From Halorubrum salinarum (GTDB taxonomy: Archaea; Halobacteriota; Halobacteria; Halobacteriales; Haloferacaceae): DNA of 64,000 nucleotides. The stretch lies in assembly GCF_013267195.1 (NCBI RefSeq), contig NZ_CP053941.1:372001-436000 (forward strand). Direction: 5' to 3'. Position 1 is the first letter of the stretch. Each line of letters begins with the position of its first letter. Positions 1 to 64,000 of the stretch are shown here, piece by piece. Made by a program: the position numbers and the translations under genes. Under the pieces are notes generated by a model. The model ran no database searches and was not told the origin of the DNA. It worked only from the letters and a program-made list of their open reading frames with translations.

Positions 1-198
1 CAGCGTGTGGTGAACGGGAAGAGGTCTCTTCGTTCGATGCGTGTGAGTGAGGGTTCGACCCCTCAGTACGGATTACACCGACCGCGACGTTTTGCTCGCG
101 GCGCAGAAACACGGACTCGCGGGGGTCCCGCGAGCGAACGCAGTGAGCGAGTGGGACCACGCGAGGGAACGACTAAGCGAACGAAGTGAGCGCAGGAG
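1..198. other. Left chromosomal flank, no gene seen
   Basis: No convincing gene is visible here. The stretch holds two near-identical 16-bp copies of GCGAACG(C/A)AGTGAGCG at 134-149 and 177-192, a motif type common between haloarchaeal genes. A sequence at 45-63 looks like a tRNA T-arm but does not pair with the right geometry. If the element boundary at 199 is right, this is the host sequence that originally followed the 3' end of the tRNA-Ala gene. Confidence 0.5.
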
Positions 199-212
199 TG
201 GACTCGCGGGGA
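199..212 (+). repeat. attL core, 14-bp direct repeat
   Basis: These 14 bases are identical to 26368-26381, the last 14 bases of tRNA-Ala. They lie 53 bases beyond the stop codon of the integrase gene. Identity ends on both sides: the left copy is preceded by GAG and followed by GAGACG, the right copy is preceded by GGA and followed by TTTGAA. A weaker copy differing at the two end bases lies at 112-125. Confidence 0.7.
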
Positions 213-265
213 GAGACGCTCCCCGACGAGCCCCGGTTCCGTGGTGGGATTCTGGGTGATTGCGT

Positions 266-1291
266 TCATAGGTCTCGGATCAGGTCGCGGCGAAGCCGCA
301 TCTTCTCGCGCTCGGAGCGCTCGTCGTAGTGCTCCTCGATGACATCGAGGGAACTGTTCATCCGGTCGCTGACCACCTCCTCGGGCGTCCCGTCGCGGAG
401 GTGCTTCGTGATCGCTCCACGCCGCACGCCGTGAGGCGACCTCGACGACGGACACTTCGAGAGCGACTCCCGGTTCCGCCACTCGCAGGTGTTCGGGTCC
501 TCATCGTGCGGGCACTCGGCCCACCGACACGGCTGGGTCCAGCGGTAGACCGTCAGCCGAATCGGCGACTCGGACAGCCGACCGTGGACGCTCGTGAAGA
601 GCGGCCGGCGGCCGTAGTCGTCCTTCACGTCCGGCCGGTTGTGCTCGATGTAGTCGTGGAGGACCTCGACATCGTACTCGCCGAGCGCGATGGACCGCTC
701 GGCGGCGTGGCCGTTCTTGAGCGGCGTCTCCTGCTCGGGGCGGTGGCGGACGTCGAGGCACCGTTCCTCGGTGTCGAGGTCGTCCACGTCGAAGGCGCGG
801 AGCGTTCCAAGCCGGATGCCGGTGTGCCAGAGGATCGAGAGTATCGCATGCTCTCGGCTCGCGTACCTGAACTCCTCCAAGTACTCCAGCATCTGCTCGG
901 CGTTCTCCTCGGACAGCTGCTCGTCGCGGGAGATCTCCTCCGAGGTCAGCTTCGGCATCCGGACGCGCTCGCGGAGGCCGTCCTCGACGGCGTCGATGCT
1001 ATCGCAGAACTCCAGGAACACGCGAAGCGTCGCGAGGTTTCCCTTCAGCGTCGGCTTCGACACCGCGTCGTACTTGTCACCTTCTCCGCTCTGGCGCCAG
1101 ACGCGGAACTCGTGGATAGTCCGGCCGGTCACCTCGTTCATGTTCTCGATGTCTTTCTCGTCGCAGAACTCGAGCCACGAGTCCAGTCGGTAGCGGTGGT
1201 TCTCCAAGCTCTTCTCCGACAACTCCATCTCGCGATCTGCGAGGTAGAGGCGGACCGCTTCCCGCGGCGTGATCGGTTCAAGGTCGCTCAC
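266..1291 (-). CDS. int: SNJ2-type tyrosine integrase
   Basis: This 341-residue site-specific recombinase should catalyse integration and excision at the tRNA-Ala core site. The N-terminal half (about 1-115) looks like a SAM-like core-binding domain. The catalytic domain shows R160 in HTGIR, K192 in LKNGH, H287-x-x-R290 in PHGVRR and the nucleophile Y322 in EEHYDE. An insertion at 255-280 carries four cysteines and a histidine (C255, C260, H262, C269, C280), suggesting a bound metal. The GTG start overlaps the stop of the upstream gene as GTGA, so it is the last gene of a coupled operon. Its stop lies 53 bases from attL. Family assignment rests on motifs, the 14-bp core and gene order, not on an alignment. 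Confidence 0.9.
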   Translation of the reverse strand: MSDLEPITPREAVRLYLADREMELSEKSLENHRYRLDSWLEFCDEKDIENMNEVTGRTIHEFRVWRQSGEGDKYDAVSKPTLKGNLATLRVFLEFCDSIDAVEDGLRERVRMPKLTSEEISRDEQLSEENAEQMLEYLEEFRYASREHAILSILWHTGIRLGTLRAFDVDDLDTEERCLDVRHRPEQETPLKNGHAAERSIALGEYDVEVLHDYIEHNRPDVKDDYGRRPLFTSVHGRLSESPIRLTVYRWTQPCRWAECPHDEDPNTCEWRNRESLSKCPSSRSPHGVRRGAITKHLRDGTPEEVVSDRMNSSLDVIEEHYDERSEREKMRLRRDLIRDL

Positions 1292-1596
1292 CGTTCACCC
1301 CCGAGCGCGCGGATCGCGCTTTTCAGCATCTCCTCGTCGGCGCCGTTCGCGAGCTCGACGAGCCGCTTCACCAAGAGGTCCTGCTCGGTCGGCGTCTGAG
1401 CGTCCGGCCATGGCGTCCCGCGGACCTCCGTCCAGAGCAGGTACATCGCGTCCGCATCGAACTCGACTTCGAGCGGGCCGTCCGCGGTGATCAGCGTGAG
1501 GACGTAGCCGTCGTCGTCGACCGTCGGCCCGTACGTTACCCCGGTAAGTGGGCGCTCGGCGTCGACGACGCGGCGCTCGATGTTTCTACTGCCCAT
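1288..1596 (-). CDS. Small protein coupled to integrase
   Basis: This acidic soluble protein of 102 residues has no domain I recognise. Its start (TGATG) and stop (GTGA) overlap the neighbours, so it is translated with the integrase. In the SNJ2 system two small accessory proteins made from the integrase operon are needed for integration. This gene's position makes it the best candidate for one of them, which is inference from gene order. The central part (about 20-60) looks like beta strands and the C-terminal part (about 65-102) looks helical. Confidence 0.75.
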   Translation of the reverse strand: MGSRNIERRVVDAERPLTGVTYGPTVDDDGYVLTLITADGPLEVEFDADAMYLLWTEVRGTPWPDAQTPTEQDLLVKRLVELANGADEEMLKSAIRALGGER

Positions 1597-2120
1597 CAGA
1601 TTTGACCGGACTTGTACGCTTCCGCGATCAGACGCGGAACTTGTTTCACGAACAACAGCGCGACGACGACGATCAGTGCCACGGCGAACAGATCCGAAAC
1701 AGACGGCGCTAACGCGACGGTTTCACCGTTGATCGTGATTGAACCAAGACGCCGACTCACACCAACAGCAACTGCGAATCCGATTCCGAGCGGGAAGACC
1801 GTCGCAAGTGCGGATATCGCCTTACGTCCCCACTCCTCGCGTCGCTGCTGGCGTTTTTCGCGCTCCGTTCGAGGCTCCGTGGCCCTATCCCAGTAACGTG
1901 GGAGGCGCTTCGTCACCTCACCTTCCCAGTGGACGATGAAGTCGTTGACATCACCTTCGCGTTCGACTACCTCAATTTCGACGATATCGTAGTCGTCGCA
2001 GAGCCTGTCCGACCCGAAGAAGGAATCCGGGACGCTGTTGATCCCGTGATGTAGGTTCTCCTCGTGAACGATCTCGGTTTCACAGATCCCAACCCCGTCG
2101 AGAGGATCCTCCTCGCTCAC
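1596..2120 (-). CDS. Hypothetical protein with C-terminal membrane segments
   Basis: The protein has 174 residues. It has an acidic N-terminal domain (about 1-80), a charged arginine/glutamate linker (about 80-98), and two hydrophobic segments at about 104-122 and 143-161. The GTG start overlaps the preceding stop and its stop overlaps the next start as TGATG. It belongs to the integrase operon. No family is recognised. It could be a second accessory factor or an unrelated membrane protein carried in the same transcript. Confidence 0.7.
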   Translation of the reverse strand: MSEEDPLDGVGICETEIVHEENLHHGINSVPDSFFGSDRLCDDYDIVEIEVVEREGDVNDFIVHWEGEVTKRLPRYWDRATEPRTEREKRQQRREEWGRKAISALATVFPLGIGFAVAVGVSRRLGSITINGETVALAPSVSDLFAVALIVVVALLFVKQVPRLIAEAYKSGQI

Positions 2121-2515
2121 GCCGACTCACCTCCATCGACCCGCGGGATCATCGCCCACTGGAGCCGGTCCTCCATCGAGAGCGCGACACCGCCGAGCTG
2201 CTCGATGTCCGGGTAGTACTCCGCGACCGCGACGCGCGGCGCGTCCTCACGACGGCTCCACTCCGGTTCCAGACGCTCCTCGGCGTTCTGGAGCAGCACT
2301 TCCGGGAGCCGATTGAACAGCCGGCGTTCGATCTCCTCGACGTCGATCTCGTTCGCGATCTCGTCGCCGACCGCGCTCTCGTCGACCCACGCGTGAAGTC
2401 CGAGGTCGTTCCGGTGGAGAGTGATCGGGACCTCGATGACGTTCGGTTCCTCGCCCTCGGCTTCGGCCATCGCCAGCTGCTCCGCGACGGTGCCAGCGTG
2501 CGCGTTCTCCGACAT
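2117..2515 (-). CDS. Hypothetical acidic protein
   Basis: The 132-residue soluble protein is very acidic and has no recognised domain. The start was placed at the ATG that overlaps the stop of the PadR-like gene as TGATG, rather than at the much longer upstream frame whose extra residues are an arginine-rich shadow of neighbouring genes. It lies between a transcription factor and the membrane protein of the integrase operon, and is probably co-translated with both. Confidence 0.7.
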   Translation of the reverse strand: MSENAHAGTVAEQLAMAEAEGEEPNVIEVPITLHRNDLGLHAWVDESAVGDEIANEIDVEEIERRLFNRLPEVLLQNAEERLEPEWSRREDAPRVAVAEYYPDIEQLGGVALSMEDRLQWAMIPRVDGGESA

Positions 2516-2865
2516 CACGCACCTCCATCGATCGCTCGCGCGAGGTGGTCGCGGCGTCCGTCGAGAACGCGGAACCCCTCCTGCGTGACGCGGTAGGAGT
2601 TCGTCCGGTCGTCGATCTTCCCCTTCTCGATCAGCCCCTTCCCGGCGAGGTCGTCGAGGTTCGGGTAAAGACGGCCGTGTTTGATCTTTTCGTCGCGAAC
2701 GTCCGAGAGGCCGTCCTTGATCGCGAGGCCGTGGACGTCGCGATCGAGCGCGACTTCGAGCCGCGCGCAGACGGCGAGGATGTCGATCTGGAACATCGTC
2801 AGGTCGGTATGATGGATACGGTGCGTCTCGGGGTCGGTCGTCGGCGTCGTGGAGTCGGAACTCAT
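2515..2865 (-). CDS. PadR-like winged-helix regulator
   Basis: This 116-residue protein fits a PadR-type DNA-binding domain. A helix-rich start (about 22-45, FQIDILAVCARLE) is followed by a recognition helix and wing around LYPNLDDLAGKGLIEKG and a strand with SYRVTQEG. Such proteins usually act as dimeric repressors. It is the second gene of the integrase operon, overlapping its neighbours by ATGA and TGATG, so it may control integration and its own operon through the palindromes at 3228-3301. The start chosen (MSSDS) removes an arginine-rich shadow extension. Confidence 0.8.
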   Translation of the reverse strand: MSSDSTTPTTDPETHRIHHTDLTMFQIDILAVCARLEVALDRDVHGLAIKDGLSDVRDEKIKHGRLYPNLDDLAGKGLIEKGKIDDRTNSYRVTQEGFRVLDGRRDHLARAIDGGA

Positions 2866-3110
2866 GAATCGGTAGTCTGGAACCGCGGGGTGTCTCGGCC
2901 GATCGCGTCGAGCAGCTGTTCGAGCGGAACGCCGCTGACGTCGAGGCCGCACGGGGACAGCGTGGCGCGACCGCCCGGTCCCGAGAACGTGTAGCCGTGA
3001 CTCGGGAGGGGCTGGCCGCAGCCCGGACAAGCGTCGCTGTCGCCAGTGAGAACGATACCGCCGTGGTCTGTGCCGGGAGTTTCAAGGGTCCCGGACGGGT
3101 TTGCTGACAT
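2862..3110 (-). CDS. Small zinc-ribbon-like protein, first gene of integrase operon
   Basis: The protein has 82 residues with a CPGC knuckle at about 28-31 and a further cysteine near residue 54. That is too few visible ligands for a complete zinc ribbon unless it pairs with another chain. It is the promoter-proximal gene of the six-gene minus-strand operon ending at the integrase. Its leader contains a strong hairpin (3140-3168). The function is unknown. Confidence 0.65.
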   Translation of the reverse strand: MSANPSGTLETPGTDHGGIVLTGDSDACPGCGQPLPSHGYTFSGPGGRATLSPCGLDVSGVPLEQLLDAIGRDTPRFQTTDS

Positions 3111-3318
3111 GGCTTTCGTGCCTGCTCACGGAAGCCCACGCGGACCCGTGCTGGTACACGGGGTCCGCATTTGTTCTGCGAGGGGACCCATCGGCGAGCG
3201 ACGAGTCCGCGAGAGTGCTTCCGTACCTATCGTGTCTATATGCTATCCCTATAACCTTATTGGTCATAAGGTATATCCAGTAAGCTGTTGATAACACGAT
3301 ATAGGTGAGTTGATACCA
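3111..3318. promoter_or_regulatory. Divergent switch region with nested palindromes
   Basis: This region separates the leftward integrase operon from the rightward winged-helix gene. The AT-rich half holds an outer inverted repeat TATCGTGT (3228-3235) / ACACGATA (3294-3301) and an inner one ACCTTAT (3254-3260) / ATAAGGT (3266-3272). TATA-like strings such as TATATGCTATCC and CTATAACC lie between them. A GC-rich hairpin (3140-3150 with 3157-3168) lies in the leader of the leftward operon. The layout is that of a repressor-controlled lysogeny-type switch; the binding proteins are inferred to be the two winged-helix products on either side. Confidence 0.6.
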
Positions 3319-3645
3319 GTGTCCACCATACAGAATCAAGTTGCTGACGGCGAGATAACTCGGGAAATGCTCCTCCGACCCCTGGACTTCGCCCTGCTCG
3401 ATGAGCTCACGGAGGGGCGGAATCTGGGTGCGAACCTCCACATGCTCGTCGACGCATCCAGTCCGTACACGCTCGAAAGACTCTCTCAGCTTGCCGACTA
3501 CGGACTGGTCCGCCGTGTCGGTCCTAACGAGAATGCCGGCCTCTACGAGATCACGCCGCTCGGAGAGGCCGCGCTCGCCCACCGGGAGGAGTACGGCGAG
3601 GTCGACGACTTCGAAGCGCTGATCGAGGACGCCGTCGACGAGTAG
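3319..3645 (+). CDS. Winged-helix repressor-like protein
   Basis: This protein of about 108 residues fits a haloarchaeal winged-helix domain. Helices run through LRPLDFALLDELTEG, a recognition helix around TLERLSQLADYGLV, and a wing with LYEITPLGEAAL. It resembles the repressor class known from haloviruses such as phiH, but I cannot confirm the family without alignment. I chose the GTG at 3319; a TTG at 3310 would add three residues. It is transcribed away from the integrase operon across a palindrome-rich region. Confidence 0.75.
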   Translation: MSTIQNQVADGEITREMLLRPLDFALLDELTEGRNLGANLHMLVDASSPYTLERLSQLADYGLVRRVGPNENAGLYEITPLGEAALAHREEYGEVDDFEALIEDAVDE

Positions 3646-3653
3646 GTTCTCAG

Positions 3654-3923
3654 TCACGCACCCTCCTCTCCGCTCCGAACGGCACGGATCCCGATCCGCG
3701 AGAGCGTCGGCTCGATCCATTCGGGGAGCTCGCTGATCTCCCAGCGTGAGTAGGCGATCTCGTCGTTGATCGCAAACTCCCACGTGTGGTCGCTGGCGTC
3801 GACGACGATCCGGCTGTCCGGGTCGTCGAAGATGATCACAGTGACGGGATCGACATCGTCGTCTTCAGGGTCGATCTGGATGAGGTCCTTCGCGTCGCGC
3901 GGCTTCTGTGGTGCTCGACTCAT
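3654..3923 (-). CDS. Hypothetical acidic protein
   Basis: The 89-residue protein is acidic and contains a hydrophobic strand VTVIIFDD followed by TWEFAINDEIAYSRWEISELPEW, suggesting a small alpha/beta fold. No family is recognised. It is convergent with the winged-helix gene (9 bases apart), and its upstream region carries the TATCGAA repeats. A TATA-like CTTTTACCG lies about 25-35 bases upstream of the start. Because the repeats are also beside the Orc1/Cdc6 gene, a role in replication control is possible but unproven. Confidence 0.65.
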   Translation of the reverse strand: MSRAPQKPRDAKDLIQIDPEDDDVDPVTVIIFDDPDSRIVVDASDHTWEFAINDEIAYSRWEISELPEWIEPTLSRIGIRAVRSGEEGA

Positions 3924-4090
3924 ACAGCGATGCCGACACAGGATTCGGTAAAAGCGGAACCGGGGAGCGTATCGAATGAGGAACTGAAACGCCGATATCG
4001 GCCACAAGGAGCTGCCAAGGTTCTGCTACACGGCGGAATATCGAATATATCGAAAGCGGGGCCGTCCTGCGATTATCGGAATATCGAAAG
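3924..4090. repeat. TATCGAA repeat cluster, candidate origin or operator
   Basis: Four TATCGAA copies occur at 3970-3976, 4039-4045, 4048-4054 and 4082-4088, with near matches (TATCGG) at 3996 and 4074. Two copies extend to an exact 12-bp repeat, CGGAATATCGAA, at 4034-4045 and 4077-4088. The cluster lies between a small minus-strand gene and the 3' end of an Orc1/Cdc6 gene. It does not look like the usual haloarchaeal origin-recognition box. It could be the initiator's iterons or an operator for the gene at 3654-3923. Confidence 0.45.
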
Positions 4091-5095
4091 TCAGGGCTCG
4101 CTGTATCGGTACCGACGATCGCGAGTCGATCCGGTCGACTCGATCAGCTCGTAGTGCTCCAGCGATTGTAGGTACTTCCGCCGCGTACTCTTCACACGAG
4201 GGTCGGCGACGCGCACCTCGTAGCGCCGGTGTAGTTCCGAGGCGCGGATCTCGCCGGCCTCCTTAATGATCTCGTAGAGGTGCCGCTGGTGCGTCCCGAG
4301 CGTGTCGACGTGGCGCTCGTGAATCTCCTCGCGAGCCTCCTCGCGGACCGGCTGGACGTTGTCGACGGTCAGGGTCTCGTCGCCGTGCTCGACGGCATCC
4401 CGGACTGACCGGCGGAGCAACGTGATTGCGTGGCGGGCGTCGCCGGCGGCGATGTCGGCGATCGTCTCGACGGCCTCCTCGTCGACGACACCCGTCGCGA
4501 GGGCGGCGTCGATCCGGCTCCAGAGGATGTCCACGAGTTCGTCGTGGTGGTACCGTTCTAGGACGACCTTCGTCGCACCGCGGATCCGGGAGGCAACGCG
4601 CGAGTCCAGATCGGCGAAGAAGTCGTCTTCGTCGACGCAAATCAGCACGAGGGTCACGTTCGGGATCTCCCAGAGCGCCTGGATGGTCTGCTCGTCGTCA
4701 AGGACGTCGACCTCATCGACGATGCCGACAAAGTGGTCGTCGAGGTCACGGAGCCGATCGAACATGGTCGACGTCGGCGTGCCCTTCTTCCTGAGGTCAT
4801 TCGCACGACCGGCGTCGCGAACGAGCGAGTAGACGATCGCCGACATCGAGGTTTCCGAGATACAGTTCACGTATCCCCAGCGGATACCGAGGACCTCTTG
4901 GTCCAGCTGCCGGACGATGTAGTTCGCGATCGTCGTCTTACCGGTGCCGCTGGAGCCGGTGATCATCACGGTTTCCGCGCCGAGACCGTGCGCGAGCGGC
5001 TTCAACTGAGCAGAGAGATGCTGGAGGTGCCCCTCTCGGTGGTGAAGTTCCTGAGGGACCCAGTTCTCCTTGAGAACACGGGCGTTTTGGATCAT
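4091..5095 (-). CDS. Orc1/Cdc6-family replication initiator
   Basis: The product is an AAA+ ATPase that loads replication machinery at an origin. The Walker A motif is GSSGTGKT at 47-54 and the Walker B is GIVDEVD at 124-130. Sensor and lid helices follow (SRIRG, about 170; GDARHAITLLRR, about 220). The C-terminal 75 residues look like a winged helix. At 334 residues it is shorter than the usual chromosomal initiators of about 400, as is common for plasmid and virus copies. It suggests the element can replicate as an episome. The adjoining TATCGAA repeats are the nearest candidate binding sites. Confidence 0.9.
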   Translation of the reverse strand: MIQNARVLKENWVPQELHHREGHLQHLSAQLKPLAHGLGAETVMITGSSGTGKTTIANYIVRQLDQEVLGIRWGYVNCISETSMSAIVYSLVRDAGRANDLRKKGTPTSTMFDRLRDLDDHFVGIVDEVDVLDDEQTIQALWEIPNVTLVLICVDEDDFFADLDSRVASRIRGATKVVLERYHHDELVDILWSRIDAALATGVVDEEAVETIADIAAGDARHAITLLRRSVRDAVEHGDETLTVDNVQPVREEAREEIHERHVDTLGTHQRHLYEIIKEAGEIRASELHRRYEVRVADPRVKSTRRKYLQSLEHYELIESTGSTRDRRYRYSEP

Positions 5096-5267
5096 GATTC
5101 GCAGTTGTCCAGTATCACTTTAGTAATCGATCCGTCCACGGTGAAAGTGGTCGACGTCCGGGAACTGGTGGAGAGTCGGACACGATCGGCCTCGAACCTG
5201 CCCCGATCACGCCGGGAACCCCACCCGACCCGTACCTTTTTGTCCGGTTGACGCGCCAGCCGGACGC

Positions 5268-5855
5268 ATGAATCTACAGCCCCACGAGGAAGAAGACGGG
5301 AAGAAGGTCTGGCTCTCCGAGGCCGAGGTCGAGAAGCTCGAAGCGGTGGCCGACGACACCGAGCAGACGATCGCGTTCGCGCTCGGCGCGCGGTGCGGGT
5401 TGCGCTCGGCTGAGATCCTCGACGTCAGCCCGCAGGATGTTGTCGAGACCGACGCCGGCTGGGTGGTTCGCGTCTGGGAGGGGAAGGGCGACAAGTTCCG
5501 CGAGACGCCGGCGCCGAGCGACCTCGCGATGCGGATCCAGACGATCGGCGACGTCCGCGACGCGCCGAGTGACGAACCGGTCCTGTCTGTCTCGTCGACG
5601 CGGTCGCTACGGCGCTGGCTCCAGGACGCCCGCGAGCAGCTCGCCGAGCAGGAGGATGACATCGGCTGGCAGTTCCTCAGTACGCACGACCTCCGCCGAA
5701 CGTGGGCCAGCGCGCTCGCGGACGCGGAGGTAGACCCTCTACTCGTTCTCGACTGGGGCGGGTGGGAGGACTTGGAGACCTTCCTCGAACACTACAACGG
5801 GACCTACTCCCCGGCGGCGCAGCGCCGAGCGCGTGAGAAGGTGGACTGGTTGTAG
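5268..5855 (+). CDS. Catalytic-domain-only tyrosine recombinase
   Basis: This 195-residue protein is a second tyrosine recombinase that lacks the usual N-terminal core-binding domain. It shows R46 in CGLRSAEIL, K73 and K76 in GKGDKF, H140-x-x-R143 in STHDLRRTWAS, W166 in place of the second histidine, and Y176 in EHYNGTY. Small haloarchaeal recombinases of this form are common on mobile elements. It might resolve dimers of the circular form or invert a segment. It stands alone between the Orc1/Cdc6 gene, divergent from it, and a 59-residue gene in the same direction. Confidence 0.88.
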   Translation: MNLQPHEEEDGKKVWLSEAEVEKLEAVADDTEQTIAFALGARCGLRSAEILDVSPQDVVETDAGWVVRVWEGKGDKFRETPAPSDLAMRIQTIGDVRDAPSDEPVLSVSSTRSLRRWLQDAREQLAEQEDDIGWQFLSTHDLRRTWASALADAEVDPLLVLDWGGWEDLETFLEHYNGTYSPAAQRRAREKVDWL

Positions 5856-5924
5856 GCCCACGCGTGTGCCTTTGATCCATGTGTACACAATGAAAACTAA
5901 GTGTGTAGTCGGCGATAAACCGAT

Positions 5925-6104
5925 ATGGGCCTGAAACTCAGTCAGGAACTCTACCACGAACAGAACTGTGATTCGCCCCTGATGGCGGTCGTCCCTTTCA
6001 ACGACTCCAAGACCAGTGACCCGGATGAACTTGAGAAGATGGGATATGAACCATGTCCCAGATGTTTCCCAGAAAGATCAGAGGCACCAGCAGCAAAGAG
6101 CTAG
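5925..6104 (+). CDS. 59-residue CxxC protein
   Basis: An ATG frame of 59 codons encodes an acidic miniprotein with one cysteine near residue 15 and a CPRC knuckle at 44-47. Codon use looks like real haloarchaeal coding sequence. The gene ends just before a strong hairpin and faces the convergent membrane operon. Upstream, an AT-rich string AATGAAAACTA lies at roughly the right distance for a TATA element with a short leader. Its function is unknown; it may bind zinc as a dimer. Confidence 0.6.
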   Translation: MGLKLSQELYHEQNCDSPLMAVVPFNDSKTSDPDELEKMGYEPCPRCFPERSEAPAAKS

Positions 6105-6141
6105 ACGCGCTTCACGCTTGTATAGAAACGTGAAACGAGAG

Positions 6142-6168
6142 TGTCCGCAAGTCGGTGCTTCGCGGACA
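6142..6168. terminator. Hairpin between convergent genes
   Basis: TGTCCGC (6142-6148) pairs with GCGGACA (6162-6168), and the inner AAG/CTT can extend the stem. It lies between the end of the 59-residue gene (+) and the stop of the membrane operon (-), where a shared terminator would be expected. Archaeal termination usually depends on T-runs rather than hairpins, so the role is inferred from position. Confidence 0.4.
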
Positions 6169-6169
6169 A

Positions 6170-6391
6170 CTATATCTCACGCGGCGCGACGGTGTTCCCG
6201 ATCCACATCAGCGTTATCAGGAGTATCCACAGAAACAACGCCACCCAGCGCCCCTCGATTATCGCGGAGACAGGCAGCACGACAAAGAAGCCGATCGCGA
6301 ACGCGAGTGCTGCGACCCGCCCGACCACCCTGACGCCACGGAGGCCGAGCTTCTTGACCGACTCCGACGCCGAACTACTCTTCCGGACCAT
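6170..6391 (-). CDS. Small membrane protein
   Basis: This 73-residue protein has a basic/serine-rich start (about 1-20) and two hydrophobic segments at about 27-44 and 49-66. It is the last gene of the membrane-protein operon and overlaps the preceding gene by 17 bases. I chose the ATG at 6391; an earlier in-frame GTG is possible. No family is recognised. Confidence 0.6.
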   Translation of the reverse strand: MVRKSSSASESVKKLGLRGVRVVGRVAALAFAIGFFVVLPVSAIIEGRWVALFLWILLITLMWIGNTVAPREI

Positions 6392-6677
6392 CCCATTCCC
6401 CGAGACAATCGTTTGAACAGAACCGGTACTTCTGACCGTCACGGTAGGCGGCGGCCCCGCTGACACCCCGGCCGTGCTCTTCCCCGCACTTCGCACACTC
6501 GTGGTAGGTGATCTTCTCGATAGTGAACTCCGGACAGTACGGGCAGCTAGAGAACTCGTAGCCGAGGGGAACCGTGACCACGTTTAGCACGTTGCTAAAT
6601 GGCGTCATCAGGAATATCAGCCCGAAGAAGAGCCCTACCACGATCACCGGGAAGAACGCGAACGCCGAACTGCTCAT
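6375..6677 (-). CDS. Membrane-anchored zinc-finger protein
   Basis: The 100-residue protein has one N-terminal membrane segment (about 4-27) followed by a cysteine-rich domain with CPYC, CAKC and CSNDC knuckles between about 44 and 92. The last resembles treble-clef/TRASH-like metal-binding fingers. The metal domain is probably cytoplasmic or, with the opposite topology, exposed. The start overlaps the preceding gene as ATGA. No exact family is recognised. Confidence 0.7.
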   Translation of the reverse strand: MSSSAFAFFPVIVVGLFFGLIFLMTPFSNVLNVVTVPLGYEFSSCPYCPEFTIEKITYHECAKCGEEHGRGVSGAAAYRDGQKYRFCSNDCLGEWDGPEE

Positions 6678-6889
6678 CGCTCGACACCCCACAGGTCGCG
6701 CATCCACCAGCGGTCACGAAACGCGTACACGAGCGCGAGCCCGAGTCCGGTGCCAAGCGTGCCAGCCGCGACCGCGCTCGCGACAACCGACAGCGACGTG
6801 CCCTCAATGGCGAGCCCGACTGGCAACCCGACCGTGACCGCAAAAAGCACGTACAGGGCCTCGCGGTAGTCGCGCAGCCAGTCACTCAT
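6674..6889 (-). CDS. Small membrane protein
   Basis: This 71-residue protein has two predicted membrane segments (about 10-29 and 33-54) and a basic, tryptophan-containing tail (DRWWMRDLWGVER). It overlaps the preceding gene by 8 bases and the next by ATGA. It is part of an operon in which almost every product is a short membrane protein. Confidence 0.65.
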   Translation of the reverse strand: MSDWLRDYREALYVLFAVTVGLPVGLAIEGTSLSVVASAVAAGTLGTGLGLALVYAFRDRWWMRDLWGVER

Positions 6890-7115
6890 CCTCGTACACC
6901 TCGAATAGCGGCTCTCGGCCGTAATGCTCCATCCGGTCAACAACCCGCTTGAACAACGCGAGTCCGCCAAGGAACACGAACAGAAATGCGAGCTCGAACG
7001 CCTGCCACGCCGCCCACGCCGGAAACAGCAACTTCCCGTAGGTAGTCCGTGCCTCCCACTCCGCGCGGTATCCACGTCGAAGGTCGGCGAAGAGCTCGTG
7101 AATCGAGTCCGTCAC
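6882..7115 (-). CDS. Small single-pass membrane protein
   Basis: The 77-residue protein has a soluble N-terminal part, one long hydrophobic segment (about 28-54) and a charged tail. It starts with GTG at the overlap with the upstream stop. It overlaps both neighbours. Function unknown. Confidence 0.65.
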   Translation of the reverse strand: MTDSIHELFADLRRGYRAEWEARTTYGKLLFPAWAAWQAFELAFLFVFLGGLALFKRVVDRMEHYGREPLFEVYEDE

Positions 7116-7312
7116 GCCGGTTCACCTCCGACACTCCGGCGTCGCTCGTCGAGGACAAACAGCGGCACGACCAGCCACAGGGCCGCGAGCCCGCCGACGG
7201 CTGCCCACACCTCGCTGGTGACCGCGTAGTACGCGGACCCAAGGAGGCAGAACGCAGCTGGGGGAGCGGCGATCCAGGTCATCGCGATGAGTTCGCGCAC
7301 CTGATCACTCAC
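7112..7312 (-). CDS. Small two-pass membrane protein
   Basis: The 66-residue protein has two hydrophobic stretches (about 8-28 and 34-53) and an arginine-rich tail. The start chosen is the GTG that overlaps the upstream stop by 8 bases; the longer frame upstream is a serine/threonine-rich shadow of the neighbouring gene. Function unknown. Confidence 0.6.
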   Translation of the reverse strand: MSDQVRELIAMTWIAAPPAAFCLLGSAYYAVTSEVWAAVGGLAALWLVVPLFVLDERRRSVGGEPA

Positions 7313-7898
7313 GCTCAACCACCCCTTCGAGTTCTTGCTCGAGTTCCTTTTCGAGCTCGTCCTCATCGATGTCGCCGTCGACGTAGCGCTCATGAACAGT
7401 CCGCTGATCGCCGCTATTCGAGTTGTCGACGTCGACTCCGAGGCGCCGAAGTGCGTACTCGATGATCTCGTTAGCCGACTCGGCCGCACCGAATATCGGG
7501 CCGCCCAGTCCGATGAAGGTCCCCAGCAAGCTCGGAAGCTCAGAACCGGGGGTTGGTGTGACGAAGGTTGTACTCACGATCCAGAAGAGGAGGAAGATGA
7601 GCGCGTGGTGACCGATGTCGAGCCTGTCTCGGAACACGTTCATGAACTTCTGGAACATCACTGAGACGGGGCGCATCCAAGCGAAGAAGGTGACCGTCAG
7701 AAACGCCCAGACCAGTGTGGGTAGGGCTTCCGCCCACTGCGGGAAGGCCCCGGTCTCGGCGCCGACAGCCAGCGCGGTCAGTGTGGCCAGCGCCCCGAAC
7801 GACACCGCGAGACTGTTCCATACTGCGTCATTCAACCTTGCCGTCGGTGGGTCAGCCTCAACGATACGATCCAACGCCGATGCCTCTTCGGCCGTCAT
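7305..7898 (-). CDS. Four-pass membrane protein with SHOCT-like tail
   Basis: The 197-residue protein has hydrophobic segments at about 27-46, 58-76, 97-113 and 120-138. A charged C-terminal tail from about 168 reads HERYVDGDIDEDELEKEL, which fits the SHOCT short C-terminal domain seen on many haloarchaeal membrane proteins and thought to support oligomerisation. It is the second gene of the membrane operon, and its start overlaps the upstream stop as ATGA. Confidence 0.75.
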   Translation of the reverse strand: MTAEEASALDRIVEADPPTARLNDAVWNSLAVSFGALATLTALAVGAETGAFPQWAEALPTLVWAFLTVTFFAWMRPVSVMFQKFMNVFRDRLDIGHHALIFLLFWIVSTTFVTPTPGSELPSLLGTFIGLGGPIFGAAESANEIIEYALRRLGVDVDNSNSGDQRTVHERYVDGDIDEDELEKELEQELEGVVERE

Positions 7899-8305
7899 GA
7901 CGCGACCACCTCTCGGAGCGCGACCACGGGATCGAGAGCCAGCACGGACGCCTGCGTCAGGACGATCGCGGTGATATGCGGCGGGTGCTGCTCGAGGGCG
8001 AGCTCGCCGACGAGCCAGATGGCGACCGCGAGCGACACCGAGGCGGCTTGGAGCCTGTCCCACCGCGTCCAGGGCTCGGCGCGGAGTGGGCTCTCACCGA
8101 AGGATGTCGAGATCTCGGCACCGGGCTCGGCGTAGTTCACCGCGTACACGCACGAGTGGATGGTGGTCCGAGTGACGAGGCCGGCGGACAGGCTCGTATC
8201 GACGAGCGCGCGGGCCCAGTCACCAACGGACATCGAGCGCGCGACCTCGATGTCGGCAGCGAGGTCGTCTCGCAGCTGACCGAGACGAGAGCCGGACTGG
8301 CTCAT
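7895..8305 (-). CDS. Membrane protein, first gene of the membrane operon
   Basis: The 136-residue protein has a helical, charged N-terminal domain and two hydrophobic segments (about 86-104 and 111-128). A clear ribosome site GGAGGT lies 6 bases before the ATG, which fits the first gene of an operon with a leader. It heads a run of seven coupled genes ending at 6170. No family is recognised. Confidence 0.7.
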   Translation of the reverse strand: MSQSGSRLGQLRDDLAADIEVARSMSVGDWARALVDTSLSAGLVTRTTIHSCVYAVNYAEPGAEISTSFGESPLRAEPWTRWDRLQAASVSLAVAIWLVGELALEQHPPHITAIVLTQASVLALDPVVALREVVAS

Positions 8306-8513
8306 CGGCTACCTCCAGATCGATCTCGATCTGCGGTTGATGTCGGTTCAGATCGGGCCGATTCTCCGCGTCGACCCACCCCCCGGGGTATCAGCGAGGA
8401 AGTGAGAATCCCCTTAGCGCACGATAACATATAGATATAGGGCGTCGACCATCTATCAATACATGATTTCTCGCTCCGGTCATGCGATTTCACCGCCGAG
8501 GATATCAACGGCC
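8306..8513 (-). promoter_or_regulatory. Promoter and leader of membrane operon
   Basis: On the minus strand a TATA-like string CCTATATCTATATG lies near 8428-8441, about 120 bases before the first gene, implying a leader of roughly 100 bases. The leader contains a short frame of about 23 codons from a GTG ending exactly at the gene start. It could be a leader peptide, but the coding evidence is weak. Confidence 0.45.
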
Positions 8514-9431
8514 TCATGAGGAGTACACCTCGCTAAATCGGTCCGCGTTGACGAGGTCAGAGATCCGTGGCTGGCTAAGCGCCTCGATGTCTCCGTCGGA
8601 GTCGCGCTCGGCGGCGCTGAGGACCTCCCCGATCTCGCTCTGGGTCATCCCGCACTGGTTCATCGCCCGAACGAGGTGGTACCGCGACTTCTTCGAGCAC
8701 TTGTTCCAGTAGTTCTTCTTCAGCTCCTCGACCTCGCGGCGGTGGACGTACTTGTTCTCCGTCCGCTCCTGGTCGCGCTCGACCTTCATCTGGTCCAGCT
8801 TCTGGAACTCGGGATGCCAGTCGAGGATGGGCCACGAGATGGTCTCGACCCGCGTCTTGTAGTTGCTCTCGTAGTGCTCGTTGTTCCGCAGTCGGTAGAC
8901 CTTCGCCTCGCCCTTCGGGCGCCCCTCGGGCGTCTCCTGTGCCTGTATCCAGTAGTCGGCGCTGTCGCCGCCGATCCGGTCGTCGACCCAGCCTTTCGAG
9001 GGCGCCGTCATCATCCCGAACACCTGCCGGTATCGCTTCTCGGCGAACGCCTGACTCAGTTCGACGTTGTCGCTCGACGTCGCTCTGCGGGAGTCGGCCG
9101 CGCGCTGGACCTCGTCGAGCAGCAGCACCGAGCCCGGCGGGACCTCGTCGTACATCACCTCGTACTCTCGGGGAGAGAACGTCGCCTTCTCGCTGTCCCA
9201 CCAGGACATGTCCCAGAGCATCGCGAGGGCGAAAGCCAGCGTCGTCTTTCCGACGCCGGTCTCCGCGGCGGCTGTCACGATGACGTGCATATCCCGGTTC
9301 GACGTGAGCCGGGCGAGGAACTCGTGGAAGAGCTTCGACTCGGTGAACCCGGGGTACTCTGCCCAGATGTCGACTGGCGACTTCACGTCGCCGTCGAAGT
9401 TCTCTACGCCTCGAGATTCTCTTGACGCCAT
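8514..9431 (-). CDS. P-loop ATPase with C-terminal HTH (Zot/assembly-ATPase-like)
   Basis: This 305-residue NTPase has Walker A ETGVGKTT at 57-64 and Walker B SVLLLDEVQ at 101-109, followed by a possible sensor segment (GMMTAPSKGW). A charged coiled region spans about 205-245, and the C-terminal 50 residues contain a helix-turn-helix-like stretch (MTQSEIGEVL ... SQPRISDLV). The overall pattern resembles ATPases used for DNA transfer or virion assembly in small viruses and plasmids, such as the Zot/pI class. It has no VirB4, HerA or terminase nuclease features. It has a good ribosome site (GGAGGTGG, 4 bases before ATG) inside the end of the upstream gene, and lies next to the envelope-protein cluster. 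Confidence 0.7.
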   Translation of the reverse strand: MASRESRGVENFDGDVKSPVDIWAEYPGFTESKLFHEFLARLTSNRDMHVIVTAAAETGVGKTTLAFALAMLWDMSWWDSEKATFSPREYEVMYDEVPPGSVLLLDEVQRAADSRRATSSDNVELSQAFAEKRYRQVFGMMTAPSKGWVDDRIGGDSADYWIQAQETPEGRPKGEAKVYRLRNNEHYESNYKTRVETISWPILDWHPEFQKLDQMKVERDQERTENKYVHRREVEELKKNYWNKCSKKSRYHLVRAMNQCGMTQSEIGEVLSAAERDSDGDIEALSQPRISDLVNADRFSEVYSS

Positions 9432-9898
9432 TGTTCCACCTCCTTCATGAGGTCCTCGTCAATCTCCGTCCGGTGCGTCGACTTCGACGTCGTCGCGGTA
9501 AATCCGAGCTCGTCGGCGATGTCCTCGAGACGTCGGATAACCCGCACGAGTTGCTCGGGATCGACCGCGAGGATGGCGGGCTTCTGGACCGCCCGGCTGT
9601 TCCCGTTCCGGCGCGGCGACGGCTCTTCGACGGTGACGACCTCGTTCTGCTTCTGCTCGATCCAGTGGATGTCTCGCTCCTCCCACGAGGGATCGAGCGA
9701 GTCCTCTTCGCGATACTTGTGAAGCACCTCCCGATAGCCGAGAGCGCGCTCGGCGAGCTCGCGGACCACGTCGTCGGGAACCGGCATCGGACTGAGCTTG
9801 AACCGTCGGTACTCCCGGACGGCGGAGAGGGCGGCCATTTCGTGGTCGTAGATGATCTGCTTCGGCCGCCGATCTCCCTCGTCGGCCTGCTCACTCAT
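9404..9898 (-). CDS. Hypothetical helical protein upstream of the ATPase
   Basis: The 164-residue soluble, charged protein is probably mostly helical and has no recognised family. The start (MSEQADEGD) overlaps the AbrB-like gene's stop by 8 bases, and its end overlaps the ATPase start by 28 bases. This coupling suggests it works with the ATPase, perhaps as an adaptor. The longer frame extends into the upstream gene and was rejected. Confidence 0.65.
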   Translation of the reverse strand: MSEQADEGDRRPKQIIYDHEMAALSAVREYRRFKLSPMPVPDDVVRELAERALGYREVLHKYREEDSLDPSWEERDIHWIEQKQNEVVTVEEPSPRRNGNSRAVQKPAILAVDPEQLVRVIRRLEDIADELGFTATTSKSTHRTEIDEDLMKEVEQWRQENLEA

Positions 9899-10115
9899 CG
9901 TCGAACCCGATCCAGATTCCGTCGGAGTACGTCGCGACACGCAGTTCGTCGCCCTTACTGATGCCGTGGGTGTCCCGAACGTACCCGGTGAGGTTCACGT
10001 ACAGACTCGATCCGAGCTTCTGTACGGTCCGTTCCTGCTCGTTGAGCGGAGAGTCTCCGCCGCCCCCGTCACGCCGGAGCGCTTGGAGGCCGTCAGCCTC
10101 TGGGTCTCGTCCCAT
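9891..10115 (-). CDS. AbrB/SpoVT-like DNA-binding protein
   Basis: The 74-residue protein ends in an AbrB-like swapped-hairpin pattern: RTVQKLGSSLYVNLTGYV followed by GISKGDELRV. This family binds DNA as dimers and often autoregulates. The N-terminal 27 residues are loosely structured. It is the first gene of the ATPase operon and lies directly across a 114-bp intergenic region from the envelope cluster, so control of both directions is plausible. Confidence 0.75.
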   Translation of the reverse strand: MGRDPEADGLQALRRDGGGGDSPLNEQERTVQKLGSSLYVNLTGYVRDTHGISKGDELRVATYSDGIWIGFDDE

Positions 10116-10229
10116 GAGCCGGCGGTTTCGTCTACCCCATTTAAATCTAAACTAATGTTTAAACACCGACTCAAACAGAGATTCATACTTTCCAGTTCGG
10201 TTAACCCAACCGGACAGATAGCGCGATTC
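10116..10229. promoter_or_regulatory. Divergent promoter between ATPase operon and envelope cluster
   Basis: In this short region an AT-rich stretch with ATTTAAATC and TGTTTAAAC (about 10138-10163) can supply TATA elements in both directions. There is a GGTTAACC palindrome at about 10199-10206. The AbrB-like gene starts at its left end, so it may be the operator of that regulator. Confidence 0.5.
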
Positions 10230-10664
10230 ATGGCATCTACAGCCATGAACTCCGGGATGGCGGATCCGCCGGCGTCGCCGGGCAACCCGACGGAGCAGAG
10301 TGTTACTGACCGCGTCGCTGACGCGTCCGAGCAGGTGGCCGACAACCTCGAGGACTACCAGCGAGAGGTGACCTTCCAGGCGGACGTAGCCTCCGATGAG
10401 TTCGTCCGGCGGGCCGGACTCGAACGGCTCGACCAGATGATGTCGGGGATGATCAATGAGATCGTCGGCGGCATCTTCGCGATCGCCCTCGGTCTCGTTC
10501 TCCTGAACCAGCTGTTCCAGGTCAGCATCGTGAACACCAGCGACGGTGCCTTCTCGGGGACTTTCGACACCGTCGAGAGCGTCGGCGGCGCGGCGCTGAC
10601 GTTCGCCGTCCTCGGCATGCTGGCGCTCGCCGGCGGCACCGCCGTCCGAATGTTCCGGACCTAA
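10230..10664 (+). CDS. Small membrane protein, paralogue A
   Basis: The protein has about 144 residues; ATGs at 10245 and 10257 are alternatives. A soluble N-terminal half precedes a helix ERLDQMMSGMINEIVGG and two hydrophobic segments, one reading FAIALGLVLLNQLF and one near the end reading FAVLGMLALAGGTAVRMF. The C-terminal 85 residues are nearly the same as in the next gene, so this is a tandem duplication with diverged N-termini and loop. It is the first gene of a 14-gene cluster and may be a major envelope protein. Confidence 0.75.
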   Translation: MASTAMNSGMADPPASPGNPTEQSVTDRVADASEQVADNLEDYQREVTFQADVASDEFVRRAGLERLDQMMSGMINEIVGGIFAIALGLVLLNQLFQVSIVNTSDGAFSGTFDTVESVGGAALTFAVLGMLALAGGTAVRMFRT

Positions 10665-10666
10665 TC

Positions 10667-11080
10667 ATGTCGGTCCGTTCCGCATCTGCCTCGGTGGCGA
10701 CGACGGCGGTCGAGCAGACTGAAACGACGGCTGTGACGGCGGTCGAGCAGGCCGAAACGACGGCTGCGACGGCCAGCGTTGAGGGCCACAAAGCGGCAGA
10801 GCAAGCGATCGAGGGAACGCGAGTCGAGCGACTCGACCAGATGATGTCGGGGATGATCAACGAGATCGTCGGCGGCATCTTCGCGATCGCCCTCGGCCTC
10901 GTCCTCCTGAACCAGCTGTTCAGCATCGGGATCATCGAGACGGAGAACGGCTCGTACACCGGGCCGTTCGGTAACGTCTTCGGCACGATTGAATCGGTCG
11001 GCGGCGCAGCGCTGACGTTCGCTGTCCTCGGCATGCTGGCGCTCGCCGGAGGAACGGCAGTTCGAATGTTCCGGACCTAG
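10667..11080 (+). CDS. Small membrane protein, paralogue B
   Basis: This 137-residue paralogue of the preceding gene shares the helix DQMMSGMINEIVGG, both membrane segments and the C-terminal MFRT. The N-terminal 50 residues differ and form a repetitive threonine/alanine/glutamate helix (VEQTETTAVTAVEQAETT). The exposed loop between the membrane segments also differs. The start lies two bases after the upstream stop. Two copies with diverged loops suggest partner subunits of one assembly. Confidence 0.75.
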   Translation: MSVRSASASVATTAVEQTETTAVTAVEQAETTAATASVEGHKAAEQAIEGTRVERLDQMMSGMINEIVGGIFAIALGLVLLNQLFSIGIIETENGSYTGPFGNVFGTIESVGGAALTFAVLGMLALAGGTAVRMFRT

Positions 11081-11160
11081 CGGTCCGGCAGTCGCTTCTT
11101 TCCACACATGCGCGCTCAGAGGCCACAACTACAATTCGAGAATCGACCGAGGTGGTGGCC

Positions 11161-11637
11161 GTGAGCGACCGCGCCGCCGCTTCGACCATCTCCCTGCTGG
11201 CGCTCGCCGTGATGCTGGTGCTGTTCGTCCCGGCGCTGTCCGCGTCGATGGGCTCGACCGCCCAGTCCGACGCGGGCGAGCTCGCGGCGAACGTCACCGG
11301 TGAGAGCATCACCATCGACTACGACGAGCCCCAGTCGGTCGCGGAGCGCGGGGACGCGTACAGCGAGACGGTCACAGTCCGGGACGCGAACGGGACGCGC
11401 CTCGAGGCCGGCACCGACTACCGCTGGAACGACCGCACGGGCGAGCTCGAATGGCTCGCCAGTGACGAGACGATCGAGGGCGAGAGCGGGGAGATCGACT
11501 ACCGCGCGCTCGACGCGCCGGCGCAGTCGGAGACGAGCCAAGAGTTCCTCGTCCCGTTCACGACCGCGCTCCCGTGGTTGCTGCTGTTCGTCGCGGGGCT
11601 TCTCGGGCTCAAGCTGGCCGACGAGGGGTGGTCCTGA
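11161..11637 (+). CDS. Membrane-anchored surface protein
   Basis: The 158-residue protein has an N-terminal hydrophobic segment (about 8-29) that may be a signal anchor. A strand-rich exterior domain of about 90 residues (with N-glycosylation sequons NVT and NGT) follows, and then a second membrane segment near the end (about 133-150). I chose the GTG at 11161 because GAGGTGG lies just upstream; GTG codons at 11152 and 11155 are alternatives. The stop overlaps the next start as TGATG. No family is recognised. Confidence 0.7.
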   Translation: MSDRAAASTISLLALAVMLVLFVPALSASMGSTAQSDAGELAANVTGESITIDYDEPQSVAERGDAYSETVTVRDANGTRLEAGTDYRWNDRTGELEWLASDETIEGESGEIDYRALDAPAQSETSQEFLVPFTTALPWLLLFVAGLLGLKLADEGWS

Positions 11638-11957
11638 TGTGGGTCGCCTTCTGGCTGGCGCTGGCGCTGTTCGCGAGCGGAGCGACGTACTCGTACGCGA
11701 TCGGCGCGCCGAAGCGTCGCGTCTACCTGACGACCGCGTCGGCCTCGGCCGCGTGGGGGATCCTCGCGATCACGGCGCCCGCGGTGTTCACGCTGACCGA
11801 GACCGGCGAGACGGTCCCGGTCGGCGCGCCGCTCGAACTCCAGCTCTTCGTCACGGGGATGGCGGTGTTCAGCCTGCTCGTCCTCGTGCTCTACTACCTC
11901 GGTCTCTACCCCCCGGAATCGAACGCGAACGACCCGACTGAACCAGACAGATCATGA
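11637..11957 (+). CDS. Three-pass membrane protein
   Basis: The 106-residue protein has hydrophobic segments at about 2-20, 32-52 and 66-87 and a short polar tail. It starts at the ATG overlapping the upstream stop, and its own stop overlaps the next start. The role is unknown; it is part of the envelope cluster. Confidence 0.7.
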   Translation: MWVAFWLALALFASGATYSYAIGAPKRRVYLTTASASAAWGILAITAPAVFTLTETGETVPVGAPLELQLFVTGMAVFSLLVLVLYYLGLYPPESNANDPTEPDRS

Positions 11958-12535
11958 GTCAGAAACAGATGGAACGACCGGACCTCGACGACCGGACAGC
12001 ATCGGCAGTCAAACAGGAAGGCGAGCGAGTCGGCATCCAGCAACAGCAGTCCGAGGTTGCCCAGCGGAAGTTCAACCCGGGCTTCTACGCCGAGATCGCG
12101 GACCCAGACACGGACACCTCAGTCTGGGACTGGATCCAGGCGGAAGTCGGACCGGTTCTCGCGAAGCCGCAGATCCTCGGCGACCGCGAGCGCTCGTTCG
12201 TCGAGAAGAGCGAGCTGCTTGACGCGAACAAAGCGGAGCGGATCATCGCCGAGAGCGAACCCGGCCGACTCCTGAAGAAGAACCCGGAGCTTCACGCCTT
12301 CTGGCAGGGCGTCGCGGGGACCGACGCCGAGGGGTACAACGCGCCGATCGAACACCACGACGAGAAGCGCGTCATCAGGGATGCCTTGGAGCTGGCGACG
12401 ACGCGGAAGAGCCTCTCGGTCAACGGCCGCGGGCTCGACGCGCTCACCAAGGCGACGACGGAGACGAACGTCCGGAAGGACAGCGAACAGGAGAAGAAGA
12501 GCATGCGCGAGCGGCTTACGGGGGTGACCCGATAG
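11954..12535 (+). CDS. Soluble hypothetical protein of the envelope cluster
   Basis: The 193-residue charged protein has no membrane segments. It contains long predicted helices (about 55-110 and 130-190). Being the soluble product amid membrane proteins, it may act on the inner face of the assembly or bind DNA. The start overlaps the upstream stop as ATGA and its stop abuts the next start. No family is recognised. Confidence 0.7.
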   Translation: MSQKQMERPDLDDRTASAVKQEGERVGIQQQQSEVAQRKFNPGFYAEIADPDTDTSVWDWIQAEVGPVLAKPQILGDRERSFVEKSELLDANKAERIIAESEPGRLLKKNPELHAFWQGVAGTDAEGYNAPIEHHDEKRVIRDALELATTRKSLSVNGRGLDALTKATTETNVRKDSEQEKKSMRERLTGVTR

Positions 12536-13657
12536 ATGACCGACGACTTCGACGACGACCTCATCGACGACGACATCCTGGACGAATCGGACGACGAACG
12601 AGAAGTGCGGAGTGCCGACCCCGACGACTCGGGCGGCTTCGACGCCACCGAGAGCGCGACATCCGCCCGCGACAGCATCGCGGAAAGCGCCTCGACGGCG
12701 CGCGATGGGATCTCCGACGCACGAGAGGCCCTTGAACCGAGGGCGAGAGCAGCCGGCGAGCGTGTCGGAGAACTCTCCGGACGCGCACTCGGGGCGTCTA
12801 TCGCGTTCCTCGTTTCGATGGCGTCGGCGCTGGTGTACACTGTGACGAAGTTCTTGCCGTTTATCGGTGAGAAGTTCTGGAAGAGCGCGATTGAGACCTG
12901 CGTCGTCCGCTACCAGAAGGCGGCGGGCGCGGACGTCGTGAACTTCGTGTTTCGTGAGCAGGGGAAGGTTGAGCCCGTCGCGACGAAGTGGCACGAGGGC
13001 GAGGACACCGGAGAGAAGCCGGGGTGGAAGGCCGTCGGTGAAGAGAAGGTGTGGGACCCCGGCGCCGAGGGTCGCGGTGTCGAGCGGCTCGGAAAGGCCG
13101 ACGTGATATTCAGCGACGAGGCCGCGTGGCACACCGCGGACCCGCTGAAGATGCGCGTCTCCGAGGCGCTCGACCTCGAGAACGTCGAGCCGCTGGTGAC
13201 GAACGCGACGCTCCAGCAGAACATCATCTCGGCCAACACCAACGGAGACGGGAAGGCCGCGATGGCTGACGGCGGCGCGCAGGCCGGTCCGATCACGCTC
13301 GACCCGCACCAGCACCAGGCGTTCGACGATTTCGCCATCGACCTGTCTCCCGACAATCCGGCCGCGGACGGGATGCGCATCTCCGGACGGAAGTACAAGG
13401 AGATGGACCTGACGAAGACCTCCGCCGAGGAGATGAAGAACCAGGAGACCCGGGGCTTCCTCGCGGGACGTGCCGGGACGGACAACAAGTCGCTGCTGCT
13501 GAAGATCGTCCTCGCGGCGTTCGGCTTCGTTCTCCTGTGGGAATTCGGTCCGAACATCCTTGCCGCGATCTTCGGCGAGAGCGCGGCCAACCTGAGCGGC
13601 GGCGCGAACATCCCGCTGATGCTCGACGCGACGACGACGCTGATGGGGGTGGCCTGA
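12536..13657 (+). CDS. Membrane protein with central soluble domain
   Basis: The 373-residue protein has a very acidic N-terminus (about 1-35) and an alanine/serine-rich amphipathic helix (36-80). A membrane segment follows at about 85-110, then a soluble domain of about 200 residues, then a second membrane segment at about 322-348 near the C-terminus. The soluble domain includes a cysteine near 122 and the stretch ITLDPHQHQAFDDF. With two anchors it could form a loop on the outside or a matrix-like layer inside. No family is recognised. Confidence 0.7.
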   Translation: MTDDFDDDLIDDDILDESDDEREVRSADPDDSGGFDATESATSARDSIAESASTARDGISDAREALEPRARAAGERVGELSGRALGASIAFLVSMASALVYTVTKFLPFIGEKFWKSAIETCVVRYQKAAGADVVNFVFREQGKVEPVATKWHEGEDTGEKPGWKAVGEEKVWDPGAEGRGVERLGKADVIFSDEAAWHTADPLKMRVSEALDLENVEPLVTNATLQQNIISANTNGDGKAAMADGGAQAGPITLDPHQHQAFDDFAIDLSPDNPAADGMRISGRKYKEMDLTKTSAEEMKNQETRGFLAGRAGTDNKSLLLKIVLAAFGFVLLWEFGPNILAAIFGESAANLSGGANIPLMLDATTTLMGVA

Positions 13658-13695
13658 TGATCGCGTCCGCTGACCGAGACAGAGGTGGGTAGCCC

Positions 13696-13941
13696 GTGTA
13701 CGGCTACTACTTCAAGGGAGCCCTACTCATCGGCGTCGCGGTCCTGCTCGCGCTGTTCGTCGAGCCGATCATCGGCGAGCAGGCGGCGATCATGGCGATG
13801 GCACCGGGCGGCGAGGAGACAGCCGTCTACCGGTACGCCACGGCGGTCGGGGACAGCCTGCTCCTGTTCCTCCTGCTCGGTGTAGTCGCTCTCATACTCG
13901 CCGCGGCGCTCGTCGAGCGCGAGCTCGGCGGAGGTGTATGA
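13696..13941 (+). CDS. Small two-pass membrane protein
   Basis: The 81-residue protein has hydrophobic segments at about 7-26 and 53-73. It starts at GTG with GAGGTGG about 7 bases upstream. A frame of 11 codons (13657-13692) lies between it and the previous gene and is probably not real. The stop overlaps the next gene's start. Confidence 0.65.
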   Translation: MYGYYFKGALLIGVAVLLALFVEPIIGEQAAIMAMAPGGEETAVYRYATAVGDSLLLFLLLGVVALILAAALVERELGGGV

Positions 13942-14201
13942 TGAGCCAGATCCGCCGGATGGTGTTCTCCATCGAGGGCGTCATCACCGCCGGCTTCGCG
14001 GCGATCATGTGGGTCTGGGCGCAGCCTTACCTCGGCGACATCGTGAACCAGTTCGAGGGCCCGTTCAGTTCGACGTGGGACACGCTGAACCTCGTCGTCC
14101 CGGTCACGATCGGCGCGTACTACATCATCTACATCGGGTACGTGATCTGGGGTCCCGTCGAGCAGGAACGCGCCCGCCAGACGGCACGGAGGGGACCATG
14201 A
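13941..14201 (+). CDS. Small two-pass membrane protein
   Basis: The 86-residue protein has hydrophobic segments at about 10-29 and 48-70 and a basic tail. Two adjacent ATG codons exist; the second is better spaced from GGAGGT at 13930-13935. The extramembrane loop has QFEGPFSSTWDTLN, similar in feel to the loops of the paralogous pair at the start of the cluster, though not clearly homologous. Confidence 0.65.
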   Translation: MSQIRRMVFSIEGVITAGFAAIMWVWAQPYLGDIVNQFEGPFSSTWDTLNLVVPVTIGAYYIIYIGYVIWGPVEQERARQTARRGP

Positions 14202-14299
14202 CGCCGGAAGACCTGGAGCGTCTCCGAGATCGTGAGCTTCGCGACGCTCACGAGGACGCGAAGAACACCGTCGCGGCTCGAGCGGAGGTCGGAGACTAA
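14198..14299 (+). CDS. 33-residue charged miniprotein
   Basis: The frame starts at an ATG overlapping the upstream stop and ends with TAATG overlapping the start of the spike candidate. The product is a highly charged single helix (DLERLRDRELRDAHED). The double overlap suggests it is translated, either as a real small protein or as a coupling device for the next gene. It is too short to assign. Confidence 0.5.
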   Translation: MTPEDLERLRDRELRDAHEDAKNTVAARAEVGD

Positions 14300-16209
14300 T
14301 GCGAACAATCAACCGCAGGCTACTCATCGGACTTGTTCTATTAGCTATTTTTTCTGGAGCAGTATCTGGTGTGACTGTCGTTCTCTCTGAGACGGCACAA
14401 ACACCAGCTCATGATTCGTCATCTGGTTCGCTAAACGAGGGTGAAAGGGGTGTTCAGATCGGTCTGTCTGATTACCCGCCGAACACGCAACAAGTTAGCC
14501 TAACGGTCACACTATCAGACGATGTTAACGGCTACGGACCGATTGACACAGCCACGACAGTATATCTCAGGCACTACAACGGAACGCTTGTCGACACTGA
14601 GCCGATTGATAGTCAAAAGAATATCACATTCAACGGCGACTATCCAGAAGGAAAGTATCTGGTGACGGTTGATGACCCAAACAACGGTCACCAGTGGACG
14701 CGGTATTTGAGCCCTAATCTCCCATATACGTCTGAAAATGGCCGTGTCAGAATAAATGCCTCAGTTGTCAATGGGGATATTTACGATGGTGAGCCGTATA
14801 ACGTGAGGAAGGTAACGGTTGAGATCACATCAGATGTAAATAAACCAACGCTGAGTGATCCTCAACCGACTGGCGGTCGTTTAATAGAAAATTCGCCTGT
14901 CGAATTGAGCATCGACATCAGCGACCCCGACTTCGGCACGTCGGAGGGTGACGAACTTACGGTCACGTTCTACGACGAGTCTGACGGCTCAGAACTCGGC
15001 ACGCAGACAATAACGCAGAACCAGACGGTCAACGAGACGTTCGACAACCCGGTCTCAGGAACGAACGAGTGGAGCGTCCGGGTCGAGGACAGCTACGGAA
15101 ACGTCGTCGAGAGCGAGACGTTCAGCTTCCAGACGCCCGAGGTCTTGGAGCTGCGGAACGAGAGCGCGCCGAACACCCTCGTGACCGAGGAATCCGACAT
15201 CGAGGTTAGGTTCTTCGGTCGGGAGTCCGGCGAGGTGATCACCCGAACGGCCACGAACGGGACGGTCGACATGACCGGTCTCCCAGTCGACGAGCCGCTT
15301 ATCGCGTCGACCGATGTCGACGGCTACTTCCAGCGGTCGATCGCGATCGACTCTATCCTCGAGCAGCAGCGGATGTTCCTGCTACCTGAGTCGGCAGACG
15401 CCTCACAGGTCGACTGGGTCCTCGACGACAACAGCGGCCGGTTCGATCCAGGTGAGACCACGCTGTTCATCGAGCGTCCGATCGAGATCGACGGGACGAC
15501 CAAGTACCGGGTCATCTACGGCGAGCAGTTCGGTGGGACCGGCCGGACCGCGTCGACGCTCGCGACCGGTGACCGGTACCGCCTCCGTGTCGAGAACCAG
15601 GACGGGAACACCCGGCTGTTGGGGTCTTACCTCGCAGCCGGCGCGGCACAGGAGACGCTGACTGTGGGCTCCGTCGACTTCCCCGGCCTCGACGACACCG
15701 GGACCGCCTTCTCCGCGGTGCTCAACGACGAGGACGGAGTCATCGACTACCGATTCGCCGACGACTCCGCAGAGACGGACGAGCTTACAGTCGAGATCTA
15801 CAAGAACGGTGAACTCGTCCGCAACTCGACGCTCTCGGGACCGGTCCAGACGGTCCGCGAACAGGTGCCGCTGTCCGATCTGAACCACTCGGAGGGTGAC
15901 TCATACCGTATCGAGTACTCGGCCGACCGAAACGGGATCGTAATCGACGGCGAGCGGATCGTCGGCGATGTCCCCGAACTCGCGGACGACTGGAACATCG
16001 ACGCCGGCCTGCTCAACATCCTTGGGATGATCACCATCGTCGCCTCGTTCGGTGGCGTGGTCATCTTGTCACCGCGTCACGCCGGCATCGTCGCCTTCTC
16101 GGTCGCGTTCGCGCTCTCGATCATCGGTGTCGTCGCGATCAACCAAGTCCTCATCGGGCTGGGATTCGTGGCCAGCGGCCTCTTCGCCGCAGCCGGAGGG
16201 AATCCATGA
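14299..16209 (+). CDS. Spike-like surface protein with Ig-like domains
   Basis: The 636-residue protein has an N-terminal signal/anchor (about 7-29) and a long strand-rich exterior region with many N-glycosylation sequons. At least one Ig-like repeat is recognisable (about 185-280, with TLSDPQPTGG ... SVRVEDSYGNVV). The C-terminal 65 residues form about three membrane segments. Bases 14299 to about 14900 (residues 1-200) are visibly AT-rich and use A/T-ending codons, while the rest is GC-rich like the neighbours. This suggests replacement of the outer domain. It is the best candidate for receptor binding or membrane fusion. It starts at the TAATG overlap. Confidence 0.75.
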   Translation: MRTINRRLLIGLVLLAIFSGAVSGVTVVLSETAQTPAHDSSSGSLNEGERGVQIGLSDYPPNTQQVSLTVTLSDDVNGYGPIDTATTVYLRHYNGTLVDTEPIDSQKNITFNGDYPEGKYLVTVDDPNNGHQWTRYLSPNLPYTSENGRVRINASVVNGDIYDGEPYNVRKVTVEITSDVNKPTLSDPQPTGGRLIENSPVELSIDISDPDFGTSEGDELTVTFYDESDGSELGTQTITQNQTVNETFDNPVSGTNEWSVRVEDSYGNVVESETFSFQTPEVLELRNESAPNTLVTEESDIEVRFFGRESGEVITRTATNGTVDMTGLPVDEPLIASTDVDGYFQRSIAIDSILEQQRMFLLPESADASQVDWVLDDNSGRFDPGETTLFIERPIEIDGTTKYRVIYGEQFGGTGRTASTLATGDRYRLRVENQDGNTRLLGSYLAAGAAQETLTVGSVDFPGLDDTGTAFSAVLNDEDGVIDYRFADDSAETDELTVEIYKNGELVRNSTLSGPVQTVREQVPLSDLNHSEGDSYRIEYSADRNGIVIDGERIVGDVPELADDWNIDAGLLNILGMITIVASFGGVVILSPRHAGIVAFSVAFALSIIGVVAINQVLIGLGFVASGLFAAAGGNP

Positions 16210-16601
16210 GGACAGCGTGGGCGGTGCTGCTCGTCTTCGCGTTCGCGACGGGCGTGCTCATCTTTCAGCTGTCTGGCGTCGGCGCGATCTTCGGTGTCGG
16301 CAGTCCGACCGCCGACCTCAGCTCCGGCGACCGCTTCGCCGAGGAGGCCGACGACAACATCCTCGAGGAAGGAGACGACGAATCGTTCAACCCCGACGCA
16401 CGCGGGAGCGACAACCTCGTCGGCTTCATCATCAGCGGCTTCTCCATCGTCTTCGGCTACGTCAGGCTCGTGGTGTTGCTCCCGATCGAGATACAGAACC
16501 TCGGTGCGCCGCGTTGGGCGGCATACCCGCTTGGACTGTTCCTTCAGACCGTCGTGATCTTCGGAGCCGCGCAGTTCGGCTCCGGGAGGATCTGGTCATG
16601 A
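16206..16601 (+). CDS. Membrane protein after the spike candidate
   Basis: The 131-residue protein has an N-terminal hydrophobic segment (about 4-25), an acidic exterior stretch (about 30-70) and two further hydrophobic segments (about 71-93 and 105-124). Its start overlaps the spike stop as ATGA and its stop overlaps the next start. A role in anchoring or completing the spike is suggested by position only. Confidence 0.7.
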   Translation: MRTAWAVLLVFAFATGVLIFQLSGVGAIFGVGSPTADLSSGDRFAEEADDNILEEGDDESFNPDARGSDNLVGFIISGFSIVFGYVRLVVLLPIEIQNLGAPRWAAYPLGLFLQTVVIFGAAQFGSGRIWS

Positions 16602-16948
16602 TCGGGAGCGTCCTGTCGGTCGGCGCGACCGACCTCGGCTGCTACACGTCCGGCTCGAGTCCGGCCGAGGCCGACCTCCTCTCGTGTCTGATCGGCGACG
16701 CCGGCGCCGCGTTCGGGACCATGGAGATGTTCGCGATGGTCGTCGCGTTCGGGCTGCTCATCAGCCTCTACATCGCGAGCGACTTCGAGCCAGCCGCCCC
16801 GACGCTCGGGACCATCCTCGTCGGCTCGATGCTGATCCCGGCGCTCCCCGGACAGTTCAGTCGCATCGGGCTCGTGATCATGCTGGTCGGCGTCGTGGCC
16901 GGGATCTTCGCCTTCGGCCAGCGCTACATCCTGGAGGTGGGTACATGA
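16598..16948 (+). CDS. Multi-pass membrane protein
   Basis: The 116-residue protein has hydrophobic segments at about 43-62, 69-85 and 90-109 and two cysteines near the N-terminus (about 15 and 30) that could form an exterior disulfide. The ATG overlaps the upstream stop. The longer frame upstream is a shadow. No family is recognised. Confidence 0.65.
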   Translation: MIGSVLSVGATDLGCYTSGSSPAEADLLSCLIGDAGAAFGTMEMFAMVVAFGLLISLYIASDFEPAAPTLGTILVGSMLIPALPGQFSRIGLVIMLVGVVAGIFAFGQRYILEVGT

Positions 16949-17319
16949 GGCCCGCCTTCCGGATGATCGGCCAGATCCTCACGATGCCGATCGGCATCGC
17001 CCACGAGGGCGTTCACTCGTTCGCCGCCGCGCTGGTCGGCCTCGACGCGCAGATCGTCGTGAAGCCGAACGGCTCGACGTGCCACGTCGACTTCGAGCCG
17101 GCGAGCGCGGCACAGCAGGCGCTCGTCGCGCTCGCGCCGACGCTGACGGCGTTGCTCCTCGCCGGGCCCATGTGGGCCGCCTTCGGCGACGGACGCGCCG
17201 TGACGGCGCTCGTGGTCACGAGCGCGCTGCTGCTCTTCGGAGCGCCGTCGCGGGCCGACCTGAGTACAGCTCTGAGACCGTTCCACTCGACAAAAACAGA
17301 CCATGCCACGAGGAACTAA
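16945..17319 (+). CDS. Membrane protein with HEGVH motif (site-2-protease-like)
   Basis: The 124-residue protein carries HEGVH at about residues 20-24 inside a hydrophobic segment (IGIAHEGVHSFAAAL), matching the HExxH zinc-protease signature as placed in membrane-embedded M50-type proteases. A second hydrophobic region (about 62-80, LAPTLTALLLAGPMW) and a third (about 87-100) follow. It is much shorter than classical M50 enzymes and lacks an obvious third ligand motif, so it may be a minimal or inactive form. It overlaps the next gene by 17 bases. It could process envelope proteins of this cluster. Confidence 0.6.
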   Translation: MRPAFRMIGQILTMPIGIAHEGVHSFAAALVGLDAQIVVKPNGSTCHVDFEPASAAQQALVALAPTLTALLLAGPMWAAFGDGRAVTALVVTSALLLFGAPSRADLSTALRPFHSTKTDHATRN

Positions 17320-19954
17320 CAGCAACGACGGTGCGGAGATGAACCGAGCGCAGAGACGACAGCAGGCGACCGAGCGGCGCCAGCAGACCGCCCAGAGCCT
17401 CGGAACCGACCCGGGCGAGGTACGCGTCCAACAGCGGCGAAACCGGAACACGGTCGCACTCAGCGGCGAGGGCGAACAGGATGTCCGGCAGGCACAGACC
17501 GCGGACTCGGAGTACATCCGACCCGACGACCTCAACGTCGAGGACAGCGGCCCCGGTATCGAGGTCGGCGTCGCCGAGACCGCGCGGCAGGACATCGCCT
17601 CGCGGGTCAAGCAGGACGTCGCCGGGCAGAGTCGCTTCGCGCGTCCCGGTGACGTCGCCGTCGAAGTGACCGAAGCCGGCGTCGAGAAGGTCGACGTCGA
17701 CCAAGCCGCGATCCGCTCGCGGCGGCGCGCATTCGAGCAGCGTCAGGCGCGCCGCGAGGCCGCGAGCGAGCTCTCCGACGAACTCGGCCGGGACGTCGAC
17801 CCGTCCGACATCGAGATCTCGGACGGGCAGGCGACGCTCGCCGACGACGCGGCCCAGGAGGTCATCGACCAGCAGCGAAGCGACCTCCGCTCAGACGCGG
17901 CCGAGGAGTTCGACGTCGACCCGTCGCAGGTCGAGATCTCCAAGCAAGACGGCGAACTGGTCGCGCAGGCCGACGTCGAGCGACAGTTCGAGCAGCAGTT
18001 CAAGGGCGACCCCGCCCGCGGCATCCCCGGCGTGAACGTCGCCCGCGAGGCCGCGCGGAGACAGGTGGCCGACGAGCTGGGCGTCGAGGCCGAGGACGTT
18101 GAACTGAGCCGGCAGGACGGGCAGGTGATCGCCGAGGCCGACGTTCCGCGCGACACTCTCCCGTCGGACAGTACCTCAGTCGGGGCCGGTCTGGGAGGAA
18201 ACGTAGACACGACTTCCTTCAACCTCCCGTCTCGGAGTGGTTCGGGAACAGCATCGACTGACACTTCGACATCGCCGGGCGCGCTCGCGACCGTGACGGG
18301 CACGGCGGCGAGCACGCTCGCGAACAACCCGGTCGGGAACGCGATCGGAAGGGGTGCGGACGCGCTGTTCGGAACTGACTCGCCGGATAGTGGTGTTCTC
18401 GGTGGTGTAGCGGACCGGTTGGATACCGAGGCCGAGGACATCAATAACACATTCGCAGACCAGATCCGCGAGAGCGATCCGAGCCGTACCCAAGCGGTAG
18501 CACCAGGAGTCGGCGGCTTGTCCGCAGCGGCGAATAGCGAGTTCATCCGGGGTAGTGCCGCGACCGCGACGGAGTTGGCGAATCCGGCTGCCGCCGGACG
18601 CGATCTAATAAACCTCGGCAGTGCTGGCGCCCAGGTGGCGGACTTCGTCGCTGATGAGGGCCCTGAAGGCGCTCAGGTAGTTCTCGACGCCGCTGAGGCT
18701 GGTGCGCGCGCCGCGCCCGGAGCGGTTGTCGACGTGGCTCAGGCGGCCCGAGACAATCCGCAAGAAGCTGCGGAGGTCGGAACCGCAGTCGTCGCCACGG
18801 GCGTCGCCGGTGGAGCAGGCTTCCGAGGTGTTCGTGGCGCCGCGTCGGGAGCGCGTCAGCTGACACGACGACTCGACGCCGATCTCGCGGAGTTCCGTCG
18901 GGCCAACCGCGCCCAGGGGCAGATCGGAAGCCAGCGTTCCCGGGATACTGTCGACTTCTCGGACGCGCAGAGCGGTCGCGACTTCGAAGCCGACCTGCGA
19001 CAGGAAGACCTCACCCAACGCCAGGAGATACTCCGTGACCAAGCGACTCGAGAGCAACGTGTCACGGAAGACCTCGTCGACAACCCGCGAAGCGCGGACC
19101 CGATCGGGACGGGCGGACGCGGGCCGACGATCGATCCGGATCGACCGCCGCGGGCCGGGCCGTCTCGACCGACGACACGGACGCAGAGCGTCGGGCAGAA
19201 CGTTCCGCGGGAGATGGCCGGTCTACAGCGTGCGAACAACGTCCCGACGGCAGACCTCCGGACCACGGTGGATGTCACGCCAACCGCTACGTCGACGTCG
19301 GGAGCCGCTCGCGGTGCCGCGGCGGCGACGGGAGCAAGCGGCTCTCGAGCTCCCAGCCAGCTCGTCGACGCAGACGGTAGCGTAATCGAGCCCGCCTCGG
19401 GCCTCGACATCACGACGCCGCGGCCAGCGACCGAAACAGGCACGACGACGGCCACGACGACGCTCGCGGACCAGGTCACCGGAACGCAGGCCGCAACGAC
19501 CACAGGAACCGCTACAGCGTCCGCGGACGCGTTCCTGAACCAAGGTCTCGGGACTGCGACGGGAACGCGATCGAGTGCCGTTCCGAGCGGTGTTGGTCTC
19601 GGTACGCGCCCAGGCGTGAGAACAGGTCTCCGCCCCGGCCAGCGTGTCGGCACCCGGACCGGGACGGGGCCGCGCCAGACGCCGAGATCGGCAGCGCCCT
19701 CGGCATCGCGTGCCAGTTCGGCCAGCACAGCCGGATCAACCGCAACTACTGCGAGTGAGCGAATAGCGAGAGCATTACCAGGAGGGGTTGGAAGTAGAGG
19801 CCGAGGGCGCCGAGGCCTACCAGAGTTTTCGGCTGATGGCGAATCTGAAGAAGGGGAAGTCCCGGAAAACTTCATTGAGAGTACCTTCGACAATCCGATT
19901 GCCTCCGTAACCGAGGTAGAAAGAGAACTGGAGGAATTCTTTGAAAGAGGTTAG
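17303..19954 (+). CDS. Large repeat-containing protein ending the envelope cluster
   Basis: The 883-residue protein has no clear signal peptide. It contains about four copies of a motif with the pattern (sLG/ELG/EFD)-V-D-P-S-x-[IV]-E-[IV]-S-x-[QG] at roughly 24-60, 145-186, 190-227 and 247-283. Alanine/glycine-rich hydrophobic stretches (about 325-350 and 430-530) follow. The tail of about 650-840 is disordered and rich in threonine, arginine and serine, and the end is acidic. An internal or membrane-associated scaffold is plausible. The last roughly 200 bases become AT-richer. The start at 17303 has no strong ribosome site; ATG 17339 is an alternative. Confidence 0.7.
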   Translation: MPRGTNSNDGAEMNRAQRRQQATERRQQTAQSLGTDPGEVRVQQRRNRNTVALSGEGEQDVRQAQTADSEYIRPDDLNVEDSGPGIEVGVAETARQDIASRVKQDVAGQSRFARPGDVAVEVTEAGVEKVDVDQAAIRSRRRAFEQRQARREAASELSDELGRDVDPSDIEISDGQATLADDAAQEVIDQQRSDLRSDAAEEFDVDPSQVEISKQDGELVAQADVERQFEQQFKGDPARGIPGVNVAREAARRQVADELGVEAEDVELSRQDGQVIAEADVPRDTLPSDSTSVGAGLGGNVDTTSFNLPSRSGSGTASTDTSTSPGALATVTGTAASTLANNPVGNAIGRGADALFGTDSPDSGVLGGVADRLDTEAEDINNTFADQIRESDPSRTQAVAPGVGGLSAAANSEFIRGSAATATELANPAAAGRDLINLGSAGAQVADFVADEGPEGAQVVLDAAEAGARAAPGAVVDVAQAARDNPQEAAEVGTAVVATGVAGGAGFRGVRGAASGARQLTRRLDADLAEFRRANRAQGQIGSQRSRDTVDFSDAQSGRDFEADLRQEDLTQRQEILRDQATREQRVTEDLVDNPRSADPIGTGGRGPTIDPDRPPRAGPSRPTTRTQSVGQNVPREMAGLQRANNVPTADLRTTVDVTPTATSTSGAARGAAAATGASGSRAPSQLVDADGSVIEPASGLDITTPRPATETGTTTATTTLADQVTGTQAATTTGTATASADAFLNQGLGTATGTRSSAVPSGVGLGTRPGVRTGLRPGQRVGTRTGTGPRQTPRSAAPSASRASSASTAGSTATTASERIARALPGGVGSRGRGRRGLPEFSADGESEEGEVPENFIESTFDNPIASVTEVERELEEFFERG

Positions 19955-20004
19955 AAAGTATATCCAACCATAGATATACAATCTTTGACGTATTATCGCT
20001 AGCT

Positions 20005-20583
20005 ATGGGGTTGAAAGGTTTTCTTGTGCGCTCAATCAAAGGGACTATTCTCTTTTATCTCGTCCTGGGATTGATCGGTTTGGTGATCGTCGGTGGAATC
20101 GCTGTCTTGGAATCTGGAACTGGTTACGATTTTGGACCCGAACCGATCTCTGAAGAGGAAGTTGAAGATGAAATGGTTCAAAGGATCAACTCGGAGCGTT
20201 CAAAACAGTATTTAAACAACCTTACTGAACTCCAAGCGGCTGATGAGTTGGCAAGTAGGCATACCGAGGTAATGAATGAATCTGGAGAAATTTCTAACAT
20301 CGCCGGTAACTGGAGCATCGGAAATAGCCTCGGGTCAATTGGTTGCGAGCCCGGTGGTGAAACTGTAGCAAAATCATACGTGTTTGAGTCTGTTGAGTTG
20401 GAGAATGAGACGATATACGTCGAGGACGCATCTGAGACCGCGGAGATGTTGGTGAAGATCTGGATGAATTCAGAACCGAATAGAGATATGATAATGAATC
20501 CACGTTGGGGTGGTGTTGGAGTTGGCGTCACAATCAATGAAGATGATGAGGTCTACGCATCGTTGATTGTCTGCGGTGTTTGA
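20005..20583 (+). CDS. Membrane-anchored CAP/SCP-domain protein
   Basis: The 192-residue protein has one N-terminal membrane segment (about 13-36). The exterior domain fits the CAP (cysteine-rich secretory/PR-1) family: INSER and a leucine-rich stretch (about 55-75), LASRHTEVM with a histidine near 85, a central HxN-like region that is weak, and WMNSEPNRDMIMNPRW (about 151-166) followed by glycine/valine strands ending in LIVCG. The gene is AT-rich unlike its neighbours, suggesting separate acquisition. Its own promoter, with ATAGATATACAATC, lies at about 19972-19985. The role on the element is unknown; CAP domains in other systems bind lipids or act outside the cell. Confidence 0.75.
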   Translation: MGLKGFLVRSIKGTILFYLVLGLIGLVIVGGIAVLESGTGYDFGPEPISEEEVEDEMVQRINSERSKQYLNNLTELQAADELASRHTEVMNESGEISNIAGNWSIGNSLGSIGCEPGGETVAKSYVFESVELENETIYVEDASETAEMLVKIWMNSEPNRDMIMNPRWGGVGVGVTINEDDEVYASLIVCGV

Positions 20584-20890
20584 GATAACACGGTCCGAGA
20601 AGGGGCTCAATTTTTCGCGCGTGGCGAACCCCTGTTTCGAGTGCTTCAGGTGGAACTTCTGAAAGCGGTTGCTGTGTATTTTCCCCCGAAGGGGGTGCCC
20701 TTAGGCACACTCCCTAAGGGGTCCGTCCCAGCCCGTGGGATCGAACACTGACCAGCGGCAGCGCTCACGACGACGTCGACGTCGATCGCGAGCGCGATCG
20801 AGAGCAAAATCGGCTCAGATATCACTCAAAACGTAACGAGGTCGACAAGAAACAGGGGGCAGGATAGTGTTGCCACTCAACTGTCGGTGG
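20584..20890. other. Non-coding stretch with several hairpins between convergent genes
   Basis: I see no gene in these 307 bases. There are at least three inverted repeats: CCCCC-gaa-GGGGG near 20684-20696, CCCTTAGG with CCTAAGGG near 20698-20720, and GATCGCG-ag-CGCGATC near 20784-20799. Two convergent operons end here, so termination is the simplest role. The density of stems would also fit a replication or transfer origin. Confidence 0.5.
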
Positions 20891-22783
20891 TCAGCGGGGG
20901 AGCTTCGACGAGAAGAGAACGTCCCCGTTGCGGTTTATCGGGCGCTGACCCGTCCGACGTCCCTTCTCCTTCTCCGTCCAGGAGAACTCACCGCTGATGA
21001 ACTTCCGGTACGCCATCGAGCCCGTGTCCTCCGCGGCGTCAACGCCTGCGCGGATGAGCTTCACGAGCTCGACACGCGAAAGCGGCTGGCCGCCGAGATC
21101 GACGACCATCCCATCGACGGACTCGGTGATTGAGATGCCGTGGCGCCGAGCCCAGCGTGCGAGCGCGGAGTCCTGGTCGATCATCTCCGTCTCCGCCGAC
21201 GCGAGCTGGCGCACACCACCGACTACCCAGTCCGTGACGTCCTCGAAGGTGTTCAGCAGGTCCTGGAACTTCTCGCGGATCAGGCTGTCCTCGAACGACA
21301 TCTTCGCGTTCGCGACCTCGACGAGGTCGTCGAACTTCTCGGCGGCGCGGTAAACAGTTGAGCGAGACGTGTCCGACAGCTCGGCGAGCTCGTCGACGCC
21401 GGCGCCGTCGCCGCCGTCGGTCAGCGCGGCCAGCACGGAGCGCTCAGACTCGGTCGCATCGCCGCGAGCGAAGTGCGCGACCGCCTGCTGCTCTTCACCC
21501 TCCCGGACGCTAGGCATCTTGTTGTCCACGAGGTCGAGATCTCGCTCTGACTCGGTCGCCTCGAAGTAGTGATCCGCCGTGTAGACGCGGGGGTCGGCGC
21601 GCGTCGGGAGTCCTGCCCAGAGGAGGACGTTCACGAGCGACTCGTCGAGCTCCGTCCGGAGCGCCTCAACGTCGAACGCGCCCTCCTCGCTCCAGGGCAC
21701 CGAGGCTCGGTCGGAGTAGTCCTTCGACCACTGAAGCTCGAGCTTCGGATCCGAGAGCGGGTCGTCGGCCGACGACGTCTCCTCGGACCTAGCGAACTCC
21801 GGGTGGTAGTACTTCACCAGCTTCCCGACGCCGTTCGGCTTCTCCGTGAGCTTCTTCCAGGTCGACTCATCGAGCGCGACGGCGTTCCGGTGGCCGACGA
21901 CCTTCTCGTTGTCCCACTTGTACTCGCCCTTCCCACGGTTGTTCGAACCGAAGAGCGCGAGCTGGTCGAGGACGGCGCCCTGCCCGGCGACGTGCTGCTC
22001 GCCGGCGCCGCGGTCCAGGCGGAGGTACATCTCCATCTGGTAGGCGTTCGAGTGCTCGTGAACGCACTCCTCGCGGAAGTAGTGGGTGCTGATGTCGAGC
22101 TCCTCCGCGAGTCGACGAAGCAGCGGGATCACCTCGTCCGGCTCTAAGTTGCTGGAGTTCGCCTGAACACGCAGCCCGTACGGAAGATCCTCCGGCATCG
22201 ACCCGATCCGTTCGCCGTCAGCCGTTCGCGCGTCCGGCAGCGACGGCCGGAACTGAAACGACGCCTTCCGCTCACCGAGACCGTCCTGCGCCCGGACGGC
22301 GATCTGGTACTCGTTGAACGTTTCGTAAGGTCGCATCGGCGCAGCGATGCCGCCGGACCAGTACTTTGTCTTGTCCGGGTTGATCTCCCAGAGCTCGTCG
22401 CCGAAGACGAACGACCCGACGTCGTCGGCGATGCTGGGTTCGTACTGGGAGACGATCGCGTCGTACGGCGACAACGAGCCGGGGTGACCGTTCTGACTCG
22501 TCTCGGGCTGCGAGAACAGGAGGTGAGCGCCAAACGCGTGAACACGCGGCTCGACGCATTCGATCGGCCCCTCGACGTCGAACGTCCGGTACTCGGTCGC
22601 CTCCGGGCTGCTGGGATGGACCTGCCGAGTCCCTTCGCTAGCGGCGTCGCGAAGCTCGCGCGCCTCGTCAGAATCGACGACGCCCTCGATCGAATCCTCG
22701 TCCTCACCGGTGACGGGCTCGGCATCGCCCAGCAGCTCGTCGAGGTCGCCCTGCGGCCCGGGTTCGAGGTAGTCGTCGCTCAA
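20891..22783 (-). CDS. 630-residue element protein with C-terminal winged helix
   Basis: The start is the TTG at 22783, which follows GGAGGTG and overlaps the upstream stop as TTGA; the longer frame upstream is an arginine-rich shadow of two other genes. The protein has an acidic N-terminus (1-60), a large mixed domain (about 60-420), and a MarR/HTH-like segment around 460-510 (GDATESERSVLAALTD ... DTSRSTVYRAAEKFDDL). A helical C-terminal region follows. Similar large proteins recur on haloarchaeal plasmids and proviruses without a known function. DNA binding, perhaps in replication or partition, is likely from the HTH. It ends the operon. Confidence 0.7.
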   Translation of the reverse strand: MSDDYLEPGPQGDLDELLGDAEPVTGEDEDSIEGVVDSDEARELRDAASEGTRQVHPSSPEATEYRTFDVEGPIECVEPRVHAFGAHLLFSQPETSQNGHPGSLSPYDAIVSQYEPSIADDVGSFVFGDELWEINPDKTKYWSGGIAAPMRPYETFNEYQIAVRAQDGLGERKASFQFRPSLPDARTADGERIGSMPEDLPYGLRVQANSSNLEPDEVIPLLRRLAEELDISTHYFREECVHEHSNAYQMEMYLRLDRGAGEQHVAGQGAVLDQLALFGSNNRGKGEYKWDNEKVVGHRNAVALDESTWKKLTEKPNGVGKLVKYYHPEFARSEETSSADDPLSDPKLELQWSKDYSDRASVPWSEEGAFDVEALRTELDESLVNVLLWAGLPTRADPRVYTADHYFEATESERDLDLVDNKMPSVREGEEQQAVAHFARGDATESERSVLAALTDGGDGAGVDELAELSDTSRSTVYRAAEKFDDLVEVANAKMSFEDSLIREKFQDLLNTFEDVTDWVVGGVRQLASAETEMIDQDSALARWARRHGISITESVDGMVVDLGGQPLSRVELVKLIRAGVDAAEDTGSMAYRKFISGEFSWTEKEKGRRTGQRPINRNGDVLFSSKLPR

Positions 22784-23154
22784 AGCTCCACCTCCTTCCG
22801 GGGGACGACCACGGCACCGGACTCGGCGCCGGCGAACACGGCGACGAGCGGGACCCACGGCTCGGTAACGTCGAGCGCGGGCTCGCCCGGGTCGCGATCG
22901 CTCGGATCGAACACATCGACGGAGGCGTGTTCCGGCGCGATCGCGAGGACGTACCGCCCGTCGCGATAGCCGCGGACCGGCACGGTCTCCGAGCTGACGC
23001 GGTCGATATGGACGCCGTCGATCCGACGGCGCGGGACCAGATGCGTGTCGACTGAGTCGACGACGACGTCCTTCGTGACGGGGTTCGCGGCGACCTTCTC
23101 GCCGTCGACCCACCGTGCGATCGGTCGGCGGAGGATGGTCTGATCGAGGCGCAT
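22780..23154 (-). CDS. Hypothetical beta-rich protein
   Basis: The 124-residue acidic protein is probably beta-rich, with many alternating hydrophobic strands (VVVDSVDTHLV, YVLAIAPEH, VPLVAVFAG). The ATG at 23154 overlaps the upstream stop as TGATG; a GTG one codon earlier is possible. It is coupled to the 630-residue protein by a stop/start overlap. No family is recognised. Confidence 0.65.
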   Translation of the reverse strand: MRLDQTILRRPIARWVDGEKVAANPVTKDVVVDSVDTHLVPRRRIDGVHIDRVSSETVPVRGYRDGRYVLAIAPEHASVDVFDPSDRDPGEPALDVTEPWVPLVAVFAGAESGAVVVPRKEVEL

Positions 23155-23630
23155 CACTCCACCTCGTCGACGTCGAAAACACGCGACCAGGCGAGCTGTG
23201 TCTCCCGTCCGCGCCCATCGTGTCGTTCTCTCCAGCTGGAGGTCTCGTCGATGACGTGGTCAACGGTCGTCGCGGGGACGACCTTCATCGCGATCGCCGG
23301 CCGGGCCGGCCGCGGCTCGCAGACCACGAACAAGTAGACGCCGCCGGCGTCGAGGAGCGCTTCGTGCTGCGTCTCGCGGAGGCTGAAGCGCCCGCGTCGC
23401 TGTGCGCTCCCGTAGACCGCCATCGTGCTCTTGATCTCGACGAAGGTCCCGGCTTCAACGACACAGATCCCGACGAAAGGCAGGTCAGTGCGTGGGAAGA
23501 TAGCGGTCTCGGCGACTGCGTCGTAGTGCTCGCTGTCGGCGGTGGGTTCGAGCTCGACGACGACATCGAAGACCTCGTGTTCGGCGTTCTCGCCGGCGCG
23601 CTTCGCGGCAGCGAGGGTGTCGCTGCTCAT
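23154..23630 (-). CDS. PD-(D/E)XK-nuclease-like protein
   Basis: The 158-residue protein has the order expected of a PD-(D/E)XK fold. An early helix contains E-H-E (about 16-20). A strand-loop with acidic residues follows (YDAVAETAIFP ... FVGICVVEAG), then FVEIKS with the E-x-K pair (about 60-65), then LRETQHEALLDAGGVYLFVV (about 82-101). This layout is seen in restriction-like and Holliday-junction-resolvase-like enzymes. The start MSSDT at the ATGA overlap was chosen over an upstream extension. It is next to a methyltransferase in the same operon, so a restriction or recombination role is possible. Confidence 0.65.
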   Translation of the reverse strand: MSSDTLAAAKRAGENAEHEVFDVVVELEPTADSEHYDAVAETAIFPRTDLPFVGICVVEAGTFVEIKSTMAVYGSAQRRGRFSLRETQHEALLDAGGVYLFVVCEPRPARPAIAMKVVPATTVDHVIDETSSWRERHDGRGRETQLAWSRVFDVDEVE

Positions 23631-24526
23631 GGGTCCAGCCTCCCGGGCATCCGCACGTCTCGGGGGGTCGTCCACGGTCGGACGCGCGCCGCTCCGCCGC
23701 CGTAGGCCCACACCGTGGCGCCGAGGAGGTGCTCGCGAGCGATCGAGGCTCGGTCACGATCAACGCCCTCAGTGTCTTGAACACGGCCACCGTCCGCGAG
23801 GAGCGTCGCCTGCTCGGTCTCCTGCTCGCGTTCTTCGGGGTAGTCGAACACGCGGAAGTAACCGTGGTGCGCGCACCGCCACGCGCCACTGCCGCCCTCA
23901 ACATCGATGCGCTCGCAGATCACCCGGCACTCGTGGCCGTCGTCGCCGCTGGCGCACTCGGTTACTGGACAGACCGGATGCTCGTAGTCGGCGGTGTACT
24001 CGCAACTCGACGGTTCCCACCACTCGACGACATCGTGCCGGTGGTAGGTCCCGTGAATACCGGGATGAGCCTGCGCTTCTCGCGTTCCCGAGTCGGCCCA
24101 GCCGTCGGTTTGCGGAGCCACGGCTGGAATTACTTCGCGACCGCCGTCGGTGACGAGCTGCGTCTGCTCGGTCTCCTCGCCCGGGCGCGTCTCTCCGACG
24201 TACTCGAACTCGACGACCGTCACCTGCTTGTCGTCGCTCCACGAGTCCTCGCCGTAGACCTCCTCGTAGCCGTCGCGGAAGTCCTCGACGCCGTCGTAGT
24301 CGCCTTCGCGCCGGGCGCTCGCCTCGGTGATCTCACCGAGGTACTCTTCCCGCTTCCCGGTGATCCGGATGAAGCAGTCGCACTTCTCGTCCGGCTTCAA
24401 GAGGTCGGTTTTCGCGGCGACTACCGTCCCGACGTTCGGGCCGTGGTAGTTCTCGGCCCACTCCCGGCGCGTGACGGTCTTCGACCCGGAGCGGATCATC
24501 GGGATGTGGTACTCCTTGAACAGCAT
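23627..24526 (-). CDS. ASCH-domain protein with C-terminal cysteine-rich region
   Basis: The 299-residue protein begins with an ASCH-like domain (about 1-110): YHIPMIRSGSKTVTRR with the conserved K-T-x-T-R-R, then VVAAKT and YLGEITEASARREGDY. ASCH domains are PUA-like and bind RNA or modified nucleotides. The C-terminal half (about 160-240) carries many cysteines and histidines (CEYTADYEHPVCPVTEC, CRVICERI, CAHHGYF), suggesting metal binding. The start overlaps the upstream stop as TGATG. It could recognise modified nucleic acid together with the operon's methyltransferase. Confidence 0.7.
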   Translation of the reverse strand: MLFKEYHIPMIRSGSKTVTRREWAENYHGPNVGTVVAAKTDLLKPDEKCDCFIRITGKREEYLGEITEASARREGDYDGVEDFRDGYEEVYGEDSWSDDKQVTVVEFEYVGETRPGEETEQTQLVTDGGREVIPAVAPQTDGWADSGTREAQAHPGIHGTYHRHDVVEWWEPSSCEYTADYEHPVCPVTECASGDDGHECRVICERIDVEGGSGAWRCAHHGYFRVFDYPEEREQETEQATLLADGGRVQDTEGVDRDRASIAREHLLGATVWAYGGGAARVRPWTTPRDVRMPGRLDP

Positions 24527-24669
24527 CAGATACCGACCTCCTCCCGGAACACCACGGCATCGCAGTTGTCGCACGTCGCGTGGAGGTCGTCTGAGACCGT
24601 CACGCGTCCGTTATCGCAGTCCGGGCACGGAGCGTCGCGATCGGCTTCGTCTCCGGATTGATCGCTCAC
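24526..24669 (-). CDS. 47-residue zinc-ribbon miniprotein
   Basis: A GTG frame overlaps the methyltransferase stop as GTGA and ends with TGATG at the ASCH gene. The product has two clean knuckles, CPDC and CDNC, spaced by about 20 residues: a classic small zinc ribbon. Proteins of this size are abundant in haloarchaea and often modulate DNA or RNA partners. Confidence 0.7.
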   Translation of the reverse strand: MSDQSGDEADRDAPCPDCDNGRVTVSDDLHATCDNCDAVVFREEVGI

Positions 24670-25235
24670 TTGAACCACCTCGGTTCCGCCGCCGACTCTC
24701 CGGGCTTCTCGTCGACCACCGCGAGATAATCGTTCATGCGTCCGAGCGTGTTGAAAACGGCAACCTCGCGGCGCTCGTATCCGAGAGACATCGGCATCCC
24801 GGTCGTCGTGAACCCGAACTGAATGAACCGCCCGCCCGGCGCGAGCAGGTCGTCGAACTGCCGTTTCGCGAGCGCGTCGTCGCCGACTTCGCGGCCCTCG
24901 TAGCTGCGATTCGACTGATACTGCGAAAACGGCGGATCGTAGACCACCGTATCGAACGAGCCTGCCTCGAGCTCGTCGCCGATCTCGCAAACGTCGACGT
25001 GGAGGTCCGCGTCGCGGTCCTCGTCGATGTCGTTCCGGACGATCTCGCCGTCATGGACGAGCTTCGTCCGACCGGCGCACGCGTTCAGTACGCGCCCCTG
25101 AAGCCGCTCCTCGACCCATCGGCGGATCTTGTCCGAGCGGAACGTCCATCGGTTCGGTTGAACAGCGTGGTACGACATCTGAAGGTCGTCGTAGCCGTCG
25201 CGCTCGGCGTCGGCCGCGTCGTCGAGCGCGCCCAT
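24666..25235 (-). CDS. Adenine-specific DNA methyltransferase-like protein
   Basis: The protein of about 189 residues has a Rossmann-type start with VLNACAGRTKL (about 49-59, replacing the usual F-x-G-x-G SAM motif) and the catalytic motif DPPF at 100-103, typical of N6-adenine methyltransferases. LLAPGGRFIQFGF (about 133-145) fits a later core strand. It is short and has no obvious target-recognition domain, as in small phage methyltransferases. I chose the ATG at 25235, 7 bases after GGAGGT; a GTG at 25244 is possible. It may protect element DNA. Specificity is unknown. Confidence 0.75.
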   Translation of the reverse strand: MGALDDAADAERDGYDDLQMSYHAVQPNRWTFRSDKIRRWVEERLQGRVLNACAGRTKLVHDGEIVRNDIDEDRDADLHVDVCEIGDELEAGSFDTVVYDPPFSQYQSNRSYEGREVGDDALAKRQFDDLLAPGGRFIQFGFTTTGMPMSLGYERREVAVFNTLGRMNDYLAVVDEKPGESAAEPRWFK

Positions 25236-25271
25236 CAGCGGCACCTCCGTTCAACTTCATCGGCGGATCTA

Positions 25272-25829
25272 TCAGACATCGGCCGGCTCACCTCCGTAGA
25301 GCGCGGCCTGCGCGTCCGGATCCCAGCGGTAGACGCCCTCGTGGTCGCGATACCACAAGACGAAGCGACCCGCCTGTGATCGGGCGACCTTCGTCGACTC
25401 GACGGGTTCGAGGCGACGGTTAACGGTCGCGAACAGCACCATCCCGTCGTCCGGCTCGGCGCTGTCGAACAGCGCGAGGCCGTCGACGCCGAGGGCGACC
25501 CGGTTCATCTTTTCGCCGTCGACGGCGACCTGGTCGGGCACCTCGTCGAGCGTGACGAATCGCTGCCCGCGGACCGCGTGGGCGTCGGGATCTTCGACGT
25601 CGAGCTCGCGCATTTGGCTCCAGACCTCGCCGTGGTGAGCGCGGAACCGGCAGAGGTGGAACGGGCAGAGCGCCTCGTCGGATCCGAAGTGCGGCCACGC
25701 AACCCGGTAGGTCGCATCGCGGTCGCACTGCCCGATGCCGCAGGGACCGCCGTCGTCGACGGGGCCGACGTCTGGTTCGAGCGGCGCGCTGCCGGTGATC
25801 TCCCACGGCTTGCGCGTGGTGCCACTCAT
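25272..25829 (-). CDS. Hypothetical protein with N-terminal zinc-finger-like motif
   Basis: The 185-residue protein has C-x5-C at about 30-35 (CGIGQC) and CPFHLC (about 55-60) followed by H65-H66, a pattern that could hold a zinc ion. The C-terminal half is beta-rich with a WDPDAQAALYGG end. It overlaps the upstream gene by ATGA. A frame of 14 codons between it and the methyltransferase (25237-25279) could couple translation. Confidence 0.65.
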   Translation of the reverse strand: MSGTTRKPWEITGSAPLEPDVGPVDDGGPCGIGQCDRDATYRVAWPHFGSDEALCPFHLCRFRAHHGEVWSQMRELDVEDPDAHAVRGQRFVTLDEVPDQVAVDGEKMNRVALGVDGLALFDSAEPDDGMVLFATVNRRLEPVESTKVARSQAGRFVLWYRDHEGVYRWDPDAQAALYGGEPADV

Positions 25830-26083
25830 CGGCTACCTCCGTCGGTGCGGGCGGCACCGACACGCTGGCCGCGGTTCCGGTTCGGATCGTCTTGTGGATC
25901 GACGAGGTCGACGGCGACGTCGGCGGCGCTCCCCTTCGAGACGCGGCGGAAGCAGTCGCAGCCGAGACAGCGGTGCGCGCGGTCCTGCTCGTCACCGTGA
26001 ACGCGACAGAAGCTCTCGGAGACGTGCCGTCCGCAGTTGAGGCACTCGCTGGCCTCGCCCGAGTCGCGGTCGAGGCGCATCAT
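25826..26083 (-). CDS. Small zinc-finger protein
   Basis: This protein of about 85 residues has CLNC, a nearby CRVH and CLGCDC knuckles within the first 50 residues, suggesting one treble-clef or two-ion finger, then a disordered basic tail. I chose the first of two adjacent ATGs overlapping the upstream stop. It is the second gene of the operon. Confidence 0.65.
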   Translation of the reverse strand: MMRLDRDSGEASECLNCGRHVSESFCRVHGDEQDRAHRCLGCDCFRRVSKGSAADVAVDLVDPQDDPNRNRGQRVGAARTDGGSR

Positions 26084-26199
26084 GGGCGGCACTCCCCCTC
26101 GTCGAGAGCCGGACACTGGTCGCGTTCGCCCTCATCGATCGGAAGTCCGCAGAACTCGCAGCAGACCGGGTCGAGGACCACTTCCTCTGACGCGGTCAT
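26080..26199 (-). CDS. 39-residue cysteine-rich miniprotein, first gene of the operon
   Basis: The frame of 39 codons starts at ATG 26199 and ends in an ATGATG overlap with the next gene. It encodes CCEFC near residues 13-17 and two further cysteines (29 and 37), enough for one zinc site. The overlap and sensible codon use support translation. It is the first gene after the promoter region near the right att site. Confidence 0.6.
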   Translation of the reverse strand: MTASEEVVLDPVCCEFCGLPIDEGERDQCPALDEGECRP

Positions 26200-26286
26200 C
26201 GGCTCTCACCCCCACGACGACCGCACGACGGCGTCGACGCGCGTTCGGACCCCGAGGCTAATCGGTTTTCTCGGGGGAGGGGGTCA

Positions 26287-26323
26287 AAACGCTGTTCTCC
26301 GGTTAGGAGGGAGAACAGCGTTT
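26287..26323. repeat. Perfect 14-bp inverted repeat near attR
   Basis: AAACGCTGTTCTCC (26287-26300) and GGAGAACAGCGTTT (26310-26323) are perfect complements with a 9-base spacer. The site lies between the right att core (45 bases away) and the first gene of the minus-strand operon, upstream of that gene. It may be an operator, a directionality-factor or integrase arm site, or a transcription barrier between the element and tRNA-Ala. Confidence 0.6.
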
Positions 26324-26367
26324 CTACTGTGTGCTTGGGAACAACCGTTACGACTGAGGAATCGGGA

Positions 26368-26381
26368 TGGACTCGCGGGGA
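26368..26381 (+). repeat. attR core, 14-bp direct repeat inside tRNA-Ala
   Basis: These 14 bases are identical to 199-212. In the tRNA they are the discriminator base, the 3' half of the acceptor stem and the 3' half of the T-stem. Recombination here leaves the tRNA intact at the right end. Confidence 0.7.
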
Positions 26382-26439
26382 TTTGAACCCCGGGCCTTCC
26401 CCGTGCCAGGGGGATGATCTACCACTGATCTACGAGCCC
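26368..26439 (-). tRNA. tRNA-Ala (anticodon GGC)
   Basis: A complete 72-nt cloverleaf reads on the minus strand. The acceptor GGGCTCG pairs with CGAGTCC (one G-U) and the discriminator is A. The D-stem is GATC/GATC, the anticodon stem TCCCC/GGGGA with loop CTGGCAC gives anticodon GGC, and the T-stem CGGGG/CCCCG has loop TTCAAAT. No CCA is encoded and there is no intron. It is the integration target of the element to its left. Confidence 0.97.
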
Positions 26440-26520
26440 GCGAACGCATCCGTTCGTTCCCCGCTGGATATATTAAGGCCTTCGACTCGCCGACGCGAGG
26501 CAGGCCCGCCCCGGAACGGG

Positions 26521-27081
26521 TTAGATCCGATCGGAGTCGACGTACACGTCGAGGTCCACGTCCCGCCTCGATCCCTCCAAGTCCTGAACGGCCCGTTCGA
26601 CGACCTGCTCGGCCTCGTCTCGGATCAGCGGGACCGCCTTCTTCAACACCCAGTCGAACGAGACCAGCCGCGGGAGATCGAGCGCGTCCGAACTGGCGGA
26701 GCCCGGGTCGAACTGGACTTCGAGCGCGACCTCGCAGGGGGCGTCGTCGCTCTGGTCGGCGTCGTCACTCGTGTCGTCGCTCGCGTCGTCGCTCGCCGCG
26801 GGCGTCACCCGCCAGCAGCCGCCGGCGTCGATGTCCTTCGTGATCTCCCAGTCGATGCGGGCGGGCGGATCGACGCCGGTCACCTCCGAGCGGGCGGTGT
26901 AGGAGATCTTCCACCACGCGAACGTGAGCGCGTACCGGGTCCCGGGCCCGCCGTCGCCGGTCACGGTGCGGACCTCGCGGAGGTACTCCGAGTAGTTCGC
27001 GTACTGCGGGAAGTCCAGCAGGAACTCGTACACCTCCACGGGGTCGGCGTACACCTCCGTTCGCACGACGAGTTCGTCCAC
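26521..27081 (-). CDS. SRPBCC/START-like (polyketide-cyclase family) protein
   Basis: The 186-residue protein starts VVRTEVYADPVEVYEFLLDFPQYANYSEYL, the standard opening of SRPBCC ligand-binding proteins. The middle strands (YALTFAWWKISYTARSEVTGV) and the long C-terminal helix (about 140-170) complete the fold. An aspartate/serine-rich insertion at about 98-113 is probably a surface loop. Such proteins bind hydrophobic ligands; the ligand is unknown. It lies just beyond the tRNA and is chromosomal. Confidence 0.8.
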   Translation of the reverse strand: MDELVVRTEVYADPVEVYEFLLDFPQYANYSEYLREVRTVTGDGGPGTRYALTFAWWKISYTARSEVTGVDPPARIDWEITKDIDAGGCWRVTPAASDDASDDTSDDADQSDDAPCEVALEVQFDPGSASSDALDLPRLVSFDWVLKKAVPLIRDEAEQVVERAVQDLEGSRRDVDLDVYVDSDRI

Positions 27082-27565
27082 GTACTCGGGTTCGCGCGGC
27101 GCTTATTAAACGGTCCGGCGACAGTACTTGGTCGGCCTTTCCGTGACAGTCGCTGTCGGATCTCCGGACGCTGATATACAAGTAGCCGACGAGAGATCGG
27201 CCGTGACTGCCTCCAAAGCCCCAGTCGCGAGGACTCGATGCGCTCGCTGCGGTCCTCGGTCGCTACGCTCCCTGCGGTCCTTGCGTCGCGCGTCGTCGTC
27301 CTCGCGACTGCCCCTTTGAGTCCCACCCAACAGCGACCGCACCGCGCCTCACACCTCCCCAGCCTCGTCGGTGGTCCTCCGCTTCGCTCCGGACCACCGA
27401 CTCCCTCGCGCGTGCGACTCGCGCCCTCCGGGCCCTCGTCGGCACGCGCCACCGCACTCGGTCGGTTATTTATAACTAATCGGTGGGCAGGAACCGAGGC
27501 GAGTGGAACCCGGAACGGGCCGCCGAAGCCGCCGGATACATGGGGGTCGCGGCGCTCGTACGCCC
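27082..27565. other. Structured non-coding region with large hairpins
   Basis: No gene is convincing in these 484 bases. Two strong inverted repeats are present: CAGTCGCGAGGA (27223-27234) with TCCTCGCGACTG (27299-27310), enclosing about 64 bases, and GGTGGTCC (27370-27377) with GGACCACC (27391-27398). Pyrimidine-rich GC sequence with CTCGCTGCGGTCCT-type repeats fills the space. It ends in an AT-rich GGTTATTTATAACTAATCGG near 27461-27482, which may be the promoter of the ABC exporter. It may be a dispersed haloarchaeal repeat or encode a structured RNA. Confidence 0.5.
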
Positions 27566-29650
27566 ATGGCTGCCGACGAGCGCAACGCCTTCGAAGTGTA
27601 CCGCGACCGGGTGGATCGACCCCTCGGACGGCTGTTCCGCGAGTACGGGGCCTCCGAGGCCCACTGGCTCGTGGTCGGGATGGTCGCCAACATCGTCGCC
27701 CGCGTCGCGGGGCTGATCCCGCCGGTCGTCCTCGGCGTCGCGATCGACGCCGTCTTCACCGGCACCGGTCCCTACACGCTCCCGATCGTTCCGGACGCGT
27801 GGCTCCCCACCGGGGACGGCGCGCAGTTCCGCCTCTCCGTGCTGCTCATCTTCGGGTCGTTCATCGTGACGGGCGTGTTCACGTACGTCTACGGCATCGC
27901 GGCGAACAACTTCGCGCACCGCGTGATGCACGCGGTCCGCACCGACTCCTTCGACCAGATGCAGCGGCTCGACATGACCTTCTTCGACGACAAGCAGACC
28001 GGCGAGGTCATGTCCGTCCTCAACAACGACGCCTCGAACCTGGAGGTCTTCTTAGACAACGCCCTCCAGAACTCCGCCCGCCTCGGCGTGATGCTCGTCG
28101 GGATCGCGACGGTCCTCGTCTACTACAACTACGAGCTCGCCGTCGTCACCCTCGCCGCGATCCCGCTGATGTTCCTCTTCACGCTCTGGTTCATGCGCGC
28201 GGTCGAGCCGCGGTACACCGCCCAGCGGTCCGTCGTCGGCGACCTCAACACCGCCCTGGAAAACGCGCTGTCGGGCGTCGAACTGGTGAAGACCTCCAAC
28301 ACGGAGGCCCACGAGAGCGAGCGCGTGGAGGACGCCTCGTTCTCGTACTTCCAGCGGACGATGTCGATCCTCCGGCTCAACTACGTCTACCGCCCCGGGA
28401 TGGAGCTGCTCGCCGGGCTTGCCTTCGCCGCCACCTTCGCGGTCGGCGGCTACTGGCTCGCGAACGGCCCGCCGGGCCCGTTCTCCACGGAGCTGACCGT
28501 CGGGACGTTCGTCACCTTCGTCCTCCTCACGCAGCAGTTCGTCGCCCCGCTCGCCGAGGTCTCGAACATCATCGATCAGTACGAGAACGCGAAGGCCTCC
28601 TGCGAGCGCGTGTTCGGCCTGCGCGACATCCCGGTACGCATCGAGGACGCCGACGACGCGGTCGAACTCGGCGGCGAGGGCCGGAGCGACGACGGGGCTC
28701 GAAACGACGGCGGCGCCACGCCGGCCGGCGGCCCCGACCACGGCGGTGTCGCGGGCGCGGTCGAGTACGACGATGTCTCCTTCGCGTACCCCGAGAACGC
28801 CCTCGTCGACCCCGAGGACGCCGAGGAGGAGGTCCTCCGCGGCGTCTCGTTCGCCGCCGACCCGGGCGACACCGTCGCCCTCGTCGGCCCGACCGGCGCC
28901 GGGAAGTCGACGCTGCTCAAGCTCCTCCTCCGGCTGTACGACGTGACCGACGGCGCCATCCGCGTCGACGGCCACGACGTGCGCGACGTGACCGTCGAGA
29001 GCCTCCGCTCGTCGGTCGGCTACGTCGCGCAGGACACCACGCTGTTCGACGGCACCATCGCCGAGAACATCCGCTACGGGCGGTTCACGCGGATCGATGA
29101 GGCGGGCGCCGAAGGACTCGACGAGGACGAGGTCCGCGAGCGCGTGGTCGAGGCCGCGAAGGCCGCGGAGGCCCACGAGTTCATCTCGTCGCTGCCGAAC
29201 GGCTACGAGACGCGGATCGGCGAGCGCGGCGTGAAGCTCTCGGGGGGACAGCGCCAGCGCCTCGCCATCGCCCGGGTCGTCCTCCAGGACCCCGCGATAC
29301 TCATCCTCGACGAGGCGACCTCGGCCGTCGACACCGAGACGGAGATGCTGATCCAGCGCTCGCTCGACCGCCTCGCCGCCGACCGCACCACCTTCGTCAT
29401 CGCGCACCGCCTCTCGACGGTCACAGACGCCGACACCGCCCTCGTGTTGGAGGACGGCGAGGTCGTCGAGCGCGGCACCCACGACGAACTGCTCGCCGCG
29501 GACGGGCTCTACGCGAAGCTCTGGGGCGTCCAGGCCGGAGAGATAGACGAGCTGCCGGAGGAGTTCGTCGAGCGCGCCCGCGAGCGCCACGTCGACCGCG
29601 CGGTCGAGCGGGCGACCGAGAGCGAGGTCGACTCGGAGACGCTCGAATAG
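27566..29650 (+). CDS. ABC exporter (fused membrane and ATPase domains)
   Basis: The protein of about 694 residues has an N-terminal six-helix exporter domain (about 30-350) and a C-terminal nucleotide-binding domain. The latter has Walker A GPTGAGKST (about 445), Q-loop YVAQDTTLF, signature LSGGQRQR, Walker B ILILDEATS and switch histidine in IAHRLS. It should work as a homodimer exporting lipids or drugs (MsbA/MDR type). An acidic, glycine-rich linker (about 370-415) separates the domains. The start MAADE was chosen; the longer frame adds an arginine-rich N-terminus. It is convergent with gltB. Confidence 0.92.
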   Translation: MAADERNAFEVYRDRVDRPLGRLFREYGASEAHWLVVGMVANIVARVAGLIPPVVLGVAIDAVFTGTGPYTLPIVPDAWLPTGDGAQFRLSVLLIFGSFIVTGVFTYVYGIAANNFAHRVMHAVRTDSFDQMQRLDMTFFDDKQTGEVMSVLNNDASNLEVFLDNALQNSARLGVMLVGIATVLVYYNYELAVVTLAAIPLMFLFTLWFMRAVEPRYTAQRSVVGDLNTALENALSGVELVKTSNTEAHESERVEDASFSYFQRTMSILRLNYVYRPGMELLAGLAFAATFAVGGYWLANGPPGPFSTELTVGTFVTFVLLTQQFVAPLAEVSNIIDQYENAKASCERVFGLRDIPVRIEDADDAVELGGEGRSDDGARNDGGATPAGGPDHGGVAGAVEYDDVSFAYPENALVDPEDAEEEVLRGVSFAADPGDTVALVGPTGAGKSTLLKLLLRLYDVTDGAIRVDGHDVRDVTVESLRSSVGYVAQDTTLFDGTIAENIRYGRFTRIDEAGAEGLDEDEVRERVVEAAKAAEAHEFISSLPNGYETRIGERGVKLSGGQRQRLAIARVVLQDPAILILDEATSAVDTETEMLIQRSLDRLAADRTTFVIAHRLSTVTDADTALVLEDGEVVERGTHDELLAADGLYAKLWGVQAGEIDELPEEFVERARERHVDRAVERATESEVDSETLE

Positions 29651-29672
29651 CGGACGGCGCTCCTTTCGCGGC

Positions 29673-32600
29673 TCAGTCGTCGCTCGACACCTGACCGGTC
29701 GCGTCGGCGTCGGCGTCCGGCACCGCGGCGGCGGGCGCGGGCGGCTCGTCGCGCACGTCGGCGCCCGTGCCCTCCGCGATGACCTCCGCGTACGCGTCGG
29801 GGAAGACGCGGACGAAGTCGTCGAGCGCGGCCTCCCAGTCGTCGAGGAGGTCGGCCGCGCGCTCGCTGTCGGTGTACGCGCGGTGGTTCTCGACGAGCCG
29901 GCGGAGCATCCGCTCGTCCGACCCCTCCAGCGTCTCGGAGACCGACACCATCCCGCGGTTGACGCGGTCGTCGAGGCGGTCGTCGGGGTCGTACACGTAG
30001 GCGATGCCGCCGGACATCCCGGCCGCGAAGTTGCGGCCCGTGTCGCCGAGGACGGCGACGACGCCGCCGGTCATGTACTCGCAGCCGTGGTCGCCGACGC
30101 CCTCGACGACCGCTTTCACGCCCGAGTTGCGGACGCCGAAGCGCTCGCCGGCGACGCCGTTGACGTACATCTCGCCCGCGGTCGCGCCGTACAGACAGAC
30201 GTTGCCGGCGACGACGTTCTCGGTCGGGTCGTACGCCGCCTCGGCGGGCGTGTCGATCACGAGGCGCCCGCCGGAGAGCCCCTTGCCGACGTAGTCGTTG
30301 GCGGCGCCCGACAGCTCCATCGTGATCCCCGGCGCGAGGAACGCGCCGAAGCTCTGCCCGGCCTCGCCGTCGAACCGGCAGGAGATGGTGTCGTCCGGGA
30401 GGCCCTCGCCGCCGTGCTCGGAGACGACGCGGTTCGAGAGCGTGGCGCCGACCGCGCGGTCGACGTTGCGCACGTCGCGGGTGAGCGCGACCGGCGCGCC
30501 GTCCTCGATGGCGGGCGCGGCCTCCTCGATGAGGTCCCAGTCGAGCAGGTCGTCGATACCGGAGTGAGCCTGCTCGCGGACCTTGGTGCGCGACTCGCCC
30601 GCGGGCTCGGCGATGACCGCCGAGAGGTCGAGGTGCTTCGCCTTCTCGTGGTCGGTGTCGCGCTGAGACAGGAGGCCGGGGCGACCGATGAACTCCTCTA
30701 ACTCCGTGTACCCCTGCTCGGCCATTATCTCGCGCAGCTCCTGCGCGATGAACGTCATATAGTTGATGACGTGGTCCGGCTGCCCGGGGAACCGCTGGCG
30801 GAGGTCCTCGCGCTGGGTGGCGACGCCGACCGGGCAGGTGTTCTCGTGGCACTGCCGGGCCATCACGCAGCCCGAGGTGACGAGCGACGCGGTGCCGAAG
30901 ATGTACTCCTCGGCGCCCAAGGCGGCCGCGACCGCCACGTCGCGGCCGGTCCGCAACCCGCCGTCCGCGGAGACGCGAATGCGGTCGCGCAGCCCGGTGG
31001 CGCGGAGCATCTGGTTCGCCTCCGCGAGCCCGAGCTCCCACGGCAGACCGGCGTTCTTGATCGAGGTCTTCGGCGAGGCGCCGGTGCCGCCGTCGTGACC
31101 GGAGACGTGGACCACGTCGGCGTTCGCCTTCGCGACGCCGGCCGCGATGGTCCCGATGCCGGCCTCCGAGACCAGCTTCACGTTCACGTCGGCCTCGGGG
31201 CTCGCGGCCTTCAGGTCGAAGATGAGCTGCTTGAGGTCCTCGATCGAGTAGATGTCGTGCTGGGGCGGCGGCGAGATGAGCCCGACGCCCGGCGTGGAAC
31301 ACCGGACGTGCGCGATCATCTCGTTGACCTTCTTGCCCGGGAGGTGGCCGCCCTCGCCGGGCTTCGAGCCCTGCGCCATCTTGATCTGGAGCTCCTCGGC
31401 GCTCGCGAGGTACTCGGAGGTGACGCCGAAGCGGCCGGAGGCGACCTGCTTGACGGTACACTCCTTCTCGGTGTCGAACCGCTCGGGCGGCTCGCCGCCC
31501 TCGCCAGTGTTCGACTTCGCGCCCAGCCGGTTCATCGCGATGGCGTTGTTCTCGTGGGCCTCCGGCGAGATGCTCCCGAGGCTCATCGCGGCCGTCGAGA
31601 AGCGCTCGACGATCGACTCGACGGGCTCGACCTCCTCGACCGGGACCGGGTCGCGGTCGGAGTCGAACTCCAGGAGCCCGCGGAGCGACTGGAGCTCCTC
31701 GGTCTGGTCGTTCACCAGCTCCGCGAACTCCCGGTACTGCTCGTAGTCGCCGCCGCGGACGGCCTGCTGGAGCGTGCCGACCGTCTGGGGGTTCCAGCCG
31801 TGTTTCACGCCGGACGAGCGGTGCTCGTACTCGCCGACGGTCTCCAGTTCGGGGTCGGCGCCGAACGCCATCGCGTGGCGCGTGCGCAGGTCGTCTTCGA
31901 TCTGCTCGATCCCGATCCCCTCGGTGCGGATCTCGGTCCCCTCGAAGTACTCGGCGACGAACTCGGAGTCGAGCCCGACCGCCTCGAAGATCTGGGCGCC
32001 CTGGTACGACTCCATCGTCGAGATGCCCATCTTCGCCATCGTCTTGAGGAGGCCGTCCTCCAGCGCGTGGCGGTACGCGGCGAGCGCCTCGTCCTCGTCG
32101 GCGCCGTCCGGTCCGGCGACCACGTCGGCGATGGAGGCGTACGCGAGGTACGGGTCGACGGCGTCGGCGCCGTAGCCGACGAGCGTCGCGAGGTGGTGGA
32201 CCTCGTGGGGCTCGGCGGACTCGACGACCACGCCGGCGCGGTTGCGGAGCCCCTTGCGGACGAGATGGTGGTGGACCGCGCCGGTCGCGAGCAGGCTCGG
32301 CACCGCCAGGCGGTCCGGACCCACCGCGCGGTCCGAGAGGACGACCACGTCGGCGCCGTCCTCGATTGCGGCCGCGGCGTCCTCGCGGACCCGGTTGACG
32401 GCGTCGACGAGCGACCCGTCGCGGTCGTAGGTGACGTCGACGACGACGGAGGTGAAGTCGGGGCGGTCGGCGGCCCCGTCCGCGTCGCCCGGGCTCCGCT
32501 CGCCCGGTCCGGGCAGGTCGCGGAGAGCGGTCGTCTCGGCGTCCGTCAGGACCGGGGAGTCGGCGACGATCTGCTCTGCGTGCTCCGGCGTCTCGTCGAG

Positions 32601-34373
32601 GAGGTTGCGCTGGTTGCCGATGCGCGTCTCGAGCGAGGTGACGAGCTCCTCGCGGATGTAGTCGATCGGCGGGTTCGACACCTGCGCGAACAGCTGCTTG
32701 AAGTAGGTGAACAGCGGGCGGTCCACGTCGGCCAGCACCGAGAGCGGGGTGTCGTCGCCCATGGAGCCGACCGGGTCCTTCCCGTCCTTCGCCATCGGCT
32801 CGACGAGGTGGTTCAGCGAGTCGGTCGTGTAGCCGAACGCGGCCTGGTGGGCGCGGACGGTGGGTTCCGCGTCCCCGTCGTCGGCGTCGTCGGCCTCGTC
32901 GACCGAGTCCGCGCCGATCCCGGCCGCGGCGTCGTCCTCGTCGGTGAGGGCGTCGAGGGCGACCTGGCCGTCCTCGACCCACTCGCCGTACTTCTCGTCG
33001 GTGAGCTCCTCGAACACCTCGTCGTCGGGGACGATCCGGCCCGCCTCGGGGTCGGCGACGAAGATTTCACCAGGCTGGAGCCGGCCCCGGCGGCGCACGT
33101 CCGCGGGCTCGGTCGGGAGCGCGCCGACCTCGCTGCCGACGACGAGGCGGTCGTCCGTCGTCACCTCGTAGCGACACGGGCGGAGCCCGTTGCGGTCTAA
33201 GACGCCGGCGACGCGCTCGCCGTCGAAGCCGATGACGAGGGCGGGGCCGTCCCACGGCTCGACGAGGGAGGCGTGGTAGTCGTAGAAGTCCGCGCGGTCG
33301 TCGTCCATCAGGTCGTCGCCGCGGAACGCCTCCGGGATCAGCATCCGGAGCGCGTGCGGGAGGTCGCGGTCGGTGTGGAGGAGCAGTTCGAGCGCGTTGT
33401 CGACGCTCGCGGTGTCCGACTGGTTCGGGTCGTCGATCACCGGCTTGATCGTGTCGAGTTCGGCCCCGAACGCCGGGTGTTCGAGGTCGTTCTCGCGGGC
33501 CCGCATCCAGTTGACGTTGCCCCGGATCGTGTTGAACTCGCCGTTGTGGACGATGTTGCGGTACGGGTGCGCGAGGTGCCACGCGCCGAGCGTGTTCGTC
33601 GAGAACCGCGCGTGGACTAAGGCGACGTGGCTCGCGAAGCGCTCGTCGGTCAGGTCGGGGTAGTAGTCCGCGAGCTGCGAGCCCTTGAGGAGGCCCTTGT
33701 AGACGACGCGCTGGCGGTCGAGCGAGCAGACGTAGAAGCGCCCCGCCCCGTCGACCTCCGAGACGGCGTTCTCGATCTCGCGGCGGGCCGCGTACAGCGC
33801 GCGGTCGAACCCGAGCAGGTCCGGGTCGGCGTCGTCGGGGCGGTTCCCCTCGCTGGTGAACCGCTGGGCGAGCCCCGCGCCCTCGACGGGCGCGACGAAC
33901 ACCTGCGACACCTCGGGCTCGGAGTCGAGCGCGGTGGCGCCGAGGTCGGCGTTGTCGGTGGGCACGGACCGCCACGCGAGCACCTCCAGCCCGTAGACGG
34001 CGCACACCTCGGCGATGACGTCGTGTATCTCCGCCTGAACGCCCGGTTCCGGCGGCATGAACACGGAGCCGACCGCGTACTCCTCGGGGAGGTCGGCGTC
34101 GACGACCTCGCGGAAGAACTCGTCCGGTCGCGCGACCATGATCCCCGCGCCGTCGCCGGTGTTCTCCTCGGCGCCGGTGGTCCCGCGGTGTTCGAGGTTT
34201 TCGAGCAGTTCGACCGCGTCCGCGACGGTGTCGTGCGACGGCGCGCCCTCGAGGTCGACGACCCCGCCGATGCCGCAGTTCGACCGGTCGTCCGTCGGCG
34301 CCGCGAGCCCCCCCTCCTGACCCGAGGACTCCGAGTCGCGTACGCCCCGGGTGGTACTACGTGACTTGGTCAT
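29673..34373 (-). CDS. gltB: Glutamate synthase, large subunit
   Basis: The 1566-residue enzyme makes two glutamates from glutamine and 2-oxoglutarate. The N-terminal class II amidotransferase begins at C33 (NCGIGGVVD) after a 32-residue serine/arginine-rich leader. The central and FMN-binding synthase domains follow (about 520-1230), with the 3Fe-4S cysteines in CVMARQCHENTCPVG. The C-terminal glycine-rich beta-helix GXGXG domain contains GEMYVNG and NFAAGMSGG. No small subunit gene is adjacent, so it may be ferredoxin-dependent. An acidic, low-complexity insert lies at about 495-515. The upstream region has TATA-like sequence (about 34444-34453). Confidence 0.95.
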   Translation of the reverse strand: MTKSRSTTRGVRDSESSGQEGGLAAPTDDRSNCGIGGVVDLEGAPSHDTVADAVELLENLEHRGTTGAEENTGDGAGIMVARPDEFFREVVDADLPEEYAVGSVFMPPEPGVQAEIHDVIAEVCAVYGLEVLAWRSVPTDNADLGATALDSEPEVSQVFVAPVEGAGLAQRFTSEGNRPDDADPDLLGFDRALYAARREIENAVSEVDGAGRFYVCSLDRQRVVYKGLLKGSQLADYYPDLTDERFASHVALVHARFSTNTLGAWHLAHPYRNIVHNGEFNTIRGNVNWMRARENDLEHPAFGAELDTIKPVIDDPNQSDTASVDNALELLLHTDRDLPHALRMLIPEAFRGDDLMDDDRADFYDYHASLVEPWDGPALVIGFDGERVAGVLDRNGLRPCRYEVTTDDRLVVGSEVGALPTEPADVRRRGRLQPGEIFVADPEAGRIVPDDEVFEELTDEKYGEWVEDGQVALDALTDEDDAAAGIGADSVDEADDADDGDAEPTVRAHQAAFGYTTDSLNHLVEPMAKDGKDPVGSMGDDTPLSVLADVDRPLFTYFKQLFAQVSNPPIDYIREELVTSLETRIGNQRNLLDETPEHAEQIVADSPVLTDAETTALRDLPGPGERSPGDADGAADRPDFTSVVVDVTYDRDGSLVDAVNRVREDAAAAIEDGADVVVLSDRAVGPDRLAVPSLLATGAVHHHLVRKGLRNRAGVVVESAEPHEVHHLATLVGYGADAVDPYLAYASIADVVAGPDGADEDEALAAYRHALEDGLLKTMAKMGISTMESYQGAQIFEAVGLDSEFVAEYFEGTEIRTEGIGIEQIEDDLRTRHAMAFGADPELETVGEYEHRSSGVKHGWNPQTVGTLQQAVRGGDYEQYREFAELVNDQTEELQSLRGLLEFDSDRDPVPVEEVEPVESIVERFSTAAMSLGSISPEAHENNAIAMNRLGAKSNTGEGGEPPERFDTEKECTVKQVASGRFGVTSEYLASAEELQIKMAQGSKPGEGGHLPGKKVNEMIAHVRCSTPGVGLISPPPQHDIYSIEDLKQLIFDLKAASPEADVNVKLVSEAGIGTIAAGVAKANADVVHVSGHDGGTGASPKTSIKNAGLPWELGLAEANQMLRATGLRDRIRVSADGGLRTGRDVAVAAALGAEEYIFGTASLVTSGCVMARQCHENTCPVGVATQREDLRQRFPGQPDHVINYMTFIAQELREIMAEQGYTELEEFIGRPGLLSQRDTDHEKAKHLDLSAVIAEPAGESRTKVREQAHSGIDDLLDWDLIEEAAPAIEDGAPVALTRDVRNVDRAVGATLSNRVVSEHGGEGLPDDTISCRFDGEAGQSFGAFLAPGITMELSGAANDYVGKGLSGGRLVIDTPAEAAYDPTENVVAGNVCLYGATAGEMYVNGVAGERFGVRNSGVKAVVEGVGDHGCEYMTGGVVAVLGDTGRNFAAGMSGGIAYVYDPDDRLDDRVNRGMVSVSETLEGSDERMLRRLVENHRAYTDSERAADLLDDWEAALDDFVRVFPDAYAEVIAEGTGADVRDEPPAPAAAVPDADADATGQVSSDD

Positions 34374-34561
34374 ACGCGTTCCTACGGATGAACAGTTAAA
34401 GGTATGACCCTGATAGGGGTAGGATCCATCGTACACACATTAGGGAATATAAGGTAATTATTCATCACGGGTGGTGAACAGATGACACACCACCGGGATT
34501 GGTCGGAAGTGCCGGTTTTTCGCCCCGATAATTGGTGGAGTAACCCAGAACACACCGCGAA

Positions 34562-34596
34562 CGTTTCACTCGATCCGAGTAGAGTGGTGAAACGTC
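34562..34596 (-). terminator. Hairpin after the HEWD gene
   Basis: ACGTTTCAC (34562-34570) pairs with GTGAAACGT (34588-34596) just downstream of the stop of the minus-strand HEWD gene. It could end that transcript. A second inverted repeat, GGTGGTG (34470-34476) with CACCACC (34488-34494), lies closer to the gltB promoter. Confidence 0.4.
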
Positions 34597-34606
34597 CAGC
34601 CCGAAA

Positions 34607-34774
34607 TTACTCTCGGAGGGGGACGAACGAGCCGTTGATGTCCCACTCGTGGATACAGTAGACGTTGCCGGGGTCGTCCGCGATCCGCCACCCCTCCACC
34701 TCGTCGTCCCATCGCTCCTCGCGCCCGCAGAGTTCGCACGCGCGCTCCTTCGGCGGTGTGATGGTCACGCCCAT
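34607..34774 (-). CDS. HEWD-family small zinc protein
   Basis: The 55-residue protein has CELCGR near the N-terminus, a later cysteine and histidine in YCIHEWD, and ends INGSFVPLRE. The HEWD motif defines a conserved haloarchaeal small-protein family of unknown function; the two cysteine-containing segments suggest a zinc site. I chose the ATG at MGVTITPP. It is a single gene. Confidence 0.8.
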   Translation of the reverse strand: MGVTITPPKERACELCGREERWDDEVEGWRIADDPGNVYCIHEWDINGSFVPLRE

Positions 34775-34882
34775 GATCGAGCGAAAGGCGTCAGCGAGCA
34801 AAAACGTACCGACGGTCGGCGACCACGGAACTGGATCGCGACGCGATCCGACGGCTCGTCAGAACGACGGTCACGCCCGCGC

Positions 34883-37800
34883 TCACGTCCCTCCCTCGCG
34901 GCGCCGGGCGAGCAGCGACGCCCCGGCCACCGCCGCGAGCGACGCGACGGGCCCGAACCCGGGGAGGTCGTACGCGGTCGATCGGATCGGCGCGTCGTCG
35001 TAGCCCAAGTCGCTCGCGTCGGCCTCGTCCGAAGGGGGTTCGCCCGACACGGACGATTCCGAGAACTCGCCCGAGCCACCGGGGGCGGCCGACGCCGCGC
35101 CGCCGCCATCACCGTTTTCGGTGCCGCTCGACGGTCCGTTCTCGCCGTCGCTCGGCCGTCCGTTCTCGGAGCGGGAGTTCGCCGCCGCGGAACCGTCTGG
35201 ACCGGGTTCGAGCCTGCTAGGTCCGGAGAGCTCTGCCGGCCCCGCGGCCGGCGGGATCTCGGACGTTCCGGGGGCGATCGGGACATCGACGCCCGGCGGC
35301 CCCGTCGCCCGGCCGAGGTCCGAGCCGGTCGATCCGTCGGGTCCGCCGCGACCACCGGCGTCGGTGGCGGTAGCCCCGTCGGAGCCGGTGGCGCCGCCGG
35401 CCCCGCTCGGACTGCCAGCCGAACTAGTTCCCGAAGACTCGCCGGTAATCGAACCGCCGACGCCCGAAGCGCCACCGCTCGAACCCCCACCGTCCGAGCT
35501 TCCACCGGCCGAGCCGCTACCCGTGTCCGAGCCGGTCGCCGCACCGGACTGACCCGACGGCGCCGTCGCGACCGACGCGGTCGTCTCGGTGGAGTCGGCG
35601 GTCGAGTCGACGCCGGCGTCCCCCTCGCTCGGATCTGCGGCGTAGGTCAACCCGGTCGTCACGCGGTGCCCGTCGTCCGCCGCGGTCCGGCGGAGTCGAT
35701 CGTCGTCCACCCGAAAGGCGGCCTCGAACGTCTCCCCGGGGTCGGGGGTCGTTCCGGTTCCGAACGCGCTGTCGCCGGCGACGACGAGGTACAGGCCGTT
35801 CCGGTCGAGGTGGACTGCGGACTCGTTCGGCGTACGACCGAGCGCGTTCCCGTCGGACCCGTTACCTGCGTCCGTGGCCGTCGGTTGGACCCCAAACTCG
35901 AGGCCGTCGAGGCAGTCGAGATCCGCGCCACGCTCCAGTGATCCGTTCGCGGTCGCCGCGAGGCCTGTTAGGCCCGTCGCGTTCACCGCGTACACGACCG
36001 TGTCGTTCGCGGTCGCGGCCGTCGCCTCGGTGAGCGTTCCGTCGGCGATCGCCTCCCGGACCGCGGTCGCGTTCTCGAAGTCGCCGCGGTCGACCGCCCG
36101 CGTCGTGTACGCCGTCAGGTTGTTCGTCGATCGGGGTTTCACGGTGACCGTGACAGTGTCGTTGGCGACCTCGGTGCCGTGTTCCGACCGGAGTGTGAGG
36201 TCGTACGTCCCGGGAGTGAGCAACCCGGTGTCCCCGCTGACCGACTCGACGCTGATACCGGTGCCTGTCGTGACGAAGTTCGACGGGGATTCCGGCGACG
36301 CGTATGTATTAATCGTGACGGGTGTCGGGCCGGTCTCGTTGGTTGTCAGGTTGAGTGTTGTGGCGGTACTGTTTGATGATACCAGAGACACTGAGGAGTG
36401 CTCATAGGTCGAATTGAGTCTTAAATCGAGACGACTTCCACTGATGATTTCATCAGATACACCATTATTAATTGTTGTATTTCTATCATCAACTATTTCT
36501 ACAGTATTGGCAGCAGTAGTATTAGTGCTCAGACCCTTTATTCTCACTGAGTATGTTCCAACTTGAGAGACAGAAACATGAGTTCTTATAGTAGAATTAT
36601 TGTCTGACAATAATTCATTTTGATGTACATTTTCGCTGTTCGGTCCTGTGACACTAATGGCAACAGTACGACTGGTTCCGTTTGTATCGATATCTATCGG
36701 TATCTGAGATCCGTTTACTGTATCAGTTGTTTCAAGATGGATTGAAGAATCGAGTAACCGGATGGTTGTATTTTTCATTCCGGAATTAGAATACAGTGAG
36801 TAATAGCCTGTACTGAGATTATCTGTGCTTATTTTATGAATATGACTTGTCCTGTTGAATTCAATTTTTCTAACAAAGCTACTATTTGATTTTGCCAGAT
36901 TATAATCGTGTTGAGCATTCAGTCGAACAGCGATATTTGAACCTTGATTGGTTGTATACTGGCCTTCGCTGGATATCATTTTATCTACACGCACAGGCGA
37001 TCCGAACTGACTATTGAATGGTACCCTACTGGAAGTAGATACCACGTCACTAACTTTGAGTCTATCAATACGTGGCTGGATTTCTTGATTGGATAGGTTG
37101 GCCGCACGGAATGGATAAACATACAAAAATTCGCCATCTACATCATATGCTCCCGATTGGTTCTCAAGTGATATACCCGTTTTATTATTATCAGAGAAGT
37201 TAGCAGAAATGTATCCCTGAGTATCGGAGATATTCGTATTGAATTCAAATAGGAGTGTTCTGTTGGGTTCAGGATCAGAAGTTAGTTTGCTGTAATAAAA
37301 TGGGCCACTCACGAGTTGAATAGGCACAGCGACATCAACAGTCGTTGAGTCCAGTGCGTATATCGCATCGGAACCGTGAACTGTCTGTGGAGAGTGAATC
37401 CCGATTACCAGTTCCGTTTTACCTTCAATATCCGTGCCTTTGAGAGAGATGTTATCGCTTGATGTCTCAACAGTTTTGATCTTTCTGCCAATCTTCCCAT
37501 TCTGTTTCTTCTGCCAAAGTGTGACAGAAGTATTGAGACTCAAATTGTCATTGATAGAGTAGTCGTAAGAAACTGACCGTGTGGATTTGTTATATGTATT
37601 GGACTCAAAGTTGATTGAACCAGGAGAGTGTATACTGAACTCAACAGGAGCTTCTGTTTCTTTCTGTTTAGCCGTATACGAGACGACATTATTTATTTTC
37701 GCCCCCTCCTTATCATATTGAGTTACGTTGGTTGTATCGATATTATCGATATATACGTCAAATCGTCCGGGACTGGGGATTGCTGAAGCAGATACAATGA

Positions 37801-38143
37801 TTGTCGCATTTGAGCTGTTAGGATTTTGTACATACACATCCGATCTACGTATGTTCCCATCAACATTTATCCAATACGATGTCCCGTTACGATCCAATTG
37901 TGCTCCAGACTCAACAAGACCTCCAATGTGAATTTTAACCGGCCGATTGGAATCAAGAACTTCAATATTACTAATTACCTGCTGTTGTTCGGTTCCAATA
38001 TCAAGATCGCTTGCTCCATCTACGTCCCATAATTCACCGGAAGCAGTGAGTGTTCCTGAGACGATTAAAATCATAACAGAACCGATCACGAAGCAAACGA
38101 CAATACCGGCCCACAGCCATCGAAGCGATCGCGTCCGGATCAT
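34883..38143 (-). CDS. Large PGF-CTERM cell-surface glycoprotein, compositional mosaic
   Basis: The protein of about 1086 residues has an N-terminal hydrophobic signal segment (about 8-32) and a long exterior region with dozens of N-x-S/T sequons. A glycine/serine-rich stalk (about 840-1030) follows, and then a C-terminal DLPGFGPVASLAAVAGASLLARRR. That is a PGF-CTERM sorting signal for archaeosortase A, which is encoded at 48135. Residues 1 to about 615 (36300-38143) are encoded by AT-rich DNA with A/T-ending codons, and the rest by GC-rich DNA. A BGTF-like surface domain may lie at about 680-830. I chose the ATG at 38143; a TTG at 38149 is possible. Confidence 0.82.
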   Translation of the reverse strand: MIRTRSLRWLWAGIVVCFVIGSVMILIVSGTLTASGELWDVDGASDLDIGTEQQQVISNIEVLDSNRPVKIHIGGLVESGAQLDRNGTSYWINVDGNIRRSDVYVQNPNSSNATIIVSASAIPSPGRFDVYIDNIDTTNVTQYDKEGAKINNVVSYTAKQKETEAPVEFSIHSPGSINFESNTYNKSTRSVSYDYSINDNLSLNTSVTLWQKKQNGKIGRKIKTVETSSDNISLKGTDIEGKTELVIGIHSPQTVHGSDAIYALDSTTVDVAVPIQLVSGPFYYSKLTSDPEPNRTLLFEFNTNISDTQGYISANFSDNNKTGISLENQSGAYDVDGEFLYVYPFRAANLSNQEIQPRIDRLKVSDVVSTSSRVPFNSQFGSPVRVDKMISSEGQYTTNQGSNIAVRLNAQHDYNLAKSNSSFVRKIEFNRTSHIHKISTDNLSTGYYSLYSNSGMKNTTIRLLDSSIHLETTDTVNGSQIPIDIDTNGTSRTVAISVTGPNSENVHQNELLSDNNSTIRTHVSVSQVGTYSVRIKGLSTNTTAANTVEIVDDRNTTINNGVSDEIISGSRLDLRLNSTYEHSSVSLVSSNSTATTLNLTTNETGPTPVTINTYASPESPSNFVTTGTGISVESVSGDTGLLTPGTYDLTLRSEHGTEVANDTVTVTVKPRSTNNLTAYTTRAVDRGDFENATAVREAIADGTLTEATAATANDTVVYAVNATGLTGLAATANGSLERGADLDCLDGLEFGVQPTATDAGNGSDGNALGRTPNESAVHLDRNGLYLVVAGDSAFGTGTTPDPGETFEAAFRVDDDRLRRTAADDGHRVTTGLTYAADPSEGDAGVDSTADSTETTASVATAPSGQSGAATGSDTGSGSAGGSSDGGGSSGGASGVGGSITGESSGTSSAGSPSGAGGATGSDGATATDAGGRGGPDGSTGSDLGRATGPPGVDVPIAPGTSEIPPAAGPAELSGPSRLEPGPDGSAAANSRSENGRPSDGENGPSSGTENGDGGGAASAAPGGSGEFSESSVSGEPPSDEADASDLGYDDAPIRSTAYDLPGFGPVASLAAVAGASLLARRREGGT

Positions 38144-38415
38144 AGCCAACGAACCACGGATGCCAGAGCGATCGCCCCCGGGGCAGCGCGGCGTCAGTGG
38201 TCGGCCCGCCTCCGCGAAGCGCCTCTTGTCGCACCGCGGGATCTCTCACTCGGACCGATCGCTTATAAGTGACTTACGAAGGTGAAAGCTTCCGCTCAGA
38301 GAAATAACCGCAATACGGCGGCGTCACGAGAGGATTACCTTCGTGGAAATTCACGGGCGATAGGTCCGGGACCGGACAGAACGGAAAACGAGGACTGGAC
38401 GGTCGCCGAAGCGGG

Positions 38416-39099
38416 TCAGTGCTCGACCGCTTCCATCATCGCGAGCAGCTGTTCGGACTGCTCGACCTCGACCGGGTGGAGCCCCACCAGCGCGATCACG
38501 TCCTCGCTGTCCGCGTCGGCCGCCTGGTGCTGGATCGTCGTGAGGTAGAGGAGGACGGGGATGTCCTCGACCGACCCGCTCTGCCCGTTCGAGCCCTCGA
38601 CGTCCGCGCTGACGGTCGTTTCGAAGACGGAGATGGTCGCCTCCTGACCGAGGATCGTCCGCGTCTCCTCGCCGCGCGCCTCGATGTCGTCCGTCTGGAT
38701 GTCGGCGTTGCCGCCGCCGATGTCCTGCTGGTTGACCTGGTTGAGGAGCCGGCGGATGAGCTCGGCCCCCTCCACCCGGACGAGCGGATTGACCGACTGG
38801 CCGGCGACCGACGCGTTCGGGGTGCTCGCCACGAACAGCGCCGACTGGGTCGTCGGGTTGACGTACCGGGCGACCCACGTCGTCGCCGTCACCCGCGCGT
38901 TCACGCCGGTGGCGTTGAACTCGCGGTCGATGCTGAACGACTCCGGCTCCTGACCGTCGTATCCGGAGTCGCTGTACGCGCTCTCCGGGACGCGCGCCGG
39001 TTCCGCGTCGAACTCGTAGCTGCCGTCCTCGCCGGCGCATCCCGCGACCGCGACCGACGCCGAGGCGGCCATCGCCGCGAGCAGTCCACGTCGTTTCAT
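38416..39099 (-). CDS. Haloarchaeal lipoprotein (DUF6517-like)
   Basis: The 227-residue protein starts MKRRGLLAAMAASASVAVAGC, a twin-arginine-type signal ending in a lipobox cysteine at residue 21, so it is probably exported folded and lipid-anchored. The mature part is mixed alpha/beta with VTATTWVARYVN and a C-terminal VGLHPVEVEQSEQLLAMMEAVEH, which fits a conserved haloarchaeal lipoprotein family that I recall as DUF6517. Function unknown. It is transcribed divergently from the next gene. Confidence 0.75.
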   Translation of the reverse strand: MKRRGLLAAMAASASVAVAGCAGEDGSYEFDAEPARVPESAYSDSGYDGQEPESFSIDREFNATGVNARVTATTWVARYVNPTTQSALFVASTPNASVAGQSVNPLVRVEGAELIRRLLNQVNQQDIGGGNADIQTDDIEARGEETRTILGQEATISVFETTVSADVEGSNGQSGSVEDIPVLLYLTTIQHQAADADSEDVIALVGLHPVEVEQSEQLLAMMEAVEH

Positions 39100-39212
39100 A
39101 TGAACGCGTAGGTCCACACAGTTCTTTAAGACTATCGCCGAGGGTATCGGTCGCGAGAACGCCGGGGCCGAAGGCACAAAGTTCACGTCGGGGCGTGCGC
39201 GACGTGAGGCAA

Positions 39213-39980
39213 ATGGAACGCCGAGGACAAACCGGGCTGGTGGAAGCGCTCTTCTTAGACGTTGTTCGCCTCCACGAGACGTGGATGGAGGTGGTCTTCC
39301 CCCGACAGCTCGACCCGAGCGCCGTCCTGGGGAAGTGGAAGCCCGAGACGACGGTTCAGTCGGTCGGCTACTACCTCTGGGCGGTGCTCGGCGCGCCGCT
39401 CGTCGCGGTCGCGTACCCGCTGTTGCTCGTCGGGTTCGCCACGCGCTACTACGCGGCGAAGCTCGACTCGGCGGTCACCCGCATCGGCGTCGCAGGCGCG
39501 GTGCTCGTCGCGGCCGTCGTCTGGGGGACGCTGACGGTCATCACCCACCTCCAACTCCCGTTCGACGCGGTGATCGCGGTCGGCGCCGCGAGCGCGGTGG
39601 CGGTCGTCTCGGCCGCGCTCGCCGCCGGCTTCTCGAAGCTGGGCGGGCGGTTCGTCAGCGTCCTGCTCGCGTACCCGTTCGCCATGACGGCGCTGTTCCT
39701 GCCGCCGGTCGTCGCCGCGCTCGTCACGCCGACGCTGGAGGAGCTGATCTTGCCGCCGAGCTACGACCTCGCGCGGTGGATCCTCGACACGTTCCTCTCG
39801 GTGGGCGGCATAAACGAGATGCTCCGGGGCGCGTTCGACCTGGAGACGTTCGGCGAGCAGTGGGGGCTCCCCGGGCTGGGCTACGTGCTGATGTGGATCG
39901 GCATCTCGGTGCCGCTCGGGTGGTTCCTCGGCCTCCTCGTCGCGCTGGCGAACCTGATCCGGCCGGCCGACGACGCCTGA
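39213..39980 (+). CDS. Multi-pass membrane protein
   Basis: The protein of about 255 residues has an amphipathic N-terminus (FPRQLDPSAVLGKWKPE) and about five hydrophobic segments (about 51-75, 88-106, 115-140, 150-175, 225-248). No family is recognised. I chose the ATG at MERRGQ, downstream of GTGAGG; an earlier start adds six residues. The gene ends next to a 25-bp tandem repeat. Confidence 0.7.
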   Translation: MERRGQTGLVEALFLDVVRLHETWMEVVFPRQLDPSAVLGKWKPETTVQSVGYYLWAVLGAPLVAVAYPLLLVGFATRYYAAKLDSAVTRIGVAGAVLVAAVVWGTLTVITHLQLPFDAVIAVGAASAVAVVSAALAAGFSKLGGRFVSVLLAYPFAMTALFLPPVVAALVTPTLEELILPPSYDLARWILDTFLSVGGINEMLRGAFDLETFGEQWGLPGLGYVLMWIGISVPLGWFLGLLVALANLIRPADDA

Positions 39981-39995
39981 TCGGTTCGGCGGTCG

Positions 39996-40058
39996 CCTGA
40001 ATCGGATCAATTGTCATTCGCCTGAATCGGATCGGTCGACGGTCGTCTGAATCGGATC
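39996..40058. repeat. Three tandem copies of a 25-bp unit
   Basis: (C/T)CTGAATCGGATC occurs at 39996-40008, 40021-40033 and 40046-40058, exactly 25 bases apart, with similar GGTCGNC sequence around copies two and three. It lies between two convergent genes. The spacers are only 12 bases, which excludes a CRISPR. Confidence 0.7.
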
Positions 40059-40071
40059 GGTCGACTTTCGC

Positions 40072-40581
40072 TCACTCCTCGGGATCGTACCCCTCGCTGG
40101 CCGCCTCGAACGCCGACGCCGAGCGCTCGGTCTCCCGCCGTCGCTCGCGCTCGGCGATCGCCTCGGGGTCTGGGCTCGCGTCGTCGTCGATCCGAGCGAT
40201 CGAGTTGTGGACCTTGGCGTGGCACCAGCGACACAGGCCGACCGTGATCTCGTGGGAGCCGTCGCCGCCGTACGAGAGGTGGTGTTCCTCGACGAGCGGC
40301 CGGGAGTCGTCGTGGGCCAGGCGCACGTCCGCCAGCCCGCACCGGGCGCAGGTCTTCGCGTCGGTCGTCGACCGGTAGTGCGGGCACGCGCGCCACTCGC
40401 CGTCGGCGCCGACGTGGCAGTCGTAGCCGTCGGCGCGGCGGGCGGCCGCGAACTCGGGGTCGTCTCCGGACCGCGTCAACGCGAAGCGACACCGACCGTC
40501 GTCGGTGAGGTGGTCGCAGACGCCGGCGACCGCGTAGGGGTCGTCGACGCCGACGGGGGTCCCGTCGGGGGTGCGCTCCAT
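40072..40581 (-). CDS. HNH-like zinc protein
   Basis: The 169-residue protein has two cysteine-rich parts. The first (about 22-70) contains C-x8-C, DGYDC and CPHY. The second (about 78-125) reads CARCGLADVRL ... VEEHHLSYGG ... HEITVGLCRWCHAKVHNS. The spacing C-x2-C, H-H, C-x2-C-H is that of an HNH nuclease finger, although the first part and a conserved haloarchaeal context suggest a non-phage protein of unknown target. The upstream longer frame was rejected as shadow. Confidence 0.7.
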   Translation of the reverse strand: MERTPDGTPVGVDDPYAVAGVCDHLTDDGRCRFALTRSGDDPEFAAARRADGYDCHVGADGEWRACPHYRSTTDAKTCARCGLADVRLAHDDSRPLVEEHHLSYGGDGSHEITVGLCRWCHAKVHNSIARIDDDASPDPEAIAERERRRETERSASAFEAASEGYDPEE

Positions 40582-40673
40582 ACCGGCCGGTGGGGGCGGA
40601 CTCACTTCAATTCGGTCGCCGGAGGGCGGGAGCGGAACGGCGAGAGAGACGCGGGACTCGGGAGGCCGACGGC

Positions 40674-42020
40674 TCAGACGAGGCTGGCGCCGTCGAAGTC
40701 GGTACGGCCGTACTCGATGTCGAGGAGCCGGAGGAGGGTCGGCGCGACGTCGAGGAGGTCCGCGTCCTCGACCGTCGCGTCCGGGTGGTCGACGAACAGC
40801 GCGGCGTCGTCGAAGGCGTGCATCCCGGTCCGGGGGCCGTCGGGGTCGAACACCCCGTCGTGTGGGCGGAACCCCGACTTGAGGTCGAACCCGTCGTTCG
40901 GGAGGACGACGAGGTCGGGCGCGATGGCGGCGTGATCGCCGCGGAACACCGTCTCGCGGTCGACGACGCGGTCGGCGACGGGGTCGCCGTCGGGGCCGGT
41001 CCACGACTCCAGCGCCTCGCGCAGCTCGGCGCGCGTCTCCTCGTACTCGGACTCGGGGACGACGCCGTTCGGCTCGCGGCCCTCCACGTTGAGGTAGAAG
41101 CGGCCGGGGACGAGCGAGTACGCGCGGGTGTCGTCGGTGACGTCGGCGAGCGCCTCGTGGTCGTCGCCGTCGTAGGAGAGCCACCCCTCGCGTTCGAGCC
41201 ACTCGTTACAGTACACGTCGTAGCGGAGGCGGCGGAACCCGTGCGTGGAGCCGACGACGAGGGTGACGTCGTCCGGGAGCGCCTCGCGGATCGACCCGAC
41301 GTGCTCGTCGAGCGCGGCGTGGAAGGCCAGCAGGTCCTCGCGGTACGTCCCGCCGTCCTCGTAGTCGCCCCAGAGGAAGTGGTTGACGCGGTCGGGGGCG
41401 GTGAAGACGCCGACGAAGAGGTCCCAGTCGTCCCGCTCGACGTAGCGCTCGAAGGCCGCGGCGCGCGCGTCGAGGGTCTCCCGGGCGTGCTCTATGAACG
41501 CCGTCTTGTCCGGCTTGTGGCCGAGCTTCGCGTTGACCGACAGCCGATAGTCGCTGCCGGTCAGGTACTCGCGGAGCTCCTCGGGGGTGGCCGCCGCGTC
41601 GAGGTCGGGCGAGAGGTAGCCGGAGACCATCCGCTGGACGGTCCGCTGCGGCGGGAACGTGACGGGGACGTTCATCACGGTCGCGTCGAGCCCCGCCTCG
41701 GTCGCGCGGTCCCACACCCGGGGCGCCTGGACGTCGCGCCCCATCGGCACGTAGGTGTCGTAGGACCCGACCTCGCGGTCCTGGAATCCGTACACGCCCG
41801 TCTCGCCGGGGTTTTTGCCCGTCGTCAGGCTCGGCCAGCACGCGCTCGACTCCGCCGGCACGATGCTGTCGATCCGTCCCCCACCGCCCTCGTCCGCGAT
41901 CGCCGACAGCGCCGGGAACGTCTCCGGGTTGTCGGCGACGAGCCGGTACGAGAGGCCGTCGATCCCGATGAACGCCACCCGCGGCGTGTCGTTCCCTCGC
42001 AGCCGGTCGAAGAGGCCCAT
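40674..42020 (-). CDS. Alkaline-phosphatase-superfamily phosphodiesterase/phosphatase
   Basis: The 448-residue protein belongs to the type I phosphodiesterase/nucleotide pyrophosphatase group. The metal-binding FIGIDGLSYR (about 16-25) is near the N-terminus, the nucleophile region PSLTTGKNPGETGVYGF (about 64-80) follows, and later metal ligands lie in FTAPDRVNHFLWGD and VVGSTHGF. There is no signal peptide, so it is cytoplasmic. The substrate is unknown. The start MGLFDR is followed by the usual strand. It is divergent from the PhzF gene. Confidence 0.85.
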   Translation of the reverse strand: MGLFDRLRGNDTPRVAFIGIDGLSYRLVADNPETFPALSAIADEGGGGRIDSIVPAESSACWPSLTTGKNPGETGVYGFQDREVGSYDTYVPMGRDVQAPRVWDRATEAGLDATVMNVPVTFPPQRTVQRMVSGYLSPDLDAAATPEELREYLTGSDYRLSVNAKLGHKPDKTAFIEHARETLDARAAAFERYVERDDWDLFVGVFTAPDRVNHFLWGDYEDGGTYREDLLAFHAALDEHVGSIREALPDDVTLVVGSTHGFRRLRYDVYCNEWLEREGWLSYDGDDHEALADVTDDTRAYSLVPGRFYLNVEGREPNGVVPESEYEETRAELREALESWTGPDGDPVADRVVDRETVFRGDHAAIAPDLVVLPNDGFDLKSGFRPHDGVFDPDGPRTGMHAFDDAALFVDHPDATVEDADLLDVAPTLLRLLDIEYGRTDFDGASLV

Positions 42021-42200
42021 ACACACCCATCCGCGGTCGAGGGCAAAAGGATTGACATCGGACGCGCCGCGAAACGCCGGGTCGACGCACACGCGAGGTG
42101 AGGGTCGACGTACACGCGAGACGAGGGTCGGCGGCGCGCGAGGCCCGGCCCGGCGACCGGCTCGGGAGGCTTTTTGTCCGTGACTCGCGGATGGGCCGGC

Positions 42201-43109
42201 ATGGAACACAGACGCGCGATGCTCGTCGACGCGTTCGCCGCGGAGCCGCTGGCCGGCAACGCCGCCGGCGTCGTCCCCGACGCCGAGGGGCTGAGCGACG
42301 ACCAGCTGGCCGCGGTCGCCGCCGAGCTCGGCGCCTCCGAGACCGCGTTCCTGACCGACGGCGACGGCGCGGCCGACGACCGGCTCCGCTACTTCTCGCC
42401 GACCACGGAGGTCGACCTCTGCGGCCACGCCACGATAGCGACCTACGGCGCCCTGTTCGCCGAGGGGGCGATCGACGGCGGCGAGCGCACGCTCCGCACG
42501 AACGTCGGCGACCTCACCGTCTCCGTCGACGACGACGGCACCGTCTGGATGCGACAGCAGGCGCCGAGCGTCGAGGTCGTCGACGTCGACCTCGAACGGG
42601 TGGCGGCCGCGCTCGGCGTCGACCCCGCCGCGCTGCGCGACGTGGGCGCGGACCTCCCCGTCGCGGTCGCGTCGACCGGCCTGCCGTTCCTCGTCGTCCC
42701 GGTGAACTTCCTGGAGCGACTGGGCGAGGCGGACCCGGACGACGACGCGGTCGAGGCGCTCTCCGAGGAGTTCGATGTCGCGGGCGTGTACGCGTTCACC
42801 TTCGACGCGCTCGACGCCGACTCGACGCTCCACGGCCGGGCGTTCGTCCCGTCGCTGGGCATCGCGGAGGACCCGGTCACGGGCACCGCGAGCGGCGCGG
42901 TCGGGGGGTACCTCCGCCGCGTCGACGCCTTCGACGGGGACGAGCCCGACGAGCTCCGGTTCGAACAGGGGCACTTCCTCGACCGACCCGGACGGGTCCG
43001 CGTCCGCGTTGAGGCGGACGCCGTCCGCGTCGGCGGGCGGGCGACGGTCGCGCTCGACGGGGAGATCCGGATCCCCGACGACGAGGACGACGAGATAATC
43101 GAGGCGTGA
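42201..43109 (+). CDS. PhzF-family isomerase-like protein
   Basis: The 302-residue protein has the PhzF pattern: VDAFAAEPLAGNAAGVV at the start, the catalytic glutamate in GASETAFL, YFSPTTEVDLCGHAT, and DPVTGTASGAVGGYL in the second half. The family includes isomerases with a diaminopimelate-epimerase fold; the substrate here is unknown. The start MEHRRA was preferred to an earlier frame start at 42174. Confidence 0.9.
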   Translation: MEHRRAMLVDAFAAEPLAGNAAGVVPDAEGLSDDQLAAVAAELGASETAFLTDGDGAADDRLRYFSPTTEVDLCGHATIATYGALFAEGAIDGGERTLRTNVGDLTVSVDDDGTVWMRQQAPSVEVVDVDLERVAAALGVDPAALRDVGADLPVAVASTGLPFLVVPVNFLERLGEADPDDDAVEALSEEFDVAGVYAFTFDALDADSTLHGRAFVPSLGIAEDPVTGTASGAVGGYLRRVDAFDGDEPDELRFEQGHFLDRPGRVRVRVEADAVRVGGRATVALDGEIRIPDDEDDEIIEA

Positions 43110-43170
43110 TGCGCCGGAACGCGGGCGTCGGAGACAGAACGTTTAGGATCGCTCGCCACGTACCATTCCC

Positions 43171-43365
43171 ATGGAGTTCGACCTTCCACGCGCGGCAGCG
43201 ATCCTCGTACTGATCGTCGCGGTCGGCGCCGGCGGCCTCATCGGCGCGGGGATGATGCCCCTCCAGACGACGCTGATGATGGTCGTCCCGTCGATGCTCG
43301 TCTTCGGGGCGCTCGCGTTCGCGATCGGCGTGAAACACGGCGAGTTCCGGGCCGGACACGCCTGA
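43171..43365 (+). CDS. Small two-pass membrane protein
   Basis: The 64-residue protein has two hydrophobic segments (about 8-28 and 34-54) and an HGEFRAGHA tail. This is a conserved short haloarchaeal membrane protein type; I do not know a function. A TATA-like GTTTAGGATCG lies about 30 bases upstream. Confidence 0.7.
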   Translation: MEFDLPRAAAILVLIVAVGAGGLIGAGMMPLQTTLMMVVPSMLVFGALAFAIGVKHGEFRAGHA

Positions 43366-43460
43366 CCGGGGCGGGCGGCGAGCGGCGATCGACCGGTGAC
43401 GACGCCCCCGAGCGACCGGGGATCACGACCCTTTTGAAACGCCGTTGCGAACCGGGAGCC

Positions 43461-44411
43461 GTGCTGCCCGGGTCGCCACTCCTCGAACTGCTGTTGATCG
43501 TCGGCGGCGTCGCCCTCCTGTACGCCGGCGCCGAACTGCTCGTCACCGGCGCGCGGGACCTCGCGCTCGCCGTGGGGCTGAAGGCGTCGACCGTCGGCGT
43601 CACGGTCGTGGCGTTCGCGACGACCGCCCCGGAGCTGTTCGTCTCGCTGCTGGGCGCCGTCACGGTGTCGACCGACATCGGGCTCGGCGCCATCGTCGGC
43701 TCGAACATCGCGAACATCGGGCTCGTGCTGGGCGTCTCCGCGCTCATCCGCCCGCTCGACGTCTCCGACACCGTGTTCCGCCGGGACGTTCCGTTCATGG
43801 TGCTGGCCGCGTTGCTGCTCGTCGCGCTCGGCTGGGACGGGCGGATCGGCCTGTTCGACGGCTCGGTGCTCCTCGCGGCGCTCGCCGCGTTCACGGCCGC
43901 GGTCCTGCGGCGCGTTCAGGCGAACCAGTCGGCGATCTCCGACAGCGAGCGCGACGACATGCCGGACGCGGAGCTGCGCGACGCCGCGGCGGTCGTCGGG
44001 GGGATCACCGCGCTCGTCCTCGGCTCCCGGTGGCTGATCGACGGCAGCGAGTCGCTGCTGGCGGCCGCCGGCTTCTCCGACATCTTCATCGGGCTCACGG
44101 TGCTGGCGCTGGGCACGTCGCTGCCGGAGCTAGCCGCCAGCGTCGTGGCCGCGGTGCGCGGCCAGGCGGAGTTCAGCGTCGGCAACGTCGTCGGGTCGAA
44201 CATCTACAACATCCTCGCGGTCATCGGGACCGTCGCGGTGGTGACGCCCATCGGCGTCGCCCCGGGCGTCCGCGGCTTCGAGTTCCCCGCGCTGCTCGCG
44301 TTCACGGCCGGAATCGTCGCGATTATGGCGTACAGCGAGCGGATCACCCGGCTCGACGGCGCCGTGCTCACCGTCGGGTACGGGGTCTTCGTGTACCTGT
44401 TGCTCCCGTAG
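43461..44411 (+). CDS. Calcium/sodium antiporter (CaCA family)
   Basis: The protein of about 316 residues has ten hydrophobic segments in two inverted halves. The two alpha-repeats carry the ion-binding signatures TTAPELFVSL ... GAIVGSNIANIGLVLG and GTSLPELAASV ... GNVVGSNIYNILAVIG. It exchanges Ca2+ for Na+ or H+ across the membrane. A cytoplasmic loop (about 155-175) separates the halves. I chose GTG at 43461; a TTG at 43434 would add nine residues. Confidence 0.92.
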   Translation: MLPGSPLLELLLIVGGVALLYAGAELLVTGARDLALAVGLKASTVGVTVVAFATTAPELFVSLLGAVTVSTDIGLGAIVGSNIANIGLVLGVSALIRPLDVSDTVFRRDVPFMVLAALLLVALGWDGRIGLFDGSVLLAALAAFTAAVLRRVQANQSAISDSERDDMPDAELRDAAAVVGGITALVLGSRWLIDGSESLLAAAGFSDIFIGLTVLALGTSLPELAASVVAAVRGQAEFSVGNVVGSNIYNILAVIGTVAVVTPIGVAPGVRGFEFPALLAFTAGIVAIMAYSERITRLDGAVLTVGYGVFVYLLLP

Positions 44412-44507
44412 CGCGGCGTGCCCGGTTGCGGTCGGGGCGGCCGCGACGGGACGGACTCAGGGACCGGAACCGACGGGTATTCGGTCGCGGGCGGCCGAGC
44501 CGGTGCC

Positions 44508-45956
44508 GTGATAGCGATCGTCGTCAGCCGGGCCGACAGCGCCTCGGCGCACATCGGGGAGCGGCTGCTGGAGGTCGGCGACTGGACGGCGCGCGAGGAC
44601 GGCTCGCGCCCCGACGCCGACGGGGGCGGGACCTACTACCGGACGGAGGGGTTCGAGCTCCGCGAGTTCGACGACCTCCACATCCGGCTGTCCGACCCGA
44701 CCGCGGCCTTCGACTGCGACCCCGCGTTCCTCGCGTTCGTCTCCAGGCACTCCGGCGAGACCGGGCGACTCCTCACCGCACACGTCACCGGGAACTTCGG
44801 CGGCGCCGAGTACGGCGGCGAGCCGGAGTCGCTGGCGCGGGCCGCGCCGGGCGCCGAGAAGCGCGTCGTGGAGGCGCTCGCGCGGCACGCGCCCGAGGGG
44901 TACGAGGTCGGCATCGAGTGCACCCACCACGGCCCGACCGACGTCGCCGTCCCGTCGCTGTTCGTCGAACTGGGGTCCGACGAGCCGGAGTGGGAGGACC
45001 CGGACGCCGCCCGGGCGGTCGCGCGGGCGGTCCTCGACCTGCGGGGGACCGGCGCGGACCTGACGGCGGACGACGCCGTCGCGGCGGCCGACGCGGGCGA
45101 CGCCGGGAGCCGGCCCCGCCACGTCGTCGGCTTCGGCGGGGGCCACTACGCGCCGCGGTTCACTCGGATCGTTCGCGAGACCGAGTGGGCCGTGGGGCAC
45201 GTCGGCGCCGACTGGGCGCTCGGGGAGCTCGGCGCGCCCGACGCCAACCGCCGGGTGATCGAGGCCGCGTTCGAGCGGAGCCGCGCCGAGCGGGCCGTGA
45301 TCGACGGCGACCGCCCCGACCTCGCGGCGGTGATCGAGGATCTCGGGTACGAAGTGGTGAGCGAGACGTGGGTCCGCGAGGTCGGCGACGCGCCGCTCGC
45401 GCTCGTCGAACGGCTGGAGGCCGAGATCGGGTCCGTCGACGACGGCCTGCGGTTCGGCGCGGTCGCGGTCGACGACGCGCTCGGCCCCGACTCGGAAGCG
45501 GTCGACGGCGATAGCGACGCGGTCCGCGTCCGGGACCTCCCGGCGGACCTGCTCGCGCGGGCCCAGGGGCTCGACGCGGACGCAGCGCGCGCGGCGGTCG
45601 AGCGCGTCGCCGTCGCGTTCGACACGGAGCAGGGCGGCGCGCGGGCGGCCGGGCGCGTCGCGTTCTCGAGGGCCTCGGAGGCGCCGGGGTACGCAGACCT
45701 GATCGAGGGGCTGGTCGACGTGCTGGAGACCGGGTACGACGCGGTCGAGGTGTCGCCGGAGGGGACGGCGGTGGTCGCCCGGGAGACGGCGTTCGACCCG
45801 TCGCTGGCGGCCGAACGAGGCGTCCCGGAGGGGCCCGCGTTCGGTCGGTTGGCCGACGGGGAGCCGGTCGAGGTCGACGGCGAGACCGTGACGCCGGAGG
45901 CGGTGTCGCGCGCGCGTACCGACCGCTTCCCGATCGACGGCGCGGCCCTGAAATAA
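44508..45956 (+). CDS. dtdA: D-aminoacyl-tRNA deacylase, archaeal type
   Basis: The protein of about 482 residues removes D-amino acids from mischarged tRNAs. The family half (about 1-280) shows IAIVVSRADSAS at the start, THHGPTD (about 140-146), and FGGGHYAPRF with the downstream VGHVGADWAL. The remainder (about 290-482) is a haloarchaeal extension. I chose GTG at 44508 because the family begins at this strand; an upstream GTG/ATG frame adds a low-complexity leader. It lies between the exchanger and ftsZ1. Confidence 0.85.
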   Translation: MIAIVVSRADSASAHIGERLLEVGDWTAREDGSRPDADGGGTYYRTEGFELREFDDLHIRLSDPTAAFDCDPAFLAFVSRHSGETGRLLTAHVTGNFGGAEYGGEPESLARAAPGAEKRVVEALARHAPEGYEVGIECTHHGPTDVAVPSLFVELGSDEPEWEDPDAARAVARAVLDLRGTGADLTADDAVAAADAGDAGSRPRHVVGFGGGHYAPRFTRIVRETEWAVGHVGADWALGELGAPDANRRVIEAAFERSRAERAVIDGDRPDLAAVIEDLGYEVVSETWVREVGDAPLALVERLEAEIGSVDDGLRFGAVAVDDALGPDSEAVDGDSDAVRVRDLPADLLARAQGLDADAARAAVERVAVAFDTEQGGARAAGRVAFSRASEAPGYADLIEGLVDVLETGYDAVEVSPEGTAVVARETAFDPSLAAERGVPEGPAFGRLADGEPVEVDGETVTPEAVSRARTDRFPIDGAALK

Positions 45957-46101
45957 TTTATAAGCGGTCCCGCGGGCGTCGTCGCCGCCGTCCGGGCCGT
46001 GCGCGCTCGGGTCGGCCGCGAACGACGGAGATTTCGGCGTCTGACCCGCGTCAGACGAACGGGCAAAAATAAATACGTCCGGGTCGCAACCTCACCACAT
46101 A

Positions 46102-47283
46102 ATGGACTCCATCGTTGAGGACGCCATCGACGAAGCCGAAGAGGCCCCCGCAGACGACGCCGGGGGAGCCGGCGAGAGCGCAGCCGGGGGAGCCGGCGAG
46201 AGCGCAGCCGGGGGGAGCGCCGGCGCGCCGCCGCAGACGGGGACGATGACCGACGACGAGCTACAGGACGTCCTCCAGGACCTCCAGACGAACATCACGG
46301 TCGTCGGCTGCGGGGGCGCCGGCGGCAACACGGTCAACCGCATGACCGAGGAGGGGATCCACGGCGCGAAGCTGGTCGCGGCCAACACCGACGTCCAGCA
46401 CCTCGTCAACATCGAGGCCGACACGAAGATCCTGATGGGCCAGCAGAAGACGCAGGGCCGCGGCGCCGGCTCCCTCCCGCAGGTGGGCGAGGAGGCGGCC
46501 ATCGAGTCCCAAGAGGAGATCCAGGACGCCATCGACGGCTCCGACATGGTGTTCGTCACCGCCGGGCTCGGCGGCGGCACCGGGACCGGCTCGGCGCCGG
46601 TCGTCGCGAAGGCGGCCCGCGAGTCCGGGGCGCTCACCATCGCCATCGTCACGACGCCGTTCACCGCCGAGGGCGAGGTCCGACGGACGAACGCCGAGGC
46701 CGGCCTCGAACGGCTCCGCGACGTGAGCGACACGGTCATCGTCGTCCCCAACGACCGCCTGCTCGACGCGGTCGGGAAGCTCCCCGTCCGCCAGGCGTTC
46801 AAGGTGTCCGACGAGGTGCTGATGCGCTCGGTGAAGGGGATCACGGAGCTCATCACGATGCCCGGGCTCGTCAACCTCGACTTCGCCGACGTCCGCACCG
46901 TGATGGAGAAGGGCGGCGTCGCGATGATCGGCCTCGGCGAGTCCGACTCCGACTCGAAGGCGCAGGACTCGGTGAAGTCCGCGCTGCGCTCGCCGCTGCT
47001 CGACGTGGACATCTCCGGCGCGAACTCCGCGCTCGTGAACGTCACCGGCGGCACCGACATGTCCATCGAGGAGGCCGAGGGCGTCGTCGAGGAGATCTAC
47101 GACCGGATCGACCCCGACGCGCGGATCATCTGGGGGACCTCGGTCGACGACGAGCTGGAGGGCGAGATGCGGACGATGATCGTCGTCACCGGCGTCGAGT
47201 CGCCGCAGATCTACGGCAGCAACGGCGAGCCGCCGGAGGGCGGCGCGCCGAGCGACGTCGAGGACATCGACTACGTGGAGTGA
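46102..47283 (+). CDS. ftsZ1: Cell division protein FtsZ1
   Basis: The 393-residue tubulin-like GTPase forms the division ring. GTP-binding motifs are [14 protein letters not shown] (about 67-80), the tubulin signature GGGTGTG (157-163) and NTDVQ. The acidic N-terminus (1-60) includes an exact duplication of the segment GGAGESAA. Linkage to secE and spt5 is characteristic of haloarchaeal ftsZ1. A TATA-like CAAAAATAAATACG lies about 26-39 bases upstream of the ATG, so the mRNA may be nearly leaderless. Confidence 0.95.
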
Positions 47284-47390
47284 CACACGCCGAGCAGGGG
47301 TGTCGGTGGCCGCGCGCCGCGACGGCGCCGTCGCCGCTTCGGGGGCGCATCAAAAGGTAAAAACCGTCTCGTCTCGAATCATCGGGTAAC

Positions 47391-47567
47391 ATGGACGTTC
47401 CGTACGACCTCAACAGCTACATTCGGGTGCTGAAGCTGGCGAGCACGCCGAGCACCGACGAGTTCCTCCAGGTGTCGAAGATCGCCGGCGCCGGGATCCT
47501 GCTCATCGGGTTCATCGGCTTCCTGATGTTCGCGATCATGAGCCTCCTCCCGGGGGTCGGCGCGTAA
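47391..47567 (+). CDS. secE: Protein translocase subunit SecE/Sec61-gamma
   Basis: The 58-residue protein has an amphipathic N-terminal helix (YIRVLKLASTPSTDEFLQVSK) and one C-terminal membrane segment (about 31-53), the normal form of archaeal SecE. It completes the SecYEbeta channel. The stop overlaps the spt5 start as TAATG. A TATA-like AAAAGGTAAAAACC lies about 30 bases upstream. Confidence 0.93.
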   Translation: MDVPYDLNSYIRVLKLASTPSTDEFLQVSKIAGAGILLIGFIGFLMFAIMSLLPGVGA

Positions 47568-48019
47568 TGCCGATCTACTCGGTCAAGACGACGGCGAGCC
47601 AGGAGCGGACGGTCGCCGACATGATCGCCGAGAAGGAGGCGCCGGAGATCCAGGCCGTCATCGCCCCGGACCAGCTCACGAGCTACGTGATGGTCGAGGC
47701 GACCGACGGGACCGCCTTCGGGCGGATCCTCGACGAGATCCCGCACGCCCGCGGCGTCATTCAGGGCGGCGACGGCCCCGCCGAGAGCCCCTTCTCCGAG
47801 GTCGAGCACTTCCTCTCGCCGACCCCGGACGTGGAGGGGATCGGCGAGGGCGACATCGTCGAGCTGATCGCGGGCCCGTTCAAGGGTGAGAAGGCGCGCG
47901 TCCAGCGGATCGACGAGGGGAAAGACCAGGTGACAGTCGAGCTGTACGAGGCGACCGTGCCGATCCCGGTGACGGTCCGCGGCGACCAGATCCGCGTGCT
48001 CGACAGCGAGGAACGGTAA
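47567..48019 (+). CDS. spt5: Transcription elongation factor Spt5 (NusG)
   Basis: The 150-residue protein binds the RNA polymerase clamp and promotes processivity. It has an N-terminal NGN domain (about 1-88, MPIYSVKTTASQE at the start) and a C-terminal KOW domain (about 95-150, IVELIAGPFKGEKARV). Length and domains are normal for archaeal Spt5. It is translationally coupled to secE. Confidence 0.95.
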   Translation: MPIYSVKTTASQERTVADMIAEKEAPEIQAVIAPDQLTSYVMVEATDGTAFGRILDEIPHARGVIQGGDGPAESPFSEVEHFLSPTPDVEGIGEGDIVELIAGPFKGEKARVQRIDEGKDQVTVELYEATVPIPVTVRGDQIRVLDSEER

Positions 48020-48134
48020 CTCCCCCGGGCGAGCGCGGAAACGGAGCGACGCGAGGCGGATCGGTCCGCCGGTCTGACGGCGGTCCCGCACGCAACGACA
48101 AGGGCTTTATTCGACGACGACGGACCAGACGGAT

Positions 48135-49097
48135 ATGTTCGGCCACGGCGTGCCGGCGGTGTTGAGCGTGATCCCCGACACGTTCACGTTCGCGTGGATC
48201 GTCGCGATCCTCTTCGCGATCTCGTGGGCGCTCGACAGCCGCGGACTGGCCGCGGGGCGCGTCCTTGCGGCCGCGACGTGGGCGCTGTTCGGGCTCTTCT
48301 GGCTGTCGACGGTGCCGTACTTCGCGTTCGAACACCAGAGCTACGTCGAGTCGATCCTCGCTTTGGTCGGCTTCCCCGCCAGCGTGTACGCGGGGTACCT
48401 CCTCTACGACGGACGGGCCTCGCTTTTCACCCTCACCCGGGCCATCGCATTCATGTTGTTCATCTACCTCCCGTTCGAGACCATCCCGGCGTTCACCGTC
48501 GCCGGGGTCGCGGTCCCGGAGCCCCGCCGGGTCCTCATCGAGATCGTGGCGTCACAGACCGGCGCGCTCATCGACCTGCTCGGGTACGCGCCGGAGGCGG
48601 TGGCGAGCAACGAGGGGTACGACGCGGCGTACTCGTGGACGCTCGACGACGGCCACACGGTCGTCATCCACATCGTGCTGGCGTGTACGGGGCTCGGGAG
48701 CATGGCCATCTTCGGCGGGCTCGTGGCCGCCGTCGAGGCGCCGCTCACGAGGAAGCTCCGCGCGCTCGCGGTGTCGATCCCGCTCATCTACGGGCTGAAC
48801 ATCCTCCGGACGACGTTCATCTCGGTCGTGTCCGGCAACCAGTACATGCACTGGTACCCGGACCTCGTGATGACGATGTTCGGCGCGACCGACCCGTACC
48901 GCGTCTCCTTCCTCATCTCCGACCGGATCATGAGCCAGCTGTTGGCGGTCGTGGCGCTCATCGCGATCACCTTCCTCGCGGTGCGCGAACTGCCCGAGCT
49001 GGCGGTCATCTTAGAGGACGTGCTCTACCTCATCACCGGCGAGGAACACGACCTGACGGAGGCGCTCGACCTCCCGCGCGAGCCGACGAACCGGTAG
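48135..49097 (+). CDS. artA: Archaeosortase A
   Basis: The 320-residue multi-pass membrane enzyme removes PGF-CTERM signals and supports lipid attachment of surface proteins. Expected catalytic residues are C184 in LACTGLGSM, R225 in LNILRTT and R264 in SDRIMSQ. About eight hydrophobic segments cover the protein, and the C-terminal tail is cytoplasmic and acidic. The PGF-CTERM protein at 34883-38143 is a probable substrate. A possible TATA element, CTTTATTCG, lies about 25 bases before the ATG. Confidence 0.92.
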   Translation: MFGHGVPAVLSVIPDTFTFAWIVAILFAISWALDSRGLAAGRVLAAATWALFGLFWLSTVPYFAFEHQSYVESILALVGFPASVYAGYLLYDGRASLFTLTRAIAFMLFIYLPFETIPAFTVAGVAVPEPRRVLIEIVASQTGALIDLLGYAPEAVASNEGYDAAYSWTLDDGHTVVIHIVLACTGLGSMAIFGGLVAAVEAPLTRKLRALAVSIPLIYGLNILRTTFISVVSGNQYMHWYPDLVMTMFGATDPYRVSFLISDRIMSQLLAVVALIAITFLAVRELPELAVILEDVLYLITGEEHDLTEALDLPREPTNR

Positions 49098-49277
49098 CCG
49101 ACGGCCTCTCGACGGTCTCGGCGGGGCGGTCACGTCCCGGAGAACTGCGGAGAATACATAGCGCTATATAGCAAGCTATAGACGTGGGCGGCGGGTACGG
49201 GCGAGCATGACTGCGACGACGCGCGGCGGATCCCCCGGTCCGCGTCGGAGGACACGGCCGCGACGGGGTGAGCGGCA

Positions 49278-50525
49278 GTGATCGGCGGCGTCGACCCGTT
49301 CGTCTACCTGGAGACGAACGTCGCGAAGCTGGTGTTAGCGACCGCGCTTGGCATGTTCCTCGGGTTAGAGCGGGAGTGGTCACAGAAGTCGGCGGGGATC
49401 CGGACGTTCGCGCTGATCAGCCTCGCGGCGGCGGTGTTCTCGCTCGTCGGCGAGCCGGGGCTCCTCGTCGTCGGCGGGGTGCTGGTGGTCGCCAGCGCGG
49501 TGCTGCTGGCGGTGCGAAGCTTCGTCGAGGCCGACGTGGACGGCCTCTCGCTGACCACGTCGGCCTCGATGCTCGTCGCGTACGGCGTCGGCGTCCTCGT
49601 CGCGGCGGGACTGTTCATCGAGTCGGTGACGGTGGCGGTGCTGTCGTCGCTGCTTCTGGTGTTGAAACGGGAGCTCCACGCGTTCGCGTGGGGGCTCTCC
49701 AGACAGGAGGTGCGCAGCGCCGTGGAGTTCACCATCCTCGCGTTCGTCGTCTTCCCGCTCCTCCCCGCTGAGACGGTCGACCCGTGGGGGGCGGTCCAGC
49801 CGCGGCTGGTCTGGTCGCTGGTGGTCGCGGTCAGCGCCATCGGGTTCGTCAACTACGTCCTCGTCAAGCGGTATCAGGGCCGCGGCTACGCGGTGACGGG
49901 CTTCTTCGGCGGGCTCGTCAACTCGACGGCGGTCGTCGCCGAGATGGCCAAGCGGGCGAAGGGGCGCGCGGACCTCGGCGACATCGCGGTGGGCTCGATC
50001 CTCCTCGCGAACGCGGCGATGGCGTTCCGGAACGCCGCGGTGGTGGCCGTCTTCGTCCCCGAGGCGGCGCTCGTCGTCGGCGTCCCGCTCGGCGCGATCA
50101 CCGTCGCGGGGGTCGGCGTCGCCGTGTGGCGGAGCGACTGGCGGACGACGATGGAGGCCGAGTTGACCTCGCCGTTCAGCCTCGGGAACGCGCTCACGTT
50201 CGGCGCGCTCTTCCTGCTCGTGCTGCTCGCCTCCGCGGTCGCCGAGGAGTCGTTCGGCGCGAGCGGCTTCATCGTGACCTCTTTCCTCGCCGGCCTGGTG
50301 TCGTCGGGGACCTCGACGACCACGGCGGTCTCGCTGCTCGGGACCGGACAGATCGGGGTCGAGACGGCGGTCGCGGGCGTGATCGCCGGCACCGCCGCCA
50401 GCGTCCTGATCAAGACCGTCTTCGCGGCGAGCATCGCCCGGGAGCTGGTCCGGCCGGTGTTCCTCTGGAACCTCCTGCTGATCGCCGTGGGGGTGCTCGC
50501 CGGGGTCCCGCTATTGCTGTTCTGA
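49278..50525 (+). CDS. MgtC/SapB-type membrane protein with DUF4010-like domain
   Basis: The 415-residue protein has an MgtC-like N-terminal domain (about 8-150) with LGMFLGLEREWSQKSAGIRTFALISL, and a C-terminal multi-pass domain of the DUF4010 type (about 190-415). The function is unknown; MgtC proteins are linked to magnesium or stress responses. The gene starts with GTG. A palindrome TATAGC-AA-GCTATA lies 98 bases upstream. Confidence 0.88.
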   Translation: MIGGVDPFVYLETNVAKLVLATALGMFLGLEREWSQKSAGIRTFALISLAAAVFSLVGEPGLLVVGGVLVVASAVLLAVRSFVEADVDGLSLTTSASMLVAYGVGVLVAAGLFIESVTVAVLSSLLLVLKRELHAFAWGLSRQEVRSAVEFTILAFVVFPLLPAETVDPWGAVQPRLVWSLVVAVSAIGFVNYVLVKRYQGRGYAVTGFFGGLVNSTAVVAEMAKRAKGRADLGDIAVGSILLANAAMAFRNAAVVAVFVPEAALVVGVPLGAITVAGVGVAVWRSDWRTTMEAELTSPFSLGNALTFGALFLLVLLASAVAEESFGASGFIVTSFLAGLVSSGTSTTTAVSLLGTGQIGVETAVAGVIAGTAASVLIKTVFAASIARELVRPVFLWNLLLIAVGVLAGVPLLLF

Positions 50526-50567
50526 AACGCGGCGGCGGACCCGCTCCGGCGCGGGGCGGCCCGCGCC

Positions 50568-50942
50568 TTACGAGAGGTGTTCGGCGATGTCCGTCGACGA
50601 GACCATGCCGACGTAGTCGTCGTCGACGACCGGGAGGTGTTTGACGCCGTACATCGTCATCATCGCGGCCACCTCCTGCATCATGAGGTCGGGCGTCACC
50701 GTCTCGACGTCCTCGGTCATCACGTCGCGGACCGTCGTCGCCTCGGGGTCGCGCCCGTCGGCGACCGCCCCGACGACGTCGCTCTGCGTGACGATACAGC
50801 CGCCGCCGGTGGTCACGACGAGCGCGCTGATGCCGCCGTCGCGCATCCGTCGGGCGGCGTCCCGAATCGGGGCGTCCGCTCCGATCGTCTCCAGGGGCGT
50901 CGACATCACGTCCGCGACGCGGGTTCTGTCGTCGAGATCCAT
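50568..50942 (-). CDS. Two-CBS-domain protein, copy A
   Basis: The 124-residue protein consists of two CBS motifs (VADVMSTPLETI ... ISALVVTTGG, and VRDVMTEDVETV ... VKHLPVVDDDYVGMVSSTDI). CBS pairs bind adenine nucleotides and regulate partners. It is a stand-alone module with a paralogue immediately upstream (51058-51444), in the same direction. The start MDLDDR was preferred to a longer frame. Confidence 0.88.
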   Translation of the reverse strand: MDLDDRTRVADVMSTPLETIGADAPIRDAARRMRDGGISALVVTTGGGCIVTQSDVVGAVADGRDPEATTVRDVMTEDVETVTPDLMMQEVAAMMTMYGVKHLPVVDDDYVGMVSSTDIAEHLS

Positions 50943-51057
50943 GCCACGACGTGTGGTACCGCGTGTCATTACTCTTCCGGAACGCACAACGCGGGGCGGG
51001 CGCGACCCCGTTCGGGACGGCAGAAAGGCGGCGGGACGCGACGCTCCGAGGGGGCCG

Positions 51058-51444
51058 TCAGCGTGCCTTCGAGAGGTGCGCCGTGAGGTCCGTCGTCGAC
51101 ACCATCCCGATCGGTCTGCCGTCCGCGTCGGTCACGGGGAGGTGGGTGTAGCCGTGCGCGGTCGGCGCCGCCAGCTCCGCGACGGTGTCCTCGCGACCCA
51201 CCGTGACGACGTCGGTCGTCATGAACGCCTCGACCGGCGTCCGGTCTTTCGGGTCGTTGTCGCGGACGAGCCCCACGAAGTCCGTCGCGGTGATCAGCCC
51301 GGCCAGCCGCCCGTCGGGCTCGACGACGAGGATCGAACTGACGCCGGTGTCGCGCATCCGCTTCGCCGCGTCGGCCGCCGGGGCGCCGCGTTCGATCGTG
51401 GTGAGGTCGGTCGACATGAGCCGATCGACGGGTACGTCGTTCAT
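51058..51444 (-). CDS. Two-CBS-domain protein, copy B
   Basis: The 128-residue protein has two CBS motifs (VDRLMSTDLTTI ... VSSILVVEPDGRLAGLITATDF, and VEAFMTTDVVTV ... YTHLPVTDADGRPIGMVSTTDL). It is clearly related to the next gene downstream. The second motif is less regular around LAAPTAHG. The ligand is unknown. Confidence 0.88.
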   Translation of the reverse strand: MNDVPVDRLMSTDLTTIERGAPAADAAKRMRDTGVSSILVVEPDGRLAGLITATDFVGLVRDNDPKDRTPVEAFMTTDVVTVGREDTVAELAAPTAHGYTHLPVTDADGRPIGMVSTTDLTAHLSKAR

Positions 51445-51568
51445 GCCTCGTGGTAACGCTGGGCACGGTAATCAATTATCCGGTCGGAGGGACCGGTCCG
51501 CGTCGGGCGACGCGGGCGCGGGCTAGGCGAGCGGCGAGAGAGGGAGACGCCTCGAACCGCCCGACTGC

Positions 51569-52366
51569 TCACTCCTCGACGAGGGCCTCGGGAGCGTCCG
51601 CGAGGCCGACCAGCGCGTCCGCCTCGACGTGGTGGAGGTCGCCCGGGATCACGAGCAGGTGGAGCGGGTCGCCGAACTCGCGGTCGGCGAGCGCGCTCAG
51701 GCGGTCGGCGGCGACGACCGCGTCGGGCGACCCCGCACGGGCGACGGCGACGGCGAGCTCGTCGGCCCACCCCTCGGCGAGCAGGTCGGCGGCCACGTCG
51801 GCCGTCATGTACTCCTCGTGGTCCGGGTCGGGGCCGCTCGGGCCGGTCCCGACCTTGATGTCAAGGTAGACGACGGTGTGGAGCCCGCGCTCGCGGTTCG
51901 CCTCGATGGTCTCGACCACGCTCGCGGGCACGTCGTCGCCGCCGTGCGCGTACGGGAACGGCAGCGTCGTCGCCTTCCCGAACCGGTAGTTCTGGAGCCC
52001 CGTCAGGCTCGACGCCGCGGACTGGGCGGTGACGCCGTGGATCACCCGCGTGTCGATGCCGCGCTCCTCGGCGCGGAGCCGGAGGTCGGTGTGGGTGGTC
52101 GAGATCATCGTGTCGCCGGCCGTGAGGAAGGCGGCGTCGCCGTCCGCGGCCGCCTCCAGGATGGGCTCCGGATCCCGCTCCACGCCGGCGCGGTCGCGGA
52201 CCTCGACGTCGACGCCGTGGTACGCCTCCAGGTCGGCGACGTCGGCGCCGACCAGCCGGCTGGTGTAGAACTCCGCGAAGACCCGGTCGGCCGCCCGCAG
52301 CGCCTCGCGCCCCTCGACGGTGACGGAGCGCTCGTCGTAGAGGCCGAGCCCGATGAAGGTGAGCAT
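51569..52366 (-). CDS. dphB: Diphthine synthase
   Basis: The 265-residue SAM-dependent methyltransferase modifies the histidine of elongation factor 2 on the way to diphthamide. It begins MLTFIGLGLYDERSVTVEG and has the tetrapyrrole-methylase fold with FLTAGDTMISTTH (about 86-98) and IHGVTAQSAASSLTGLQNYRFG. Length is normal. It is divergent from the ferredoxin oxidoreductase genes. Confidence 0.93.
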   Translation of the reverse strand: MLTFIGLGLYDERSVTVEGREALRAADRVFAEFYTSRLVGADVADLEAYHGVDVEVRDRAGVERDPEPILEAAADGDAAFLTAGDTMISTTHTDLRLRAEERGIDTRVIHGVTAQSAASSLTGLQNYRFGKATTLPFPYAHGGDDVPASVVETIEANRERGLHTVVYLDIKVGTGPSGPDPDHEEYMTADVAADLLAEGWADELAVAVARAGSPDAVVAADRLSALADREFGDPLHLLVIPGDLHHVEADALVGLADAPEALVEE

Positions 52367-52581
52367 GGGTGCGCTCGGCGCGCGGCGGCCTAAAAGGACG
52401 CGAAAGGGCCGGGAGCGACGAAACCGAGGGCAGGCGCTCGGATCGGTCCGGCGGACGGGCGGCGAGCGCCCGAGCGCCCCTAATAGACCTTCATGATAGT
52501 CCCTTGGGATTCCATAGCAAGCCCTAAGAGGGAACCAGCACAACGTCGGGCCACGAGGCCCACTCGGGCTCACATACCACT

Positions 52582-54477
52582 ATGACTGACGACGAACTCA
52601 TCTGGCGGATATCGGGGGGATCCGGTGACGGGATCGCTTCCACCAGCCAGAACTTCGCGAAGGCCTTGATGCGATCGGGGCTCAACGTCTTCACGCATCG
52701 GCACTACCCGTCGCGGATCCGCGGCGGCCACACCTACACCGAGGTCCGCGCGTCGGCGGACCCCGTCGAATCCCGGGGCGACGGCTACAACTTCCTGCTC
52801 GCGCTCGGCGACTCCTTCGCCCGTAACCCGCAGGAGGAGGCCGTCTACGGCAACGAGGAGATCAAGCCGCTCTCGGAGAACCTGGACGAGCTCCGCGAGG
52901 GCGGGGTCATCGTCTACGACGAAGGACTCCTCGACGCCTCCGAGATCCCGAACTTCGAGGAGCGCGCCGAGGAGAACGACTGGCACGTGTACCCGCTCGA
53001 CCTCCGCGGCCTCGCCCGCGACATGGGTCGCGAGGTCATGCGCAACACCGCCGGCGTCGGCGCGACCTGCGCGTTGACCGGCATGGAACTCGACCACGTC
53101 GAGGACCTGATGCGCGACGCGATGCCGGAGAAGATCCTCGAACCGAACCTGGAGATCCTCGAGACCGCGTACGACCAGGTCCGCGAGGAGTACGACGTGG
53201 ACGCCCCGGACGTGTCGGTTCCGACGGGCGAACACGACGAGACCCAGCTGCTCATGTCCGGGTCGGACGCCATCTCCTACGGCGCCATCGACGAGGGCTG
53301 CCGGTTCATCGCCGGCTACCCGATGACGCCGTGGACCGAGGTGTTCACCATCATGACGCAGAACCTGCCGAAGCTCGGCGGGATCTCCGAGCAGGTGGAA
53401 GACGAGATCGCCGCGGCCGCGCTCGCGGTCGGGGCCTCGCACGCCGGCGTCAAGGCGATGTCCGGCTCCTCCGGCGGCGGGTTCGCGCTGATGTCCGAGC
53501 CGCTCGGGCTCGCGGAGATGACGGAGACGCCCGTCGTCCTCGTCGAGGCCATGCGCGCCGGCCCCTCGACCGGGATGCCGACGAAGCCGGAGCAGTCCGA
53601 CCTCGAACACGTCCTCTACACCTCGCAGGGCGACTCCCAGCGCGTCGTCCTGGCCCCGGGGACCGTCGAGGAGGCGTACGAGCAGTCGCGGATCGCCTTC
53701 CGGCTCGCCTACGAGTACCAGATCCCGACGATCCTGCTGTACGACCAGAAGCTCGGCGGCGAGCTGACGAACGTCCCCAAGAGCCACTTCGACCGCGACC
53801 CGAACCCGGACCTCGGGAAGACGCTCTCGGAGGACGCGCTCGCCGACGAGCCGCACTCCGGCGACGGGAAGTTCCACCGCTTCCAGCACGACGTGGACGA
53901 CGGCGTCTCGCCGCGGTCGGTGCCCGGGCAGAAGGGCGGTCGCTTCCTCGCGACCGGCAACGAGCACGACCCGACCGGCCACATCAGCGAGTCCCCGGAC
54001 AACCGGGTCGCGCAGATCGACCGGCGGACCCAGAAGCTGGAGGCGATCCGCGCCGACCTCGACGGGGAGGACACCGGATCGTACGCCGGCCCCGAGGACG
54101 CCGAGTACGGCATCCTCACGTTCGGCAGCCAGCAGGGGACCGTCGAGGAAGCCGTCGGTCGGCTCAACGAGGCCGGCCACTCCGTGAAGTCGTACGGCGT
54201 CTCCGACATGCTCCCGTTCCCGACCGAGCAGGTCGAGGCGTTCGTCGAGAGCGTCGACGAGGTCCTCGTCGTCGAGATGACGGCGTCCGGACAGTTCCGC
54301 GGGCTCGTCCAGAAGAACCTCGGCCGCTACGGCGAGAAGCTGTCGAGCCTGTTGAAGTACAACGGGAACCCGTTCGAGCCGGCGGAGGTCGTCGACGGGT
54401 TCGAGGCCGCGATCGTCGAGGGCGACGGCGACGCGTCCGGCCACCAGACCACGTTCGTCCCAGCCGCAGGTGACTAA
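52582..54477 (+). CDS. porA: 2-oxoacid:ferredoxin oxidoreductase, fused gamma-alpha subunit
   Basis: The 631-residue protein joins a gamma domain (about 1-190, RISGGSGDGIASTSQNFA and SRIRGGHTYTEVR) and an alpha domain (about 215-631, GYPMTPWTEVFTIM and the ISGSSGG-like KAMSGSSGGGFALMSEPLG). With the beta subunit next door it oxidises a 2-oxoacid to the acyl-CoA with ferredoxin. The lengths of both subunits (631 and 312) fit the pyruvate enzyme of Halobacterium as I remember it, so I use por; the 2-oxoglutarate enzyme is the alternative. The promoter region is shared with dphB. Confidence 0.85.
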   Translation: MTDDELIWRISGGSGDGIASTSQNFAKALMRSGLNVFTHRHYPSRIRGGHTYTEVRASADPVESRGDGYNFLLALGDSFARNPQEEAVYGNEEIKPLSENLDELREGGVIVYDEGLLDASEIPNFEERAEENDWHVYPLDLRGLARDMGREVMRNTAGVGATCALTGMELDHVEDLMRDAMPEKILEPNLEILETAYDQVREEYDVDAPDVSVPTGEHDETQLLMSGSDAISYGAIDEGCRFIAGYPMTPWTEVFTIMTQNLPKLGGISEQVEDEIAAAALAVGASHAGVKAMSGSSGGGFALMSEPLGLAEMTETPVVLVEAMRAGPSTGMPTKPEQSDLEHVLYTSQGDSQRVVLAPGTVEEAYEQSRIAFRLAYEYQIPTILLYDQKLGGELTNVPKSHFDRDPNPDLGKTLSEDALADEPHSGDGKFHRFQHDVDDGVSPRSVPGQKGGRFLATGNEHDPTGHISESPDNRVAQIDRRTQKLEAIRADLDGEDTGSYAGPEDAEYGILTFGSQQGTVEEAVGRLNEAGHSVKSYGVSDMLPFPTEQVEAFVESVDEVLVVEMTASGQFRGLVQKNLGRYGEKLSSLLKYNGNPFEPAEVVDGFEAAIVEGDGDASGHQTTFVPAAGD

Positions 54478-54480
54478 CCA

Positions 54481-55419
54481 ATGAGCACGTTTTCAGCGAT
54501 CGGAGAGGAGCGAGAGATCGACCGTGACGAGTACACCCCCGGCGTGGAGCCGCAGCCGACGTGGTGTCCGGGCTGCGGTGACTTCAGCGTCCTGAAGGCG
54601 CTCAAGCAGGCGCTACCGGAGGTCGGGCGCACGCCCGAGGAGACCCTGCTGTGTACCGGGATCGGCTGTTCGGGCAAGCTGAACAGCTACCTCGACACGT
54701 ACGGGTTCCACACGATCCACGGGCGCTCGCTGCCCGTGGCCCGCGCCGCGAAGCTCGCGAACCCCGACCTCGAAGTGATCGCCGCCGGCGGCGACGGCGA
54801 CGGCTACGGGATCGGCGGGAACCACTTCGTCCACACGGCCCGGGAGAACCACGACATGACGTACATCGTGTTCAACAACGAGATCTTCGGGCTCACGAAG
54901 GGGCAGACCTCCCCGACCAGCCCGAAGGGCCACAAGTCGAAGACGCAGCCCCACGGGAGCGCCAAGGAGCCGATCAAGCCGCTCTCGATGTCGCTCAACG
55001 CCGGCGCCTCCTACGTCGCCCGGACGGCCGCGGTCAACCCGAACCAGGCGAAGGAGATCATCACCGAGGCGATCGAACACGACGGGTTCGCGCACGTCGA
55101 CTTCCTCACCCAGTGTCCGACCTGGAACAAGGACGCGCGCCAGTACGTCCCGTACATCGACGTCAACGACTCCGACGACTACGAGTTCGACAAGACGGAC
55201 CGCGTCGAGGCCCAGGAGATGATGCGCACGACCGAGGAGGCCCTCTACGACGGCGAGGTCCTCACCGGCCGCTTCTACGTCGACGAGGACCGTCCGTCCT
55301 ACGGTCAGGAGAAGCGCGCGATCGGCGAGATGCCCGAGGAGCCGCTCGCCGAGCGCTACTGGGACGACGACTACGAGTGGGAGCGCTCCCACGACATGTT
55401 CCTCGACAAACACGCCTGA
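54481..55419 (+). CDS. porB: 2-oxoacid:ferredoxin oxidoreductase, beta subunit
   Basis: The 312-residue protein carries the thiamine diphosphate site: GGDGDGYGIGGNHF (about 102-115) followed by NNEIFGLTKGQTSPTS. The iron-sulfur cysteines lie at CPGCGDF (about 29-35), GIGCSG and QCPTWNK. It starts three bases after the alpha subunit stop. T-runs downstream of the stop, at 55455-55460 and 55473-55479, could end the transcript. Confidence 0.88.
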   Translation: MSTFSAIGEEREIDRDEYTPGVEPQPTWCPGCGDFSVLKALKQALPEVGRTPEETLLCTGIGCSGKLNSYLDTYGFHTIHGRSLPVARAAKLANPDLEVIAAGGDGDGYGIGGNHFVHTARENHDMTYIVFNNEIFGLTKGQTSPTSPKGHKSKTQPHGSAKEPIKPLSMSLNAGASYVARTAAVNPNQAKEIITEAIEHDGFAHVDFLTQCPTWNKDARQYVPYIDVNDSDDYEFDKTDRVEAQEMMRTTEEALYDGEVLTGRFYVDEDRPSYGQEKRAIGEMPEEPLAERYWDDDYEWERSHDMFLDKHA

Positions 55420-55502
55420 GCGAGGCCGTCAGTCGTTGACGGCGCGGTGAGTTCGTTTTTTGATTCGCAAGGTATTTTTTCATTGGTGACAAACGGAGTG
55501 GT

Positions 55503-55931
55503 ATGAGTACCGTATCGACGGAAGAGCGGATCCTCTCCGTGTTAGAGGAGGACGCACAGGCGTCCTGCGGGGAGATCGCCGAACGGGCCGACGTCTCGAA
55601 GCCGACGGTGCGGAAGTACATCGACCGCCTCGAAGAGCGGGGCGTGATCGTCGGCTACTCGGCGGAGGTCGACCCGAAGAAGCTCTCGTCGCAGTCGATC
55701 GCCATGGTCGGGATGGACGTCGACTCCGGACAGTACGTGGAGGCGACGCGCGAACTAAAGTCGCTAGAGGAAGTCCAGGCGCTGTACACCTCCTCCGGCG
55801 ACCACATGCTGATGGCCGAGGTCCGCGCCGGCGACGGCGACGAGCTCGGCGAGGTCATCTCCGAGAAGTTGCTCGGCGTCGAAGGCGTCACCGCGGCGCA
55901 CCCCTCCTTCCTCCAGGAACGACTGAAGTAG
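55503..55931 (+). CDS. Lrp/AsnC-family transcription regulator
   Basis: The 142-residue protein has an N-terminal helix-turn-helix (about 7-50, GEIAERADVSKPTVRKYIDRLEERGVI) and a C-terminal RAM-type ligand-binding domain (about 68-142, IAMVGMDVDSGQYVE ... LYTSSGDHMLMAEVR). Such proteins sense amino acids. It follows the ferredoxin oxidoreductase genes after its own AT-rich promoter, so it may regulate them or itself. Confidence 0.9.
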   Translation: MSTVSTEERILSVLEEDAQASCGEIAERADVSKPTVRKYIDRLEERGVIVGYSAEVDPKKLSSQSIAMVGMDVDSGQYVEATRELKSLEEVQALYTSSGDHMLMAEVRAGDGDELGEVISEKLLGVEGVTAAHPSFLQERLK

Positions 55932-55941
55932 GCCGGCGGCC

Positions 55942-56415
55942 TCAGACGAGCGTCCGCGGGGCCGCGACCACCACGTCCTCGTCGCCGACGGGGCTCCGTC
56001 GGGTCCCGCGCCCCTCGAATCCGTGCGCGACGAAGAACTCCGTCGCGCTCGGTCTGTCCGCCGGCACCGTCGCCCGGAGGGTCTCGACGCCGCGGTCGGC
56101 GAGTGCGGCGCCGACGCGCGACAGCAGCTCTCCCGCGATCCCCTCGCCCGCACGGTTCGGGTGGACCCACAGCGCCAGCAGCTCCGCCTCGGTGCCGTCC
56201 GGGTCCGGGTGCGCGATGGCGAGGCCAACGGGGCCCTCCTCGTCGTGTTCCATCAGGAACGACCACTCGGCCTCGGCGGCGGCCTCGCGGACGCCGGCGG
56301 CGGAGACGTCGAGCAGCGGTGCGCCGATGTCGTCGAACACCGTCTCCTCGCGGGCCCGCGAGACCGCGGTGCGAAGGGCCTCGGCGTCGTCGGCCCGAGC
56401 CGCCCGGACATCCAT
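55942..56415 (-). CDS. GNAT-family acetyltransferase
   Basis: The 157-residue protein matches the GNAT fold: MDVRAARADDAEALRTAVS at the start, GPVGLAIAH (beta 4), ALWVHPNRAGEGIAGELL with the acetyl-CoA pyrophosphate loop (about 89-106), and FFVAHGFEGRG near the end. The substrate is unknown. The start was chosen at the ATG preceding MDVRA; the very long frame that runs through ileS in another register is a shadow. Confidence 0.88.
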   Translation of the reverse strand: MDVRAARADDAEALRTAVSRAREETVFDDIGAPLLDVSAAGVREAAAEAEWSFLMEHDEEGPVGLAIAHPDPDGTEAELLALWVHPNRAGEGIAGELLSRVGAALADRGVETLRATVPADRPSATEFFVAHGFEGRGTRRSPVGDEDVVVAAPRTLV

Positions 56416-56600
56416 GTTCAACCGTGAGTAAAGAACGCACCTATAGGTTTCGGGGTGGGAATTGTTCACACAGTAACTCGCGTCGCGGAGGCGATCCTCC
56501 GGCGGTCTCGTCCGCGTCGATTCGGATCGGTGAGCGCGGGCGCCGAGGCCTCCGAAACCGAGCGTTCGGCCGCTCAAAGCGGCGTTTTCGGTCGGGGAGC

Positions 56601-59600
56601 CTACGCGACCGGGTCGACGCCGATGGTGAGCGTGACGTCCTCGACCTCCCACTCCTCGACGAGGCCGTCCTCGGCGGCCGCCGCGTCGCTCGGGTCGTCG
56701 AGCCAGGCGTCGGCGCGCACTTCGCCGGCGATGAGGTCGGCGTGGTCGTCCACGAAGCCGGCCACGCGGTCGTCGTCGACGCCGACGCCGACGCGGATCC
56801 GCGCCTCCACGTCCAGGTCGAGCTCCTTGCGCATCTCCTGGACCCGGCGGATCACGTCGCGGGCGTACCCCTCGGACTCGATGTCGGGAGTCAGCGAGGT
56901 GTCGACGTAGACGGTACCGCCCTCGAAGTCGGCGCCGGAGACGTGCTCCGGGGGCTCCGCGACGTACTCGACCATCTCGTCGTCGAGGTCGACGGGCTCG
57001 CCGTCGACGGTCACCTCGCCGCCCTCGACCGCCGCGCGGGTCGCGCCCTGGACCGCCTCCATCACCTTCTGGGCGTCGCCGCCGAAGGCGGGGCCGATGG
57101 CCGCCATCTGCGGCTCCGCGGTCTCGACCAGCTCGTCGAACGCGTCGGTGACGACCACCTCGCGGGCGTTGACGCGGTCGGCGATCAGCGCTTCGAGCCG
57201 GTCGACCGCGGCCGCGACGGTCTCGTCGTCCGTCTCGACGACGACGCGCGGGACGGGCCAGCGGAGCTTCCGGCCGGCCTGCTGGCGCGCGTTCGCGGCC
57301 GCCTCCTCCACGTCGCGGAAGACCGCCACGTCGCGTTCGAGGTCCGGGTCGCGCAGGTCGGCGTCCGGCTCGGGGTACGACAGCGCGTGGACCGTCGTCG
57401 CCGCGCCGTCGAGCCGCTGGTACATCCGCTCGGTGAGGTACGGCGCGATCGGCGCGAGCAGGCGGATCACCTCGTCGAGGACGGTCGCGAGCGTGGCGTA
57501 GGCGCCGCGCTTCGAGGCGGAGTCGGCCTCCTCCCACATGCGGTCGCGGACCGCCTTCACGTAGAACCGCGACACGTCCTGCGTGACGAACTCGATGACG
57601 GCGTTGACCGCGTCGCTGACCTGATAGTCGTCCCAGGCCTCTGCGACCTCGGCCTCCACGGACTGGAGCCGCGAGAGCACCCACTCGTCGACGAGTTCGA
57701 GCTCGCCGTCGGCGAGGTCCGCGTCGGCGGGGTCGTAGCCGTCGAGCTCCATGTACTCCAGCGGGAACCGGAACACGTTCCAGAGGATGTTGAGCTTGCC
57801 CTGGATCTCGCCGAGCCCGTCCCACTCGAACGCGAGGTCGACCCCCTGCTGGTCGTGGCTGAGCAGGTACGTGCGGAGCGGGTCGCGTCCGGCCCGGTCG
57901 ATCGCCTCCTCCGGCGTGACGATGTTGCCGACCGACTTCGACATCTTCCGGCCGTCCTCGTCGTTGGCGAAGCCGTGCATCAGCACCTCGTCGTACGGGA
58001 TCTCGCCGACCGCGGCGGTGCCCATGCCGAGCTGCGACCAGAACCAGCCGCGGGTCTGGTCGTGCGCCTCGATGATGAGGTCGGCGGGCCACAGCTCGTC
58101 GTGCGCGGCCTCGTCGCTCGGGTAGCCGAGCGTGCCCCACGAGGCGACCGAGGAGTCGAGCCACACGTCGAACACGTCCTCGACGCGGCGGTACGTCGTC
58201 CCGTCCTCGACGATGGTGAGGTCGTCGACGGAGGGGCGGTGGAGGTCGATCGACTCGGGGTCGACGTCCTCCTCGACGCGCTCGGCGAGCTCCTCGCGGG
58301 TGCCGATCACGATCATGTCCTCGTCGAGGTCGCCGGCGTCGGCGTCCTCCGGCACCCAGATGGGGATCGGGATCCCCCAGTAGCGCTGGCGGGAGACGTT
58401 CCAGTCGGGCGCGTCCTCGATGAAGTCGCGGAAGCGGTTGTCGCGGGCCCAATCGGGGTGCCACTCCGAGTCCTCCATGTTGTCGAGGAGGTCTTCCTTC
58501 ACGTCCGTGATCGAGATGAACCACTGGTCGGTGACCAGCTGGATGATCCCGGTGTCACACCGCCAGCAGTGGCCGTAGCTGTGGTCGACGGTGCCGTGCG
58601 CGAGCATGTGTCCGTCGGCGACGAGGTCGTCGATGATGTCGTCGTTGGCGTCGCGCACGAACTGGCCGGCGTACTCGCCGGCCGCCTCGGTGAACTCGCC
58701 GTTCGGCTTCACGGGGCAGTGGATGTCGAGCCCGAGCTCCGTGCCGCGGTGGAAGTCCTCCTCCCCGTGGCCCGGCGCGGAGTGGACCAGTCCGGTCCGG
58801 TCGGCCTCCACGTAGTCGGCGGCGTACACTTGACCGGCGCCCTCGAAGTCGGGGTACTCGGCGACGCGGTCGGCGAGCGGGTGGTCGTACGCCCAGCCGA
58901 CGAGCTCGTCGCCCGTCAGCTCGGCCTCGACCTCGTAGTCCTCGTAGCGCCCCTCGCCGAGCACGTCCTCGACGCAGTCGGCGGCGACGTAGATGAGTTC
59001 GCTCTCGCCGTCCTTCTCCGCGCGGACGGCGTTGTAGGTGAGATCCTCGTCGACGGCGACGAAGGTGTTCGCGGGGATGGTCCACGGCGTCGTCGTCCAG
59101 ATGACGAGGCTTCCCTCGCGGTCGGCGAGCGGGAACTTCACGTAGATGGAGGGGTCCTCGACGTCCTCGTACTCCACCTCGTTGTTGGCGAGGCCGGTCT
59201 CGCAGCGCGGGCACTGCGAGATGGACCGCTTCCCCTGCTCGACGAGGCCGTTGTCGGCGACCTCGGAGAACGCCCACCAGGCGGCCTCCATGTACTCCGG
59301 CGAGATGGTCTCGTAGGGGTCTTTCCAGTCCATCCACGCGCCGATGGACTCGAAGTCCTCGTCCATCGCCGCCCGGTTCTCCAAGGCGAACTCCTTACAC
59401 TTCTCGATGAACGCCTCCATCCCGTACTCCTCGATGTCCCGCTTGTTCTCGAAGCCGAGCTCCTCCTCGACTTTGACCTCGATCGGGAGCCCGTGCATGT
59501 CGTAGCCGGGGCGGTCGGTGACGCGGTGGCCGGTCATCCGCTTGTACCGGATGACGGCGTCTTTCAGCGTCTTGTTCCAGGCCGTCCCGAGGTGCATCTG

Positions 59601-59753
59601 CCCGGAGGTGTACGGCGGGCCGTCCACGAAGAAGAACGGCGGGTCGTCGGCGTGCGCCTCCTTCGCCGCCTCGTAGGCGTCGTGGTCGTCCCAGTACTCG
59701 TCGACCGCGGACTCGACGTCTGCGGGCGCGTACTGGTCGTCGATCTGCTCCAT
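56601..59753 (-). CDS. ileS: Isoleucyl-tRNA synthetase
   Basis: The 1050-residue class I synthetase has the HIGH-type motif as HLGT (54-57), KMSKS at about residue 602, an editing domain (about 190-400) with WTTTPWTIPAN, and the anticodon-binding and C-terminal domains. Length is typical for archaeal IleRS. The start MEQIDD was chosen; the longer frame is an arginine-rich extension. A TATA-like AATACGCGC region lies upstream. Confidence 0.95.
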   Translation of the reverse strand: MEQIDDQYAPADVESAVDEYWDDHDAYEAAKEAHADDPPFFFVDGPPYTSGQMHLGTAWNKTLKDAVIRYKRMTGHRVTDRPGYDMHGLPIEVKVEEELGFENKRDIEEYGMEAFIEKCKEFALENRAAMDEDFESIGAWMDWKDPYETISPEYMEAAWWAFSEVADNGLVEQGKRSISQCPRCETGLANNEVEYEDVEDPSIYVKFPLADREGSLVIWTTTPWTIPANTFVAVDEDLTYNAVRAEKDGESELIYVAADCVEDVLGEGRYEDYEVEAELTGDELVGWAYDHPLADRVAEYPDFEGAGQVYAADYVEADRTGLVHSAPGHGEEDFHRGTELGLDIHCPVKPNGEFTEAAGEYAGQFVRDANDDIIDDLVADGHMLAHGTVDHSYGHCWRCDTGIIQLVTDQWFISITDVKEDLLDNMEDSEWHPDWARDNRFRDFIEDAPDWNVSRQRYWGIPIPIWVPEDADAGDLDEDMIVIGTREELAERVEEDVDPESIDLHRPSVDDLTIVEDGTTYRRVEDVFDVWLDSSVASWGTLGYPSDEAAHDELWPADLIIEAHDQTRGWFWSQLGMGTAAVGEIPYDEVLMHGFANDEDGRKMSKSVGNIVTPEEAIDRAGRDPLRTYLLSHDQQGVDLAFEWDGLGEIQGKLNILWNVFRFPLEYMELDGYDPADADLADGELELVDEWVLSRLQSVEAEVAEAWDDYQVSDAVNAVIEFVTQDVSRFYVKAVRDRMWEEADSASKRGAYATLATVLDEVIRLLAPIAPYLTERMYQRLDGAATTVHALSYPEPDADLRDPDLERDVAVFRDVEEAAANARQQAGRKLRWPVPRVVVETDDETVAAAVDRLEALIADRVNAREVVVTDAFDELVETAEPQMAAIGPAFGGDAQKVMEAVQGATRAAVEGGEVTVDGEPVDLDDEMVEYVAEPPEHVSGADFEGGTVYVDTSLTPDIESEGYARDVIRRVQEMRKELDLDVEARIRVGVGVDDDRVAGFVDDHADLIAGEVRADAWLDDPSDAAAAEDGLVEEWEVEDVTLTIGVDPVA

Positions 59754-59860
59754 ACGCGTTGGTCTGCGCGCGCGTATTTGAATACGGCGGAGTCGTGGGA
59801 ACGGTTCAGCGGCGGCGAGGCGGGACAAGACACTTCTCCGGGGAAGCGGACGCAGCGAAC

Positions 59861-60151
59861 ATGGAGACGCCGCGAGTCGTGCGCGAGAACCTCGGGTACG
59901 CGCTCCTCGGCGGCCCGGCGCTGGCCGCCGTCGCGTTCGCCGCCGGCGCGTGGCTCGTCGGCACCGCCGCCGGCGTCGCCGCCGCGGTCGCGGCGTACGC
60001 ACTCGGCTGGGCGCTCGCGGCGCGGCGGTCCGAGTCGACGCCGGAGCGGTCGGCGTCCGAGCGGTCGGCCGCGAACGCGGACGACGACCGGGACCGCCGC
60101 GAGCGGGAGGCCGAGGCGGGGAAGGGGGGCTACGCCGGGGGCGACGGGTAG
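59861..60151 (+). CDS. Small membrane protein
   Basis: The 96-residue protein has two alanine/valine-rich membrane segments (about 12-31 and 34-51) and a highly charged, probably disordered tail of about 45 residues. It is divergent from ileS and converges on the aminotransferase gene. Function unknown. Confidence 0.65.
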   Translation: METPRVVRENLGYALLGGPALAAVAFAAGAWLVGTAAGVAAAVAAYALGWALAARRSESTPERSASERSAANADDDRDRREREAEAGKGGYAGGDG

Positions 60152-60167
60152 TCGTGTACGCCGTCGC

Positions 60168-61289
60168 TCACCGCGGGGCGGGCGCGCCGTCCGCGAAGTA
60201 GTCCGCGAGCCGCTCGGCCGCCTCGGTCGCGCGCGGCGTCACCAGCGCGAACCGGATCCACTCGTCGCGGGCGGTGCCGAACGCCTCGCCCGGCATGCCG
60301 GCGACGCCCGCCTCGTCGATCAGGCGCTTGACGTTCGCCATCGTTCCGGGGAACCCGTCGAACCGCGCGAGGACGTAGAAGGCGCCCTCCGGACGGCTGT
60401 ACTCCGCGCCCGCCGCGTCGAGCGCGTCGGTGAACGCCGCGACGCGGTCGGCGAGCAGGTCGCGCGACTCGGCGTAGTACGACGGCTCCGTCTCGGCGAG
60501 CGCGTGGTAGACCGCGTACTGCGAGGGGCGGGCCCCGGTGACGTTCACGAGCATGTGGCGGGTCTTCGCGTCGCCGACGTGCGCCTCGGGGAACACGCCG
60601 TATCCGACCCGGAGCCCCGTGATCGCCATCGACTTCGAGAAGCCGCCGGTGACGATCACGCGCTCGGAGTCGAGGGTCAGGGCCGACTCGAAGGAGCCCG
60701 CGAGGTCGAACTGACCGTACACCTCGTCGACGACGACCACGGCGTCGACCGCCTCGGCGACCGCGACGACCTCGCGGACCGCGTCGAGGTCGTAGACGGC
60801 GCCGGTCGGGTTGTTCGGCGTGTTGAGAACGATCAGCGCGGTGTCCTCGCTCGCGGCCTCGCGGACCGCGTCGACGTCGAGGCCCCCGTCGCGGGCGGTG
60901 GGCACGAGCGTCGGCTCGCCGCCGAGCAGGTGAGTCTTCCCCGGGTAGTACGGGTACACCGGGTCCATCAGGAGCGCCTCGTCGCCGGCGCCGCGGTCGA
61001 GCGCGCGCGCCATCGCGAGGTAGTTCGCCTCGCCGGTGCCGTTAGTGACGACCACGCGCTCGGGGGCCACGTCGCGGCGTTCGGCGATCGCCTCGCGGAG
61101 CTCGCGGAGCCCGTCGCTCGGCGGGTACTGGAAGTCGGCGGGCGGCAGGTCGGCGTACTCGCGGAGCGCCTCCCGGAGCGCGGCGGGCGGCTCCCAGTCG
61201 GGGTTGCCGCTCACCATGTCGATGACGTCGCCGTCGGCGGCCGCGGCGTACTGCATCACGTGGAAGAACTTCGGCTCCTCGTACTCCAT
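60168..61289 (-). CDS. Pyridoxal-phosphate aminotransferase, class I/II
   Basis: The 373-residue fold-type I enzyme has the PLP-binding lysine in GGFSKSMAITGLRVGYG (about 217), NTPNNPTG (about 160-167), VVDEVYGQFD and the C-terminal arginine in WIRFAL. The substrate cannot be told from sequence; aspartate or aromatic amino acids are typical. The start MEYEEP was preferred to an upstream extension. Confidence 0.9.
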   Translation of the reverse strand: MEYEEPKFFHVMQYAAAADGDVIDMVSGNPDWEPPAALREALREYADLPPADFQYPPSDGLRELREAIAERRDVAPERVVVTNGTGEANYLAMARALDRGAGDEALLMDPVYPYYPGKTHLLGGEPTLVPTARDGGLDVDAVREAASEDTALIVLNTPNNPTGAVYDLDAVREVVAVAEAVDAVVVVDEVYGQFDLAGSFESALTLDSERVIVTGGFSKSMAITGLRVGYGVFPEAHVGDAKTRHMLVNVTGARPSQYAVYHALAETEPSYYAESRDLLADRVAAFTDALDAAGAEYSRPEGAFYVLARFDGFPGTMANVKRLIDEAGVAGMPGEAFGTARDEWIRFALVTPRATEAAERLADYFADGAPAPR

Positions 61290-61408
61290 ACGGTCGGGTC
61301 GGACGCGGTCGCCGTGGCTCTTTCGACCGGCGCGCGGGACGCAGGACCCGGTCCCGCTGAGCCACCGCGATCCGGTGGTTTGACCTACCGACACGCACAG
61401 CGGGTGGT

Positions 61409-61909
61409 ATGAACAAGCGCGGCCACGTCCTCAACGGCCTGCTGCTCGCCCTCGGGCTCGGGTTCATCGTCGAACCGGGGCTCGACGCGGCGACCGCGAC
61501 GACCGTCGCCGAGATCACCGTTCCCGTCGTGTTGGGGGCGCTGTTCCCCGACGTCGACACCGCCTTCGGGCGCCACCGGAAGACGCTCCACAGCCTCCCC
61601 GTGCTGGCGGTGTTCCTCGCGTACCCGATCTTCTTCGGGAACCTCCAGTACGTCTGGATCGGCGTGTTGACCCACTACGTCCTCGACGTGGTCGGGAGCC
61701 GCCGGGGCATCGCGCTGTTCCACCCGCTCTCGGACCGGGAGTTCGGGCTGCCCAGCGGCGTGACGACGAGCAGCAAGTACGCCGACCTCGTCACCGTGAT
61801 CATCACCGCGATAGAGCTGGCCGCGTTCTGGGCGATTCACACCTACGTCGTCAGCCTCGACCTGGACCTCTCGGCGGCCTCCGACGCCGCGGCCGGGTTC
61901 GGGCTGTGA
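61409..61909 (+). CDS. Membrane-bound metal-dependent hydrolase-like protein (DUF457)
   Basis: The 166-residue protein begins MNKRGHVLNGLLLALGLG and carries GALFPDVDTAFGRHRKTLHSLP (about 43-64), then ILTHYVLD-like GVLTHYVLDVVGS and HPLSDREFGLP. These His/Asp motifs between four hydrophobic segments mark the YdjM/DUF457 family of putative membrane hydrolases. Substrate unknown. Confidence 0.85.
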   Translation: MNKRGHVLNGLLLALGLGFIVEPGLDAATATTVAEITVPVVLGALFPDVDTAFGRHRKTLHSLPVLAVFLAYPIFFGNLQYVWIGVLTHYVLDVVGSRRGIALFHPLSDREFGLPSGVTTSSKYADLVTVIITAIELAAFWAIHTYVVSLDLDLSAASDAAAGFGL

Positions 61910-61919
61910 CCGCGACGCG

Positions 61920-62684
61920 CTATTCGTAGACGCTCACGTCGTCGAACCGGCCCTCGTAGGCGACGTTCGATGGCAGGGTGGGCTCGTTGCCGGAGAGGAA
62001 CATCCGGTCGAGCTTCGCCCACGTGTTCTCGTAGCCGAGGTGCGCGAACTCGACGAGCCCCCGGAGTCGGTGGCCGACGCCGCCGCGGTGGATCACCGTC
62101 CGCGGGCGGCGCTCGCGGAACGCCTCGGCGACCGCCGCGGCGTCGTCGAGGTCGCCCTCGAAGGCGGTCCACGCCTCGCCGACCGTGCCGGGGAGGTGCG
62201 CGTACGACGAGCCGAAGCCGGCGCAGCCCGTCTCCTTCGCGGTCCGACGGGCGCGGGCGTTCTGGTGGGGGAGGAGCTTCGTGTTGTACGTCTCGACGGC
62301 GTCGATCCGGGCGGCGTGCGCGTCCACCTCGGGCCGCGTGAGCGAGATGGTGGCGAATCCGGGGTGCGGGACGAGGACGGCCGCGTCCTGGCGCTCGAAC
62401 TCGGCCATGGCGCCCTCGAAGGTGATGTAGTCGGGGACCGGGTCGGAGAGCCCGAGCGCTAGGAGGTGCCGCCGGTTCCCCCAGTCGCCGGTGAACACCT
62501 CGCGGGCGGGGACGACGGTCAGCTCGTCGTCGGTGTAGCGGGCCGCGCGCTCGCGGACCGTCGGGAGCCGCGTGAAGTGCGGCGCGTACACGAGCGCGTC
62601 GATCCCGCGGGCCTTCGCGCGGGCGACGACCTCGTCGTCGAGCACCTTGACGTGGGCGTCGACGCGCGTTTGCGATCGGGTCAC
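61920..62684 (-). CDS. PHP-domain phosphoesterase-like protein
   Basis: The protein of about 254 residues has the PHP order: DAHVK in place of DxHxH at the start, ALVYAPHFTRLP, VVPAREVFTGDW, VLVPHPGFATISL and AVETYN with later SYAHLPGTVG. Proteins of this group are metal-dependent phosphoesterases; some histidines differ from the canonical set, so activity is uncertain. I chose the GTG at 62684. It is convergent with the DUF457-like gene. Confidence 0.82.
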   Translation of the reverse strand: MTRSQTRVDAHVKVLDDEVVARAKARGIDALVYAPHFTRLPTVRERAARYTDDELTVVPAREVFTGDWGNRRHLLALGLSDPVPDYITFEGAMAEFERQDAAVLVPHPGFATISLTRPEVDAHAARIDAVETYNTKLLPHQNARARRTAKETGCAGFGSSYAHLPGTVGEAWTAFEGDLDDAAAVAEAFRERRPRTVIHRGGVGHRLRGLVEFAHLGYENTWAKLDRMFLSGNEPTLPSNVAYEGRFDDVSVYE

Positions 62685-62831
62685 GGTCGCACGGTCGTCG
62701 CGCCCGCGCAAAGGCGTATCGTTCGACGACGACGGTGCCGCGATCGCCGGGCGGACCGCGGGGCGGCGGCCCGTCCCGGGATCCCGCCGAGTTGGGAAAC
62801 CGTTAATCCCCCTCGGGCGAGTGTTCCGGGT

Positions 62832-63131
62832 ATGGCCCCTCGCTGGACGTGCGGCATCGGCGACTGCGACGCCGCCTTCGACGACGTGGAGGCGGCGATC
62901 GTCCACCAGACGAACGACCACCAGCGCCACGAGTGCAAGGTGTGCGGCACGATCGTCCCGGACGGCTACTTCGCGATCCGCCACGCGTTCGACGAGCACA
63001 CCCGCGCCGAGTTCGTCCGCGCGTACGACGCCGACTCCGCGGCGGTCCGGCGCCGCGAGGAGATCAAAGGCGAGATCGAGGCCGCCGCGGACCTCCAGCG
63101 CGTCGTCGAGGAGCTCGACCGGAACGTCTGA
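62832..63131 (+). CDS. Zinc-finger protein
   Basis: The 99-residue protein has CGIGDC at the start, a H-x4-H (HQTNDHQRH), CKVC (about 35-38) and a later H-x5-H (RHAFDEH), giving two interleaved C2H2-like sites. A charged helical tail follows. This is a conserved haloarchaeal small zinc protein type of unknown function. Confidence 0.78.
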   Translation: MAPRWTCGIGDCDAAFDDVEAAIVHQTNDHQRHECKVCGTIVPDGYFAIRHAFDEHTRAEFVRAYDADSAAVRRREEIKGEIEAAADLQRVVEELDRNV

Positions 63132-63152
63132 CTCGGTCCCCCGAGCCGCCGT

Positions 63153-64000
63153 TTACAGCACCCGCTTCCCGAACGCGCTCGCCGCGAGCTCCGTCGCCAG
63201 CTCCGCCGTCTCGTTGTGCTGGTCGAGCGTCGGGTTCACCTCGACGAGCTCCATCGACCGGAGCGCGTCCGTCTCGTCGACGATCTCCATCGCGCTGTGC
63301 GCCTCGCGGTAGGTGGCGCCGCCGCGGACGGGCGTCCCGACGCCGGGCGCCGCGTTCGGGTCGAGGAAGTCCAGGTCGAGGCTGACGTGGATCCCGTCGA
63401 CGCCGGCCGAGGCGACCGACAGCGCCTCCTCGGTCACGTCCGTGATCCCGCGCTCGTCGATGTCCGACATCGTGTACGCCGCGAACCCGCGCTCCCTGAG
63501 CAGCTCCGCCTCCGCCCCGTCGACCGACCGGAGCCCGACCAGGGCGACGTTCTCCGGCGAGAGCCCCGGCGCGGTCGCCCACTCGGCGTCCGCGAACTCG
63601 CCGATCCCGAGGGCGGCCGCCAGCGGCATCCCGTGGACGTTGCCAGACGGCGTCGTGGCGGGCGTGTTGAGGTCGGCGTGCGCGTCGAACCACACGGCGC
63701 CGATGTCCGCGTCGCGCGCGGAGCCGGAGAGGCTCCCGATGGCGATCGAGTGGTCGCCGCCGAGCGCGAGCGGCACGTCGCCGGCGGCGAGCGTCGCGGC
63801 GACCTCGTCGCCGAGTTCCCGGCAGACGTCGGCGGTCTCGCGGAGGAACTTCGCTTTCCCCTCGCTCGGCGCGTCCGCGTCCGGGTCGCGCTCCTCCGCC
63901 CGCGGGACGGGGAGGTCGCCCGCGTCGACCGCCTCGACGCCCGCGCCGGCGAGCTGGTCCGCGAGCCCGCCGTACCGGATCGCCGACGGTCCCATGTCGA
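63153..64000 (-). CDS. rocF: Arginase/agmatinase family protein (5' end outside the window)
   Basis: At least 282 residues of a ureohydrolase are present. The two-manganese site shows in GGDHSIAIGS, WFDAHADLNTP and SLDLDFLDP. The visible part runs MGPSAIRYGGL onward; in arginases this follows a short strand ending in GVD, and the codon before the ATG here is GAC, so the true start is probably beyond 64000. GNVHGMPLAAALG favours arginase of the RocF type over agmatinase. Confidence 0.88.
   Translation of the reverse strand, partial: DMGPSAIRYGGLADQLAGAGVEAVDAGDLPVPRAEERDPDADAPSEGKAKFLRETADVCRELGDEVAATLAAGDVPLALGGDHSIAIGSLSGSARDADIGAVWFDAHADLNTPATTPSGNVHGMPLAAALGIGEFADAEWATAPGLSPENVALVGLRSVDGAEAELLRERGFAAYTMSDIDERGITDVTEEALSVASAGVDGIHVSLDLDFLDPNAAPGVGTPVRGGATYREAHSAMEIVDETDALRSMELVEVNPTLDQHNETAELATELAASAFGKRVL

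Follow-up and report, generated by a model that had tools for sequence, protein, structure and literature searches.

The structural gene cluster and its diverging operon

We analysed a window of 64,000 nucleotides from Halorubrum salinarum, in which ORF lists place fourteen tightly packed, mostly overlapping genes on the plus strand, here called A to N. They cover 98.9% of positions 10230–19954, and most have coding-type GC content by codon position. The first-pass annotation had drawn this fourteen-gene cluster at 10116–19954; the cluster is real, but its first gene most likely starts at the ATG at 10230 and not at 10116. At least two transmembrane (TM) segments are predicted in ten of the fourteen products. 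The gene products are compared below with the Natronomonas pharaonis replicon PL23 (NC_007428), the Haloferax lemon-shaped virus LSV-48N (PP151251; EMBO Rep 2025, PMC12714723) and the spindle viruses BLv25 (OQ850971, from Halorubrum), His1 (AF191796) and SSV1 (X07234).

Genes A (10230–10664) and B (10667–11080) form a tandem duplication, in which stretches of 158 and 101 nt are 80–85% identical at the DNA level. A is a two-TM hairpin with an N-terminal extension, and both match PL23 (1e-6 each); we treat them below as candidate major capsid proteins (MCPs) 1 and 2. They are followed by C (11152–11637), with a TM-ectodomain-TM layout (LSV-48N CDS19, 8e-10; family profile to BLv25 ORF3, 5e-7 in a small reference set), and D (11637–11957), a small multi-TM protein (PL23, 4e-6) whose best profile reference, a weak one, is His1 ORF24/BLv25 ORF4. 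E (11954–12535) encodes a soluble protein of 193 residues (PL23, 5e-13; LSV-48N CDS17, 2e-5) and F (12536–13657) a 373-residue protein with two TM segments (PL23, 3e-34; LSV-48N CDS16, 2e-7). Two further two-TM proteins, G (13696–13941; PL23, 3e-7) and H (13938–14201; PL23, 2e-4; Halobellus, 8e-11), precede an uncertain 33-residue ORF, I (14198–14299), called from sequence only.

The spike-like Ig protein of the first-pass annotation is J (14299–16209), a candidate spike or tail-tip adhesin of 636 residues. In topology and AlphaFold2 (AF2) predictions it has a signal sequence, then beta domains arranged in a chain, and it ends in three TM helices. It matches a 904-residue protein of LSV-48N (CDS12, 3e-50) and PL23 (4e-61); Foldseek returned only generic beta-sandwich or Ig-like chains. 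The membrane protein K (16206–16601; PL23, 1e-18; LSV-48N CDS11, 5e-11) and the multi-TM protein L (16598–16948; PL23, 1e-16; LSV-48N CDS10, 4e-4) complete a putative spike unit. M (16945–17319) is the HExxH membrane protein noted earlier. It carries HEGVH, and a HE[GL][VT]H motif is common to its PL23 and LSV-48N CDS08 counterparts; it is M50-like and may be a processing protease, with a match to Peptidase_M50B (PF13398) at 9e-4 that falls below the cut-off. The last gene, N (17303–19954), encodes the 883-residue protein, which is of low complexity and putatively internal or a scaffold (PL23, 6e-5; LSV-48N CDS15, 7e-4). Sequence searches of the PDB gave nothing useful.

A minus-strand operon diverges from the cluster, as described before. 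Its first gene (9891–10115) encodes a small regulator (PL23, 42%, 1e-16; LSV-48N CDS21, 5e-6), labelled AbrB-like by eye and with no Pfam match, and its second (9404–9940) a conserved 178-residue protein (PL23, 3e-10) whose family matches adjoin the ATPase. The third is the P-loop ATPase itself (8514–9431), of the spindle-virus type and putatively for genome packaging. It is 79% identical to a Halobellus copy and matches BLv25 ORF1 (35%, 6e-31), His1 ORF16 (1e-12) and PL23 (2e-23) as a single sequence; its family profile reaches BLv25 (2e-53), His1 (1e-29) and SSV1 B251 (4e-6), E-values that refer to a small reference set.

The cluster lies within a provirus integrated at tRNA-Ala

The 10116–19954 region is only the structural part of a larger element. 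The sole tRNA gene in the window, tRNA-Ala(GGC) on the minus strand (26368–26439), ends in a 14-bp sequence, TGGACTCGCGGGGA, which occurs within its 3' end as attR (26368–26381, plus strand) and again as an exact repeat, attL (199–212, plus strand), at the left boundary beside an integrase gene. A longer tRNA pattern used as the query missed attL, since only 14 bp are common to both ends. The empty site is preserved in four relatives within the genus (G119, G146, G154 and G114), in which the match to 113–212 is contiguous with the match to 26368 onwards. The two flanks overlap by 14 nt, with a few nucleotides of extra identity in some relatives, and thus define an insertion unit of 26,169 bp, a provirus at 199–26381 in the 3' end of the tRNA gene. 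In another relative, G126, host DNA further left sits elsewhere, which at first pointed to a rearrangement; the 100 bp adjoining attL settled the site.

The remainder of the element holds genes for integration and replication. The tyrosine integrase gene int1 (266–1291, minus strand; PF00589, 3e-11) adjoins attL, and its product is 39% identical to the PL23 integrase and 40% to LSV-48N CDS30. A second, short tyrosine recombinase, int2 (5268–5855, plus strand), resembles the LSV-48N integrase CDS25 (38.5%, 9e-30). Between them lies a gene for a Cdc6/Orc1-like AAA+ protein (4091–5095, minus strand; PF22703, PF13401; 45% to LSV-48N CDS06, 2e-104). To the right of the cluster, Rep (20891–22750, minus strand, start codon approximate) belongs to the DUF7845 (Rep-Arvir) family (PF25227, 3e-90) and matches PL23 (35%, 1e-86) and LSV-48N CDS26 (3e-25). 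Work of 2026 characterised this family as proteins that initiate rolling-circle replication in archaeal viruses and plasmids, among them the lemon-shaped LSV-48N and PAV1 (PMC13107129). Next to N is an accessory gene, O (20005–20583, plus strand), for a CAP-domain membrane protein (PF00188, 3e-6) which is present in the Halobellus contig too. PADLOC found no defence gene among eight accessory proteins. Elsewhere in the element are wHTH-like genes, assigned by eye.

LSV-48N is the nearest characterised relative

By sequence, the nearest characterised relative of the element is LSV-48N, to which AbrB, the ATPase, C, E, F, J, K, L, N, Cdc6, int1, int2 and Rep all have matches. The structural genes keep the conserved order of LSV-48N-type lemon-shaped haloviruses, and the replication and integration genes (DUF7845 Rep, integrases, Cdc6) are common to that type as well. 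Both elements have a diverging ATPase operon beside a structural operon, and both have an integrated form. Homologues are about 25–45% identical; gene N lies between F and G in LSV-48N but is last here, LSV-48N has a single A gene, CDS20, where this element has two, and the distal spike domain and the accessory genes differ.

The authors of LSV-48N described it, in Haloferax, as the founder of a new family with no sequence relation to known haloviruses, and recognised no known capsid protein (PMC12714723). Transmission electron microscopy (TEM) showed lemon-shaped particles of 65–90 x 35–50 nm, and 13 of its proteins were detected in the supernatant (PMC12714723). It exists in circular and integrated forms, its particles disappear after provirus curing, and it is shed continuously and released without lysis (PMC12714723). 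The module had been thought to be of an undescribed kind, a reading that, by the first-pass annotation's own test, would fall if most of the cluster were clearly homologous to the structural genes of a known virus family; such homology is what we find with LSV-48N (PP151251). A chromosomal transporter is rejected, since no transporter family matched and the viral homology is strong.

The same annotation proposed a pleomorphic virus, or a plasmid spread in vesicles as for pR1SE, in either case a lipid vesicle that carries DNA without an ordered coat. A particle-forming membrane-protein module on a mobile element is retained from that proposal, whereas the vesicle itself now appears most improbable. 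Like this element, the pR1SE/apHPV plasmid-vesicle elements are haloarchaeal and non-conjugative with many membrane proteins; the many small membrane proteins, the single anchored spike and the annotation of PL23 as a plasmid would suit a vesicle. Against this, the proteins scanned had no Pfam or PHROG match to a pleolipovirus spike or internal membrane protein. The pR1SE core comprises an S8 protease beside a large protein and the VirB4/HerA-like ORF25 (PMC10818511), and, compared by description, neither the S8 protease (ORF7) nor ORF25 of pR1SE/apHPV had a Pfam match among the proteins scanned. Tailed-virus, VirB4 and relaxase genes likewise had no match among these proteins, as reported earlier. 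Moreover, the relatives of known particle shape are all spindle-shaped: LSV-48N by TEM (PMC12714723), His1 and SSV1.

The module is widespread in haloarchaea

When plasmids were queried with F, only PL23 matched. PL23 is collinear with the cluster through AbrB-like, 178-residue protein, ATPase, A, B, D, E, F, G, H, J, K, L, M and N, and shares the tandem A/B pair, the integrase type and Rep. It differs in being a circular replicon with extra genes for proteins of 105, 228 and 467 residues, and in having no match to C or Cdc6. PL23 has been called a plasmid, and both a PAV1 ORF528-like gene and a copy integrated in the chromosome have been noted for it (PMC3543421, PMC3119063); we found no description of it as a virus in the open-licence literature.

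The same cluster occurs in Halobellus, Haloferax mucosum and Halogeometricum limi. A J profile had matches in 35 of 391 haloarchaeal genomes (about 1 in 11), spread over 25 of 86 genera and seven families; in two genomes, one of them recognisable as N. pharaonis, both the main contig and a smaller, separate one carry J. We fetched 20 other loci, some of which were also reached by other routes (N. pharaonis, Natrinema, Halobaculum, Halomicrobium). An ordered structural operon surrounds J in at least 16 of them, mostly with a diverging ATPase operon, and an A-like gene is present in 15. The same gene set, in a nearly constant order at no fewer than 16 of the 20 loci, shows that the cluster is more than a chance assembly, and answers the earlier suggestion to check gene order in haloarchaea. 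The A3 profile was too variable for scanning genomes. A tblastn search with F found no phage, and scans of IMG/VR with F and J found nothing.

These data also bear on whether the element is a domesticated or decayed islet which makes no particles and whose membrane proteins serve a host role. In the host assembly the spike gene occurs only once, in integrated form; this and accessory genes such as that for the CAP protein would be compatible with such a fate. However, both att cores are intact, all core genes, including the integrases, are open, and in N. pharaonis the module is present both chromosomally and on a replicon of its own. We therefore consider domestication or decay quite unlikely.

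A and B as candidate major capsid proteins

Comparison with the classic spindle viruses indicates which genes might encode the coat. BLv25 and His1 have the ATPase, the MCP slot, C, the D slot and the spike in the same order as here, and their spikes, like J, end in three TM helices; their genomes are 13–14 kb, and E, F, G, H, L, M and N are not detectable in them. His1 has a linear genome and its own family B DNA polymerase, whereas this element is tRNA-integrated and has Rep instead, and so lacks the Halspiviridae combination; His1 ORF12 had no blastp match among the listed element proteins. SSV1 shares a B251-type ATPase, a C792 end protein, an integrase and circular DNA, but infects a host of a different phylum, and only the ATPase and the spike C-terminus are detectable by profile. 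The J C-terminal profile reaches BLv25 ORF8 (5e-6) and SSV1 C792 (1e-3), again with E-values for a small reference set. No counterpart of M or N was identified in His1 or SSV1. The B251/ORF16-type ATPase, a feature of spindle-shaped viruses, is present in the element.

The annotated MCP of BLv25 is a homologue of His1 VP21 (1e-11), and ORF3, the BLv25 homologue of C, lies directly after it; here, A and B occupy the place before C. Topology agrees slot by slot, from a two-TM hairpin through TM-ectodomain-TM and small multi-TM proteins to a spike that has a signal sequence and three helices at its C terminus. In HMM-HMM comparisons, the positional counterpart ranked first for A/B, C, D, J and the ATPase (for J, SSV C792 first and His1 ORF27 second), with weak or moderate scores except for the ATPase. 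The A/B profile ranked the MCP gene first among 109 BLv25 ORFs and 116 His1 ORFs with weak scores, and layout-preserving shuffles of the MCP did as well as the real protein in 73 of 2000 cases (BLv25) and 729 of 2000 (His1), so that the capsid role is not proven by sequence alone. The AF2 model of A was of low confidence (pLDDT 49) and too poor for a fold search. Thus, gene order, topology and the homologous next gene support the placement of A/B in the slot that the major capsid protein holds in known spindle viruses, a placement not proven by sequence.

Alternatively, the module may be spindle-virus-like but have a coat made of G, H, D or C, which are likewise small membrane proteins. The weakness of the A/B sequence match by itself, and the fact that the LSV-48N authors recognised no capsid (PMC12714723), would allow this. 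The position of A/B directly before C speaks against it, as do their two-TM hairpin, the first rank of MCPs with their profile and their duplication, which resembles that of the two-TM coat genes VP1 and VP3 of SSV1. We regard a different coat protein as somewhat unlikely.

The spike head looks exchanged

J opens with 200 codons of foreign composition, with a GC3 of 0.44 against 0.85 in the remainder and an abrupt change near 14890, and conservation of the protein starts at about residue 180–280. The two observations together fit replacement of a receptor-binding head, and the distal third of J looks to have been exchanged by recombination. Such a swap presumably alters receptor specificity.

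A model for the provirus

The cluster very probably encodes the virion parts of a provirus (199–26381) that is complete, seems intact and belongs to the LSV-48N type of lemon-shaped haloarchaeal viruses. The basis is the defined ends, the empty site, the open integrases, Rep, the spindle-virus ATPase and a structural gene order common with the imaged LSV-48N and with many other loci.

Beyond the genes, homologies and att sites, which are directly observed, a cycle can be modelled on LSV-48N, His1 and SSV1. Int1 would recombine the 14-bp core at the tRNA gene to release a circle, and integrate it by the same route, and Rep would replicate the circle by the rolling-circle mode. A and B, as hydrophobic two-helix hairpins, would assemble at the cell membrane into the lemon-shaped coat, in which C, D, F, G and H would be minor membrane proteins. 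Processing of VP1 is known from SSV1, and M, through HEGVH, could by analogy trim the N-terminal extensions of A/B, which is speculative. The ATPase would load DNA into the particle, J on a K-L base would form the pole that binds the host, and particles would leave without lysis, as in LSV-48N.

The kind of virus, that of LSV-48N, is already known; added here are its wide spread, the proposed A/B capsid slot and the apparent J head swap. The LSV-48N-type family extends beyond Haloferax to seven haloarchaeal families and 25 of the 86 genera sampled, and the ATPase and C matches tie it to His1 and BLv25. The window and its relatives also suggest a viral nature for the genomes known as PL23 and other plasmids. 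In several hypersaline waters, lemon-shaped particles outnumber every other type, and to our knowledge very few lemon-shaped haloviruses have been isolated. We give an even chance to the broader proposal that A/B are the unrecognised MCPs of a class-wide temperate lemon-shaped virus family, which links LSV-48N, PL23, BLv25/His1 and the SSV type and makes up part of the abundant but mostly uncultivated lemon-shaped particles of brines. For a family without a recognised capsid, A/B provide a named, testable candidate.

Possible related elements on other contigs and near a tRNA-Ala site

Homologues of the provirus spike protein J were also encoded elsewhere. The 75.8-kb Halomicrobium urmianum plasmid NZ_CP084093 includes one, and identical genes, the J homologue, integrase and neighbours among them, are repeated on it approximately 14,077 bp apart. 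The record may therefore represent a 14-kb spindle-virus-like element that was concatenated or assembled wrongly. A haloarchaeal-type J (37% identity, 3e-54) was also found on PULR01000054, a contig assigned to a 'Mollicutes' MAG, in which it has therefore probably been mis-binned. Two IMG/VR contigs, 3300019926_000104 (58 kb) and 3300017815_000001 (45 kb), encode the spindle-virus-type ATPase together with two-TM proteins resembling A, a candidate capsid protein. J was not found in the examined part of either contig, and these are perhaps larger relatives with a different spike.

In G114, a relative genome, the tRNA-Ala site is otherwise empty, but approximately 700 bp away lies a stretch with 87% identity to window 5592–5858, which covers part of the short second tyrosine recombinase gene int2. 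This suggests that a related element visited earlier.

Low-GC genes and gene parts in the provirus and the host

The provirus also contains a low-GC gene (0.46) at window 20005–20583 for a CAP-domain (PF00188) membrane protein, a possible superinfection or surface-modifying gene; a gene for such a protein is also carried by the Halobellus contig.

Within J, the N-terminal 200 codons (window 14299–14898) have a GC content of 0.47 and a GC3 of 0.44, compared to 0.63 and 0.85 for the remainder of the gene, and the edge between them is sharp and recombination-like. The same pattern is seen in a host surface-protein gene on the minus strand (window 34883–38149; PGF-CTERM-like C-terminus by eye), where the N-terminal part at 36300–38100 is low in GC (~0.40) and the C-terminal part is GC-rich. 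This host protein may act as a diversifying receptor for viruses or be an S-layer protein.

Follow-up and report, generated by a model that had tools for sequence, protein, structure and literature searches.

A predicted two-type exposed domain in a PGF-CTERM surface glycoprotein across the genus Halorubrum

Positions 34883–38143 (minus strand) of the window, the 64,000-nucleotide stretch of Halorubrum salinarum DNA analyzed here, encode a 1086-residue PGF-CTERM surface glycoprotein. Judged from sequence, its predicted exposed domain is a genus-wide trans-species dimorphism: the same two allele classes occur in many species, and the allele trees predate the species splits. The gene was defined by its open reading frame, its GC step, its TIGR04126 match, and its syntenic orthologues in the genus, and the window genome carries the type 1 allele. 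We consider it rather probable that this is an idiomorph-like locus at which two unrelated exposed domains are swapped on constant ends and have been kept through the radiation of the genus.

Gene architecture and predicted anchoring

The gene begins with a signal peptide segment (38045–38143, minus strand, end approximate) that is kept within a clade regardless of type, and both types of the same clade share the start MIRTRSLRW. The exchangeable AT-rich cassette (36366–38098, minus strand, borders approximate; type 1 of two) was delimited by identity borders, profile A1, the two-type split, and the GC step. The cassette measures about 1.75 kb, and the exposed domain has about 550 residues. 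Single-sequence structure prediction of the cassette returned a mean pLDDT of 34.5, and comparison of the profiles with solved structures gave no significant match. The GC-rich C-domain common to both types (35597–36346, minus strand) occurs in 46 of 52 genomes of the genus and in 106 of 170 of the family. It is followed by a GC-rich stalk (34970–35596, minus strand), rich in Ser, Gly, and Thr in the translation, and by the PGF-CTERM sorting signal (34898–34969, minus strand; residues 1059–1082) with its PGF, hydrophobic stretch, and basic tail. The preliminary description, made from the letters of this DNA, named a PGF-CTERM end and an archaeosortase 10 kb away, and profile searches bear out both. 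TIGR04126 scores 27.8 bits against an NCBIfam cut-off of 24.5, and the Pfam PGF-CTERM model falls slightly below its cut-off (16.8 versus 18.8). Archaeosortase A, the expected processing enzyme, lies 10 kb from the gene at 48135–49097 (plus strand; TIGR04125, 332.8 bits, cut-off 75). The C-terminal signal and the cognate enzyme in the genome make the product a predicted archaeosortase A substrate.

The product is predicted to be a secondary surface glycoprotein with an ArtA-type anchor and not the S-layer protein, because the S-layer models do not match it and two other genes do match NF041335. A search of the window protein for S-layer models and signals (NF041335, TIGR04216, and TIGR04207; E up to 0.01) returned only TIGR04126, and the two other genes of the window genome match NF041335 with E values of 1e-90 and 3e-71, both below the curated cut-off. 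The C-domain is a distant relative of one domain of the S-layer glycoproteins of haloarchaea, with 3 of 21 members matching Pfam DUF7827. Its profile matches S-layer-like proteins outside the genus with E values down to 6.5e-20, and two such proteins match NF041335. A separate S-layer-like gene elsewhere in four close relatives (L239–L242 in G027, G045, G051, and G048) has an N-terminal part only 33–58% identical and downstream DNA 85–91% identical.

Two cassette types at one syntenic locus

The locus was compared in 52 genus genomes, one per species, and in 170 family genomes. A search with the window protein recovered the N-terminal half from 28 of the 52 genus genomes. Synteny was compared in 47 stretches from the genus. 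The order is a conserved membrane-type protein without a Pfam match (39195–39980, plus strand), a DUF6517 gene (38416–39186, minus strand), the surface glycoprotein gene, a small neighbor with the motif HEWD (34607–34801, minus strand), and the glutamate synthase large subunit gene gltB, identified by Pfam (29673–34436, minus strand). The membrane-type protein and gltB were used in the locus tree. This order is kept in most loci examined, and the copies therefore occupy one orthologous place. Both types have the same neighbors, and none is linked to a type. Some are missing in loci at contig ends or outside the main clades, and the loci of G020, G050, G044, and G039 have none of them. Scanning for glutamate synthase on wider genome contigs returned mostly bacteria, and no neighbor except gltB was present in the 80 loci retained from that scan. 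Among L144 (G014), L149 (G018), and L168 (G006), two have reading frames that stop before the PGF anchor and one has a stop in the cassette; these are decayed alleles or sequence errors. In at least 7 of the 52 assemblies a contig ends within the cassette or at its margin, compared to about 1.9 expected from rounded contig counts (G001, G002, G003, G007, G009, G026, and G039; L146, L166, L182, L184, L185, L187, and L188). Such ends could arise from a mixture of alleles in the sample or from low coverage of AT-rich DNA.

Clustering of the N-terminal halves gave two large groups of 20 and 23 members and three unplaced rows. Profiles were built from the two groups, two of them from clade I alone, and they clearly assigned all 44 N-halves of at least 87 residues, 20 to type 1 and 24 to type 2. 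The previously unplaced G050 falls to type 2 by profile, and the other two unplaced rows, G001 and G039, were too short for typing. The strongest cross-type E value was 2e-7, in two rows, and the rest were 3e-6 or weaker or absent. Alignment of the type 1 and type 2 profiles with hhalign found no homology over about 480 residues, only about 72 columns beside the C-domain. By type profile the 52 genomes comprise 21 of type 1, 27 of type 2, and 4 without a type call, and 0 of 52 carry both types at the locus. Weak partial type 2 matches lie elsewhere in three type 1 genomes, and in G045, a type 2 genome, the S-layer-like gene partially matches type 1. The window genome has one type 1 match and no type 2 match in the profile search. 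A silent second cassette elsewhere in the genome was rejected, since at the profile threshold none of the 52 genomes held both types beyond these short partial matches. The number of codons before the C-domain is 575–599 in 36 of 38 genes and 452 in two type 2 copies. In these two, L172 (G004) and L169 (G036), the profile match starts at about position 137, and they read as type 2 cassettes that have lost an outer segment. The dN/dS ratio is 0.16–0.24 in six same-type pairs, which indicates purifying selection on each type, and a hypervariable tip was rejected on these grounds and on the presence of only two states. Cassette dS in the same six pairs is 1.9–3.9 times the C-domain dS of the same gene. 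This fits older alleles, and it could also reflect a higher local mutation rate.

Evidence for exchange comes from close relatives of opposite type. In the sister genomes G047 (type 1) and G021 (type 2), upstream DNA is 87–97% identical at the nucleotide level and the opening 30 bp of the gene 93–100%. Identity then falls to about 39%, which is chance level, within the cassette and recovers to 94% over the C-domain; the stalk follows with 87%, the PGF end with 99%, and the next 100 bp downstream with 100%. The preliminary description had called for comparing the locus among strains for a constant 3' part and a variable 5' part, and the sister genomes display that arrangement, with 87–100% identity on both sides of the cassette, from the flanking DNA to the C-domain and PGF end, against 39% within it. 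The first identity border lies between about +30 and +45 bp, the second about 20 bp ahead of the C-domain. Seven other opposite-type pairs have the same profile with more divergent flanks (cassette 38–43%), and cassette identity is 65–85% in nine same-type pairs. These data strongly support exchange of a predicted exposed domain on a conserved anchor.

The distribution of the types was examined on a flank tree of the 40 loci that have gltB. It requires 12 type changes compared to a shuffled mean of 13.4, a value as low as that in 136 of 500 shuffles, and its supported branches force at least 11. The C-domain tree requires 13 changes compared to 14.1 after shuffling. Within a type, cassette distances track the flanks, with Mantel r values of 0.89 for 17 type 1 loci and 0.86 for 19 type 2 loci, and 0 of 2000 permutations were as high for either type. 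Inside clade I the correlation is weak (r of 0.26 and 0.46; 165 and 17 of 2000 permutations as high), which points to some within-clade exchange or to noise. Because type is scattered on the flank tree and cassettes within a type follow the flanks, both types predate the clades and have been handed down in parallel.

Full-length cassette types are confined to this genus among the 170 family genomes. In genomes beyond the genus the C-domain is preceded by partial segments resembling type 1 or type 2, and G102 carries both kinds, each at its own locus; the two types therefore probably descend from old surface-protein variants. Viral or plasmid relatives were not found at the sensitivity used, and a viral or plasmid source was rejected for lack of a match.

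Base composition of the cassette

The preliminary description placed a step from an AT-rich front to a GC-rich back near 36300, and the measurements agree. The best single GC change point in 34883–38143 is at 36303 (0.41 to 0.73). The best GC3 change point follows codon 596, at about 36356 (0.35 to 0.84), with a log-likelihood gain of 142. GC3 is intermediate in the signal peptide region (0.53 over the first 40 codons), and the DNA flanking the gene on both sides has the usual GC-rich composition. Among 46 genes with the C-domain, window included, 42 were evaluable, with 340 codons or more ahead of the C-domain, and all 42 have the step. Gains are 77–203, GC3 is 0.25–0.51 before the step and 0.69–0.91 after it, and the step lies −30 to +11 codons from the C-domain start. 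Four genes with short N-halves (22–114 codons) were left out of the count: G003 and G006 (87 and 114 residues; gains 28 and 46) and G001 and G039 (22 and 28 residues; gains 2 and 4). A gain of at least 79 is found in 38 of 38 full-length homologues, and a gain of 60 is reached by 2 of 137 other long coding-like open reading frames flanking homologous loci.

The types were compared in 38 full-length genes (18 type 1 and 20 type 2). At fourfold sites the cassettes have a GC of 0.30 (type 1) and 0.29 (type 2), and their C-domains 0.84 and 0.86. The two types also resemble each other in amino-acid use and in sequon number (means of 22.8 and 20.8, respectively). Amino-acid use alone was rejected as the cause of the step because fourfold sites also have it. 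The step was likewise rejected as a general property of S-layer-like genes: such relatives inside and outside the genus have weak composition steps only, and 20 C-domain open reading frames from paralogous loci and other genera gain only 1–48 (two without a C-domain, with gains of 2 and 13, were left out). Two unrelated cassette types share the same low composition, so the cause points to the locus, where AT-rich composition appears to be imposed.

These results separate two parts of the exchange reading that the preliminary description had drawn from composition. The swapping of an exposed part on a conserved anchor stands. The recent foreign acquisition that the AT content was taken to mark does not, since the same internal step in full-length homologues of many species, the refuting observation that the preliminary description named, is present in 42 of 42 evaluable genus copies and argues against a recent AT-rich import, and the two unrelated types are equally low in GC. 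A single recent AT-rich import was rejected on the same count. An analogy with a spike candidate in the upstream element was also proposed; no viral relative was found, and the analogy therefore lacks sequence support. Of the element's possible spikes, the protein at 14299–16209 (plus strand) has a weaker GC3 step (0.44 to 0.85 at codon 202, gain 56) and that at 17303–19954 a small step in the opposite direction (0.88 to 0.66, gain 24). An AT-rich gene at the element's end (20005–20583, plus strand; GC3 0.48) matches phrog_16914, a moron or host-takeover family.

Fourfold changes in the cassette were polarized by parsimony, and the counts are rough given saturation and parsimony bias. AT-to-GC changes number 147 compared to 79 GC-to-AT changes, and the inferred equilibrium GC is 0.42 for the cassette (present value 0.28) and 0.69 for the C-domain. 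In the C-domain the count tilts in the other direction, as parsimony bias would predict. Slow amelioration of cassette GC is possible because of the excess of AT-to-GC changes.

Maintenance of the two types and comparison with known systems

The dimorphism that we favor would be kept as follows. Every intact copy would be exported and carry an ArtA-type anchor, with signal peptide, C-domain, stalk, and PGF anchor constant, and homologous recombination in the conserved ends would exchange one unrelated domain of about 550 residues for the other. The identity borders point to the replacement, and from them we infer the crossover itself. Both types would have persisted while the genus radiated, with each clade holding both and each species population probably doing so as well. 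Negative frequency-dependent selection on the exposed surface protein would be the likely keeper. Viruses that use or avoid the protein would be the most plausible selecting agent, because a Halorubrum pleolipovirus is reported to fuse on a trigger from an S-layer component identified as a PGF-CTERM protein (PMC8875312), and surface variation is commonly attributed to viruses, as summarized in PMC6011602. Opposite-type cassettes could not pair, GC-favoring recombination or conversion would be weaker there, and the cassette would become AT-rich; non-pairing alleles are a speculative reason for its low GC.

A recognition role may fit as well as the virus reading. The two types might govern adhesion, fusion, or DNA exchange like mating or self/non-self idiomorphs, and two dissimilar alleles at one locus, the lack of detectable clustering on the flank tree, and parallel upkeep across the genus agree with such types; cell fusion is known in haloarchaea. 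However, there is no partner gene and no type-linked neighbor, the neighbors being the same in both types, and viruses would yield the same pattern, and we rate recognition types as unlikely. A two-allele archaeal recognition system in the full sense, whose idiomorphs are within-species cell types held near parity for the life of the genus and AT-rich since unlike alleles cannot recombine, we regard as rather unlikely.

Other histories could place two types on one anchor. If AT-rich N-halves had been imported repeatedly onto a native anchor, with viruses or AT-rich genomes as donors, this would account for the low cassette GC and the excess of inferred AT-to-GC changes, but the cassette phylogeny of each type follows the genus, both types have the same composition, full-length types occur only in this genus among the 170 family genomes, and viral or plasmid relatives are absent at the sensitivity used; we consider this history decidedly unlikely. 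Just as doubtful is a pair of ancient paralogues that underwent differential loss and whose ends gene conversion homogenized, no alleles being exchanged at a single locus. The C-domain proteins outside the genus with either type-like segment, including the two in G102, speak for it, and ancient paralogy probably does explain the distant origin of the types. Against it as an account of the locus, each genome has one copy at one syntenic place, the identity between sister genomes runs up to both borders, and the changes forced by supported branches would demand too many parallel losses. Surface proteins often phase-vary, and the other cassette might be stored silently and then switched. Neither the 52 genomes, short partial matches aside, nor the window genome, with its single type 1 match, holds the second cassette at the profile threshold, and phase variation is very unlikely.

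The trans-species dimorphism that we favor has relatives among described systems. The homeocassettes of Halorubrum ezzemoulense are described in PMC11078007 as islands of several genes within a single species, the paired versions having homologous genes. As in homeocassettes, the two types here occupy the same place and exclude each other. Measured by a share of homologous content of at least half, the ends and the C-domain are common and the cassette lacks detectable homology over about 480 residues. In contrast to the islands of that paper, the unit here lies inside one gene, the types are without detectable homology over those residues, and the pair spans a genus; Table 1 of the paper has no glutamate synthase locus (PMC11078007). 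The Haloferax S-layer glycoprotein types, as presented in PMC5867893, are likewise strongly divergent surface glycoproteins of close relatives and are PGF-CTERM anchored. In that account each type marks a whole clade and it is the S-layer gene itself that differs; in the present case the types are spread over the tree, and the window genome has two separate S-layer-like genes. Strong divergence of surface glycoproteins between close relatives is also reported in outline for S-layer variation in Halorubrum lacusprofundi (PMC6011602). An Ig-domain module of Thermococcales is another archaeal surface-type protein at one locus, in a conflict or self-recognition context, but as outlined in PMC8416519 it is hypervariable with changing downstream genes, whereas the present locus has two states and constant neighbors.

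Among the titles and abstracts that searches of open-licence literature listed, we found none that describes this locus or a two-type ectodomain. Prokaryotic surface variation is usually regarded as open-ended, and a strict two-state polymorphism across a genus, if true, would be a rare prokaryotic case of balanced polymorphism shared across species. It would have sharply defined ends and a simple genotype readable by one PCR, and it opens two questions to direct testing: which features of haloarchaeal surfaces are read by viruses or cells, and why GC drops in alleles that do not pair. Fungal mating-type idiomorphs are dissimilar alleles at one locus, certain Plasmodium surface antigens fall into two classes, and flagellin H antigens have a variable middle between conserved ends. 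Unlike these, the present system is archaeal and its protein is predicted to be lipid-anchored. The persistence of two types across the genus resembles that of mating or blood types across species.
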